Notes: generated by a model from the sequence alone, not told the origin. A stretch of DNA of 37,013 nucleotides from a virus (IMGVR_UViG_3300008266_000402:1-37013); one strand, 5' to 3'; shown: positions 1 through 37,013, numbered from the stretch's first letter. Numbers and translations are program-made.

Positions 1-330
1 CAGTTTTGGTTTGACCGCACGATCCCGCAGCCGACCATGTACCTATGGCCGGTGCCAAACGACCCGTTTATTCAGATGACGGTTTGGTATTCCCGTCAGA
101 TCATGGATGTGGGAGCCCTGACCGACGAGCTGGAAGTGCCTCAGAGATGGTACGAGGCGGTGGTCTTCTTGCTAGCTCACCGGATGGCCTTAGAGATGCC
201 GAATGTGGCTCCCGATCGGATTGCTTATCTTGAAAAGATGTCAGACCGTTACATCTACGAGGCAGAGCAAGAGGAGCGCGATAAGTCGCCGATTTACTTT
301 GCACCTAACATCGCGGTGTATACGAAATAA
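1..330 (+). CDS. Connector/adaptor-like virion protein, C-terminal part (5' truncated)
   Basis: The frame is open from base 1, so the ATG at 37 is probably internal and the gene starts before the window. The visible 109 residues contain a YLWPVPND stretch, then a long helical part with RWYEAVVFLLAHRMALEMP and a charged tail rich in E, R and K ending in IYFAPNIAVYTK. This pattern (a beta segment ending in a W-P-x-P motif followed by a helical region) recalls phage head-tail connector or tail-adaptor proteins. It would act in the neck at the base of the tail. The stop overlaps the next start (TAATG), so the two are probably translationally coupled. A second protein of similar general layout is encoded at 15246. 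The family assignment is inference from pattern, and the missing N-terminus limits it. Confidence 0.6.
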   Translation, partial: QFWFDRTIPQPTMYLWPVPNDPFIQMTVWYSRQIMDVGALTDELEVPQRWYEAVVFLLAHRMALEMPNVAPDRIAYLEKMSDRYIYEAEQEERDKSPIYFAPNIAVYTK

Positions 331-671
331 TGCCTAGATTCCTAAATACCAGTGGGCTGACATCTGTAGCGATTGCCGTGTGCGATCGGTGCAAGATGAA
401 ACGCGCCTATGTGGACTTAGGGCCAGATCCCAACTTTCCTGGGCTTCGTGTCTGCGACCAAGGCTGTAAAGACCAGTTTGACCCCTATCGCTTACCGGCC
501 AGGAAGACTGAGCGGATTAATCTTCGCTTTCCCCGGCCGGATCTAAGCGTTGCAAATGTTCAACCGGCGTTGCAGACCGGTGGTTATGGCCAGTTCCTGA
601 TATCGACTCAGGGCAACCAAGATAACCCGGAAAACAACGGCAACCTCGATGTAATTAGCCCGAGCCCATAA
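330..671 (+). CDS. Small zinc-ribbon-like phage protein
   Basis: This 113-residue protein has CDRC at residues 18-21 and CDQGC at 42-46, giving two cysteine pairs about 20 residues apart, the spacing of a treble-clef or zinc-ribbon knuckle. The segment between them is hydrophobic and proline/glycine-containing. The C-terminal half is Asn/Gln/Pro-rich and probably disordered. It overlaps both neighbours by one base, between a connector-like gene and the first fibre gene, which suggests a structural or assembly role. Metal binding is inferred from the cysteines alone; the function is unknown. Confidence 0.6.
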   Translation: MPRFLNTSGLTSVAIAVCDRCKMKRAYVDLGPDPNFPGLRVCDQGCKDQFDPYRLPARKTERINLRFPRPDLSVANVQPALQTGGYGQFLISTQGNQDNPENNGNLDVISPSP

Positions 672-3600
672 TGCCTTCAGCCCAAGTCACCATTACCCAA
701 CTACCCGCCGCTGGCGCCATAACGGGCACCGAGGCGGTACCTATTGTCCAAAACGGGCAGACCGTCCAAACTACGACCGGGGCTATCGCTGCCTCGCCGA
801 GTCAGACGCAGACCTTTATTACGGTCAACCAAGAGCCTAGCCTTACAAATAGCCGGGCGCTGTCTGTCGGGGCGGGTTTAGGTCTTACCGATGGTGGGGC
901 TCAGTCCACCATGCAGATTAGCCTTGCCGGGGCAGTAGCCAGCCTGTTTTCCTCAACCTTGGGGCTACAGGCAAAGACTGGCGCCTCGACCATGGTTGGT
1001 CGCACGATTACAGGCTCCACGGGCGTTTCTGTAGCTGACGGCAACGGTGTCTCAGGAAACCCAACAATCAGCCTTTCAGGTGCCGTAGGATCGCTTGCAG
1101 GGCTAGCTGGCACCGGTATTTTGGGTATCGTCAGCGGAAGCAGCGTTACTGCCCTACAAATTACCGGCACAAATAATGAAATCGATGTAGCCAACGGAAC
1201 AGGCCCAGGCAATCCAACGATTGGCCTGTCGGATAATCCAATAGTTCCGGGCACTGGTGCAATAACCGTGCCAGTAGGCACCACCGGGCAGCGTCCGGGT
1301 GGAACAAACGGACAGATTCGATATAACACCACAAGCTCAAAATTTGAGGGTTATGCGGGCTCTTGGTTTACCTTCGGTTCAGGTGACGGGACGGTCACCT
1401 CTGTAGACGCATCTGGGGGCACGACCGGGCTGTCCTTTACAGGCGGTCCGATTACAACTTCGGGAACCTTAACGCTTACGGGAACCCCGACCAAGGCCAC
1501 AAATGTTGCCGGCGGAGCTGCTAACCAAGTTGTATTCCAAACCGGATTAGATACAACTAGCTTCATATCTGCCCCGGTCTCAACTGACACATTTCTTAAG
1601 TGGACCGGCAGCGCCTTCACCTGGGCAGCTTTACCAGGAGCGGGCACGGTTACCTCGGTGGATGTTAGTGGTGGCTCCACGGGATTAACCTTCTCTGGCG
1701 GCCCGATTACAACATCCGGAACCATCAGCATGGCCGGAACCCTGGCCACTGGGTATGGCGGCACAGGGCTTACCTCTTACACCGCTGGCGATATTGTTTA
1801 TTACGCCACCGGGACGGCTTTATCGAAACTTGCGATCGGCACTAACGGTCAGGTCATAACCTCATCGGGTACCGCACCGCAGTGGACTAACCAATCGAGC
1901 CTGTCAGTCGGCTCGGCCACAACGGCCACAAACCTTGCAGGCGGCGCCGCGGGGTCGATTCCGTATCAATCCGGCGCTGGAGCCACAACCTTCTTGGCCT
2001 CTGGCACAGGTGTCTTAGTAAATAACGGTGGAAGCCCGTCATATAGCCTTACCCCATCCGGGCTGACATCGGTAACGGTAACCCAGCCGCCGAGCTCGGC
2101 GTTGCAGCTGGCCACCAAGCAGTATGTGGACGATGCGGTTTCCTCAGGAATCACGATTCACACCCCAGTCCGGGTAGAGACTCCGACCGCCCTAAACGCC
2201 ACCTATACGCCTGGCGGCACCTCGGTGACGGTTACGGATATCGTGGGTGGCACGACCCTGACATTCTCAACATCCCCGAGCCTTTCGGTAAACGATCAGA
2301 TTGTCTTCTCGTCCACATCCAACGGGATCGTGGCTGGGACGGCTTACTATGTCTTCTCGGTGCCGGCGGCTAACCAGGTCACCCTGTCTCTGTCTTATAA
2401 CGGACCGGAGATCACGACCTTCACAAACGGCACTGGGCTTACGATTGGCGGCCTAGTAAACGCCGGGGTGGGGGCTACCCTAACCAACGCTGGGGCGAAT
2501 GCTGCCATCCAAATCGATGGGGTTAACTTATCTGCTACAAACCGGGTCTTGGTCTATAACCAGGCCAACGCAGCCCATAACGGCATCTACACGGTCACGA
2601 CGGTGGGTGATGGGTCTACCCCTTGGGTGCTGACCCGGGCGACCAACGAGAACACTTACAAGCCTGATAGCACCACAGGTCTTGGATCGGGAGACTACTT
2701 CTTCGTTCAAGAGGGTCTAACCGGGGCTGGTGAGTCTTATGTACTGACGACCAATAACCCAATAATTATTGGCACCACAAACCTTACCTTTACCCAGTTC
2801 TCGGCATCTCAGGTTTATTCTGCAGGCACAGGGTTAACCCTAACCGGAACTCAGTTCAGCCTGACATCCCCGGTTTTAACCTCCCTCGGTGGAACTGGGC
2901 TGACCTCATACACTGCCGGTGACCTGGTCTATTACGCGGCCGGTACAGCGTTTTCAAAGCTGGGTATTGGTAGCTCGACTTATATGCTTACCTCGAGCGG
3001 TACGGCCCCCCAGTGGACCGATCCCGCAACGGTTACCGTAGGAAACGCTACAAACGCCACGAGCGCGACCACGGCTACTACAGCCACCAATGTGGCCGGT
3101 GGAGCCGCAAATCAGATCCTTTATCAGTCCGGGGCAGGAACCACGACCTTTGCGACCGCCCCGACGGTAGCGAACACCTACCTAGAGTGGACCGGAAGCG
3201 CCTTCCAGTGGTCTGCAGTAGTTGCTGGCGTATCGAGTGTTACGGCCTCAGCCCCCTTGGCTTCCTCGGGCGGATCTACCCCCAACATCAGCCTTACGGG
3301 CACGGTTCTGACATCAAACGGTGGAACCGGGGTAACTTCATATACGGCCGGCGACCTGGTTTACTACTCCGCTGGAACCGCCCTAACCAAACTTGGAATC
3401 GGCGGCTCAACATTCTTGCTGACATCAAGCGGTACAGCTCCGCAGTGGTCTGACCCGTCTGGGGTTACGGTAGGTAATGCAACAAATGCGGGAACCGCAA
3501 CGAATGCAAATAATGTTGCAGTAACTGCCACATCAGTTAACGCAACTTTTTATCCAGCTTTTGTTGATGCTACGACCGGAAATCAGGCGGTAGAAGTAGA

Positions 3601-3688
3601 TTCTGACCTTACTTACAATCCATCAACTAATACTTTGACCGCCGGGACTATGGTGGCAACAACAGGAATTTTTGGAGGTACCTTTTAA
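671..3688 (+). CDS. Long repetitive tail fibre protein
   Basis: The 1005-residue product is dominated by Gly, Thr, Ser, Ala and Val, with few charged residues, as in trimeric beta-rich phage fibres. The N-terminus contains a TQLPAAG...TEAVPIVQNG pattern that I recall from N-terminal domains of phage tail fibres, likely the virion-attachment end. Two 32-residue repeats begin TVTSVD (bases 1391-1486 and 1646-1741). Three exactly 43-residue repeats with GGTGxTSYTAGDxVYY...SSGTAPQW follow (1757-1885, 2888-3016, 3320-3448). Residues around 480-700 form a different, non-repetitive domain. The last 50 residues (NATFYPAF to GIFGGTF) resemble part of the next gene's product. The start is set by TAATG overlap with the upstream gene. 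It probably forms the shaft of a host-recognition fibre. Confidence 0.8.
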   Translation: MPSAQVTITQLPAAGAITGTEAVPIVQNGQTVQTTTGAIAASPSQTQTFITVNQEPSLTNSRALSVGAGLGLTDGGAQSTMQISLAGAVASLFSSTLGLQAKTGASTMVGRTITGSTGVSVADGNGVSGNPTISLSGAVGSLAGLAGTGILGIVSGSSVTALQITGTNNEIDVANGTGPGNPTIGLSDNPIVPGTGAITVPVGTTGQRPGGTNGQIRYNTTSSKFEGYAGSWFTFGSGDGTVTSVDASGGTTGLSFTGGPITTSGTLTLTGTPTKATNVAGGAANQVVFQTGLDTTSFISAPVSTDTFLKWTGSAFTWAALPGAGTVTSVDVSGGSTGLTFSGGPITTSGTISMAGTLATGYGGTGLTSYTAGDIVYYATGTALSKLAIGTNGQVITSSGTAPQWTNQSSLSVGSATTATNLAGGAAGSIPYQSGAGATTFLASGTGVLVNNGGSPSYSLTPSGLTSVTVTQPPSSALQLATKQYVDDAVSSGITIHTPVRVETPTALNATYTPGGTSVTVTDIVGGTTLTFSTSPSLSVNDQIVFSSTSNGIVAGTAYYVFSVPAANQVTLSLSYNGPEITTFTNGTGLTIGGLVNAGVGATLTNAGANAAIQIDGVNLSATNRVLVYNQANAAHNGIYTVTTVGDGSTPWVLTRATNENTYKPDSTTGLGSGDYFFVQEGLTGAGESYVLTTNNPIIIGTTNLTFTQFSASQVYSAGTGLTLTGTQFSLTSPVLTSLGGTGLTSYTAGDLVYYAAGTAFSKLGIGSSTYMLTSSGTAPQWTDPATVTVGNATNATSATTATTATNVAGGAANQILYQSGAGTTTFATAPTVANTYLEWTGSAFQWSAVVAGVSSVTASAPLASSGGSTPNISLTGTVLTSNGGTGVTSYTAGDLVYYSAGTALTKLGIGGSTFLLTSSGTAPQWSDPSGVTVGNATNAGTATNANNVAVTATSVNATFYPAFVDATTGNQAVEVDSDLTYNPSTNTLTAGTMVATTGIFGGTF
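1391..1741 (+). repeat. Two 32-codon repeats within the fibre gene (TVTSVD repeat)
   Basis: Bases 1391-1486 and 1646-1741 encode TVTSVDxSGGxTGLxFxGG followed by PITTSGT. The copies are 255 bases apart and differ at few residues. This is a beta-rich shaft module typical of repetitive phage fibres. Confidence 0.8.
1757..3448 (+). repeat. Three 129-bp coding repeats within the fibre gene (GGTGLTSY repeat)
   Basis: Copies at 1757-1885, 2888-3016 and 3320-3448 are each exactly 129 bases (43 codons). The shared pattern is GGTGxTSYTAGDxVYY, then GTAxxKLxIG, then SSGTAPQW. Each is followed by an Ala/Thr/Asn-rich linker such as VGNATNA. Copies 2 and 3 are only 432 bases apart, while about 1.1 kb of other fibre sequence separates copies 1 and 2, which fits insertion of a module between repeats. 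Confidence 0.85.
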
Positions 3689-4257
3689 TGGCACAGGCAG
3701 GCTTTACCCCAATATCGCTGTATTACAGCACTACAGCAACGACGGTACCTAGCGCGGCAAACCTGGTGGCAGGTGAGTTGGCATTAAACATTGCCAACAA
3801 CGACATGTCGATGTACATGGAGAATGCGTCTGGCACGGTTAAGCTATTTTTCAATAACCCAGCCGCCTTAAAGTATCCAACTGCTGACGGAACTAACGGC
3901 CAGGCGATGGTGACCAACGGCGCGGGGGTGCTGAGCTGGACGACAATTACGAGCGGCGCCACGATCACTAACGACACCTCGAGCTCGACTGATTACTACC
4001 CGGCGTTCTTACAGGCTACCTCTGGGTCTGCCTTAAATATCTATACCAGTAACGCCAAGCTGCTTTATAAGCCCAGCACGGGTGAGTTAAAGGCAAGCGC
4101 ACCGGTGGCATCAAACGGCATATTTGTGAACAGCACCACCGTTAGCACGAGCTACACGATCGCCTCAGGGACCAATGGTTGGAGCGTGGGGCCAATTACT
4201 GTCGCCTCGGGTCAAAATGTAACGGTTTCATCCGGCCAACGCTGGGTCGTGATTTAA
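3688..4257 (+). CDS. Short tail fibre module protein
   Basis: This 189-residue product opens with GFTPISLYYSTTATTVPSAA then NLVAGELALN, a pattern I recognise from the N-termini of phage tail fibre or collar proteins. A TADGTNGQAMVTNGAGVLSW motif follows, which recurs in fibre genes of environmental phages. The section from YYPAF to NGIF matches the C-terminal 50 residues of the preceding fibre, so the two share a module. The last 40 residues (Ser/Thr/Val-rich) look like a small beta cap. It overlaps the fibre gene by one base and probably belongs to the same fibre complex. Its separate existence as a short gene may reflect splitting of a longer ancestral fibre. Confidence 0.7.
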   Translation: MAQAGFTPISLYYSTTATTVPSAANLVAGELALNIANNDMSMYMENASGTVKLFFNNPAALKYPTADGTNGQAMVTNGAGVLSWTTITSGATITNDTSSSTDYYPAFLQATSGSALNIYTSNAKLLYKPSTGELKASAPVASNGIFVNSTTVSTSYTIASGTNGWSVGPITVASGQNVTVSSGQRWVVI

Positions 4258-4266
4258 GGAGTAGAC

Positions 4267-4839
4267 ATGAGTACGATTTCAGCAGGACTTACCTCCGGAA
4301 CCTCGCTAGTCCACACTGGCGATACAACCGGCCAACTGCTTCTCCAGACCAACGGGACAACAACCGCGGTCACCCTAGGGACTGACCAAAGCGCAGTCTT
4401 TGCCAACAAGGTCACGATGGTCGGCACATCGAGTGCGGCTGGACTGAAGATTGCCGATGTCTTGGAGACCGCCACGATCTCGGCTACGGCAGCTACTGGA
4501 ACAATCAACTACGATGTAACGACCCAAGCGGTGCTGTATTACACATCAAACGCCTCGGCTAACTGGACGGTTAACTTCCGTGGATCGAGCGGCACGAGTC
4601 TTAATACCCTGATGGCAACCGGCGAGTCTTTGACCGTGGCCTTCTTTGTGACCCAGGGTGCAACGGCTTACTACAACAATGTGGTGCAGGTCGATGGATC
4701 AAGTGTTACGCCAAAGTATCAGGGTGGCACGGCTTGGAGTGCGGGTAACGCTAGCAGCATTGATGCCTACACTTACACGATCATTAAGACAGGCAACGCC
4801 GCCTTTACGGTGTTTGCAGCTCAGACGAGGTTTGCGTAA
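4267..4839 (+). CDS. Short fibre-like protein, head of adhesin module 1
   Basis: The 190-residue product has the N-terminal motif HTGDTTGQLLLQTNGTTTAV. It parallels STGDASGQLELQTNGTTRLT in the protein encoded at 9715, which occupies the same position upstream of the paralogous large gene. The remainder is a beta-rich domain rich in Thr, Ser and Ala with several aromatic residues near the end (YTYTIIKTGNAAFTVFAAQ). The sequence taaggag before the ATG supplies a ribosome binding site. The role is inferred: a virion-bound fibre piece or baseplate adapter for the large repeat protein that follows. It could also be decoration of the tail. Confidence 0.65.
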   Translation: MSTISAGLTSGTSLVHTGDTTGQLLLQTNGTTTAVTLGTDQSAVFANKVTMVGTSSAAGLKIADVLETATISATAATGTINYDVTTQAVLYYTSNASANWTVNFRGSSGTSLNTLMATGESLTVAFFVTQGATAYYNNVVQVDGSSVTPKYQGGTAWSAGNASSIDAYTYTIIKTGNAAFTVFAAQTRFA

Positions 4840-6851
4840 TGCCCCTGATCGCTACAAGAGGAGCAGCATCAGTTCAAGGGTTTGGGGAGTTCGCCCAGAC
4901 CACCGCACCTGTTTACATCGAAGATGTGTTCAGCACATACCTTTATACGGGTAACGGCTCTACACAGACTATTACCAACGGAATTGATCTGTCTACTAAA
5001 GGCGGGTTGGTTTGGATTAAAAATAGAAGTTTACAAGATTTTGGAAACACACGGGCGCATTGGCTTTTTGATAGCGCAAGAACTGCTGGTTATAGCCTTT
5101 CAACAAATAGCACTAGCGCACAAAGTTCTGTTTTTGGTGGATTAATTCCATTTAGCACGACTGGATTTTCAATAAATACAAGTGATCCTAACTTAAACGG
5201 CACTGGTTCTTCTGCATATACCTATGCCTCTTGGACATTCCGCGAACAGCCAAAATTTTTTGACATAGTTACTTATACCGGTACAGGTAGTGCAAGATCT
5301 GTATCTCATAACCTTGGTAGTACGCCTGGCTGCATTATTATTAAATGCACTAGTAACGCAGATCAATGGATCGTTTATCACCGATCAACAGGAACATCTA
5401 AGTTTTTGTATCTAAATACAACAGGTGCTGAACAAACATACTCTTGGATCTCATCTGTTGGTAGCACAAGTTTTACATTAAATGATGATTCTTCATTGTA
5501 TAACGCCAATGGAAGAACCTATGTTGCCTACCTCTTCGCCCATGACGCAGGTGGCTTTGGTCTGACCGGATCAGATAATGTGATTACTTGTGGAAGCTAC
5601 ACAGGAAACGGTTTAGCTCCTGGGCCAACAATAACACTTGGCTATGAACCACAATGGATAATGATAAAAAGAACGGATGCAGTAGGTAATTGGTTTTTAT
5701 ACGACAATATGCGTGGTTGGCCTGTCGGTTCAGATGCAAGAGAACTTTATGCAAATGATTCCTATCAAGAAGATGCATCAAGTTATAACCCGTGGATAAC
5801 TTCAACTGGGTTTTATCCAAGAAATGCTGATTCAAGGATGAACGCAGCTGGCGGGACATACATTTACATAGCAATCCGTCGCGGCCCGATGAAGACTCCT
5901 ACGAGTGGAACGAGTGTGTTTGCACCAAATACATACGCAGGAGGCACAGCAGGACGCTCATTTAGTTTGGGATTTGTTCCGGATGCTTTGTTGACTATGC
6001 GTCGAAACACAAGCAACTTTGACATTTTGCAATCTAGGCTAACCGGATTAGGTTATATGTTTACAAATGCAACAGATGCGGAAATTGCAGCCACATCTGG
6101 AATGCCGGCATGGGACGCACCAACAAACACAATAAGCCTTGCTACAGCAACATCAGTAACTGGATGGAACGCAAGCGGATCTAATTATGTAAATGAAGCG
6201 TTTGCTCGCGCCCCAGGCTTCTTTGATGTGGTCTGCTATACAGGTACAAGTGCTAATAGAACCTTAAATCACAATTTAGGTGTTGCGCCGGAACTTATTA
6301 TTCAAAAAAGTCGTGCGCCTGACCCAGGCGTTGTTGCTAATTATTGGTTGGTTGGCACAAACTTTGGAGCGTCAAATTACAGGCGCAATTGGCTTCAATT
6401 AACTGATGTTGGAACTACTTATACATACGCAGCAGGTGCTGGATTTTTTTCTCAACCAACATCAACCACATTTGGAATTACAGACAGCTACAACGCTTCT
6501 GGCACAACTTATATAGTTTACCTATTTGCAACTTTAGCTGGCGTTAGCAAAGTAGGATCATACACAGGAAGCACTAGCGTTCAAACCATCAACTGTGGGT
6601 TTACTAACGGGGCAAGATTTGTTCTTATTAAACGAACAGATGCTGCTGGAAATTGGATCGTATACGACTCTGCTAGAGGAATCGTTGCTGGAAATGATCC
6701 ATATTTACTATTAAACACAACAGGTGCAGAAGATGATGGTGACGATGACTTAGAAGCAGATTCGTCGGGATTTATTGTCAATCCAACCCCTGACGGAATT
6801 AGTAATCCAGGTATAAATGGCGCAACTTACATCTTCCTCGCAATAGCATAG
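4839..6851 (+). CDS. Six-repeat receptor-binding protein, copy 1 (DUF7483-like)
   Basis: The 670-residue product is built from about six degenerate repeats of 95-105 residues starting near residues 36, 146, 254, 366, 467 and 574. Each begins with a variant of YTGxG, has a central hydrophobic beta segment (for example GCIIIKC, WIMIKR, ELIIQK, FVLIKR) and most close with a TYxxYLFA or TYIYIAIR strand. A 35-residue N-terminal segment ends IEDVFSTYLYTG. I recall such repeats as DUF7483 in phage structural proteins; the name should be confirmed. The paralogue at 10274 shares the architecture and the C-terminal YIFLAIA. Base composition is clearly more A+T-rich than the chaperone gene that follows. 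It is probably the receptor-binding component, with repeats giving a multivalent or diversifiable binding surface; the ligand is unknown. Confidence 0.7.
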   Translation: MPLIATRGAASVQGFGEFAQTTAPVYIEDVFSTYLYTGNGSTQTITNGIDLSTKGGLVWIKNRSLQDFGNTRAHWLFDSARTAGYSLSTNSTSAQSSVFGGLIPFSTTGFSINTSDPNLNGTGSSAYTYASWTFREQPKFFDIVTYTGTGSARSVSHNLGSTPGCIIIKCTSNADQWIVYHRSTGTSKFLYLNTTGAEQTYSWISSVGSTSFTLNDDSSLYNANGRTYVAYLFAHDAGGFGLTGSDNVITCGSYTGNGLAPGPTITLGYEPQWIMIKRTDAVGNWFLYDNMRGWPVGSDARELYANDSYQEDASSYNPWITSTGFYPRNADSRMNAAGGTYIYIAIRRGPMKTPTSGTSVFAPNTYAGGTAGRSFSLGFVPDALLTMRRNTSNFDILQSRLTGLGYMFTNATDAEIAATSGMPAWDAPTNTISLATATSVTGWNASGSNYVNEAFARAPGFFDVVCYTGTSANRTLNHNLGVAPELIIQKSRAPDPGVVANYWLVGTNFGASNYRRNWLQLTDVGTTYTYAAGAGFFSQPTSTTFGITDSYNASGTTYIVYLFATLAGVSKVGSYTGSTSVQTINCGFTNGARFVLIKRTDAAGNWIVYDSARGIVAGNDPYLLLNTTGAEDDGDDDLEADSSGFIVNPTPDGISNPGINGATYIFLAIA

Positions 6852-6859
6852 GAACAATC

Positions 6860-7309
6860 ATGGAATACAGACTCAAATCAACCGGCGCAGTGATGTATGA
6901 AGGTGAACTCCGCCAGTACCTAAAAGATAACAATGGCCCGACCTTTGACCGGCTGACCGACGAGGTGATGCAGGTCATCGGTGTCGATCCGGTCTTTGAA
7001 GGCCCGCAGCCCACCACATCTGGCCCGTATGAGTTTGTCGTGCGGCAGGGCGTAGAGATGATCGGGGATAAGTGGCACACCAAGTATGTCGTGCAGACCC
7101 TGGATGACGAAGGCAAGGCGGCCAAGGACGAAGAGACCAAGAAATCCGTCCGGGCAGACCGCAACCAAAGACTGGCCGAGACCGACTGGCGTTTCCGTAG
7201 CGACATGACACCCAGCCAGGAATGGAAAGATTATTGCCAAGCCCTGCGCGATGTTCCTGCCCAGGCTGGCTTTCCCCACAATGTTCAGTGGCCTAACAAA
7301 CCGGAGTAA
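6860..7309 (+). CDS. Tail fibre assembly chaperone, copy 1 (Phage_tail_APC-like)
   Basis: The 149-residue protein ends with RADRNQRLAETDWRF, then YCQALRDVPAQAGFP, then VQWPNKPE. That is the hallmark C-terminal signature of phage tail assembly chaperones of the PF16778 type (RN..L..TDW ... YR..LR..P.Q.GFP..V.WP). The N-terminal half (MEYRLKSTG ... DPVFEGPQP ... RQGVEMIGDKWHTKYV) matches the paralogue at 12200. Such proteins are not usually in the virion; they assist folding or trimerisation of the fibre encoded just upstream. Its GC content is much higher than the preceding gene. Confidence 0.8.
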   Translation: MEYRLKSTGAVMYEGELRQYLKDNNGPTFDRLTDEVMQVIGVDPVFEGPQPTTSGPYEFVVRQGVEMIGDKWHTKYVVQTLDDEGKAAKDEETKKSVRADRNQRLAETDWRFRSDMTPSQEWKDYCQALRDVPAQAGFPHNVQWPNKPE

Positions 7310-7312
7310 ATC

Positions 7313-7627
7313 ATGCCAGCAATTATCAACGGCGATGGAATTTTTACCGCAGAGGGAACATCAACCACCCAAGGGCGCTTGCGTCTTGGTGAGGATACCG
7401 ACAACGGTACTAATTATGTAGAGCTACAGGCTCCAGCCAGCGTAGCCTCAAATGTCACCTTTACCCTGCCATCAGCCGACGGTACGACCGGACAGGTTCT
7501 ACAGACTGACGGTAGCGGCGCATTGAGCTTTACTTCAATATCGGGTGGTGCTCAAGGTTTTGTTACCCAAGCGACCGGAGCAAATGTGTCTCCCGGAACA
7601 GTCAACGATTCATTTGCCTTAATTTAA
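7313..7627 (+). CDS. Short fibre module protein
   Basis: The 104-residue product contains GRLRLGEDTDNGTNYVELQ, a threonine-rich beta segment (NVTFTLPSADGTTGQVLQTD) and GSGALSFTSI. I know this combination as a repeated N-terminal module of phage and cyanophage tail fibres. Here it stands alone as a small gene, starting adhesin module 2 that ends at 9711. It starts three bases after the stop of the chaperone gene. It probably anchors or extends the glycine-rich adhesin encoded downstream. Confidence 0.65.
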   Translation: MPAIINGDGIFTAEGTSTTQGRLRLGEDTDNGTNYVELQAPASVASNVTFTLPSADGTTGQVLQTDGSGALSFTSISGGAQGFVTQATGANVSPGTVNDSFALI

Positions 7628-7637
7628 GGAGATTTAA

Positions 7638-8039
7638 ATGGCAACTTCTGCACAGTACGCAGCCACCCCAAAGGTTGGATCTGCGCTTTTAACGACAGCG
7701 GATACCTCGCTGACCGCGCCTACGACGGTTGGTACGGTATTTACGGCGGGTTCCAGCGGCTCTCGGATCGACTACATCGACATCCAGGGTGTAGCCACAA
7801 CAACCGCCTGTATTGTTAACCTGTTTATCTTTGATGGCACAAACTACTTTTTGTGGCAACAGGTTCCGGTAATTGCGGTTACCTCAAGCACGACAGTCCC
7901 GGCATTTACCGCGGCTTTATCTAGTAACGGCAATGCCAACATCATGCCTCTGACGATTCCGACCGGATACTCGCTTCGTGCAACCGTTTCGGTGACCCAG
8001 ACTGGCATTCGTGTAATCGCTTACGGAGGTGACTTCTAA
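7638..8039 (+). CDS. Small beta-rich structural protein
   Basis: The 133-residue product is a Thr/Ala/Val-rich predicted beta-sandwich with the stretch CIVNLFIFDGTNYFLWQQVP and no charged C-terminal tail. taaggag sits 7 bases before the ATG. The stop overlaps the glycine-rich adhesin gene by one base, so co-expression is certain. Its position suggests a small accessory or decoration subunit of adhesin module 2. I do not recognise a named family. Confidence 0.55.
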   Translation: MATSAQYAATPKVGSALLTTADTSLTAPTTVGTVFTAGSSGSRIDYIDIQGVATTTACIVNLFIFDGTNYFLWQQVPVIAVTSSTTVPAFTAALSSNGNANIMPLTIPTGYSLRATVSVTQTGIRVIAYGGDF

Positions 8040-9322
8040 TGAACAAGGGAATGTACGGCTTTGGGTTGCCGCCTAACTATGCAACCCGTGTGGCTCCCGC
8101 TAGATGGTCACAATTCAAACTTATCACTTCAACCACTTCCACGGAGGTTGTGCCCCAAAATGTGTATCAAATCGGTGTAGCTGTTTGGGGTGGTGGTGGT
8201 AATGGTGCTTCAACCAATACTTCTAGCACTCCAAGCGCTGGGGGAGGTGGAGGTGGGTTTGCATATGGAGTTATTGATGTTATTCCTGGGCAGACGCTTG
8301 ACACCATAACAGTAGGAGGTCAAGGCGGAACAAGTTCTTATGGGACCCTGTTAACTGCTACTGGCGGCACTAACGCTTCTGGAAACACACCCGGATCAGG
8401 TGGATCAGGAACTGCTAGCGCAACATTAAGAGGCTCATATACCGCCTCTGGTGGTGCTGGTGGAACCGGGCAATCTTCAAACAATACAGCCGGAGGTGGA
8501 GGTGGCGCTGGATCTCATTACGGCACTGGTGGGGCAGGTGGAACAAACTCAGGATCAAGCACACAACCCTCTTCAACTGGTGGTGGCGGGCTTGGGCCAA
8601 ATGGCCGTGGTGGAAATATTGGTAGTTCGGTAAACCAAGGAAACCAAGCTACTGGCGGCGGCGGTGCAGGATTTAGAGGTGGTGACGCATTAGTTGCTAG
8701 TCAAGCCTTTATGACTGGCGGTGGTGGATCTGGTTCAAATGGCCAATCAGCAGCAGGCGGTAATGTCATTGGTGGAAATGGCGGGAGCGGATCGTTTGGT
8801 TCGACAGTTTTAGGTGGAGTTTCGGGAGCAGCCAACGCATCTGGATCAAATGGTGCTGGTATTGGTGCATTTAGTACATCTGGTGCATTTATGAGGGCTG
8901 GTAACGGTTCTGGTAGCGGCACATGGATTGATGTTATTTATCAAACCTTAAATGGTGGCGGCGGCGGAGCCGGAGCAAGCGGTGCGGTAATTTGTTTTGG
9001 TGGCAATGGCTCCCCCGGTGGTGGTGGCGGTGGAGCTTATAGCGGTACTGGATCGACAAATCCAACTGGCGGTGATGGCGGTTTAGGTGGTGGCGGTGGT
9101 GGGGCTTCTTCCGGTGACTCGGCTAGCCCAGCAGTTGGCGGAAATGGTGGTCCGCTTGGTGGTGGAGGCGGGGCATCTTGTCAAAGCTCTGCGAACACAC
9201 GGGGTGGATCAGGTAGTTACGCTGGAGGTGGTGGTGGTTCTTCACAGGGTGGTGGTAGTGGTTCTACCGCAGGTTCAGGCGGCACGGGTGTAGTTGTTCT
9301 TTATTGGACAGAAGGATTCTGA
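8039..9322 (+). CDS. Glycine-rich adhesin-like tail tip protein (gp38-like architecture)
   Basis: The 427-residue product begins with a globular 45-residue segment ending in YQIGVAVWGGGG. A roughly 350-residue region follows, packed with GGGG, GGxGG and TGGGGxG runs, and it finishes with GTGVVVLYWTEGF. The layout (short beta start, long glycine-rich body, short hydrophobic beta strand at the end) is that of phage adhesins that fold as polyglycine-II helices, such as the S16/T2 gp38 type. The glycine runs are interrupted by variable Ser/Asn/Thr/Gln/Ala segments, where host-contact loops would sit. I infer a receptor-recognition role from architecture and context only; no sequence homology to gp38 is claimed. 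Confidence 0.65.
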   Translation: MNKGMYGFGLPPNYATRVAPARWSQFKLITSTTSTEVVPQNVYQIGVAVWGGGGNGASTNTSSTPSAGGGGGGFAYGVIDVIPGQTLDTITVGGQGGTSSYGTLLTATGGTNASGNTPGSGGSGTASATLRGSYTASGGAGGTGQSSNNTAGGGGGAGSHYGTGGAGGTNSGSSTQPSSTGGGGLGPNGRGGNIGSSVNQGNQATGGGGAGFRGGDALVASQAFMTGGGGSGSNGQSAAGGNVIGGNGGSGSFGSTVLGGVSGAANASGSNGAGIGAFSTSGAFMRAGNGSGSGTWIDVIYQTLNGGGGGAGASGAVICFGGNGSPGGGGGGAYSGTGSTNPTGGDGGLGGGGGGASSGDSASPAVGGNGGPLGGGGGASCQSSANTRGGSGSYAGGGGGSSQGGGSGSTAGSGGTGVVVLYWTEGF

Positions 9323-9324
9323 TC

Positions 9325-9711
9325 ATGAAATACGCATGGATTGAAAACGGTCAAATTCGAGATGTGGCTTGGACTGATCCAGAAAAGATCTACCACCCCG
9401 ACATAGCCAAACTTTACGACACCCAAGTTCCTGACGATGCGGCTAACGGTGACGGCTGGGTAAACGGCCAACTGGTTAAACCAGAGCCACCTCCCCCGCC
9501 GGCCCCAATGCCTCGCTCGTGGACAGTGGATGACTTCCGTAAGGGTTTGAGCCTGGCTGAAAAGGTTAAATGGGACAACGACTCAGCGCCTGAAATCAAG
9601 ACGGTTAAGGCTGAGTTACCCAAACAGCAAGCCGGAGCGCAGGAGCTGGTTGATTTTCTGGTTGCCTCAAATGTCATCTCTCAGGCATCAGCAACAAAAA
9701 TTATGGAGTAA
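9325..9711 (+). CDS. Putative fibre-assembly chaperone-like protein of adhesin module 2
   Basis: The ATG at 9325 was chosen because aagga lies about 8 bases upstream; a TTG at 9304 would start inside the previous gene with no good site. The 128-residue product opens MKYAWIENGQIRDVAWTDP, then a segment containing YHPDIA and GDGWVNG, a proline-rich linker (KPEPPPPPAPMP) and a helical C-terminal domain (WTVDDFRKGLSLAEKVKW ... ELVDFLVASNVI). This order (ligand-like N-terminal domain, Pro linker, helical domain) is like small phage tail-assembly proteins. By position it corresponds to the chaperones at 6860 and 12200, but it lacks their GFP..V.WP signature. A chaperone role is inferred from synteny. 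Confidence 0.55.
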   Translation: MKYAWIENGQIRDVAWTDPEKIYHPDIAKLYDTQVPDDAANGDGWVNGQLVKPEPPPPPAPMPRSWTVDDFRKGLSLAEKVKWDNDSAPEIKTVKAELPKQQAGAQELVDFLVASNVISQASATKIME

Positions 9712-9714
9712 GAA

Positions 9715-10272
9715 ATGCCTTCAACCATAAACGCAACCTCATCCGGCTCGGGTGGCTTGATCTCGACCGGGGACGCCTCCGGTCAGCTCGAGCTGCAGAC
9801 TAACGGCACGACCAGGTTGACCATAGATTCAGGCGGAACCATTACTCTATCGAGCGCCCTGCCCGCCGGATCAGGCGGAACTGGTAATGCTTTTTTCTCG
9901 GTAGCTGGACCTGCGTCTACGGTAAAGACTTACACCTTCCCCAACGAAAACATGAGTGTTGGGTATAGGAATGTCCCGGCGGTCGGCACTAAGACAAGTT
10001 CTTACACTCTGGCAACGGCAGATGTAGGTAAATATGTTCAGGTCGGTTCTGGCGGTGCAATCGTAATTCCGGACGCTACATTTGCAGAGGGTGATGTAAT
10101 CAGCGTGTTTAACAACACCTCTGGAACCATCACGATCACCTGCTCGATTACTACTGCATACATCGCCGGTACAGACTCTGACAAGGCTACGATGACATTG
10201 GCTGCAAGAGGACTGGCAACCATTCTGTTTATCTCCGGTACCGTGTGCGTCGTTCAAGGAAATGTGACCTAA
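9715..10272 (+). CDS. Short fibre-like protein, head of adhesin module 3
   Basis: The 185-residue product shares the N-terminal GDxSGQLxLQTNGTT motif with the gene at 4267 (residues about 18-35) and then diverges. It continues with a GSGGTGNAFFSVAGP segment and a beta-rich C-terminal domain (KYVQVGSGGAIVIPDATF ... VISVFNNTSGTITITC). That last region resembles beta-sandwich domains found in the 15881 product, which has FTLIRNNGTGTVTLSP. It precedes the large repeat protein as 4267 does in module 1, so the two modules are related by duplication of the start and replacement of the rest. Probably a virion fibre piece. Confidence 0.6.
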   Translation: MPSTINATSSGSGGLISTGDASGQLELQTNGTTRLTIDSGGTITLSSALPAGSGGTGNAFFSVAGPASTVKTYTFPNENMSVGYRNVPAVGTKTSSYTLATADVGKYVQVGSGGAIVIPDATFAEGDVISVFNNTSGTITITCSITTAYIAGTDSDKATMTLAARGLATILFISGTVCVVQGNVT

Positions 10273-10273
10273 C

Positions 10274-12190
10274 ATGAGCGGAAATCAGCTTATGCTGGCC
10301 GGTGCGCCAGGAACCGTTGCTAATTACATCGAGGATGTGTTTAGCACCTACCTTTATACGGGTACTGGGGCTACTCAAACAATTACCAACGGTATTGACT
10401 TATCCACTAAAGGTGGGTTGGTTTGGACAAAATCAAGAAACCAAACCGGTAGTAACAGATTTAATGATACTGTTAGAGGGGCTACCAATGCTCTTAGATC
10501 AAATAGCACTGACGCCTCAACTGTTATAGCAAACGGGCTAACTGCTTTTAATACTAACGGCTATAACTTAGGCGATGATTCTGGAAACTCAGGATATAAC
10601 TTTAGTGCTTTGTATGATTATGTCTCTTGGACATTCCGCGAACAACCAAAGTTCTTTGATGTAGTTACTTATACTGGCACAGGCAGCCCAAGAACAGTTA
10701 GTCATAATCTTGGTTCTGCTCCAGGGTGCATCATAGTCAAACGATATGATTCAACAGGTAGTTGGGCTGTTTGGCATCGCTCTGGTACTCAAGCTTCTAC
10801 ATTTGGTGTAGGAACATCCGGATCGACTAATTCTAATGGCTTTACTTATGTAGCCTACCTCTTCGCCCATAACGCAGGTGGTTTTGGTCTGACCGGTTCA
10901 GATAATGTAATTACTTGCGGAAGTTATACAGGTAATGGGTCAACATCTGGGCCAACCGTAACACTTGGTTATGAGCCGCAATGGTTGATGATTAAAACAT
11001 CTACCACAACTGGTAGCTGGCAGATGATTGACAATATGCGTGGCATGGTTGTTAGTGGAGATGACCAACGACTAATTGCAAATTCATCCAGTGCCGAACT
11101 GACTAATGATTATTTAAGCCCAACAGCAACTGGCTTTCAGCTTGTTTCTACTTCAAGTGAAGTAAACGGAAACGGTCAAACCTACATCTACATCGCCATT
11201 CGCCGTGGGCCGATGAAGACGCCGACGAGCGGGACAAGTGTGTTTTATCCGCAAGCAGTTTCGCAAGCAGATACAGTTGATTCAACTAATGTTCCGTTTC
11301 CTCCTGATTTGGTAAATACCTTTAGTAGAAACGGTACGGATAGAACTCTTGGATATAACCAATTTCAGTTTGCAGACCGTTTACGCTCGTTAGGGGTTCC
11401 AAATAACACACTAATCGGAAGTGGGTGTCCATCCCTGCGTTCGTCATCATCATTTCAAGAGGCTACTTCATCATATATTCAACTAAAAGCAGACGGTCAA
11501 AACATAACCAGATCTAATGGGTGGAACAGCGCCACTTATGGAAACTGGATTTACTACTTTATGCGTCGCGCACCCGGTTTCTTTGATGTGGTCTGCTATA
11601 CAGGCACTAGTGCTAATACAACAATCAGCCATAACTTAGGTGTTGCACCTGAGTTGATTATTTGTAAATCAAGAAGTTCTAATCCCGGCGCTAATTGGGT
11701 TGTATGGAATCAAACACTTAATAGCAGTACTGGATATTTATATCTAAACGATACGCTTGAAGCAAGTAATTTTGCTGGTGTATGGAATGGTGCGCCAACA
11801 TCAACATACTTTACGCTTGGCACAAATTATCAAAATAACAATTCTGGAATAACATTTGTTGCCTATCTCTTCGCCACGGTAGCAGGTGTCAGCAAAGTAG
11901 GTTCCTACACCGGGACAGGTACAACGCTTCAGGTTAATTGCGGATTTACTGGTGGGTCTCGATTTGTTCTCATTAAGCGCACAGACTCAACTGGTGACTG
12001 GTATGTTTGGGACTCTGCTCGCGGTATTGTGGCTAGTAACGACCCTTACCTGCTTTTGAACAGCACGGCGGCAGAGGTCACTAATACCGACTATGTAGAT
12101 ACCTACAGCGCAGGTTTTGAAATTAGCAGCACAGCTCCGGCAGCGATTAATGCTAACGGCGGCACATATATTTTCTTGGCAATTGCTTAA
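10274..12190 (+). CDS. Six-repeat receptor-binding protein, copy 2 (paralogue of 4839)
   Basis: The 638-residue product has the same architecture as copy 1: an IEDVFSTYLYTG start, YTGTG-type repeats and a YIFLAIA end. Some DNA blocks are nearly identical between the two genes: 10853-10923 matches 5526-5596 at 66 of 71 bases by my count. Protein between these blocks is strongly diverged, for example the region after IAIRRGPMKTPTSGTSVF. The repeat between IAIRRGP and RRAPGFF is the least like the others. This mosaic pattern suggests intragenic module exchange between two adhesin copies. Function is inferred as receptor binding from the chaperone gene that follows. Composition is A+T-richer than flanking genes. 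Confidence 0.7.
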   Translation: MSGNQLMLAGAPGTVANYIEDVFSTYLYTGTGATQTITNGIDLSTKGGLVWTKSRNQTGSNRFNDTVRGATNALRSNSTDASTVIANGLTAFNTNGYNLGDDSGNSGYNFSALYDYVSWTFREQPKFFDVVTYTGTGSPRTVSHNLGSAPGCIIVKRYDSTGSWAVWHRSGTQASTFGVGTSGSTNSNGFTYVAYLFAHNAGGFGLTGSDNVITCGSYTGNGSTSGPTVTLGYEPQWLMIKTSTTTGSWQMIDNMRGMVVSGDDQRLIANSSSAELTNDYLSPTATGFQLVSTSSEVNGNGQTYIYIAIRRGPMKTPTSGTSVFYPQAVSQADTVDSTNVPFPPDLVNTFSRNGTDRTLGYNQFQFADRLRSLGVPNNTLIGSGCPSLRSSSSFQEATSSYIQLKADGQNITRSNGWNSATYGNWIYYFMRRAPGFFDVVCYTGTSANTTISHNLGVAPELIICKSRSSNPGANWVVWNQTLNSSTGYLYLNDTLEASNFAGVWNGAPTSTYFTLGTNYQNNNSGITFVAYLFATVAGVSKVGSYTGTGTTLQVNCGFTGGSRFVLIKRTDSTGDWYVWDSARGIVASNDPYLLLNSTAAEVTNTDYVDTYSAGFEISSTAPAAINANGGTYIFLAIA

Positions 12191-12199
12191 GGACACATT

Positions 12200-12673
12200 A
12201 TGGAACTACGAATTAAATCAACGGGCCAGGTTCTTACCGAAACCGAATGGCGTAAGTGGGTAGCCCAGACCTATGGCAAATCGGTGGGGCCAATATCGCC
12301 CGAGGCAGTCAGCCTGTTCGACTCCGATGTGGTCTTTGAAGGCCCGCAGGCAACCGGAGGAACGGTGTATCAGTACTCCATGCGCCAAGGGGTTGAGCAA
12401 CAGTCTGACGGCAATTGGTACACAAAGTATGTACTTGGCCCGATATTTAATAATTCAGAGGATGAGGCCGCATACAAGGCACAAAAAGATGCCGAACAGG
12501 CTGAGGCTGTGCGCCAAGACCGTAACAGAAGATTGGCAGATTGCGACTGGACACAGGTCGCCGATTCGCCGGTAAATGTAGCGATATGGGCTGCCTACAG
12601 ACAGCAATTAAGAGATGTTCCGGCGCAGGCAGGGTTTCCTTGGAATGTTCAGTGGCCGACACAGCCGGAGTAA
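12200..12673 (+). CDS. Tail fibre assembly chaperone, copy 2 (Phage_tail_APC-like)
   Basis: The 157-residue product aligns along its length with the 6860 product. MELRIKSTGQVL matches MEYRLKSTGAVM, VVFEGPQATGG matches PVFEGPQPTTS, and the C-terminus carries RQDRNRRLADCDW, YRQQLRDVPAQAGFP and VQWPTQPE. The C-terminal block is the PF16778-type chaperone signature. A longer acidic linker (NNSEDEAAYKAQKDAEQAEA) distinguishes it. It follows adhesin copy 2 by nine bases and presumably serves that protein. Two diverged chaperones for two diverged adhesins suggests matched pairs. Confidence 0.8.
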   Translation: MELRIKSTGQVLTETEWRKWVAQTYGKSVGPISPEAVSLFDSDVVFEGPQATGGTVYQYSMRQGVEQQSDGNWYTKYVLGPIFNNSEDEAAYKAQKDAEQAEAVRQDRNRRLADCDWTQVADSPVNVAIWAAYRQQLRDVPAQAGFPWNVQWPTQPE

Positions 12674-12676
12674 AAC

Positions 12677-12850
12677 ATGGCTGAGAAATGGATACAGAAA
12701 GCTATCAAAAAGCCAGGATCTTTACGAAGCGCTCTTGGTGTGAAAGAAGGGCAAAAGATTCCGGTCAAGAAATTAGAAGCCGCCGCCAAGAAGCCTGGAA
12801 AACTAGGTCAGCGGGCGCGGTTAGCCAAAACATTACGGGGGTTCGACTGA
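12677..12850 (+). CDS. 57-aa basic phage protein
   Basis: A short frame starts with ATG at 12677, four bases after the chaperone stop, and ends at a TGA that overlaps the next ATG by one base. The product is MAEKWIQKAIKKPGSLRSAL followed by GVKEGQKIPVKKLEAAAKKP and a basic end (QRARLAKTLRGFD). It is strongly basic, with three KKPG-like turns. I recall very similar small basic proteins in many phage structural or lysis regions, of unknown function. Nucleic-acid or membrane-surface binding would fit the charge, but that is inference. Confidence 0.75.
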   Translation: MAEKWIQKAIKKPGSLRSALGVKEGQKIPVKKLEAAAKKPGKLGQRARLAKTLRGFD

Positions 12851-13044
12851 TGGAGTCATTGGAGACCAAATTGGCCGTCCATGAGGCTGTTTGCGCTACT
12901 CGTTATGAACAGATCTCTGCCTCATTGCGCGAGGGTGATCGCCGTATGAGCAAGATTGAGTATCTGCTTTACGCCGTAATTATTGTGGTGTTGTTTGGGC
13001 CAGGCGTCGCTGCTGAATTCTTTAAAAAGCTGATTGGACTCTAA
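12850..13044 (+). CDS. Single-TM small membrane protein (holin/XhlA-like candidate)
   Basis: The start at 12850 overlaps the upstream TGA by one base; a longer in-frame version would run through the whole 57-aa gene and was rejected. The 64-residue product has a charged, helical N-terminal 40 residues (METHIONINE-start ESLETKLAVHE ... LREGDRRMSKIE) and a C-terminal transmembrane segment YLLYAVIIVVLFGPGVAAEF followed by FKKLIGL. The layout of an amphipathic helix followed by one TM recalls XhlA-type proteins and class III holins. It is the first of several membrane proteins ahead of the endolysin. Confidence 0.6.
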   Translation: MESLETKLAVHEAVCATRYEQISASLREGDRRMSKIEYLLYAVIIVVLFGPGVAAEFFKKLIGL

Positions 13045-13045
13045 T

Positions 13046-13123
13046 GTGGGATTTTGGTCGTTTGTGTTCTTGGGCGTCTTACTGATAGCCATCGGATGGT
13101 CTCTTTTCTTATGGAGCCTTTGA
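13046..13123 (+). CDS. Possible 25-aa membrane micropeptide
   Basis: A GTG two bases after the preceding stop opens a 25-codon frame ending in TGA directly before the next gene's GTG. The product is one continuous hydrophobic segment (GFWSFVFLGVLLIAIGWSLF then LWSL) with no charged residue. The frame exactly fills the otherwise empty space between two genes, and every other gap here is under 12 bases. Its ribosome binding site is weak, so translation would rely on coupling. If real, it is a pinholin-sized membrane peptide; otherwise this is a non-coding spacer. No family is known to me. Confidence 0.4.
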   Translation: MGFWSFVFLGVLLIAIGWSLFLWSL

Positions 13124-13576
13124 GTGTTGCCCGAACCTACCGACCCATCAAAGGTCGTCCAAACTGCTCTTGGTGGTATCCGAGAAGCCATAAAGGCTGG
13201 ACGGGACATCAAGGAAACGGCCAAGGAGGTCAACGCCTTCTTGGACGAAGAGGCGCGAGCCAGAGTTGCTTGGCGCAAAAAACAGCAGGAAGTCCAGCGT
13301 CGAGGGGACATGATGTTCATCGACGCCATCAACGAGTATCGGATTCTGTACAACATCCGCAGGCAAAAAGAGGATGCGTTTAAGCAGATAGAGAAAGAGT
13401 TTGGGCGAAAAGCGGTTCAAGAAGTAGAGCAATTAGAGGGAAGGCTTCGGAAAGAAAAGAAGGAACTGCAGCGGGAGTTTGAATCAGACCGCAAGCAGAC
13501 TAGGAATGAGTGGCTGGTATTGGGGGTATTGGCGTTGGTGATGTACGCAATACTTAAACTAACAAAGGTGTGGTGA
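13124..13576 (+). CDS. Coiled-coil protein with C-terminal membrane anchor
   Basis: The 150-residue product starts at a GTG directly after TGA, with tggag about 10 bases upstream. Residues 15-125 are almost entirely helical and highly charged (KETAKEVNAFLDEEARARVA ... EQLEGRLRKEKKELQREFES). Residues 128-146 form a transmembrane segment (WLVLGVLALVMYAILKL), ending KVW. The tail-anchored topology leaves a long cytoplasmic coiled coil. It is not a classical i-spanin, whose TM is N-terminal. In the lysis region it could be a holin regulator or antiholin, or an unrelated membrane-associated protein. I do not recognise the family. Confidence 0.6.
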   Translation: MLPEPTDPSKVVQTALGGIREAIKAGRDIKETAKEVNAFLDEEARARVAWRKKQQEVQRRGDMMFIDAINEYRILYNIRRQKEDAFKQIEKEFGRKAVQEVEQLEGRLRKEKKELQREFESDRKQTRNEWLVLGVLALVMYAILKLTKVW

Positions 13577-13986
13577 TGTTCACAGACAAAGAACTTAAAC
13601 GAGCCAAGATTGACATCCAAGCCGAGCTAAACCGGCTGGAGGCCCAACAGACAGCCAAAGAGGTTGCTGGTAAATCAATAGGCCGATACGGACTTTTTTA
13701 CATCACGCTGATCGTAATTATTGGGGTGGCGGCAAGCCTTCAGTTAGAAGAGGGCAAGATGGCTGCGGTCATGGGCCTACTGGGTGCGTCCCTGACAGCC
13801 CTGATCTCCATGATGAATGGAATCGCCGGCGCCACGCCTAAACAGGATAAGCCTGAGTTCGACATCATGAAGCAACTCATTGAACGCCTAGACCGGATGG
13901 CTGACCGCGACCCGATGACGGTCGATGTGGACGGGGAGAAGGTTACTGTCCGCAAGGGCGATAACGAAGTTAAGACAGCGAGGTGA
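13576..13986 (+). CDS. Two-TM membrane protein, holin-like
   Basis: The ATG at 13576 overlaps the previous TGA, with aaagg about 8 bases upstream; earlier in-frame GTG codons are less likely. The 136-residue product has an amphipathic N-terminal helix (DKELKRAKIDIQAELNRLEA), two membrane segments (about residues 38-57, LFYITLIVIIGVAASLQL, and 62-85, MAAVMGLLGASLTALISMMN) and a hydrophilic C-terminal domain (FDIMKQLIERLDRM ... DVDGEKVTVRKGDNE). Two TM segments with a charged C-terminus resemble class II holins, though the C-terminus is long. It sits immediately before the recognised 3-TM holin, so it may be a holin partner or antiholin. Confidence 0.55.
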   Translation: MFTDKELKRAKIDIQAELNRLEAQQTAKEVAGKSIGRYGLFYITLIVIIGVAASLQLEEGKMAAVMGLLGASLTALISMMNGIAGATPKQDKPEFDIMKQLIERLDRMADRDPMTVDVDGEKVTVRKGDNEVKTAR

Positions 13987-13988
13987 TT

Positions 13989-14396
13989 ATGTTACCTATT
14001 GGCACACTTTTAGAGATTGGCGGAAAGATCCTCGATAAGGTCATTCCAGACCCCGAAGCCAAGGCCAAGGCCCAGGTTGCACTTATGGAGATGCAGCAAA
14101 AGGGTGAACTGGCCCAGCTTCAGGCTGATATGAACGAGCAGGACAATCTGACTAAGCGGATGGAAGCCGACATGAAGTCGGACTCTTGGCTATCCAAGAA
14201 CATTCGGCCTATGACCCTGGTGTTTATTCTTATTACTTACACCGCTTTTGGCATGATGTCTGCGTGGGACATTGAAGTAAACAACAACTATGTTGAGCTA
14301 CTCGGTCAGTGGGGGATGCTAATCATGTCGTTTTATTTTGGCGGCAGGACGCTTGAAAAGATTATGGATATGAAGGCGAAGAAAGAAGAAAAATGA
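13989..14396 (+). CDS. Holin of the GTA 3-TM family
   Basis: The 135-residue product begins MLPIGTLLEIGGKILDKVIP, then DPEAKAKAQVALMEMQQKGE. It has a central SWLSKNIRPMTLVFILITY segment and a second hydrophobic segment LLGQWGMLIMSFYFGGRTLE. The order (IPDPEAKAKA helix, W-x-x-x-x-RP, membrane segments, basic end) is the pattern of the GTA_holin_3TM family (PF11351). Holins of this family form inner-membrane lesions that release the endolysin. The stop overlaps the endolysin ATG (ATGA). A GTG at 13983 is in frame but lies within the ribosome binding region (gaggtga). Confidence 0.8.
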   Translation: MLPIGTLLEIGGKILDKVIPDPEAKAKAQVALMEMQQKGELAQLQADMNEQDNLTKRMEADMKSDSWLSKNIRPMTLVFILITYTAFGMMSAWDIEVNNNYVELLGQWGMLIMSFYFGGRTLEKIMDMKAKKEEK

Positions 14397-14842
14397 ACCC
14401 CACCGATAAACTTTCGGAGAACTTTACCTATGAAGAACTTACTCGCTCGGATACGGCAGTTCGGCTCGGCGTTGAAAACACGCCTAATGAGTCTGAAATC
14501 GAAAATCTCAAAAGACTCGCAGCCCTCCTCCAAGAAGTCAAAAAAGCGATAGGGGGTAAAGCCGTGATGATCAACAGCGCCTACAGGTCTAAGCCTGTAA
14601 ACGACGCTGTCGGATCTAAAGACACCTCACAACACCGTTTAGGCTGTGCGGCTGACCTCAGAGTTCCGGGGATGAAACCACGGGAGGTGGTGGAGGCCTG
14701 CATAGCCGCCCAAGTACCCTTTGATCAGATCATCCTTGAGTTTGATTCTTGGACGCATATCTCTGTTCCAAACACACCTCAGATGCAGCCTAGAGGCCAA
14801 AAGCTGATAATTGACAAACAGGGAACAAGGGCCTTTTCATGA
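14393..14842 (+). CDS. Endolysin, M15 family D-Ala-D-Ala peptidase
   Basis: The 149-residue product is a single catalytic domain of the M15_3 type. The N-terminus has LSENFTYEELTRSDTAVRLG. The zinc site is SQHRLGCAADL (His81 and Asp88) plus WTHIS (His122), with a Glu nearby at 117 and the substrate-side motif INSAYRSKPVN at 60-70. No signal peptide or cell-wall-binding domain is present, so export through a holin is expected, as with the gene just upstream. It would cut peptide cross-links of peptidoglycan. Length is normal for single-domain phage enzymes of this class. Confidence 0.9.
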   Translation: MNPTDKLSENFTYEELTRSDTAVRLGVENTPNESEIENLKRLAALLQEVKKAIGGKAVMINSAYRSKPVNDAVGSKDTSQHRLGCAADLRVPGMKPREVVEACIAAQVPFDQIILEFDSWTHISVPNTPQMQPRGQKLIIDKQGTRAFS

Positions 14843-15246
14843 GCAGCGCAGTCAAATCCAACCCAGGAAAATGGAAGCGCATCGTCGCCCAGGTCAAGGC
14901 CTCGGGCAAGGGCGGCTCGCCTGGGCAGTGGTCGGCTCGGAAGGCTCAACTGGCCACCCAGAAGTACAAGTCGTCCGGAGGGGGCTATAAAGGCCCAAAA
15001 CGGGCCGATAACAGCCTCTCCCAATGGTCGAAGCAGGATTGGGGCACCAAGTCCGGCAAGCCCTCTACGCAGGGCCCTAAGGCCACCGGAGAGCGGTATC
15101 TGCCCAAAAAGGCCATCCAAAGCCTGTCGTCCTCGGAATATGCCGCCACCACCCGGGCTAAGCGGGAGGGGAAGGCGGCCGGCAAACAGTTTGTCTCCCA
15201 GCCTAAGTCGATTGCTGAGAAGACCAAAAAGTATAGGAGCTGGTAA
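14839..15246 (+). CDS. DUF5872-like basic protein
   Basis: The 135-residue product has WKRIVAQVKASGKGGSPGQW, then SARKAQLATQKYKSSGGGYK, a WSKQDWGTKSGKPSTQGPKA block and GERYLPKKAIQSLSSSEYAA, ending basic. I recognise this as the DUF5872 pattern, a family found in phages, giant viruses and some cellular genomes. Lysine, serine and glycine dominate and the predicted charge is strongly positive. It overlaps the endolysin by four bases and the adaptor gene by one. Possible roles are DNA or nucleoid binding, or packaging inside the virion; none is established. Confidence 0.75.
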   Translation: MSSAVKSNPGKWKRIVAQVKASGKGGSPGQWSARKAQLATQKYKSSGGGYKGPKRADNSLSQWSKQDWGTKSGKPSTQGPKATGERYLPKKAIQSLSSSEYAATTRAKREGKAAGKQFVSQPKSIAEKTKKYRSW

Positions 15247-15881
15247 TGACAGTTGCGGCCGTACAAACTTACGATTCTTTGGTAGACGATATCTCAACCT
15301 ACCTGGAGCGCACGGACACGGCCACGCTTGAGAAGATTCCGACCTTCATCATGCTGGCCGAGCAAGTTATCGCCTCAGAGATTAAGTTCTTGGGCAACCT
15401 GACCGTGATGCAAAGCACCATGGTGGCCACCCAGCCGGTGATCGATAAGCCAGCCAGGTGGCATAAGACGGTGTCTATGAATGTGGTCGTGGCCGGGGAG
15501 CGCAAGCCTGTCCTGCTCCGCAAATACGAGTACCTGCGGGAGTATTGGCCAGACCCCACCCAGACCGATGTGCCTAAGTTTTATTGCGACTACGACTACA
15601 CCCACTGGTTAGTCGCCCCGACCCCAACCTCAGGCTATACCTTTGAGGTGCTTTATTACGAGCGGATTCAGCCCCTGGATTCCTCAAATCAAACTAACTG
15701 GTTCACGATCTACGCCCCGCAGGCGCTGCTCTACGGTAGCCTCCTGCAGGCCATGCCTTTCCTTAAAAACGATGAGCGCATGCCGATGTGGCAGGCTCAG
15801 TACGACAAGATTATTAATACCTTGAAGACTGAAGACCTGACCCGGATTGCGGACCGTCAATCTACTGTATTGGATTCATAA
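15246..15881 (+). CDS. Tail adaptor protein (SU10/P22 gp4-like)
   Basis: The 211-residue product begins with a helical segment (TYDSLVDDISTYLERTDTAT ... IPTFIMLAEQVIASEIKFL), continues with a beta part ending in HWLVAPTPTSGYTFEVLYYE, and closes with a helical C-terminus (YAPQALLYGSLLQAMPFLKN ... IINTLKTEDLTRIADRQ). This arrangement is that of phage adaptor proteins such as the SU10 adaptor and P22 gp4, which dock under the portal and receive the tail nozzle. aggag lies about 7 bases before the ATG. The downstream order (fibre, nozzle, internal proteins) fits assembly of a short tail. Confidence 0.8.
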   Translation: MTVAAVQTYDSLVDDISTYLERTDTATLEKIPTFIMLAEQVIASEIKFLGNLTVMQSTMVATQPVIDKPARWHKTVSMNVVVAGERKPVLLRKYEYLREYWPDPTQTDVPKFYCDYDYTHWLVAPTPTSGYTFEVLYYERIQPLDSSNQTNWFTIYAPQALLYGSLLQAMPFLKNDERMPMWQAQYDKIINTLKTEDLTRIADRQSTVLDS

Positions 15882-17155
15882 TGAGCTACAACAGTCCATT
15901 TACCGGTAATGTGGTCCAGCCGACCGATGTGTCGTTTCGGGCTTTTTCAATATCCGCAAACACTCAGCTTGAGTGGCCAATTAACGGCAACGCCACGGAT
16001 GACTACGCCGCCCGGATCATGGAGGTCACGGCGACCACCGGGGGGCTGCTGCTCAAGATGCCCCCGGCCAATCAGACATCGGTTGGTAACGACGCCCTTA
16101 TAACAAACTCTGGGGCAAATACTTTCACGGTAGCCGATTACGATGGCAATACGATCGTTGCGGTTGCAGCCGGCCAGGCAAAATATATCTATGTTGAGAC
16201 CAATCCAAACACGGCCGGCACCTGGGGTGTAATTGCTTTCGGCGTTGGAACCTCAAATGTGGATGCGGCCACCTTAGCCGGATACGGTTTATTGGCTGTC
16301 GCCAACACCCTTAATCAGTCTCATCCGGTCGGAACCTACTCAGCAAACTTTACGCTTGATGACACAGATCGAGCTCAGACCGTTGTTTGGACTGGTGGAA
16401 CGGGAACGATATCTCTGACCTCAGCGTCTACCTTAGGAAATAACTGGTTTACGCTAATCCGCAATAACGGCACCGGCACGGTTACTCTGTCTCCGTCCGG
16501 CGGTCAGTTGATTGATTCGTCTGCCTCTTTAGACCTTCAGCCGACAGAGTCGTGCTTTGTCATATCTTCAGGCACAGCGTTTTTCAGCGTCGGCTTAGGT
16601 AGGTCTACAGAATTTAACTTTACCCAGCTAACCAAAGCGGTAACGAATGGTGCCTACACATTGACCCCAGTCGAGGCGGCCAATGTGATTCAAAAGTACA
16701 CCGGAACCCTGACAGGCAATGTCACGGTTAACCTACCCCAAACCATCCAGGTTTATTACATTACGAACCAAACCGATGGTACGGGTGCGAACTACACCAT
16801 AACATTTACCACCGGTGTTGCAGGGTCGGGAACGGCGGTAGTCCCGGCGGGTCAGCAAGCTATTTTGCTTTGCGACTCGGTTAACCTTTTAAATGCCTCT
16901 ACGATCTTAGCCGGTATTTCTAATATCCAGCTATCCGATGGCAATGTGGGTAGCCCAAGCCTTTCCTTCGCAAGCGAAACAACAACGGGTATCTATCGCC
17001 CAGCGGCGGGGCAGTTTGGCTTAAGTGTTCTCGGAACGCAGCGATTTAGGGCAACAGCCACAGGTATAACCGTGACCGGAGCCGGTGCCTTTTCAGGGGC
17101 CGTATCTGGAACAACCGGAACCTTCACCAGCGGCGTTCTTGGCGGAACCTTTTAA
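15881..17155 (+). CDS. Tail fibre or tail-knob protein between adaptor and nozzle
   Basis: The 424-residue product is beta-rich with repeating sandwich-like segments: FTVADYDGNTIVAVAAGQA, FTLIRNNGTGTVTLSP and YTITFTTGVAGSGTAVVPAG. The last about 75 residues contain IQLSDGNVGSPSLSFASETT, then TGIYRPAAGQFGLSVLGTQR, a collar-type module often next to fibre C-termini. The final GVLGGTF resembles the GIFGGTF end of the 671 fibre. It overlaps the adaptor and nozzle genes by one base each. In SU10-like phages the fibres attach at the adaptor/nozzle junction, so a fibre or fibre-base role is likely. Confidence 0.7.
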   Translation: MSYNSPFTGNVVQPTDVSFRAFSISANTQLEWPINGNATDDYAARIMEVTATTGGLLLKMPPANQTSVGNDALITNSGANTFTVADYDGNTIVAVAAGQAKYIYVETNPNTAGTWGVIAFGVGTSNVDAATLAGYGLLAVANTLNQSHPVGTYSANFTLDDTDRAQTVVWTGGTGTISLTSASTLGNNWFTLIRNNGTGTVTLSPSGGQLIDSSASLDLQPTESCFVISSGTAFFSVGLGRSTEFNFTQLTKAVTNGAYTLTPVEAANVIQKYTGTLTGNVTVNLPQTIQVYYITNQTDGTGANYTITFTTGVAGSGTAVVPAGQQAILLCDSVNLLNASTILAGISNIQLSDGNVGSPSLSFASETTTGIYRPAAGQFGLSVLGTQRFRATATGITVTGAGAFSGAVSGTTGTFTSGVLGGTF

Positions 17156-19392
17156 TGACCCAGAAAGTCTTCGCTATCGATACCCTCGCTGGTATTCAGC
17201 GGGACGGCACGGTATTTGATAAACAGTATTACAACGATGGCCGCTGGGTCAGGTTCCAGCGCGGCCGCCCCCGTAAAATGGGTGGCTATCGAGTTATTTC
17301 AAATGAGCTGACAGGTCCCTCTCGAGGTATCTGGGTCAACGCTCAAAATAGTTTTAACTACATTTTTTCGGGCTACTCAGACGGCCTGCAAGAATTGATT
17401 ATTGACGATAACGGTGTGGGCGCTGGGGTAGCGAACTTTACCGTAAATAACTTTACTGCCTCTCAATTAAATATGTGGCAGTTCGACGGCTTTTATGATG
17501 TCGCTGGAGCCGGGGTTAGCTCGTTGGTGGCTCATCCGGGGCAAAACATTGTTGCAATCGATAACACCACAAATACCCCTGTTTTAATCGGTGACATCAA
17601 TGGCACCACAATGAACCAAATTGGGGTGTTTACCGACTCGGTAACAACAGCTAACGGACTGCCAACTTTAACTTTGGCAGCCGCAAACCTTCTTATCGGG
17701 GCTGGTCAGTCAATCACTGGAGCGGGGATACCAGCAAATACGACTGTTGTATCTGTATCCGGAACTACCGTAACAATGAGCCAAAACGCTACCGCGTCGG
17801 CTACCGTAACGGCGACATTTAATAATAATGTCTCGGTCTCTGGAGGTGTGGTTGTCTTACATCCGTATGTCTTCGTATACGGAAACAACGGTTTAATTCG
17901 TAACTGCTCTGCTGGTAACGCTCAAGATTGGGTGTCAGCAGATGCCAACGAAGTAAATGTAGCCACGGGCAAGATCGTTCAAGGACTTCCGGTTCGAGGT
18001 GGATCAAACTCCCCCTCGGGACTTTTTTGGTCGCTAGATTCTTTGGTTCGGGTATCTTACGCACCCCAGTCGTTGGGTATTCCAAACTCAGGAGACTTTG
18101 CCGCGCCAACCTTTTGGCGGTACGACATCATCTCCTCACAGACATCAATTCTGTCCTCTCAGTGCGTTATTGAGTATGACGGCGTTTATTACTGGATTGG
18201 GGTTGATCGATTCCTACTCTATAACGGTGTTGTCAAAGAGATTCCTAATCAGATGAATCAAAACTATTTCTTTGACAATTTGAACTACGCCCAAAGACAA
18301 AAGGTGTGGGCAACCAAAGTTCCTCGTTTTGGTGAGGTTTGGTGGTTTTACCCAAGGGGCAATTCGGCAGAGTGTAACGACGCCATCATCTATAACATCC
18401 GCGAGAACACCTGGTACGACGCCGGGACGGCTCTAGGCTCTCGTAGATCAGCCGGGTACTTCTCTCAGGTCTTTGCTTACCCGGTTGAGGCTGACTGGGT
18501 GACCCTACCCCAGGAGACAGTCCTGACGGCTAGCATGACCTACACGAGCGGGTTTAACAAAATCGCTTTAGATACCTATTACACAGATCTAAAGACTAAT
18601 TACCTAGTTTTTGGCACAGACATTCCTGCCGGCACGACAATTACCAATATCCAGTCCAGCGGGATCAAAACCTTTGGAGCAATCACCGCAGGCTCAGGGT
18701 ATGCAGATGCAACCTATAACAATGTTCCGCTTACTGGCGGATCGGGGTCCGGAGCGACAGCAAATATCACCGTATCCGGTGGCGGGGTGACGGCCGTAAC
18801 TTTAGTAAATTACGGGGCTGCTTATGAAGTAGGGGACGCCCTTTCGGCTAGCGATGCAAACCTAGGCGGTTTAGGTGGGGCAGGATTTTCAATCCCTGTC
18901 ACCGACTTATATGTCATGGTTTTGACCTTATCTGCCGCTCCGACAGCTTCAAGCACAGCTGCTTTAACATTTAAGACCCAAGAAGACCGAATCGAGATCT
19001 ATCAACACGAGATCGGCACAGACGCAATTAACGGTCAAACGATCACAGCGGTTGAGTCTTACTTTGAGACATCAGATCTTGGCTGGGTAGCCGGCGGCCC
19101 ATCCCAACCTACGATGGACGGGGCAAATCGTTGGCTAAGGCTTGAGCGGGTGGAGCCAGACTTTGTTCAAAGTGGTCAAATGAGCCTGATCGTAACTGGT
19201 CGCCCGTATGCCCAAATAGACGATCAAGACTCAGCACCTTATAACTTTGATCCCGGCACTGGAAAAATTGACATGAAAGAGCAGCGGCGCGAGTTGCGGC
19301 TTAAGTTCATATCTAACACCGTCGGAGGTAATTATCAGCTTGGTCGAGTCATTCTAAACGCAGACATTGGTGATGTAAGAGGATATTCATGA
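17155..19392 (+). CDS. Tail nozzle / DNA stabilisation protein (P22 gp10-like)
   Basis: The 745-residue product starts with IQRDGTVFDKQYYNDGRWVR, then FQRGRPRKMGGYRVI. Later it has SSQCVIEYDGVYYWIGVDRF and VWWFYPRGNSAECNDAIIYN. The C-terminus (KEQRRELRLKFISNTVGGNY ... QLGRVILNADIGDVRGYS) is characteristic of phage nozzle proteins related to P22 gp10, which close the tail tube and keep the DNA in. It is longer than the typical 450-500 residues because of inserted beta domains: residues about 160-222 (GAGQSITGAGIPANTTVV) and about 508-584 (ITAGSGYADATYNNVPLTGG). These inserts probably project from the tail surface. Confidence 0.8.
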   Translation: MTQKVFAIDTLAGIQRDGTVFDKQYYNDGRWVRFQRGRPRKMGGYRVISNELTGPSRGIWVNAQNSFNYIFSGYSDGLQELIIDDNGVGAGVANFTVNNFTASQLNMWQFDGFYDVAGAGVSSLVAHPGQNIVAIDNTTNTPVLIGDINGTTMNQIGVFTDSVTTANGLPTLTLAAANLLIGAGQSITGAGIPANTTVVSVSGTTVTMSQNATASATVTATFNNNVSVSGGVVVLHPYVFVYGNNGLIRNCSAGNAQDWVSADANEVNVATGKIVQGLPVRGGSNSPSGLFWSLDSLVRVSYAPQSLGIPNSGDFAAPTFWRYDIISSQTSILSSQCVIEYDGVYYWIGVDRFLLYNGVVKEIPNQMNQNYFFDNLNYAQRQKVWATKVPRFGEVWWFYPRGNSAECNDAIIYNIRENTWYDAGTALGSRRSAGYFSQVFAYPVEADWVTLPQETVLTASMTYTSGFNKIALDTYYTDLKTNYLVFGTDIPAGTTITNIQSSGIKTFGAITAGSGYADATYNNVPLTGGSGSGATANITVSGGGVTAVTLVNYGAAYEVGDALSASDANLGGLGGAGFSIPVTDLYVMVLTLSAAPTASSTAALTFKTQEDRIEIYQHEIGTDAINGQTITAVESYFETSDLGWVAGGPSQPTMDGANRWLRLERVEPDFVQSGQMSLIVTGRPYAQIDDQDSAPYNFDPGTGKIDMKEQRRELRLKFISNTVGGNYQLGRVILNADIGDVRGYS

Positions 19393-19661
19393 CGACTCCG
19401 CTTACTCCCGCTGGTGGCCAGCCGCTGGTTTATGACCCGCGGTTTCATACTTTTGAGTCTTGGGCGGCACTGATGTGCGAGCAGTACGCAGCTCAGCAGC
19501 TTGAAATTCCTGGCCCACTGACAGACTGGAAGCTGTGGGGCGATGGACTTAAGGCAATTGATATCTTCACCAATGAGGCCATTCCATCGACTGAAAATTA
19601 TGAGAATTGGTACGACTGGGCGGCAGCGTTATTGGCATCAATTAACCCGAGGGTTGCTTAA
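19389..19661 (+). CDS. Small tail-associated protein of unknown function
   Basis: The 90-residue product starts with the ATG overlapping the nozzle stop (ATGA). It contains PLVYDPRFHTFESWAALMCE and WYDWAAALLASINPR, rich in Trp and Tyr, with no charged tail and no membrane segment. The frequent aromatics and the tight coupling to the nozzle gene suggest a small tail component that binds the nozzle or the first ejection protein. I recall similar small genes at this place in related phages but no named family. Confidence 0.6.
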   Translation: MTTPLTPAGGQPLVYDPRFHTFESWAALMCEQYAAQQLEIPGPLTDWKLWGDGLKAIDIFTNEAIPSTENYENWYDWAAALLASINPRVA

Positions 19662-19663
19662 AA

Positions 19664-22600
19664 ATGATTAGCCCACAAGACATAAGCAGCTTTATTGCCG
19701 CAAATGTTGATAACCCAAAGGCAATTGCTGACGCAGCCGCTAAATTTAACATTTCTGCATCTGATATTGCTGCAGCAACCGGATATACACCAGCTCAGCA
19801 GTCGTCATACTTTCAGACCTCAAACATTACGCCAAGCTATTCAGGGCTTGAAAATTACAACCTTATCAATCAGGCCTATAAAGACATTGGGATTACTAGC
19901 CCAGACGCCCCTGGTCGTGCTCACTGGGAGCAGCAGCTTCAAACTGGTGCAATAAAGCCGCAAGACTTTCAAAAGACATTCTTACAAGCAGCGTCTGGGG
20001 TAACCGACCCCCTTTATCAAGAAAATGTTCTCAAAGCTCAAGAACAGTTAAAACTGCTTGCTCCAACAAAAGATCAGGCGCAAAAGATTGTTGATACTGT
20101 TTACGAAAGTATCGGTGTAACAGATCCGAACGCCCCGGGAAAACAAGGTTATGTAGAGCAGATTGCCTCAGGAAGACTTGATCCAAAAGACTTTCCAAAG
20201 TCTTTCTTAGAGCAGGCATCGCGGTTTACTGACCCAAAATATGCTTCAAATGTTACAGCCGCACAACAACTTTTAACTGAGCTAAATCGGCCTGCAACGA
20301 TTGAGCGAGATGGTCAAAGTTACGATACTCGAACAGTCTTAAATCTAGCATCCCAAATTATTCCTAATCTTGGGGAGCTTAGAGGTGGCATCTTTGGCAC
20401 GAAAGGTGAGTCTGTAGGCTTTACCTACGATCAAGCCAAACAAATCCTAGGGCGAGATCCAAGCGCTGGTGAGCAGGTTGTTTTGGACATGGCCAAGGAG
20501 TTGATTGGCAGAGGCGTAACCGATCTTAGCCAAATAAAACTTGAGGACATGCTCCGTGAGGGCCAGGTTTCTCAGAGGTTTGATGAGGGATCAACGACGC
20601 CAAGATACATGGTGTCAGCTTTCAATCCTTACATCGCTTTGGATGAAAGCGCAGGCAGTGCGGCTATTAATCGAGAGCTGACCCCGGCTGAGTTGGCAAA
20701 AGTTCAAAGTCGTCAGGTTCGGGATGAAGAGGGGAACTTTTACACGCAGTATTTCTTGCCTGATATATCGGTTGGAAAGGTAATTAAGACCCCAACTCAA
20801 ACCCTGGGTTACACATCACCAACCGACCCATATAGCATTCAAATCGGCAAGACCTATAGCGGTCCAGGCATGACGGGTTACAACATGATTGTTAACCCAA
20901 CCACTGGAAAGCTGCAGTTTACGACTTACGGTCAAGATACAGGCCAGGGCCAGCTTATCTCTCAAGCCTTAACCGTTGCATCTTTTGTTCCTGGTCTACA
21001 ACCGTTTGCGGTGGCAGCCAATGCAGCCTTTGCAATCAGTCAGGGTAATTATCTTGGGGCCATAGCGTCAGTTGCGAGTATGGGCGGGTACACAAATGTG
21101 GCCACGGCTGCAAATGTGGCCAATGCAATACAAAACAACAATCCACTAGGGGTTGTAACAGCGCTTTCAAATAATCCAACCATATCAAGCAGCGTTGGAA
21201 ATATTAATGTTGCAGGAAACATTACCCTTTCAGATGTCACAAAAGCAGCTAACTTAGCAAATGCTGTAGCAAAAGAAGATTGGGTTTCGGCGGCTCAAAT
21301 AGGTGGTCAGCTATCAAATAGTAGTGACCTTCAGACCGCCGCTGCTGCGGCCCGTGTGGTTCAGGCAGTGTCAACCGGGAACTTTAGCGCAATAGCAAAT
21401 GCAGTTAAAGGTTTAGACCGAACCCTGCAGGCTGCAAATAATGTTACTAATCCAGATGTCACTACAAAAATTGTAGAGGTTGTGAATCGAGATGTAACAG
21501 GTAATGCTGACACAGCAAAAGACAAAATTGTAAGTGCAGCGTTAGCCAATGGTGCATCAGAAGAAGATGCTAACGATGCTGCTGAGGCAATTACTCAGGT
21601 TCAGCAGGCAGTTATTCCCGTATCGGATACAACTGTTAGAACAGCTGATAGTTTAAAAACCGAGATTGAGAAAAGTATAGAGAAGGTAGATCTCGAAGAG
21701 TTTGCTGGATTTGATGATGCAGCAGCTCGCACCATTGAGCGTAATACCTTAAAAATTTCCAATACTGAGGCAGATACACCCCAAGAGGCTGCCGCCTTGG
21801 CCGCCGCTCGAGGGTACACAGCCTTTAACTTTGGTGGCGAAACCTATCAGGTGTCAGCCACGGCTGCCGATATCGCCAAACAGGTCACAGAGCAAAATGT
21901 TGCTGCTCAGGATACTTTTGCAAATGCCTACCAGACCGCCAGAAATCAGCTTGGACCAGGTCAAATCTTTACTTGGAACGGTAAGCAGTACAGCACCGAC
22001 ACTCGAGAAGAGAACCCGTCGCTTGCTGCTGCCTCGGATCAGATCCGTGCAGCTCAGATGGGCGTGGCAAATGGTAAGGGAACCTACGCTGGATACGACC
22101 AAACAGCGGTTGGCGATGCTCTTTCATCCCTGGGAACTTTTGATAGTTTCTTAAATGCCACGACAGAAGACGGTCAAAAGGTCATAGTTGGCGACAAGAT
22201 CAGCAAGGATTTAATCACTCCGCTAGTCCGAATTTTTGGTCTAACAACCCGAGCAAGTGGTGAGCTTGCGGAGAGCATGGCAGGCAGTCTGATGGCAATG
22301 AATGTCATCGATAAAGACAGCGCCTTAATGCAAGCTGCAACCCAGCTTAAAAAGTCGAGCGAATTTGCGGTCGGCAAAGATATTGCCCAGGCAGAAAAGA
22401 ATGTATTTGACCGGGTAAACAAGGCAGAGGGCGCAGTAGAAAAAGGTAAAGAGCTATTCAAGGCGATGTGGGACAACCCCGTCACAATCTTTACGCTGCC
22501 CTTTAATGAGGGTGTCCAAGAGATTGCCCCGTTGCTGACAGGTGTTGGTGCCGCAAAGTGGATTGGCAAGGTTGCCGGTCTGACCGTTAGCGCCGGTATG

Positions 22601-24700
22601 AACGCTGCCGAAGCGGCTGGTGCAAACTACAACGAAACAGTGGCTATGGCCCAGCGGTCTGGCATGTCACCGGAAGAGGCTCACGCAGCTGGTCAGAAGT
22701 CAGCTTTAGCAGCCGGAACGGTGGCAGCAGTGCTTGGCCCGGTGGCAGAGCTGCCGTTCATTAAGCGAGCTGCTGGAGATGCTGTTGGCGATGCAATTGG
22801 TAGCACGGTAAAGCGGTCGGTTACAGCTGCAGGCCGGGAAGCGGTTACTGAGTATCCCGAAGAGGCCATAGCATCGATTGCTGCGGACTACTTTGCCACA
22901 GGCACATTCGATCCAAATAAAGCCCTAACCCAGGCCACAATCGCCTCTGTAACTGCTGGTAAGACCGTCGGGGCATTTACGGCCACGGTAGATGTGTTTG
23001 CCGACCGGGCCGCAACTGATGAGATTATTTCATCTGCGGCTATCCCGAGCGCCCAAAAGTCAACGGTCGATCAGATCATTACAACGACCCTTGAAAAGAA
23101 CCAAGACCTTGCTGATGTCGGAAACAAAATTAGCGCCGATTTGGTTAAGTCAGGCATTAATCAAGAGCAGGCAAATAACATTGCCAACACGGTGGTGGCC
23201 GAGCAGCTAATTAATAGCGTTGAGAAGTCAGACCCTCAGTCTGCATTTGCAATTAAAGACTTAAATCAGGCGGTCGGTGTTGATGACAAGGGTAACGCCA
23301 TAACAATCGGTGATGTCATTGGTTCTTCGGTGACCAAAAAAGGCAATGAAACCTTTTTGGCGCCAGACATTGTTATTGGAACAAACGCAAAAGGCGGTGT
23401 TCTTACAGTAGGTGATTTAACGACCATTAAGGGCGCAACAACCTCGACAGCCGCAAACGAATCTGATGTATCAAAGACCGTGCATCAGGGAGATGTGGCT
23501 GTAACTACTACAACAAATAAAGACACTGGCATAACTAAGACAACAGAAACCGACACTAAAACCAACATCACTACGGAAACAACCTCTGGCACCGATACGC
23601 AGACCGTTACAGTAACTGATCCAAAAGCTAACACGGCCACCCGGACGGAGGTAAACTTTGCAACTAATACCCAGGTCACGACAACTAACGATGTCAATAC
23701 AAATACGGTCACGCAAAAGACCGTTGAGCCTAACATTACTACTGAAGTTGCTGTTGATAAAAATACTAATGTTACGACTCAGACTACAACCGATAACAAA
23801 ACAAACACGCAGACAACGGTTCAAACCGACCCGGTAAGCAATGTGCAGGTCACTACGGTTGTCGATGGCAATACCAAAAAGGTAGTCGAAGAAATTGTCA
23901 CTGAGGTTCCGGCGGATTGGTCGCCCCCGATCATTGATGCGCCGCCGGTAGAGCCATCGGGTAGCTCGCAAACCTCAACACGGCTAACCGCTCCGCAATT
24001 GGCACAGCGCCAGCCAGGGCAGCCATTCATGTTTCCTTTAGAGGAGCAAATCGTCTCTGACGATGACCTGACCTTTAAGGACCCGTTTATCTCAAGCCGG
24101 ATGAAACAAGAGGCATTTAAAGGCTCTCTCGATCCGTTCTTGGCAAAGGTTGAGTCCGATCAGTTACTTGAACAACAGTACGAACCAATAAAACAAGCGC
24201 AAGCGCAAGAGGAAGCTGCAATGAACAACTACTTTACCTACGGTGTTCCCGTGGACATCAATGAGGTATTCAATCCGGTGCCAAAGTCGTTCCGGGAGAT
24301 GATTCCCGCAGACGAGGAGGGCTCGTTGATGGCTGCCGCCCAAGGGGGTCTAGCCACTCCATTGATGGCTCGAGGAGGCCTCTCGAGTTATGCCGGCGGC
24401 GGACTACCCGTGGTGGCGCACTCAGGTAAAGCAAGGGTAGACTTCCGTCAGGGCGCAGCGGTTTCCGGGCCTGGAGATGGGCAGTCAGACGACATCCCAG
24501 CCATGCTTGCGGACGGGGAGTTTGTCTTCCCAGCCGATGTGGTCGCTGCCCTAGGTAACGGGTCAACAAAGGCCGGATCGGACAAACTTTACGAAATGAT
24601 GCACTCGATTAGAGCTCACCATCGGTCAGCAAAACCACAGGATTTACCGCCCCCGGCAAAAAAGAGTCCTTTGGATTACCTAAAGAAGGCTAGGAGATAA
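19664..24700 (+). CDS. Very large internal virion/ejection-like protein
   Basis: At 1678 residues this is the largest gene here. Residues about 60-200 hold two related segments with INQAYKDIGITSPDAPGRAH and VYESIGVTDPNAPGKQGYVE, each followed by KDF.K.FL..AS, a DUF4214-like repeat. Residues about 420-680 are Ala/Asn/Val-rich with amphipathic helices. Residues about 940-1120 (FNEGVQEIAPLLTGVGAAKW ... TEYPEEAIASIAADYFATG) resemble central parts of large phage-borne internal proteins. Residues about 1280-1417 are a Thr/Asn repeat region. The C-terminus has a GPGDGQSDDIPAMLADGEFV motif that recurs at the ends of phage virion proteins. I infer ejection into the host with the genome. Confidence 0.65.
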   Translation: MISPQDISSFIAANVDNPKAIADAAAKFNISASDIAAATGYTPAQQSSYFQTSNITPSYSGLENYNLINQAYKDIGITSPDAPGRAHWEQQLQTGAIKPQDFQKTFLQAASGVTDPLYQENVLKAQEQLKLLAPTKDQAQKIVDTVYESIGVTDPNAPGKQGYVEQIASGRLDPKDFPKSFLEQASRFTDPKYASNVTAAQQLLTELNRPATIERDGQSYDTRTVLNLASQIIPNLGELRGGIFGTKGESVGFTYDQAKQILGRDPSAGEQVVLDMAKELIGRGVTDLSQIKLEDMLREGQVSQRFDEGSTTPRYMVSAFNPYIALDESAGSAAINRELTPAELAKVQSRQVRDEEGNFYTQYFLPDISVGKVIKTPTQTLGYTSPTDPYSIQIGKTYSGPGMTGYNMIVNPTTGKLQFTTYGQDTGQGQLISQALTVASFVPGLQPFAVAANAAFAISQGNYLGAIASVASMGGYTNVATAANVANAIQNNNPLGVVTALSNNPTISSSVGNINVAGNITLSDVTKAANLANAVAKEDWVSAAQIGGQLSNSSDLQTAAAAARVVQAVSTGNFSAIANAVKGLDRTLQAANNVTNPDVTTKIVEVVNRDVTGNADTAKDKIVSAALANGASEEDANDAAEAITQVQQAVIPVSDTTVRTADSLKTEIEKSIEKVDLEEFAGFDDAAARTIERNTLKISNTEADTPQEAAALAAARGYTAFNFGGETYQVSATAADIAKQVTEQNVAAQDTFANAYQTARNQLGPGQIFTWNGKQYSTDTREENPSLAAASDQIRAAQMGVANGKGTYAGYDQTAVGDALSSLGTFDSFLNATTEDGQKVIVGDKISKDLITPLVRIFGLTTRASGELAESMAGSLMAMNVIDKDSALMQAATQLKKSSEFAVGKDIAQAEKNVFDRVNKAEGAVEKGKELFKAMWDNPVTIFTLPFNEGVQEIAPLLTGVGAAKWIGKVAGLTVSAGMNAAEAAGANYNETVAMAQRSGMSPEEAHAAGQKSALAAGTVAAVLGPVAELPFIKRAAGDAVGDAIGSTVKRSVTAAGREAVTEYPEEAIASIAADYFATGTFDPNKALTQATIASVTAGKTVGAFTATVDVFADRAATDEIISSAAIPSAQKSTVDQIITTTLEKNQDLADVGNKISADLVKSGINQEQANNIANTVVAEQLINSVEKSDPQSAFAIKDLNQAVGVDDKGNAITIGDVIGSSVTKKGNETFLAPDIVIGTNAKGGVLTVGDLTTIKGATTSTAANESDVSKTVHQGDVAVTTTTNKDTGITKTTETDTKTNITTETTSGTDTQTVTVTDPKANTATRTEVNFATNTQVTTTNDVNTNTVTQKTVEPNITTEVAVDKNTNVTTQTTTDNKTNTQTTVQTDPVSNVQVTTVVDGNTKKVVEEIVTEVPADWSPPIIDAPPVEPSGSSQTSTRLTAPQLAQRQPGQPFMFPLEEQIVSDDDLTFKDPFISSRMKQEAFKGSLDPFLAKVESDQLLEQQYEPIKQAQAQEEAAMNNYFTYGVPVDINEVFNPVPKSFREMIPADEEGSLMAAAQGGLATPLMARGGLSSYAGGGLPVVAHSGKARVDFRQGAAVSGPGDGQSDDIPAMLADGEFVFPADVVAALGNGSTKAGSDKLYEMMHSIRAHHRSAKPQDLPPPAKKSPLDYLKKARR
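23500..23915 (+). repeat. Threonine/asparagine-rich degenerate repeat region in the large virion protein
   Basis: Residues about 1280-1417 of the 1678-aa protein are dominated by Thr, with Asn, Asp, Val and Lys, as degenerate units of about 10-14 residues with alternating T and V (for example TTTTNKDTGITKTTETDTKT and TNTVTQKTVEPNITTEVAVD). No aromatic residues and almost no Gly occur. The alternating pattern suggests a beta-solenoid or an extended stalk between the helical body and the C-terminal domain. Confidence 0.7.
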
Positions 24701-24702
24701 GA

Positions 24703-25746
24703 ATGGCAATCACCCAAGGCGCTCCGTTACCGGATATTAAGCAGACCGAAACCCGGGTAGATACCGCACCGGCGTATTACACCGACTATCTGACAGGCCT
24801 ATCCCAAGCCGCAAAGACGGCCATGGGACAGCCAGCCTCCACGGGTATAGCTGGCTACGACCCCCTACAGACTCAGGGCTACGGGATGATTCCCGGCGCA
24901 GCCACAGCCTATCAACCTGGTCTGACAGCCGCCGGTAAGACGGCTGCAACAGCCGCAGCGGGTTTAACGCCCTCACGGATTGCGGCCTTGATGGACCCCT
25001 ACCAAAAGCAGGTGGTCGATGAGATGGCTCGCCTGCAACAGCAAAACCTCCAGCAGTCGATTCTGCCAAGCCTCCGGGGTGCCTTTGTCGGGCAGGGCGG
25101 GATTGGAAGTCAGCGATACGCCTCGGCTACCGGACAGGCCTTAGCAAACATGCAGAGGAACCTTCTAGGTCAGCAGTACGGCGCCCTGTCTCAGGGATAC
25201 CAAAACGCCGTGAAGACCGCGATGGATGAGCTAGACCTGCAAAACCGTGCGGCAGCCCAGCAGGCGGCAATAGCCCGTGGGGAGCAGGAGCTTGGCCTTA
25301 CCGGAGCCGGCGCCTTAACTAAGGGCGGGGCTGAGCGTCAGGCCTACGAGCAGGCAAGACTAGACTATCCCTTAAAGCAGGCCACGACGGCAGCTGCTCT
25401 AATGCGTGGCTTTCAGATTCCCACAACCCAGACTTCAACCTTCGTCGGACCGAAGGCGGGGCTGTATCAGACCTCGCCGCTATCGAACATCCTCGGGGTG
25501 CTGTCGGTTCTCGGCGGTGTCCGTCCAGACCAAAAAGAAGGCCAGAGCCTTTTGTCAAAAGGTTTTGAGTTCCTTAAAGGAATTGATTTTCCAAAAATTG
25601 GAGGTGGGGATCTCAGCGTTCCGGGTATCACGGACCTAGGCGGAGGGAGTTATCAAACCTCCACGGGTAATGTTGTAAACCCAAGCGAGTACAGCGCAGG
25701 GGCAGCTCAAGGTGGTCTCATGTCAATTGACCATATGAGAGGCTAA
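24703..25746 (+). CDS. Virion protein, internal-protein candidate
   Basis: The 347-residue product starts MAITQGAPLPDIKQTETRVD, then a Tyr-containing stretch (APAYYTDYLTGLSQAAKTAM). Its centre is Gln/Ala-rich helical sequence (MDPYQKQVVDEMARLQQQNL ... LQQSILPSLRGAFVGQGG, and a segment rich in A, Q and R up to residue about 230). The C-terminus ends QGGLMSIDHMRG. The long helical middle and lack of signal peptide are like small ejection proteins of podoviruses. It lies between two other large structural candidates in the operon and is separated by two bases on each side. I do not know a named family. Confidence 0.6.
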   Translation: MAITQGAPLPDIKQTETRVDTAPAYYTDYLTGLSQAAKTAMGQPASTGIAGYDPLQTQGYGMIPGAATAYQPGLTAAGKTAATAAAGLTPSRIAALMDPYQKQVVDEMARLQQQNLQQSILPSLRGAFVGQGGIGSQRYASATGQALANMQRNLLGQQYGALSQGYQNAVKTAMDELDLQNRAAAQQAAIARGEQELGLTGAGALTKGGAERQAYEQARLDYPLKQATTAAALMRGFQIPTTQTSTFVGPKAGLYQTSPLSNILGVLSVLGGVRPDQKEGQSLLSKGFEFLKGIDFPKIGGGDLSVPGITDLGGGSYQTSTGNVVNPSEYSAGAAQGGLMSIDHMRG

Positions 25747-25748
25747 CT

Positions 25749-27413
25749 ATGGCTGAGAAGACAACTGTCGGCTATTTACCTGGGAGCGATCCTGAGGCCG
25801 TGGAGGCTAATATGGCCTACCAAGAGGCTCTGCAGCGCATGCAGAATGCTTTGGAGGCAAGGCGTAATCGGTTTATTGATCCAACAGCTCTAGCCCTAGC
25901 TCAGGGCTTTTTAGCCCCAACGCAAACGGGTGGCTTCGGAGAGTCTCTTGGACTGGCCGCTAAAAACCTGCGCGAAGCTCAGCTCCAAGAAGAAAAAGAA
26001 GAGCGGGATATTGCCCAAGCTCAGCTTGGTCTAGCAGGAAAAGGGTTAGAGCTTGAGCGGATGCGGATGCGAGAGCGTGAGTTTGACCGTCTTCTCGGTG
26101 AGCCCTCTGGTGGCCTGCCTACTACCACTACAACGGGCGGAGCGTTACCGTCTGGCCGCCCGACAGGCGGAGCATTGCCCGGTCCAACGCCAAAAGGTTT
26201 TGAAGGGATAGAAGGAATACCGCTTGGGCCGCCAAATCCAAACTTTATGACAGCTCAGCAATATCTCCGTATGGCTAAGGGAGATCCATCAATATCTCCA
26301 ACAAAAGCGTTGGTTGACGCTCAAAAATTAGAGCGCGACAGAATGGAAGTTAGAGAAGCGGGTGTCGTCGATTTAGCTGCAAATATACTTTATCCATTTC
26401 CGAAGGGTGATTTAGTTACCCGTCAAATCTACGGATATCCGGGTGAGTACAAGGTGGACACCAAGACTGCAGCCCTGCTGGATCTTTATGCCTCAAACGG
26501 CGACCCCCGCTACTACGAAATTGCAAAGAGAGTTATTGAAGGGCCTAAACCGCCTGCCCGAGCCGGTGAGCCCGCAAAGCCTGCTGAGACACCTGCACCT
26601 GGAGCGGCGCCAGCAACAACGCCTGGAGCGGCACCTGCAGCACCGGGAGCAGCGCCCGGCCAGCCGCCGTCTAACCGCCTTCTGTCGGTGCAAGATGTTG
26701 AGGCGATGTCGGCCGAAGCTAAGGAAACTGCTGCCCTTGAGGCAAAGCGCAAGATTGGTGAGAAGAGCGAATACATCGACGCTGGAAAGTCGGTGACGAG
26801 CCGTCTGGCTCCGGTCAATATGCTTTATCCGATCGCATCAAGCGACAATGCTAAGCAAATCTTTGGCGTGTTTGAGCGCCCCGATGTGATGTCGGCTTTC
26901 TTGAAACTGGTTGAAGGCGGTATTGGTACCCGTAGTTTCCAGGTTAGCCTATCTAACCTTCGAGAGGCTTTGACCAACGCCGGCATACCTCAAACATTAA
27001 TTAATCAGGCTCAGATGGCCTACTCCCTGATGGCCCAAGTTCAGCTTGAGACTTCACGGTTAGGACAAGGTCAGGGCGCTGTGTCTAACTTCGAGCGAGA
27101 ATTGTTTGCCCAAGCGTCTATTGCCCGAAGCGATAACCCAGCCGTTATCCTTGCTAAGTTAGACATGATTAAGGCTCGTGCTGAACTTGACCGCCAGCGG
27201 GCTCAGCTAGTGCGCCAGCATAAGGGATCGATCGATGATCTGGTGGGTTCCGATCAGTGGAACAACCTGACCAATACTTACCACAACCAAATCTCTCAGA
27301 TCTTTACCGATCGCCTAGCGAGCGCCCCGATATCTCAGACAAACCGGATGCCAGCACCCCCGGGAAGAGATAATCAAGGCGCAGCCAATCGGCTCCCAAG
27401 TAGTGTGAGGTAA
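25749..27413 (+). CDS. Virion protein with low-complexity Pro/Ala linker
   Basis: The 554-residue product has an N-terminal helical part (YQEALQRMQNALEARRNRFI, then ALAQGFLAPTQTGGFGESLG) with an acidic/basic coil (REAQLQEEKEERDIAQAQLG). Two low-complexity Pro/Gly/Ala linkers follow: about residues 120-160 (GGALPSGRPTGGALPGPTPK) and about 260-310 (AGEPAKPAETPAPGAAPATT). The C-terminal third is helical and rich in Gln, Ala and Leu (INQAQMAYSLMAQVQLETSR ... LVRQHKGSIDDLVGSDQWNN). Linkers between helical domains are usual in injected proteins that pass through a narrow tail. The role is inferred. Confidence 0.55.
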   Translation: MAEKTTVGYLPGSDPEAVEANMAYQEALQRMQNALEARRNRFIDPTALALAQGFLAPTQTGGFGESLGLAAKNLREAQLQEEKEERDIAQAQLGLAGKGLELERMRMREREFDRLLGEPSGGLPTTTTTGGALPSGRPTGGALPGPTPKGFEGIEGIPLGPPNPNFMTAQQYLRMAKGDPSISPTKALVDAQKLERDRMEVREAGVVDLAANILYPFPKGDLVTRQIYGYPGEYKVDTKTAALLDLYASNGDPRYYEIAKRVIEGPKPPARAGEPAKPAETPAPGAAPATTPGAAPAAPGAAPGQPPSNRLLSVQDVEAMSAEAKETAALEAKRKIGEKSEYIDAGKSVTSRLAPVNMLYPIASSDNAKQIFGVFERPDVMSAFLKLVEGGIGTRSFQVSLSNLREALTNAGIPQTLINQAQMAYSLMAQVQLETSRLGQGQGAVSNFERELFAQASIARSDNPAVILAKLDMIKARAELDRQRAQLVRQHKGSIDDLVGSDQWNNLTNTYHNQISQIFTDRLASAPISQTNRMPAPPGRDNQGAANRLPSSVR

Positions 27414-27415
27414 GC

Positions 27416-28687
27416 ATGAATCTTTCTTTTTACGAAAGCCTTTCCCCGGTTCAAAAGTCTTACGCTGATCGGATTGCTACCCGAGCACGGGAGATGGGTC
27501 TGCCGCCTGAGCTTGCAGTCGCCGTGGCCTATCAAGAAAGCCGTCTGAACCCGGCCGTGGGTACCGGTGGGGCAGGTGAAATTGGAATCATGCAGATCAA
27601 GCCCGCCACCGCTCGGGAGATGGGTTTCACGCTAGATGACATCAAGGACCCGGCCAAGAACATCGATGCCGGCCTTGCTTACCTAAAAAAATCTTTTGAG
27701 CTAAGTCAGGGCGACCCGAGACTTGCTGCTGCTGGATATAACGCTGGTGTGAACCATCCATTCTTTACACCGAAGGGCGACAAGCTGCCCGACTCAACAG
27801 TTAACTATCTTGGCGATTTAAAAGGATATGGCGCCTTCCAAGTTGTTAAAGCCGAGACCCCAGAGGCTGCCCCTGCCCAACCCACCCCTGATGAGATTTC
27901 AGAGGAAAAGGCTAGGACACTAGGCGAAATGGGTGGGGCGGCATTGGGCGCCGGCGTGTCAGCTCGGAGAGCGATAACTGATCTTGCTCGAGCTGGTGGC
28001 CGTAAGGTGGCTGGATCGATTGCTGAAGAAGTCGCCAGCCGCATTCCGCAGCCTCCCCCCGTAGATGATGCAATGCAGACCCGCATCCTTCAGGGAACAA
28101 CAGACCCGACAAGCGGGGCAAGTGGCCGGGCTCGAATGGGCGGATTTAACATTGAGACCGCTCAGCAGGCCGCCAGAGCCAAGGAGGCCGCAGAGAACAT
28201 TGGAGCCCTCCAAAGGGCTGGTGTCGTGTCTCAGGGCGCCCCGAATGTGTTGGCCCAGGCTCCAGGGATGACAGCCTCCCCATCGGGGGTTCTTTTTCCG
28301 CGATCGGCTGTACCTTCTGCCCCACCCCCAACCCCGTCCCGCGGAGCCCTAGAGGCTGTCTCTGATCTGTTTAAAAGCATGATGGGGCCAGAGTCTAAGT
28401 TGGGCGGATTTGGTCGGGCTGCGATGCGTTATGGCGCACCTCCCCTGGCTCTTTATCAGACCGGTAGCGAGCTGGGCGCTCTAAGCTCTCAGGTAGGCCA
28501 AGAGAACATAGACTACGGCAAGGCCATTCCAACCGCATTAGGGGCTCTTGGTGCCTTCGGCTCCATGTTCCCCGCCACAGCACCCATAGCCATCCCGCTT
28601 GCCATAGCTGGGCCGGCAATGAGCTCAGCCGTTGATATTGGACGCACCCGCCCGCTTGGTCAGATGGGCGATGTAGTCGCACCCTAA
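27416..28687 (+). CDS. Internal virion protein with lytic transglycosylase (SLT) domain
   Basis: Residues about 10-115 form a soluble lytic transglycosylase domain. The catalytic Glu41 lies in AVAVAYQESRLNP, followed by GEIGIMQIKPATA, NIDAGLAYLKKSF and RLAAAGYNAGVN, the usual order of SLT motifs. It cleaves glycan strands between MurNAc and GlcNAc. The rest (to residue 423) is Ala/Gly/Pro-rich helical sequence with hydrophobic stretches near the C-terminus (TALGALGAFGSMFPATAPIA), possibly interacting with membrane. There is no signal peptide. As the last gene of the structural operon it fits an injected enzyme that opens the host wall during DNA entry, distinct from the M15 endolysin used for lysis. 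Confidence 0.85.
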   Translation: MNLSFYESLSPVQKSYADRIATRAREMGLPPELAVAVAYQESRLNPAVGTGGAGEIGIMQIKPATAREMGFTLDDIKDPAKNIDAGLAYLKKSFELSQGDPRLAAAGYNAGVNHPFFTPKGDKLPDSTVNYLGDLKGYGAFQVVKAETPEAAPAQPTPDEISEEKARTLGEMGGAALGAGVSARRAITDLARAGGRKVAGSIAEEVASRIPQPPPVDDAMQTRILQGTTDPTSGASGRARMGGFNIETAQQAARAKEAAENIGALQRAGVVSQGAPNVLAQAPGMTASPSGVLFPRSAVPSAPPPTPSRGALEAVSDLFKSMMGPESKLGGFGRAAMRYGAPPLALYQTGSELGALSSQVGQENIDYGKAIPTALGALGAFGSMFPATAPIAIPLAIAGPAMSSAVDIGRTRPLGQMGDVVAP

Positions 28688-28720
28688 TCTCCTCATCTAC
28701 TTTCGCCATGGAAGTAGTTG

Positions 28721-28746
28721 CCCCAGGTCATGCCTGGGGTTTTTTT
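28721..28746 (+). terminator. Rho-independent terminator of the late operon
   Basis: CCCCAGG (28721-28727) and CCTGGGG (28733-28739) form a 7-bp GC-rich stem with loop TCATG, followed by seven T residues (28740-28746). It lies 34 bases after the last late gene. On the opposite strand no U-tract follows the stem, so it acts mainly on rightward transcription. Its T-tract overlaps the stop codon of the converging gene by two bases. Confidence 0.85.
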
Positions 28747-28999
28747 ATTTGATGCCGTGAAACTCTTCAACCGCCCGAACTAAGGCCTTGACCCGCTCGA
28801 GCAAATCCTCTTGACTAGGTAGTTCAACTTTTAGCATGAAGTCCAAGACCTGATCCTCAGTCATGGGTTTCTTTTGCGCCAAAGCGTAAGCGGCTACCTT
28901 TTGCCCGTACTCAATGATGTCCACATCGTTGGCGTAAAACCCGTTGATGTCCTTGTGGTGACAGTGAAAAAAGATCTGTTTTAAGTCCGCTGGACTCAT
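28745..28999 (-). CDS. Small early protein of unknown function
   Basis: The 84-residue product is acidic and helical. It has HCHHKDINGFYANDVDIIEY, with a His-Cys-His-His cluster near the N-terminus, and a C-terminal half with MTEDQVLDFMLKVELPSQED then LLERVKALVRAVEEFHGIK, likely two helices. It is the last gene of the leftward operon, and its start overlaps the upstream stop by three bases. The HCHH cluster at residues 12-15 could bind metal; that is speculation. No named family is recognised. Confidence 0.65.
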   Translation of the reverse strand: MSPADLKQIFFHCHHKDINGFYANDVDIIEYGQKVAAYALAQKKPMTEDQVLDFMLKVELPSQEDLLERVKALVRAVEEFHGIK

Positions 29000-29358
29000 A
29001 GACCCTCCTCCCGCAGCTTATCTAGGCCGAACCCCGTAATCCTCCACACCGCCCCGAACCGGCCGCTTTTAAGTCTCTGACGGTCTCCGGAGTCCTCTAC
29101 ATACCCGTGCCTATAAAGCGTCACCCGCATAGGTCTATAGGAGTTGCCTTCAATCTTGAGATGGTTTTGCCCAAACTCATCGGTCATGCCCTGAGGCTGG
29201 TTCTTAAACTCCTTCAACAGGTCTAGTGTTCGGGTGTTAAATTTAGGAGCTGCTGAGGCTGCCGAGGCTCGGCTTGTGTCCGAGTGCCTCTGATGCGGGG
29301 GATAGGCCGCATTAAAGTCTATTGCAATCTGCATGGCCTTCTCCCTATCGGTGGTCAT
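28996..29358 (-). CDS. Winged-helix-like early protein
   Basis: The ATG at 29358 gives a 120-residue product. A longer frame from 29475 would run back across the exonuclease gene and has no supporting site. The N-terminus (MTTDREKAMQIAIDFNAAYP) is helical and is followed by a Ser/Ala-rich linker. The C-terminal domain has FNTRTLDLLKEFKNQPQGMT, then RPMRVTLYRHGYVED, then RFGAVWRITGFGLDKLREEG. This fits a winged-helix fold that reads a variable strand before the wing. It overlaps the exonuclease stop by 14 bases. A DNA-binding role is inferred from the fold pattern alone. Confidence 0.6.
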   Translation of the reverse strand: MTTDREKAMQIAIDFNAAYPPHQRHSDTSRASAASAAPKFNTRTLDLLKEFKNQPQGMTDEFGQNHLKIEGNSYRPMRVTLYRHGYVEDSGDRQRLKSGRFGAVWRITGFGLDKLREEGL

Positions 29359-30127
29359 TTTTGAATTGCCAAAACTGTAAAAGGCTATCGAACATCCTCC
29401 AGCCCCGGTGAAGGTCTTCGTCTGACCACTCAATGATCTTGACAAGCCCGGGGACGCTACGAGAGACAAACACATTGGCGCATCTAGCCTTCCGAATGTT
29501 CAAACCCTCTCGATAGGCGGCCAGCTGCATAAGATGATCGTCGTACCCCTCAACCTTGTCTGGATCGGTAAACTCTTTGGTTTTGATGTCCAAGATAATC
29601 CCAGCCAGCTGATCCTCCGAGCTTCGGGTGTGCATGTCGCACTTGCCGCCAAAGCCTGAGGTGTGAGCAAAAGAAGATTCGCAGACCCACTTATGTTCCC
29701 CAAAGGCTTCTTTTATGGCTTTCTCTACACCCCGGACATGTTCCTCGTGGCCGACAATGACCTTCCGATCAAAGTAGTTCTCAATGGATGCATGAATGTC
29801 GGTTCCGGCATCAGCAGCGGCCCTGCCCTGTTCTTTGGAGTCTGTAATGATCCGATCAATGTATTCAGTTTCAGATTCTTGATCTCGTTTTGGTAGGGTC
29901 AGAGCGGCCAATAAGACCTGCTGCAGCTTCCAGTTCTCAAGGCCAGGCTTGGCCGCCACATTCAGAATCGTGGTGACCGAAGGTACAAGGTCGTGCTTTC
30001 GCGCATCCCGCAGCGTGGTGTTACGGATCTTCCCGTTGGCGCCCTCAATCTGGTACATCGGCGCACCCTCGCGGGTGTACCAATGACCAGCCTCAGATGT
30101 GAATGATGAAACTTTGAGTGTCGTCAT
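29345..30127 (-). CDS. PD-(D/E)XK exonuclease (RecB/Cas4-like), phage recombination
   Basis: The 260-residue product contains the nuclease motifs in order: GTDIHASIENYF (His112), CESSFAH (Glu150), GFGGKCDM (Asp164), ILDIKTKEF (Asp180 and Lys182) and MQLAAYREG. An N-terminal LVPSVTTILNVAAKPGLENW segment is typical of phage RecB-like exonucleases. No helicase domain is present. It would digest one strand of double-stranded DNA ends to prepare recombination. With the SSB-like gene upstream, it forms a recombination unit, although no annealing protein (Bet/Erf/RecT type) was recognised nearby. Confidence 0.85.
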   Translation of the reverse strand: MTTLKVSSFTSEAGHWYTREGAPMYQIEGANGKIRNTTLRDARKHDLVPSVTTILNVAAKPGLENWKLQQVLLAALTLPKRDQESETEYIDRIITDSKEQGRAAADAGTDIHASIENYFDRKVIVGHEEHVRGVEKAIKEAFGEHKWVCESSFAHTSGFGGKCDMHTRSSEDQLAGIILDIKTKEFTDPDKVEGYDDHLMQLAAYREGLNIRKARCANVFVSRSVPGLVKIIEWSDEDLHRGWRMFDSLLQFWQFKNDHR

Positions 30128-30132
30128 AAGGC

Positions 30133-30402
30133 CTACCAGTTCGGGGAGCAGGTGACATCTACCACCGTAATGGCTGGCTGCTGATTAATCCGGCGCTTGG
30201 CGTACACCATGACTGCGCGGAGTCTTTGACTCTCACACTCTTTAATTGCCTGGATTACTTCCTGCCGATCCATGGGGTGGATGTCTCGATCAAGGACCAG
30301 GCTTTGTTGGGCATACCGGGGTGGCTCAGCTTGGGTGACTGGCCTGCTGACACAACCGGCTAGTAAGCCGGCGGTCAGCGCTACAACTATAGTTTTTTTC
30401 AT
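30133..30402 (-). CDS. Small lipoprotein
   Basis: The 89-residue product has a classic lipoprotein signal: MKKTIVVALTAGLLAGC, with lipobox LAGC and Cys at residue 17. The mature part begins VSRPVTQAEPPRYAQQSLVL and contains two further cysteines (ECESQRLR and VDVTCSPNW). ggaga lies before the ATG on this strand. A lipoprotein between recombination genes is unusual; candidate roles are superinfection exclusion or an outer-membrane spanin component. The Pro content is too low for a typical o-spanin. Function unknown. Confidence 0.75.
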   Translation of the reverse strand: MKKTIVVALTAGLLAGCVSRPVTQAEPPRYAQQSLVLDRDIHPMDRQEVIQAIKECESQRLRAVMVYAKRRINQQPAITVVDVTCSPNW

Positions 30403-30648
30403 TTACTTCTCCTCAGGTTTTTGTTCTTGCACAATCTCCGTAAAGTGTTTCATCAGGTTGTGCTGCTTGATGAAAGACTCCAGATCAATCCTTACATTCC
30501 CCCTGTGAGTTAACACATTGAGAATCATCTGGAGTATCAAGCACACCTCTTTTGCGGTGACATCATCGGATGGGGAAAATAAGAAAGATTTCCCATCGAG
30601 TTGAAAGTTAAGGCCACAAACCTCAACCAATGTGGGTTCATCACTCAT
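30403..30648 (-). CDS. Small early protein of unknown function
   Basis: The 81-residue product has LVEVCGLNFQLDGKSFLFSP, then a helical part with AKEVCLILQMILNVL and IDLESFIKQHNLMKHFTEIV, and an acidic Gln/Glu/Lys end. aagga precedes the ATG. It lies between the SSB-like gene and the lipoprotein. No named family is recognised. The helical C-terminus and neighbours fit an accessory of DNA metabolism, but that is inference. Confidence 0.6.
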   Translation of the reverse strand: MSDEPTLVEVCGLNFQLDGKSFLFSPSDDVTAKEVCLILQMILNVLTHRGNVRIDLESFIKQHNLMKHFTEIVQEQKPEEK

Positions 30649-30657
30649 GGCTATTCC

Positions 30658-31278
30658 TTAAAAAGGTGCTTCTTCATCAAGGCCGCTCGTATCAAAGACC
30701 GGTGCTTTCTGAGTCGTCTTTTCATTTCCCGGCCACTCTGGGGCGGCCATAATGTCCGCTTTAAGTTTCTCGGAGAAGGTGTCAAAAATTTCCATGTCAG
30801 GATTTTCAATATCAAAAACCTGCAAGGCATTGACCCCCTGCGGAAGACCCATTTCTTTAACCGACCGCGGCACCGAGCTGATGGCATCAATTCTCGAGTA
30901 GGTCTTGCCGTTTGCCTCCTTACGGGTGATGGTCAGCATGGCCCAATGACCTAAGACATTTTTGAGCTCAAACCCTCTGAGTTCGGCCGAGGTGAACTCT
31001 TTTCCTCGCCACATCTGCAGGTCTTTCCTAAGGTTTGATTTCTCAGCTAAGGTGCAGTTGTAGCTCTTTGAGATTGATAGCGGCCGGCCATCGGTGGTCA
31101 CCAAAGGTTTACCGTTTTCATCTTCACCATGAATTTCAAACTGAAGCATAACGGTGGGCTGGTACTTATCTTGAAAGCCCTTTTGGGTGCCCTTATCGAC
31201 AATCCGGTAGCACCTTGCGAGATGAGTCCCCGCAGGGACGCCAATGAAATCGCTTGAGTCTTTAACTGTTAACGGCAT
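30658..31278 (-). CDS. SSB-like single-stranded DNA-binding protein
   Basis: The 206-residue product begins with a probable OB-fold: FIGVPAGTHLARCYRIVDKG, TVMLQFEIHGEDENGKP, SKSYNCTLAEKSNLRKDLQM and VLGHWAMLTITRKEANGK. A linker follows, and it ends with the acidic, aromatic tip SGLDEEAPF, as in SSB-type proteins whose tails recruit partners. It would protect single strands during replication and recombination. The exonuclease downstream in the same operon fits. The start has an AGGAAAGG-type site, which lies inside the end of the upstream 53-aa gene. Confidence 0.75.
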   Translation of the reverse strand: MPLTVKDSSDFIGVPAGTHLARCYRIVDKGTQKGFQDKYQPTVMLQFEIHGEDENGKPLVTTDGRPLSISKSYNCTLAEKSNLRKDLQMWRGKEFTSAELRGFELKNVLGHWAMLTITRKEANGKTYSRIDAISSVPRSVKEMGLPQGVNALQVFDIENPDMEIFDTFSEKLKADIMAAPEWPGNEKTTQKAPVFDTSGLDEEAPF

Positions 31279-31423
31279 TTTTCTTTTCCTTTCCTAAGCC
31301 ACATTCGTAGCGGATAACTTCCCAATCTTCCTCGGTGGCCACCCCAGCTCTCGCCCGAGCTATTGCCTCCTCGCACCTTTGCATCCTTTCCAACATCAAC
31401 TCGTGAACCCATGCTTCGTCCAT
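31262..31423 (-). CDS. 53-aa early protein, first gene of leftward operon
   Basis: A frame from the ATG at 31423 gives MDEAWVHELMLERMQRCEEA, then IARARAGVATEEDWEVIRYE and CGLGKEKKNAVNS. It has a strong ribosome binding site (aggtgg) and overlaps the SSB-like start by 17 bases. The product is a highly charged helix pair with a WEVIRYECGL end. I recall similar short proteins upstream of phage SSB/recombination genes but no known function. It is the first gene after the divergent promoter region. Confidence 0.7.
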   Translation of the reverse strand: MDEAWVHELMLERMQRCEEAIARARAGVATEEDWEVIRYECGLGKEKKNAVNS

Positions 31424-31458
31424 GCTTTTCCACCTTTCCTAAAATTTACTACCCCATT

Positions 31459-31487
31459 AAATTATCAAATTTAAGACCAACTTGCAA
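31459..31487 (-). promoter_or_regulatory. Candidate leftward early promoter
   Basis: On the minus strand, TTGCAA (31487-31482) is followed after 17 bases by TAATTT (31464-31459). A GATAAT at 31466-31461 gives a 15-base spacing instead. Either would drive the operon beginning at 31423. The hexamers deviate from consensus, so the exact -10 is uncertain. Confidence 0.4.
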
Positions 31488-31502
31488 TTGCGTTTTGATA
31501 AT
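31461..31502. promoter_or_regulatory. 9-bp inverted repeat, putative operator
   Basis: ATTATCAAA (31461-31469) and TTTGATAAT (31494-31502) are perfect inverted copies separated by 24 bases, in the only substantial non-coding gap of this region. They overlap the candidate promoters of both divergent operons and lie directly beside a Cro/YdaS-type regulator gene. That gene product is the obvious candidate to bind here. Alternatively both arms are simply -10-like elements. Confidence 0.5.
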
Positions 31503-31509
31503 GTATGAT
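31482..31509 (+). promoter_or_regulatory. Candidate rightward early promoter
   Basis: TTGCAA (31482-31487) and TATGAT (31504-31509) are 16 bases apart, close to the sigma70 consensus TTGACA/TATAAT. Transcription would start near 31516, giving a leader of about 19 bases before the regulator ATG at 31535. The 9-bp inverted repeat arm at 31494-31502 lies in the spacer. Confidence 0.5.
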
Positions 31510-31534
31510 GGTTTTACATTTTGAGGAGAGACCT

Positions 31535-31744
31535 ATGACGCTGCAGGAATACTTCGCAGACAAGAAACGGGGCGCAAAAGACGCCCTGGCCAAGGATTTG
31601 GGCATCACCCGCACCTGGATGAGCCAGCTGATTTCTGGCCGCCACCTATGCTCGCCAGAGCTCGCCGTGGAGATTGAAAGACTCACCCAGGGGGCCGTCA
31701 CCCGTAAGGAGCTGCGGCCCGATTTGTTCGGGGAGGTCGCATGA
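31535..31744 (+). CDS. Cro/YdaS-like helix-turn-helix regulator
   Basis: The 69-residue product is MTLQEYFADKKRGAKDALAK, DLGITRTWMSQLISGRHLCS, then PELAVEIERLTQGAVTRKEL and RPDLFGEVA. The helix-turn-helix (LAKDLGITRTWMSQLISGR) and the C-terminal LTQGAVTRKELRPDLF are the signature of the YdaS/Cro family. gaggag at 31523-31528 fixes the start; an upstream in-frame ATG at 31505 lies within the promoter. Such proteins act as early repressors or anti-repressors in phages. First gene of the rightward operon, likely autoregulatory. Confidence 0.85.
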   Translation: MTLQEYFADKKRGAKDALAKDLGITRTWMSQLISGRHLCSPELAVEIERLTQGAVTRKELRPDLFGEVA

Positions 31745-32391
31745 TTTGGTACAAATTTTTCCTTGGTGATTATATTCGGGACACCCATCACTTGGCCGAT
31801 GCCGAGGACTTGGCGTATCGGAGACTGATCGACCTTTATATGATGTCGGAGAGTCCCATCCCACTTGATACCAAATTGGTTTCCCGCAAGGTGCGGCTTG
31901 ACGAGGACATCGTCGTTGTGGTGCTAGACGAGTTCTTCGAGAAGACCGAAGATGGGTATCGGAACGCCCGATGCGATAAGGAAATAGCCAAGTATCAGCA
32001 CCAGGTGAGCATGAATAGGCAGTCAGCGGCTAAAGGCGGGAGGCCAAAGAAAACCGAATCGGATACCGAATCGAAACCGAACCATATCCCTAATCAGAAG
32101 TCAGATATCAGAAAAAACATAAAAACCACACCGTCGGCAGAGCCGACTCGGTTCGGGGACTTTTGGTCGGTGTGGCCGACAAGCAAGCGCAAGGTCGCCA
32201 AGGCTGACTGCGAAAAAAAATGGGCTAGGCACGGGTTGGATTCGATCGCTGACCGGATCATCGAACATGTACGGACTATGCGGGAAACGGACCAGTGGCG
32301 GGAGGGGTTTGAACCGTCCCCGCAGACCTACCTCAACCAGCGCAGGTGGGAGGACGAAGTGCCTCAGGTTGTTTTGCGGAGGGCAAAGTGA
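31741..32391 (+). CDS. DUF1376 replication-associated protein
   Basis: The 216-residue product starts with WYKFFLGDYIRDTHHLADAE, then DLAYRRLIDLYMMSESPIPL and RKVRLDEDIVVVVLDEFFEK, the DUF1376 domain (residues about 1-90). A basic Ser/Lys linker (SAAKGGRPKKTESDTESKPN) follows. The C-terminus (FGDFWSVWPTSKRKVAKADC ... MRETDQWREGFEPSPQTYLN) resembles helicase-loader/replication-initiator partners in phages. Its ATG overlaps the upstream stop (ATGA). It probably loads or guides the SF4 helicase encoded two genes later. A typical replication position. Confidence 0.8.
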   Translation: MIWYKFFLGDYIRDTHHLADAEDLAYRRLIDLYMMSESPIPLDTKLVSRKVRLDEDIVVVVLDEFFEKTEDGYRNARCDKEIAKYQHQVSMNRQSAAKGGRPKKTESDTESKPNHIPNQKSDIRKNIKTTPSAEPTRFGDFWSVWPTSKRKVAKADCEKKWARHGLDSIADRIIEHVRTMRETDQWREGFEPSPQTYLNQRRWEDEVPQVVLRRAK

Positions 32392-32735
32392 TCGGCCATA
32401 TGCCTCTAGTTCGCATCAGAATGGCTCGTAAGGCCCCCAAAGCGGTCTGGGTATGGGTAGGTATGGGCAGAGATTTTTGGGCCGCCAATTGGGAAAATTT
32501 TTCAGACCTTTACGGCCACCCAGAAGTGGTCATTGAGAGCAGGGACAACCCGAAACATCTTGACCTGAGGTTCCTGAAAAACCTTCAAGTGCATGTAGAT
32601 GGGGACGACACGACCGCCCGGATCTTGGGGGTGCATGTTGCCTGCTTAAAGGCCGGGGCGAAGGATGTATTTACCTTCCACAACGGTGAGCTGATCTGGG
32701 ACAAGGGAGAGGACTATGCACCTGCTAAAGGATGA
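32388..32735 (+). CDS. Small protein of unknown function in replication operon
   Basis: The start GTG at 32388 overlaps the DUF1376 stop and has ggaggg just upstream; an ATG at 32400 is the alternative but is worse placed. The product of 115 residues contains RMARKAPKAVWVWVGMGRDF, WAANWENFSDLYGHPEVVIE and HVDGDDTTARILGVHVACLK, ending FHNGELIWDKGEDYAPAKG. It is rich in Trp and Val. No named family recognised. It overlaps the helicase gene by 20 bases, so it is co-translated with it. Confidence 0.55.
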   Translation: MIGHMPLVRIRMARKAPKAVWVWVGMGRDFWAANWENFSDLYGHPEVVIESRDNPKHLDLRFLKNLQVHVDGDDTTARILGVHVACLKAGAKDVFTFHNGELIWDKGEDYAPAKG

Positions 32736-33666
32736 CGATATCGACTTCGGTGCCTATTTAAAGGCGACCGAGGCGAGCCAAAAGGTCCGCGAGGCCGGGA
32801 TGTACTTAGATGAGATCGTGGCCGACACGGTTAATCCAAATCGGGAGGAGCCGATCCTTCTGCCTTGGCTAAAGACTCACCAAGACTTTGCCTACCGTCC
32901 CGGAGAGGTGACCCTGTATGCCGGATCAAACGGAGGCGGTAAGTCCCTCATTACCGGCCAGATTGCCTTGGGGCTGATTAAGCAAAAGCAAAAAGTCTGT
33001 ATTGCGTCTTTTGAGATGAAGCCGAAGCGGTCCCTTGAGCGGATGCTGCGGCAGTTTTCTGGGGAAAACATCCATCGGCCGAAGTTCATGGATAAGGACA
33101 AATATATCCAGGGCCTGGTCGGCAGGCTTAAAAACTTTTCAAACGAACACCTTTGGTTTTACGACCAGCAGGGGACGACCTCGGCAGCCCAGGTCATATC
33201 TGTAGCTCGGTACTGCGCCGTCGAACTCGGTATCACCCATATCTTTATCGATTCTCTTATGAAGTGCGTCCAGGGCGAGGACGATTACAACGGTCAGAAA
33301 TCTTTTATCGATGAGTTGTGCGCCTTGGCGAGAGATCACAACATTCATGTGCATTTAGTGCATCACATCCGGAAGCTAGCCAATGAAGAGTCAACACCAA
33401 ACAAACACGATGTTAAGGGAACGGGCGCAATCGCTGATCAGGTTGACAATGTTTTCTTGGTTTGGCGGAACAAAAAGAAAGAACACCAAGCCTCAGCGGG
33501 TGGAGCAATCGATCCGATGACAGCTGATGCAATGCTGATGTGCGAAAAGCAAAGGAACGGTGAGACCGAGGAATGGTATTCATTGTGGTTTCACCGGGAC
33601 TCGCAGCAGTTCGTGGAGACCCACGATGCGATCGCAATGAGCTTTGATAACCATGGGAACTTTTGA
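32716..33666 (+). CDS. SF4 RecA-like replicative helicase (no primase domain)
   Basis: The 316-residue product has a Walker A GSNGGGKS at residues 70-77 after RPGEVTLYA, a Walker B-type HIFIDS (175-180), a HLVHHIRK motif near 213-220 and KGTGAIADQVDNVFLVWRNK (234-253), the pattern of the T7 gp4/DnaB helicase core. An N-terminal 50-residue segment is acidic and may contact the loader. No zinc-finger primase is seen. It would unwind DNA at phage forks, with the DUF1376 protein as a plausible loader. gagagg precedes the ATG. Confidence 0.85.
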   Translation: MHLLKDDDIDFGAYLKATEASQKVREAGMYLDEIVADTVNPNREEPILLPWLKTHQDFAYRPGEVTLYAGSNGGGKSLITGQIALGLIKQKQKVCIASFEMKPKRSLERMLRQFSGENIHRPKFMDKDKYIQGLVGRLKNFSNEHLWFYDQQGTTSAAQVISVARYCAVELGITHIFIDSLMKCVQGEDDYNGQKSFIDELCALARDHNIHVHLVHHIRKLANEESTPNKHDVKGTGAIADQVDNVFLVWRNKKKEHQASAGGAIDPMTADAMLMCEKQRNGETEEWYSLWFHRDSQQFVETHDAIAMSFDNHGNF

Positions 33667-33877
33667 TGAAAAGCTCAAAAACTGGAAAGAAGGCCAAGGC
33701 GACGATGAAAGCCGGCACCGCCATCTTGTCCGGTGGGTCATCCGAATGCGTATCAGAGACCGAGACCATGCCCATAAGTGGCTACAAGGTTGGAACGAAA
33801 AACATCCCGGCTCTATTTTGGAATCCGATGTTATCGACCAATGGCAAAAAGGCAACAAAGGCGAGGGCTGGAAATGA
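33653..33877 (+). CDS. DUF7696-like small protein
   Basis: The 74-residue product from ATG 33653 (inside the helicase stop region, overlap 14 bases) is MGTFDEKLKNWKEGQGDDES, then RHRHLVRWVIRMRIRDRDHA and HKWLQGWNEKHPGSILESDV, ending IDQWQKGNKGEGWK. The pattern (RH..RW...R.RDRA..WL ... KHG....E.DV..QW) recalls small phage proteins labelled DUF7696; I hold that name loosely. Arg/His/Trp-rich. The overlapping frame 33666-33881 (Ser/Gly/Thr-rich) is less protein-like. Its stop overlaps the next ATG. Confidence 0.6.
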   Translation: MGTFDEKLKNWKEGQGDDESRHRHLVRWVIRMRIRDRDHAHKWLQGWNEKHPGSILESDVIDQWQKGNKGEGWK

Positions 33878-34659
33878 CTGATCCATACAAGATCACCGAG
33901 CCAACGGTGATTTCCTTTTCCGGTGGAAGAACATCAGCCTATATGCTGTACAGGGTAATCAGATCTAACAACGGCCTGCCAGCTGACGCCATTGTGTGCT
34001 TTGCTAATACCGGCAAGGAGGAGCAGGCAACCTTAGACTTCGTTCACCAGTGTGAGACCACCTGGGGAGTACCTATTGCATGGCTGGAGTACAGACCCGA
34101 GAAGCCCCGATTTGAGGTCCTTGACTATCAATCGGCCTCCCGTAACGGTGAGCCGTTTGAGATGCTGATAGAGAAGAAGAAGTATCTGCCAAACATGGTT
34201 GCACGATTCTGTACGCAGGAGCTGAAGGTGCTGACCATTGACCGGTACCTGAAATCCAAGGGGTTGAATGATTACATCACCTTTGTTGGGGTAAGAGCTG
34301 ATGAGCCTCGGCGCGTGGCCAAGATGAGATCCCAGGGTGATAAGTTTTGTCCTTTGGCAGAGGATGGAATAACTGAGGAAATTGTTTGGGAGTTCTGGAA
34401 CAACAATCCGTTTGACCTGAAACTGCCGAAGGTGTCCGGTGCATCCAACTGTGACCTGTGCTTCCTGAAAGGGGCCGGGATCATAAGGAGTTTGATATCG
34501 GAGAAGCCGGAGCGGGCGGTCTGGTGGGCCAAGATGGAAGAAAAGATTGGTGCCACTTTTAGATCTGATCGCCCATCGTATGCAGAAATGCATAAATTTT
34601 CGCAAAATCAGATTGATATGTTTGTAGATGAATCAATCGGTTGTTTTTGTGGAGATTAA
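33874..34659 (+). CDS. PAPS-reductase-like PP-loop ATPase
   Basis: The 261-residue product from ATG 33874 (ATGA overlap) carries the PP-loop SFSGGRTSAYM (residues 14-24), NTGKEEQATLDFVHQCE, FCTQELKVLTIDRYL (Cys113), GVRADEPRRVAKM, CDLCFLKGAG (Cys193, Cys196) and a C-terminal CFCGD (Cys257, Cys259). This is the adenylating N-type pyrophosphatase fold of PAPS/APS reductases, and the four to five cysteines are like those that hold an iron-sulfur cluster in the reductase and in DndC-type enzymes. A frame from 33778 is longer but lacks a start site. Phage homologues are usually labelled phosphoadenosine phosphosulfate reductase; sulfur metabolism or nucleic-acid thiolation are both possible. Confidence 0.8.
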   Translation: MTDPYKITEPTVISFSGGRTSAYMLYRVIRSNNGLPADAIVCFANTGKEEQATLDFVHQCETTWGVPIAWLEYRPEKPRFEVLDYQSASRNGEPFEMLIEKKKYLPNMVARFCTQELKVLTIDRYLKSKGLNDYITFVGVRADEPRRVAKMRSQGDKFCPLAEDGITEEIVWEFWNNNPFDLKLPKVSGASNCDLCFLKGAGIIRSLISEKPERAVWWAKMEEKIGATFRSDRPSYAEMHKFSQNQIDMFVDESIGCFCGD

Positions 34660-34660
34660 G

Positions 34661-35008
34661 GTGATTGAACTAACTCTCCCCTGGCCGCCGTCAGTCAATA
34701 CCTATTGGCGCATGGTCAATAACCGAATGATCATCAGCGAGGCCGGCCGAAAGTATCGGGTAGCAGTCGCAGAGCAAGTCTTCTTACAAAGCAGGGGTAA
34801 AACAACGACTGGAAAGCTCAAGGTAACGATTGAGGCTTGGCGGCCGGATAACCGACGCAGAGACTTGGATAACTTACTTAAGGCTGTCTTGGACTCGATG
34901 GGTCACGCAGGTCTTTACATCGATGACTCGCTGATTGTTGACCTTCGGATCTACTGGGCAGAAGACATCGCAGGAATGTTGAAAATAAAAATTGAGGAAC
35001 AAGAGTGA
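34661..35008 (+). CDS. rusA: RusA Holliday-junction resolvase
   Basis: GTG at 34661 with ggag upstream gives VIELTLPWPPSVNTYWRMVN, the usual RusA start; a frame from 34628 overlaps the previous gene and is unlikely. The 115-residue protein has RRRDLDNLLKAVLDSM (Asp68 and Asp70) and LYIDDSLIVD (Asp88/89), matching the catalytic aspartates of RusA. It cuts Holliday junctions symmetrically after CC. Found in many lambdoid-type phages. It follows the PP-loop gene directly and precedes a run of small unknown genes. Confidence 0.9.
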   Translation: MIELTLPWPPSVNTYWRMVNNRMIISEAGRKYRVAVAEQVFLQSRGKTTTGKLKVTIEAWRPDNRRRDLDNLLKAVLDSMGHAGLYIDDSLIVDLRIYWAEDIAGMLKIKIEEQE

Positions 35009-35211
35009 AAAAGACTACATGTTGGGCAATAAAAATGAAGCGAGGAAAGTTTATTTGTATGCCATTTGATACGAAGTATTGGGAGGCCGAAAGGACAATG
35101 ACCTTCCGCACTCGTAAGTTTGCGCAGGCCTGGCTGGATAACGATCCGTTTTGGAAAGGCAAAGGGGATGTTGTGAAAGTAACTATTACCGTAAGGGAGG
35201 CAGGAGAATGA
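35005..35211 (+). CDS. Small early protein of unknown function
   Basis: A GTG at 35005 overlaps the rusA stop. The 68-residue product is MKKTTCWAIKMKRGKFICMP, then FDTKYWEAERTMTFRTRKFA and QAWLDNDPFWKGKGDVVKVT, ending ITVREAGE. It is basic with several aromatics and a beta-strand-rich end, possibly a small OB- or SH3-like fold. I recall similar genes in phage early regions; no named family. Confidence 0.6.
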   Translation: MKKTTCWAIKMKRGKFICMPFDTKYWEAERTMTFRTRKFAQAWLDNDPFWKGKGDVVKVTITVREAGE

Positions 35212-35540
35212 GCCAGGACCGCGATCCACACAAGGCAGTCGATTACATCATCGCTAACGCTCAGAAGTTCGCTAAAGCAAAAGCTGAGCGAATCTATCTT
35301 GAGGAGTACAGAAAATCACTGAAGTCCCTGCTGATGAAGAGGAGCTGCGAGGAATCGATCGGGGCGCAAGAGCGTGAGGCTTATGCCCACGATGAGTATC
35401 GCCAACTTCTTCAGGGGCTACGAGCTGCAGTGGAGGTCGAGGAGAAGCTGCGGTGGGACTTAATTGCAGCCCAGGCCCGTGTTGATATCTGGAGAAGTGA
35501 GCAGGCCAACCTCAGGCTTGAGGGAAAGGTAACGCTATGA
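35208..35540 (+). CDS. Helical early protein of unknown function
   Basis: The ATG at 35208 overlaps the upstream stop and has aggag before it; a longer frame from 35151 crosses the previous gene. The 110-residue product is DPHKAVDYIIANAQKFAKAK, AERIYLEEYRKSLKSLLMKR, then SIGAQEREAYAHDEYRQLLQ and LRAAVEVEEKLRWDLIAAQA. It is nearly all charged helix, and I recognise the pattern AQEREAYAHxEY from many phages, without function. A coiled-coil scaffold or DNA-metabolism accessory is possible. Confidence 0.65.
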   Translation: MSQDRDPHKAVDYIIANAQKFAKAKAERIYLEEYRKSLKSLLMKRSCEESIGAQEREAYAHDEYRQLLQGLRAAVEVEEKLRWDLIAAQARVDIWRSEQANLRLEGKVTL

Positions 35541-35770
35541 CGCAGCCGGTCATCAAGGTCGATGACTGGGTTTTAGTCTGTGAGACAGGGGAAAAGGGCC
35601 AAGTGTTAGATGTCTTCGATGATGGGGAGCGGTTTTTATTAAGCATTCCAAAAACGGAGAAGTGGCCATTCCCAAGAAGAGTGCATGTGATGATCGAAAA
35701 AATTAGAAAGATTCGCCCTCCGAAACCAGAAGAATTGATGCCGAAGTGGGAACAACCCAATTTATTTTGA
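35537..35770 (+). CDS. Small SH3/KOW-like early protein
   Basis: The 77-residue product begins MTQPVIKVDDWVLVCETGEK, then GQVLDVFDDGERFLLSIPKT and EKWPFPRRVHVMIEKIRKIR, ending PPKPEELMPKWEQPNLF. The early WVLV...GEKGQVLDVFDDG pattern is like a small SH3-like beta barrel; the C-terminus is basic and Pro-rich. ATGA overlap with the previous gene. Function unknown; weak evidence for an RNA- or protein-binding barrel. Confidence 0.55.
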   Translation: MTQPVIKVDDWVLVCETGEKGQVLDVFDDGERFLLSIPKTEKWPFPRRVHVMIEKIRKIRPPKPEELMPKWEQPNLF

Positions 35771-35780
35771 GGAGAGAACG

Positions 35781-35984
35781 ATGAAGGACTTGCTTGATTT
35801 TAAAAAGATTTGGGAGTGGTTAGTGGGACGCTGGAAAGAATCTTTTGGTTGGATCTTAATTTCTGTCATTGCTTTTATCTTGGGTATGGAGTGGCAAGAA
35901 AAAAGCATTACGGATGACTGCAAGGTTATGGCAGCTTTCCGAGACAGCACCCAAGCGTACACATGTCAAGTGAGAGTGAGGTAA
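35781..35984 (+). CDS. Single-TM early membrane protein
   Basis: The 67-residue product has a hydrophobic segment WILISVIAFILGMEW at residues about 24-38, preceded by a Trp/Lys-rich segment (KIWEWLVGRWKESFG) and followed by a short polar tail with Cys at residues 47 and 62 (ITDDCKVMAAF, AYTCQVRVR). ggagag precedes the ATG. Inner-membrane location with the tail on one side is likely. Candidate for host-membrane modification or superinfection exclusion. Confidence 0.6.
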   Translation: MKDLLDFKKIWEWLVGRWKESFGWILISVIAFILGMEWQEKSITDDCKVMAAFRDSTQAYTCQVRVR

Positions 35985-35986
35985 TC

Positions 35987-36181
35987 ATGAAAAAGTTAAA
36001 AGTAAATGACGCCGCTGATTTGAGTGGCCACCTGGTAGCGATGAATCAGCTTTTCACCGATTTGAACCGGCTCACTAGACAAACTTATAAGCCAAACTAT
36101 CAAGCGATTGTAAGTATTGCCTCGCAGATCAAGATGCACATTTCGGTTGTGGAAACTTTGGCTAAAAAGGAAACGACATGA
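35987..36181 (+). CDS. Small early protein of unknown function
   Basis: ATG at 35987 lies after gtgagg; an ATG at 35963 is inside the previous gene and is not preferred. The 64-residue product is MKKLKVNDAADLSGHLVAMN, then QLFTDLNRLTRQTYKPNYQA and IVSIASQIKMHISVVETLAK. Helical with a hydrophobic face. No family recognised. Its ATGA end couples it to the exported protein downstream. Confidence 0.55.
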   Translation: MKKLKVNDAADLSGHLVAMNQLFTDLNRLTRQTYKPNYQAIVSIASQIKMHISVVETLAKKETT

Positions 36182-36513
36182 AAAAGTGGCTAGCGGTTTT
36201 AGCGTTTGTTCCTACGGTTGCGAGCGCTGAGTTTTTGACCGGCAACGATCTCTATCAAAAGCTAACCAGTACCAATGTGGGCGACAAGATGTATGCCCTT
36301 GGGTATGTCGTTGGTATCTACGATGTCAATGTGCATATCACCATCTGCCCGAAGGTAGAAAATGTAATTACAGCCGGCCAGGTCCAGGACATCGTGTTGC
36401 AGTACTTAACTATCAACCCTGGGCAGCGCCACCGAAACGCTGAGGTCTTGGCTCGAGATGCGTTGAGGCAGGTCTGGCCATGCGCTAACCGAAACTCGAG
36501 GAATCCGGTATGA
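36178..36513 (+). CDS. Rap1a/Tai-like periplasmic protein
   Basis: The 111-residue product has a signal peptide (MKKWLAVLAFVPTVASA, cleavage before EF). The mature domain has YQKLTSTNVGDKMYALGYVV, GIYDVNVHITICPKVENV, TAGQVQDIVLQYLTINPGQR and AEVLARDALRQVWPC. That is the Rap1a/Tai immunity pattern (PF18602): G-YxxGxxD, C-P, GQ..D-V..YL...P..R, W-P-C. Cys57 and Cys102 would form the disulfide of that family. Bacterial members protect against type VI amidase effectors; in a phage it could block a periplasmic toxin or an incoming competitor's enzyme. Start is ATGA-coupled. Confidence 0.75.
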   Translation: MKKWLAVLAFVPTVASAEFLTGNDLYQKLTSTNVGDKMYALGYVVGIYDVNVHITICPKVENVITAGQVQDIVLQYLTINPGQRHRNAEVLARDALRQVWPCANRNSRNPV

Positions 36514-36707
36514 GTAAGCGAACTCAGAAGCAGCGGGTCTTACTGCGTTTAATCAAGACCGGAAAGATTACTTATGAGCAGGCAACAAGGATGAACATCG
36601 ATCGCCTGTCGTCCATCATCCACCGGCTGCGCGGGGAGGGATACAAGATTGACTCAATCCGGGAAGCCGATGGGAACACCTTTTATAAGCTGAGGGACAT
36701 CGAATGA
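36510..36707 (+). CDS. HTH_39-like small DNA-binding protein
   Basis: The 65-residue product is MSKRTQKQRVLLRLIKTGKI, then TYEQATRMNIDRLSSIIHRL and RGEGYKIDSIREADGNTFYK. The arrangement QKQRVLxxLxxxxxITxxxA ... RLSSxIHRLRxxGYxI is a winged helix of the HTH_39 type: recognition helix RLSSIIHRLR, then a wing strand GYKIDS. ATGA coupling with the Tai-like gene. Function probably regulatory; the target is unknown. Confidence 0.75.
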   Translation: MSKRTQKQRVLLRLIKTGKITYEQATRMNIDRLSSIIHRLRGEGYKIDSIREADGNTFYKLRDIE

Positions 36708-36913
36708 AGTACATCCTGCTGATTCTTTTAATTATCGCTATTAGTCTTTTAGCTGAGAGTCGGATGAACGGTCAGTACCAGGCTGGATACAAGGACGGGG
36801 TGAAGACCGCCTTAAAAACCAACCCGCCCTCGGAGGAGCTCGAGCTAACCTGCGCGGGGCTCTGGGTGGGCGAGCAGAATAAGCGCCAGTGGCAGAAGGA
36901 CGCCCGCCGGTGA
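36704..36913 (+). CDS. Small membrane-anchored early protein
   Basis: The 69-residue product has an N-terminal membrane segment (MKYILLILLIIAISLLAESR) and then a soluble domain GQYQAGYKDGVKTALKTNPP and LELTCAGLWVGEQNKRQWQK. The N-in/C-out topology resembles small inner-membrane proteins of phages; one Cys in the outside part. ATGA overlap with the upstream gene and a 4-base overlap with the next. Function unknown. Confidence 0.6.
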   Translation: MKYILLILLIIAISLLAESRMNGQYQAGYKDGVKTALKTNPPSEELELTCAGLWVGEQNKRQWQKDARR

Positions 36914-37013
36914 ACTACCGCAGCAAACCCCTCTTGGAGGTCGTCCGAGTCTCGCCCTGCCAGCTCTGTGGGGCCCAGGACGGTACGGTGGTGGCAGCCC
37001 ACTCCAACCAGCA
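36910..37013 (+). CDS. Nuclease-like protein, YbcO/DUF1364 type (3' truncated)
   Basis: A GTG at 36910 overlaps the previous stop and the frame runs off the window end. The visible 34 residues are MNYRSKPLLEVVRVSPCQLC, then GAQDGTVVAAHSNQ. The pattern PCQxCG..DGTVVAAHSNQ is the start of the YbcO/DUF1364 family of HNH-like phage nucleases (Cys pair, then His). With rusA upstream this fits a late step of DNA processing. The catalytic core lies beyond the window, so only the N-terminal zinc-site residues can be judged. Confidence 0.75.
   Translation, partial: MNYRSKPLLEVVRVSPCQLCGAQDGTVVAAHSNQ

Follow-up and report, generated by a model that had tools for sequence, protein, structure and literature searches.

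Several described phage systems bear on the locus reported here. In the cyanophage Pam3 (PDB 7YPX), the chaperone gp25 binds the glycine-rich fibre gp24 with a beta-sandwich N-domain, which is joined by a linker to a helical C-domain that trimerises, and among chaperones of this type the N-domain is variable and the C-domain conserved (PMC9608196). The distantly related Alteromonas phages A5 and V22 share a host-recognition module of fibre and chaperone, for which recombination has been proposed (PMC10579305). Free-standing endonuclease genes that lie beside essential genes mark exchange boundaries and drive the co-conversion of their flanks (PMC10448857, PMC2988022). At the locus described here three cassettes of the adhesin-plus-chaperone kind lie in a row, and we consider it probable (roughly 0.7) that they form an exchangeable array of receptor-binding cassettes, in which chaperones are matched to the class of the adhesin and adhesins are exchanged under resident chaperones.

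The window, by which we mean the whole stretch of 37,013 nucleotides analysed, is bases 1-37013 of a 46,037-base IMG/VR virus record from an uncultured, freshwater-type phage. The terminase shares 67.5% identity with its counterpart in a spring-water Caudoviricetes record and about 45% with those of Caulobacter phages, and an SU10-type adaptor gene is present. The window also carries a phosphoadenosine phosphosulfate reductase-like gene (33778-34659; PHROG 424, E 2.7e-55) and a 1678-aa ORF with no PHROG match (19664-24700). Another record, L163, holds an ORF of at least 1491 aa that starts just downstream of the terminase gene and runs off the record's edge (13564-18036).

The first gene of the fibre region encodes a tail-fibre-like backbone protein of 1005 aa (671..3688, on the plus strand, as are all features of the region described below; PHROG 30390, E 7.8e-36). 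It is conserved in relatives, and most related loci keep a 113-aa gene (window 330-671) in front of it. A short fibre- or connector-like protein of 189 aa (3688..4257), which gives weak PHROG matches to tail-fibre and baseplate families, also keeps its position in relatives. The array itself (4267-12673) consists of a connector, a DUF7483 gene and a PF16778 gene, then two small ORFs, a glycine-rich gene and a gene for a small two-domain protein, then a second set of connector, DUF7483 gene and PF16778 gene. We refer to adhesin 1 and APC1 as cassette 1, to the glycine-rich protein and CH2 as cassette 2, and to adhesin 2 and APC2 as cassette 3. Gene order, the pairing of domains, and the exchanges with their boundaries can be read directly from the DNA.

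Cassette 1 begins with a connector of 190 aa, GDTTGQLLLQTNGTT (4267..4839; PHROG 5906, E 6.3e-26). The adhesin 1 candidate that follows is a DUF7483 protein of 670 aa (4839..6851) that matches PF24299 at E 3.4e-92, scoring 309.5 bits against a curated cut-off of 27. A profile of one repeat of about 100 aa detects six copies in it (residues 33-130, 137-240, 253-342, 365-458, 459-568 and 573-647), so that the "six-repeat" label of the preliminary description holds for this protein. The predicted structure is all-beta at moderate confidence (pLDDT 81.6). An attempt to assign a fold to DUF7483 from the adhesin 1 model gave no useful PDB match: the PDB fold search returned nothing at E <= 0.001, and neither sequence nor fold led to a relative with a solved structure. 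Among the papers searched, none named DUF7483. We infer from position, repeats, variability and the tail or structural labels of the PHROG matches that DUF7483 proteins are adhesin candidates. The candidate chaperone APC1, of 149 aa (6860..7309), combines a PF16778 (Phage_tail_APC) C-domain (E 2.6e-19; 69.2 bits against a curated cut-off of 26.6) with an N-domain of the DUF7483 type.

The corresponding genes of cassette 3 are a connector of 185 aa, GDASGQLELQTNGTT (9715..10272), an adhesin 2 candidate of 638 aa as assembled (10274..12190; PF24299, E 2.6e-97, 326.3 bits against the cut-off of 27) and a candidate chaperone, APC2, of 157 aa (12200..12673; PF16778, E 1.2e-21, 76.7 bits against 26.6). 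Two overlapping contigs (L008 and L164) that both span 10792|10793, inside repeat 2 of adhesin 2, carry 99 bp there that the window lacks; the missing bases leave the reading frame intact, and a third contig (L088) terminates exactly at 10792. The gap is likely an assembly fault, in which case the real protein would have the 671 aa of the L008 form; strain variation is a less likely explanation. Adhesins 1 and 2 are 52-53% identical (26th to 35th percentile of family pairs) and the two chaperones 47% (11th percentile). The two DUF7483 cassettes are thus at least as far apart as family members paired at random and look like independent acquisitions; on this ground the duplication of one cassette within the genome was rejected.

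Cassette 2 starts with a connector-like protein of 104 aa (7313..7627), which is conserved with a sister phage described below and has connector-type profile matches in relatives, and continues with a small protein, S133 (7638..8039), that usually lies directly 5' of the glycine-rich gene; a glycine-rich gene is the next one after 58 of 70 S133 homologues. The glycine-rich adhesin candidate of 427 aa (8039..9322) matches PHROG 4474 (E 2.9e-7) and, below threshold, PF21722 (E 0.0043). When it was tested as a protein of the Pam3 gp24 or S16 gp38 type, it scored 17.5 bits against Pfam Gly_rich_2, under the cut-off of 24.3. The candidate chaperone CH2 completes the cassette (9304..9711, with the domain starting at ATG 9325), and 63 of the 65 CH2 homologues that have a called neighbour likewise stand behind a glycine-rich gene. 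The preliminary description had placed two genes between 7313 and 9711, one glycine-rich and adhesin-like, the other chaperone-like. Both are present, though the interval holds four ORFs rather than two.

The confident model of CH2 (pLDDT 92.9) has beta strands within residues 2-51, a Pro-rich linker and helices within 68-127. Its top PDB fold match is the Pam3 fibre complex (7ypx_a), weakly (E 0.046, prob 0.66, TMq 0.32), and a sequence search of the PDB with CH2 gave no match to the Pam3 chaperone at E <= 1. A BFVD search returned mainly unnamed phage proteins. We keep CH2 as a putative architectural analogue of the gp25-type fibre chaperone. The idea that it is a remote member of PF16778 was not supported: there was no Pfam match and profile comparison gave a probability of 0.1%. 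The two families do meet in one protein: locus L029 (4513-4896) encodes, behind a glycine-rich adhesin, a chimeric chaperone with a CH2-type N-domain and a PF16778 C-domain. Four PF16778 chaperones found behind glycine-rich adhesins carry a YAxIENG-type N-terminus that resembles that of CH2 by eye, and the CH2 family profile picks out just one of them, the L029 protein (E 5e-7).

One could also read the PF16778 and CH2 products as virion components, such as a tip or an adaptor, instead of chaperones, since a related family, PHROG 8716, is named "tail fiber protein". Most of the families matched are, however, named for tail fibre assembly, and the Pam3 analogue gp25 was not detected in virions by mass spectrometry (PMC9608196), so that we regard a structural role as improbable.

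To view the array in context we compared related contigs, using the flanking genes as anchors. The relatives share a fixed frame, [357 aa]-[113 aa]-[fibre]-array-lysis-adaptor, and the interval between fibre and lysis genes is highly variable in content. Glycine-rich genes with CH2 occur without DUF7483 in L184, L200 and L368, and a single DUF7483 gene with its PF16778 chaperone occurs without the glycine-rich pair in L016/L017; each cassette can therefore stand alone. The window has the most recognised cassettes among 35 arrays bounded at both ends, a tally that includes overlapping and duplicate records and counts known families only, and is thus a lower bound for the other arrays. These data bear on the proposal that a single fibre, branched or composite, is built from the three large proteins in succession, joined head to tail by the connectors. 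Such a fibre would suit the tightly packed, same-strand genes with connector genes between them, and also the tandem DUF7483 pairs that are followed by a single PF16778 gene in L052, L074 and L157. It is at odds with the separate occurrence of the two kinds of cassette and with the sister phage, which swaps cassette 3 and keeps cassette 2; moreover, no fusion ORF of connector and adhesin was found. Nor did any ORF join an adhesin to its chaperone. We consider a single composite fibre unlikely. By ORF calls, Pfam and PHROG, every gene named in the preliminary description lies where it was placed and belongs to the family guessed, and the comparison across relatives that it proposed, by finding cassettes of both kinds singly, bore out its view of three adhesin-plus-chaperone cassettes on one genome.

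The sister phage (contig 3300046011_004185, 55.8 kb; loci L324 and L240) has a backbone about 91% identical to the window. Identity of about 91% extends over window positions 1-4839 and 6840-9824; the divergence between them spans the whole adhesin 1 gene and the conserved segment from 6840 covers APC1 and cassette 2. In place of cassette 3, with the 5' part of its connector kept and divergence beginning after about 9824, the sister has a connector, a glycine-rich protein of 304 aa and a protein of 137 aa, and identity returns at 12854. Its first adhesin, also a DUF7483 protein, is closer to adhesin 2 (67% identical) than to adhesin 1 (49-53%), whereas the chaperone behind it is close to APC1 (93%) and distant from APC2 (47%). 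One adhesin lineage therefore stands behind two chaperone lineages. Endonuclease-like ORFs flank the sister's first adhesin: the downstream one (L324 17025-17555) matches NUMOD3 at 32.1 bits against a curated cut-off of 20.4, and the upstream one (L324 14513-15076) has no Pfam match and is HNH-like by eye only.

The relationship between adhesins and chaperones was examined across hundreds of related loci, which yielded 121 unique DUF7483-PF16778 modules; most loci were fetched with a DUF7483 query and the contigs overlap and are related, so the counts describe the DUF7483 neighbourhood and not natural frequencies. Behind DUF7483 genes of at least 500 aa, PF16778 is directly next in 132 cases and follows an insert in 23; 16 lack it and 10 lie at a contig end. 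Adhesin and chaperone identities in the 121 modules are correlated weakly (Mantel r 0.29, null maximum 0.15, with modules permuted and descent uncorrected), and some co-inheritance or mild specificity is therefore possible. This correlation is what might be expected if each chaperone had co-evolved with its own adhesin allele, giving three strictly dedicated pairs, and no pair of modules combines adhesins at least 80% identical with chaperones below 65%, though few adhesin pairs reach 80%. Against dedicated pairs stand the sister, which retains its chaperone under a replaced adhesin, and 40 module pairs in which chaperones are at least 90% identical and adhesins less than 62%; in the extreme case (L023/L058) the chaperones are identical and the adhesins 53% identical.

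Dividing the adhesin by region sharpens the picture. In the 82 modules with an S190-type connector, again permuted as modules and uncorrected for descent, chaperone similarity correlates at r 0.24 with the N-terminal 40 columns of the adhesin alignment and at 0.15-0.16 with the adhesin body (3 of 499 permutations as high), and is nearly uncorrelated with the last 100 columns (r about 0). Connector similarity correlates with that of the chaperone (r 0.42) and, at r 0.51, with the same 40 N-terminal columns, whereas for the adhesin body the value is about 0. Shared descent of the contigs could account for part of the connector correlations; taken together, the values fit adhesin bodies that would move while the frame around them changes less. 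Of 7213 pairs, 24 show adhesin genes that are mosaic at the DNA level, for the most part in the last repeat. Some of these mosaic pairs extend to similar chaperones (e.g. L044/L048), and the chaperone is thus not left behind in every exchange. With the adhesin body nearly independent of chaperone similarity, strictly dedicated pairs seem to us a very doubtful explanation. The preliminary description had inferred allele-specific chaperones that diverged together with their adhesins, and the sister's retained chaperone (93%) under a replaced adhesin 1 (49-53%), together with the 40 discordant pairs, speaks against both points. Interchangeable chaperones, which it had named as evidence contrary to its reading, are what the sequences show inside the DUF7483 class.

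Specificity appears instead to reside at the level of adhesin class, and to lie in the chaperone N-domain. The DUF7483-type N-domain was recognised by profile in 116 of 117 PF16778 proteins behind DUF7483 genes and in 0 of 19 behind other adhesins (Fisher p 2.6e-22), with HMMs built from the same loci in which the matches were then counted. A contrast less open to shared descent, because it is made within one contig, comes from contigs other than the window that carry two PF16778 genes: in 15 of 15, it is the PF16778 copy following the DUF7483 gene that has the DUF7483-type N-domain, although four of these contigs (L148, L149, L152 and L156) look related and two (L060/L063) overlap. The tandem DUF7483 pairs with a single PF16778 gene are consistent with one chaperone serving two adhesins.

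Our preferred reading of the array, as exchangeable receptor-binding cassettes under class-matched chaperones, can be set out as follows. The array is bordered by the main tail-fibre gene on one side and by the lysis genes on the other. The large protein of each cassette would be the adhesin, and we infer that all three are in the virion, to which the connector, together with the first 40 or so residues of the adhesin in DUF7483 cassettes, presumably docks. The last gene of each cassette would encode a tail-fibre chaperone acting on the distal part of the adhesin. This chaperone would be modular, with an N-domain that fits the adhesin class (one type for DUF7483, another for glycine-rich proteins) and a C-domain, either the shared PF16778 domain or the analogous helical domain of CH2, that presumably trimerises. 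Within a class a single chaperone appears to serve very different adhesins, and the adhesin body would therefore be exchangeable while connector, anchor and chaperone stay.

Several junctions between DUF7483 and PF16778 genes hold an inserted ORF, with Pfam matches to NUMOD3 in L324 and L078 and to GIY-YIG in L139. The window's own record was searched for a homing endonuclease with NUMOD3 and none was found. When the L324 NUMOD3 protein was used as a query, without adhesin sequence, against viral contigs (viral_contigs, IMG/VR), it retrieved 24 loci, two of which matched an unrelated GIY-YIG gene weakly and over a short length and were set aside; because it is based on short peptide patterns, the search reaches close relatives only. 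Among the remaining 22 loci, one (L090) was already known to have the order DUF7483-insert-PF16778, and the gene order at the other 21 was read after the endonuclease query. In 21 of the 22 the NUMOD3 gene has a DUF7483 gene immediately upstream, the exception (L407) being cut by the contig edge, and in 21 PF16778 comes next, L412 having another ORF there. Adhesin specificity of the whole endonuclease family was ruled out, as genes for more distant relatives (e.g. 37-61% identity along part of the sequence) have other locations, which in two of three records examined were tRNA clusters of T4-like phages.

Where an endonuclease sits at the junction, the 3' end of the adhesin gene is altered: LAIA is the C-terminus of 1 of 32 adhesins with such an endonuclease versus 90 of 100 without (p 2e-20), a contrast that shared descent may inflate and in which the 32 include distant loci from the endonuclease query. 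In the adhesin-derived set, 16 alleles with an endonuclease could each be set against the closest relative lacking one, and in several cases an identity of 86-90% over the preceding 300 bases falls to 60% (L067/L027 and L073/L009) or 63% (L024/L056) over the last 30. Such ends would fit an insertion that arrives together with a terminal stretch of the gene it targets. ORFs of HNH or GIY-YIG type also lie upstream of some adhesins, and many exchanged adhesins have no endonuclease at all. Adhesin exchange driven by endonucleases is a plausible extension of the class-matching reading. In a more specific form, which we put forward tentatively and hold to be possible rather than probable, the NUMOD3 subfamily would be specialised on DUF7483 3' ends, cutting the junction in co-infecting phages and copying in its own adhesin by gene conversion, and the resident class-matched chaperone would make the new adhesin work at once; the two endonuclease-free alleles of the window are predicted to be sensitive.

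Matching at the level of class suggests that a phage could swap its attachment protein and still fold the replacement at once, and an endonuclease tied to the junction makes a possible driver of host-range gene exchange testable on cloned genes. Compared with known systems, cassette 2 resembles Pam3 in having a glycine-rich candidate fibre followed by a candidate chaperone with a beta N-domain, a linker and a helical C-domain, the fold match of CH2 to Pam3 being its best in the PDB, if weak. Pam3 is described with a single-protein fibre (PMC9608196), whereas the window has three arrayed cassettes of two adhesin classes. The A5 and V22 modules differ in having DUF4376 chaperones, and homing endonucleases are absent from that text (PMC10579305). 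Roseobacter phages CRP-4 and CRP-9 and the Manatee Spring phage MW202710 share with the window a PF16778-type gene directly behind a DUF7483-type gene, but in each record only one gene of the DUF7483 type and one chaperone were matched. Tail fibres are absent from the two texts on homing-endonuclease islands and T4 marker exclusion (PMC10448857, PMC2988022); here, by contrast, a particular endonuclease subfamily goes with a particular adhesin/chaperone junction.
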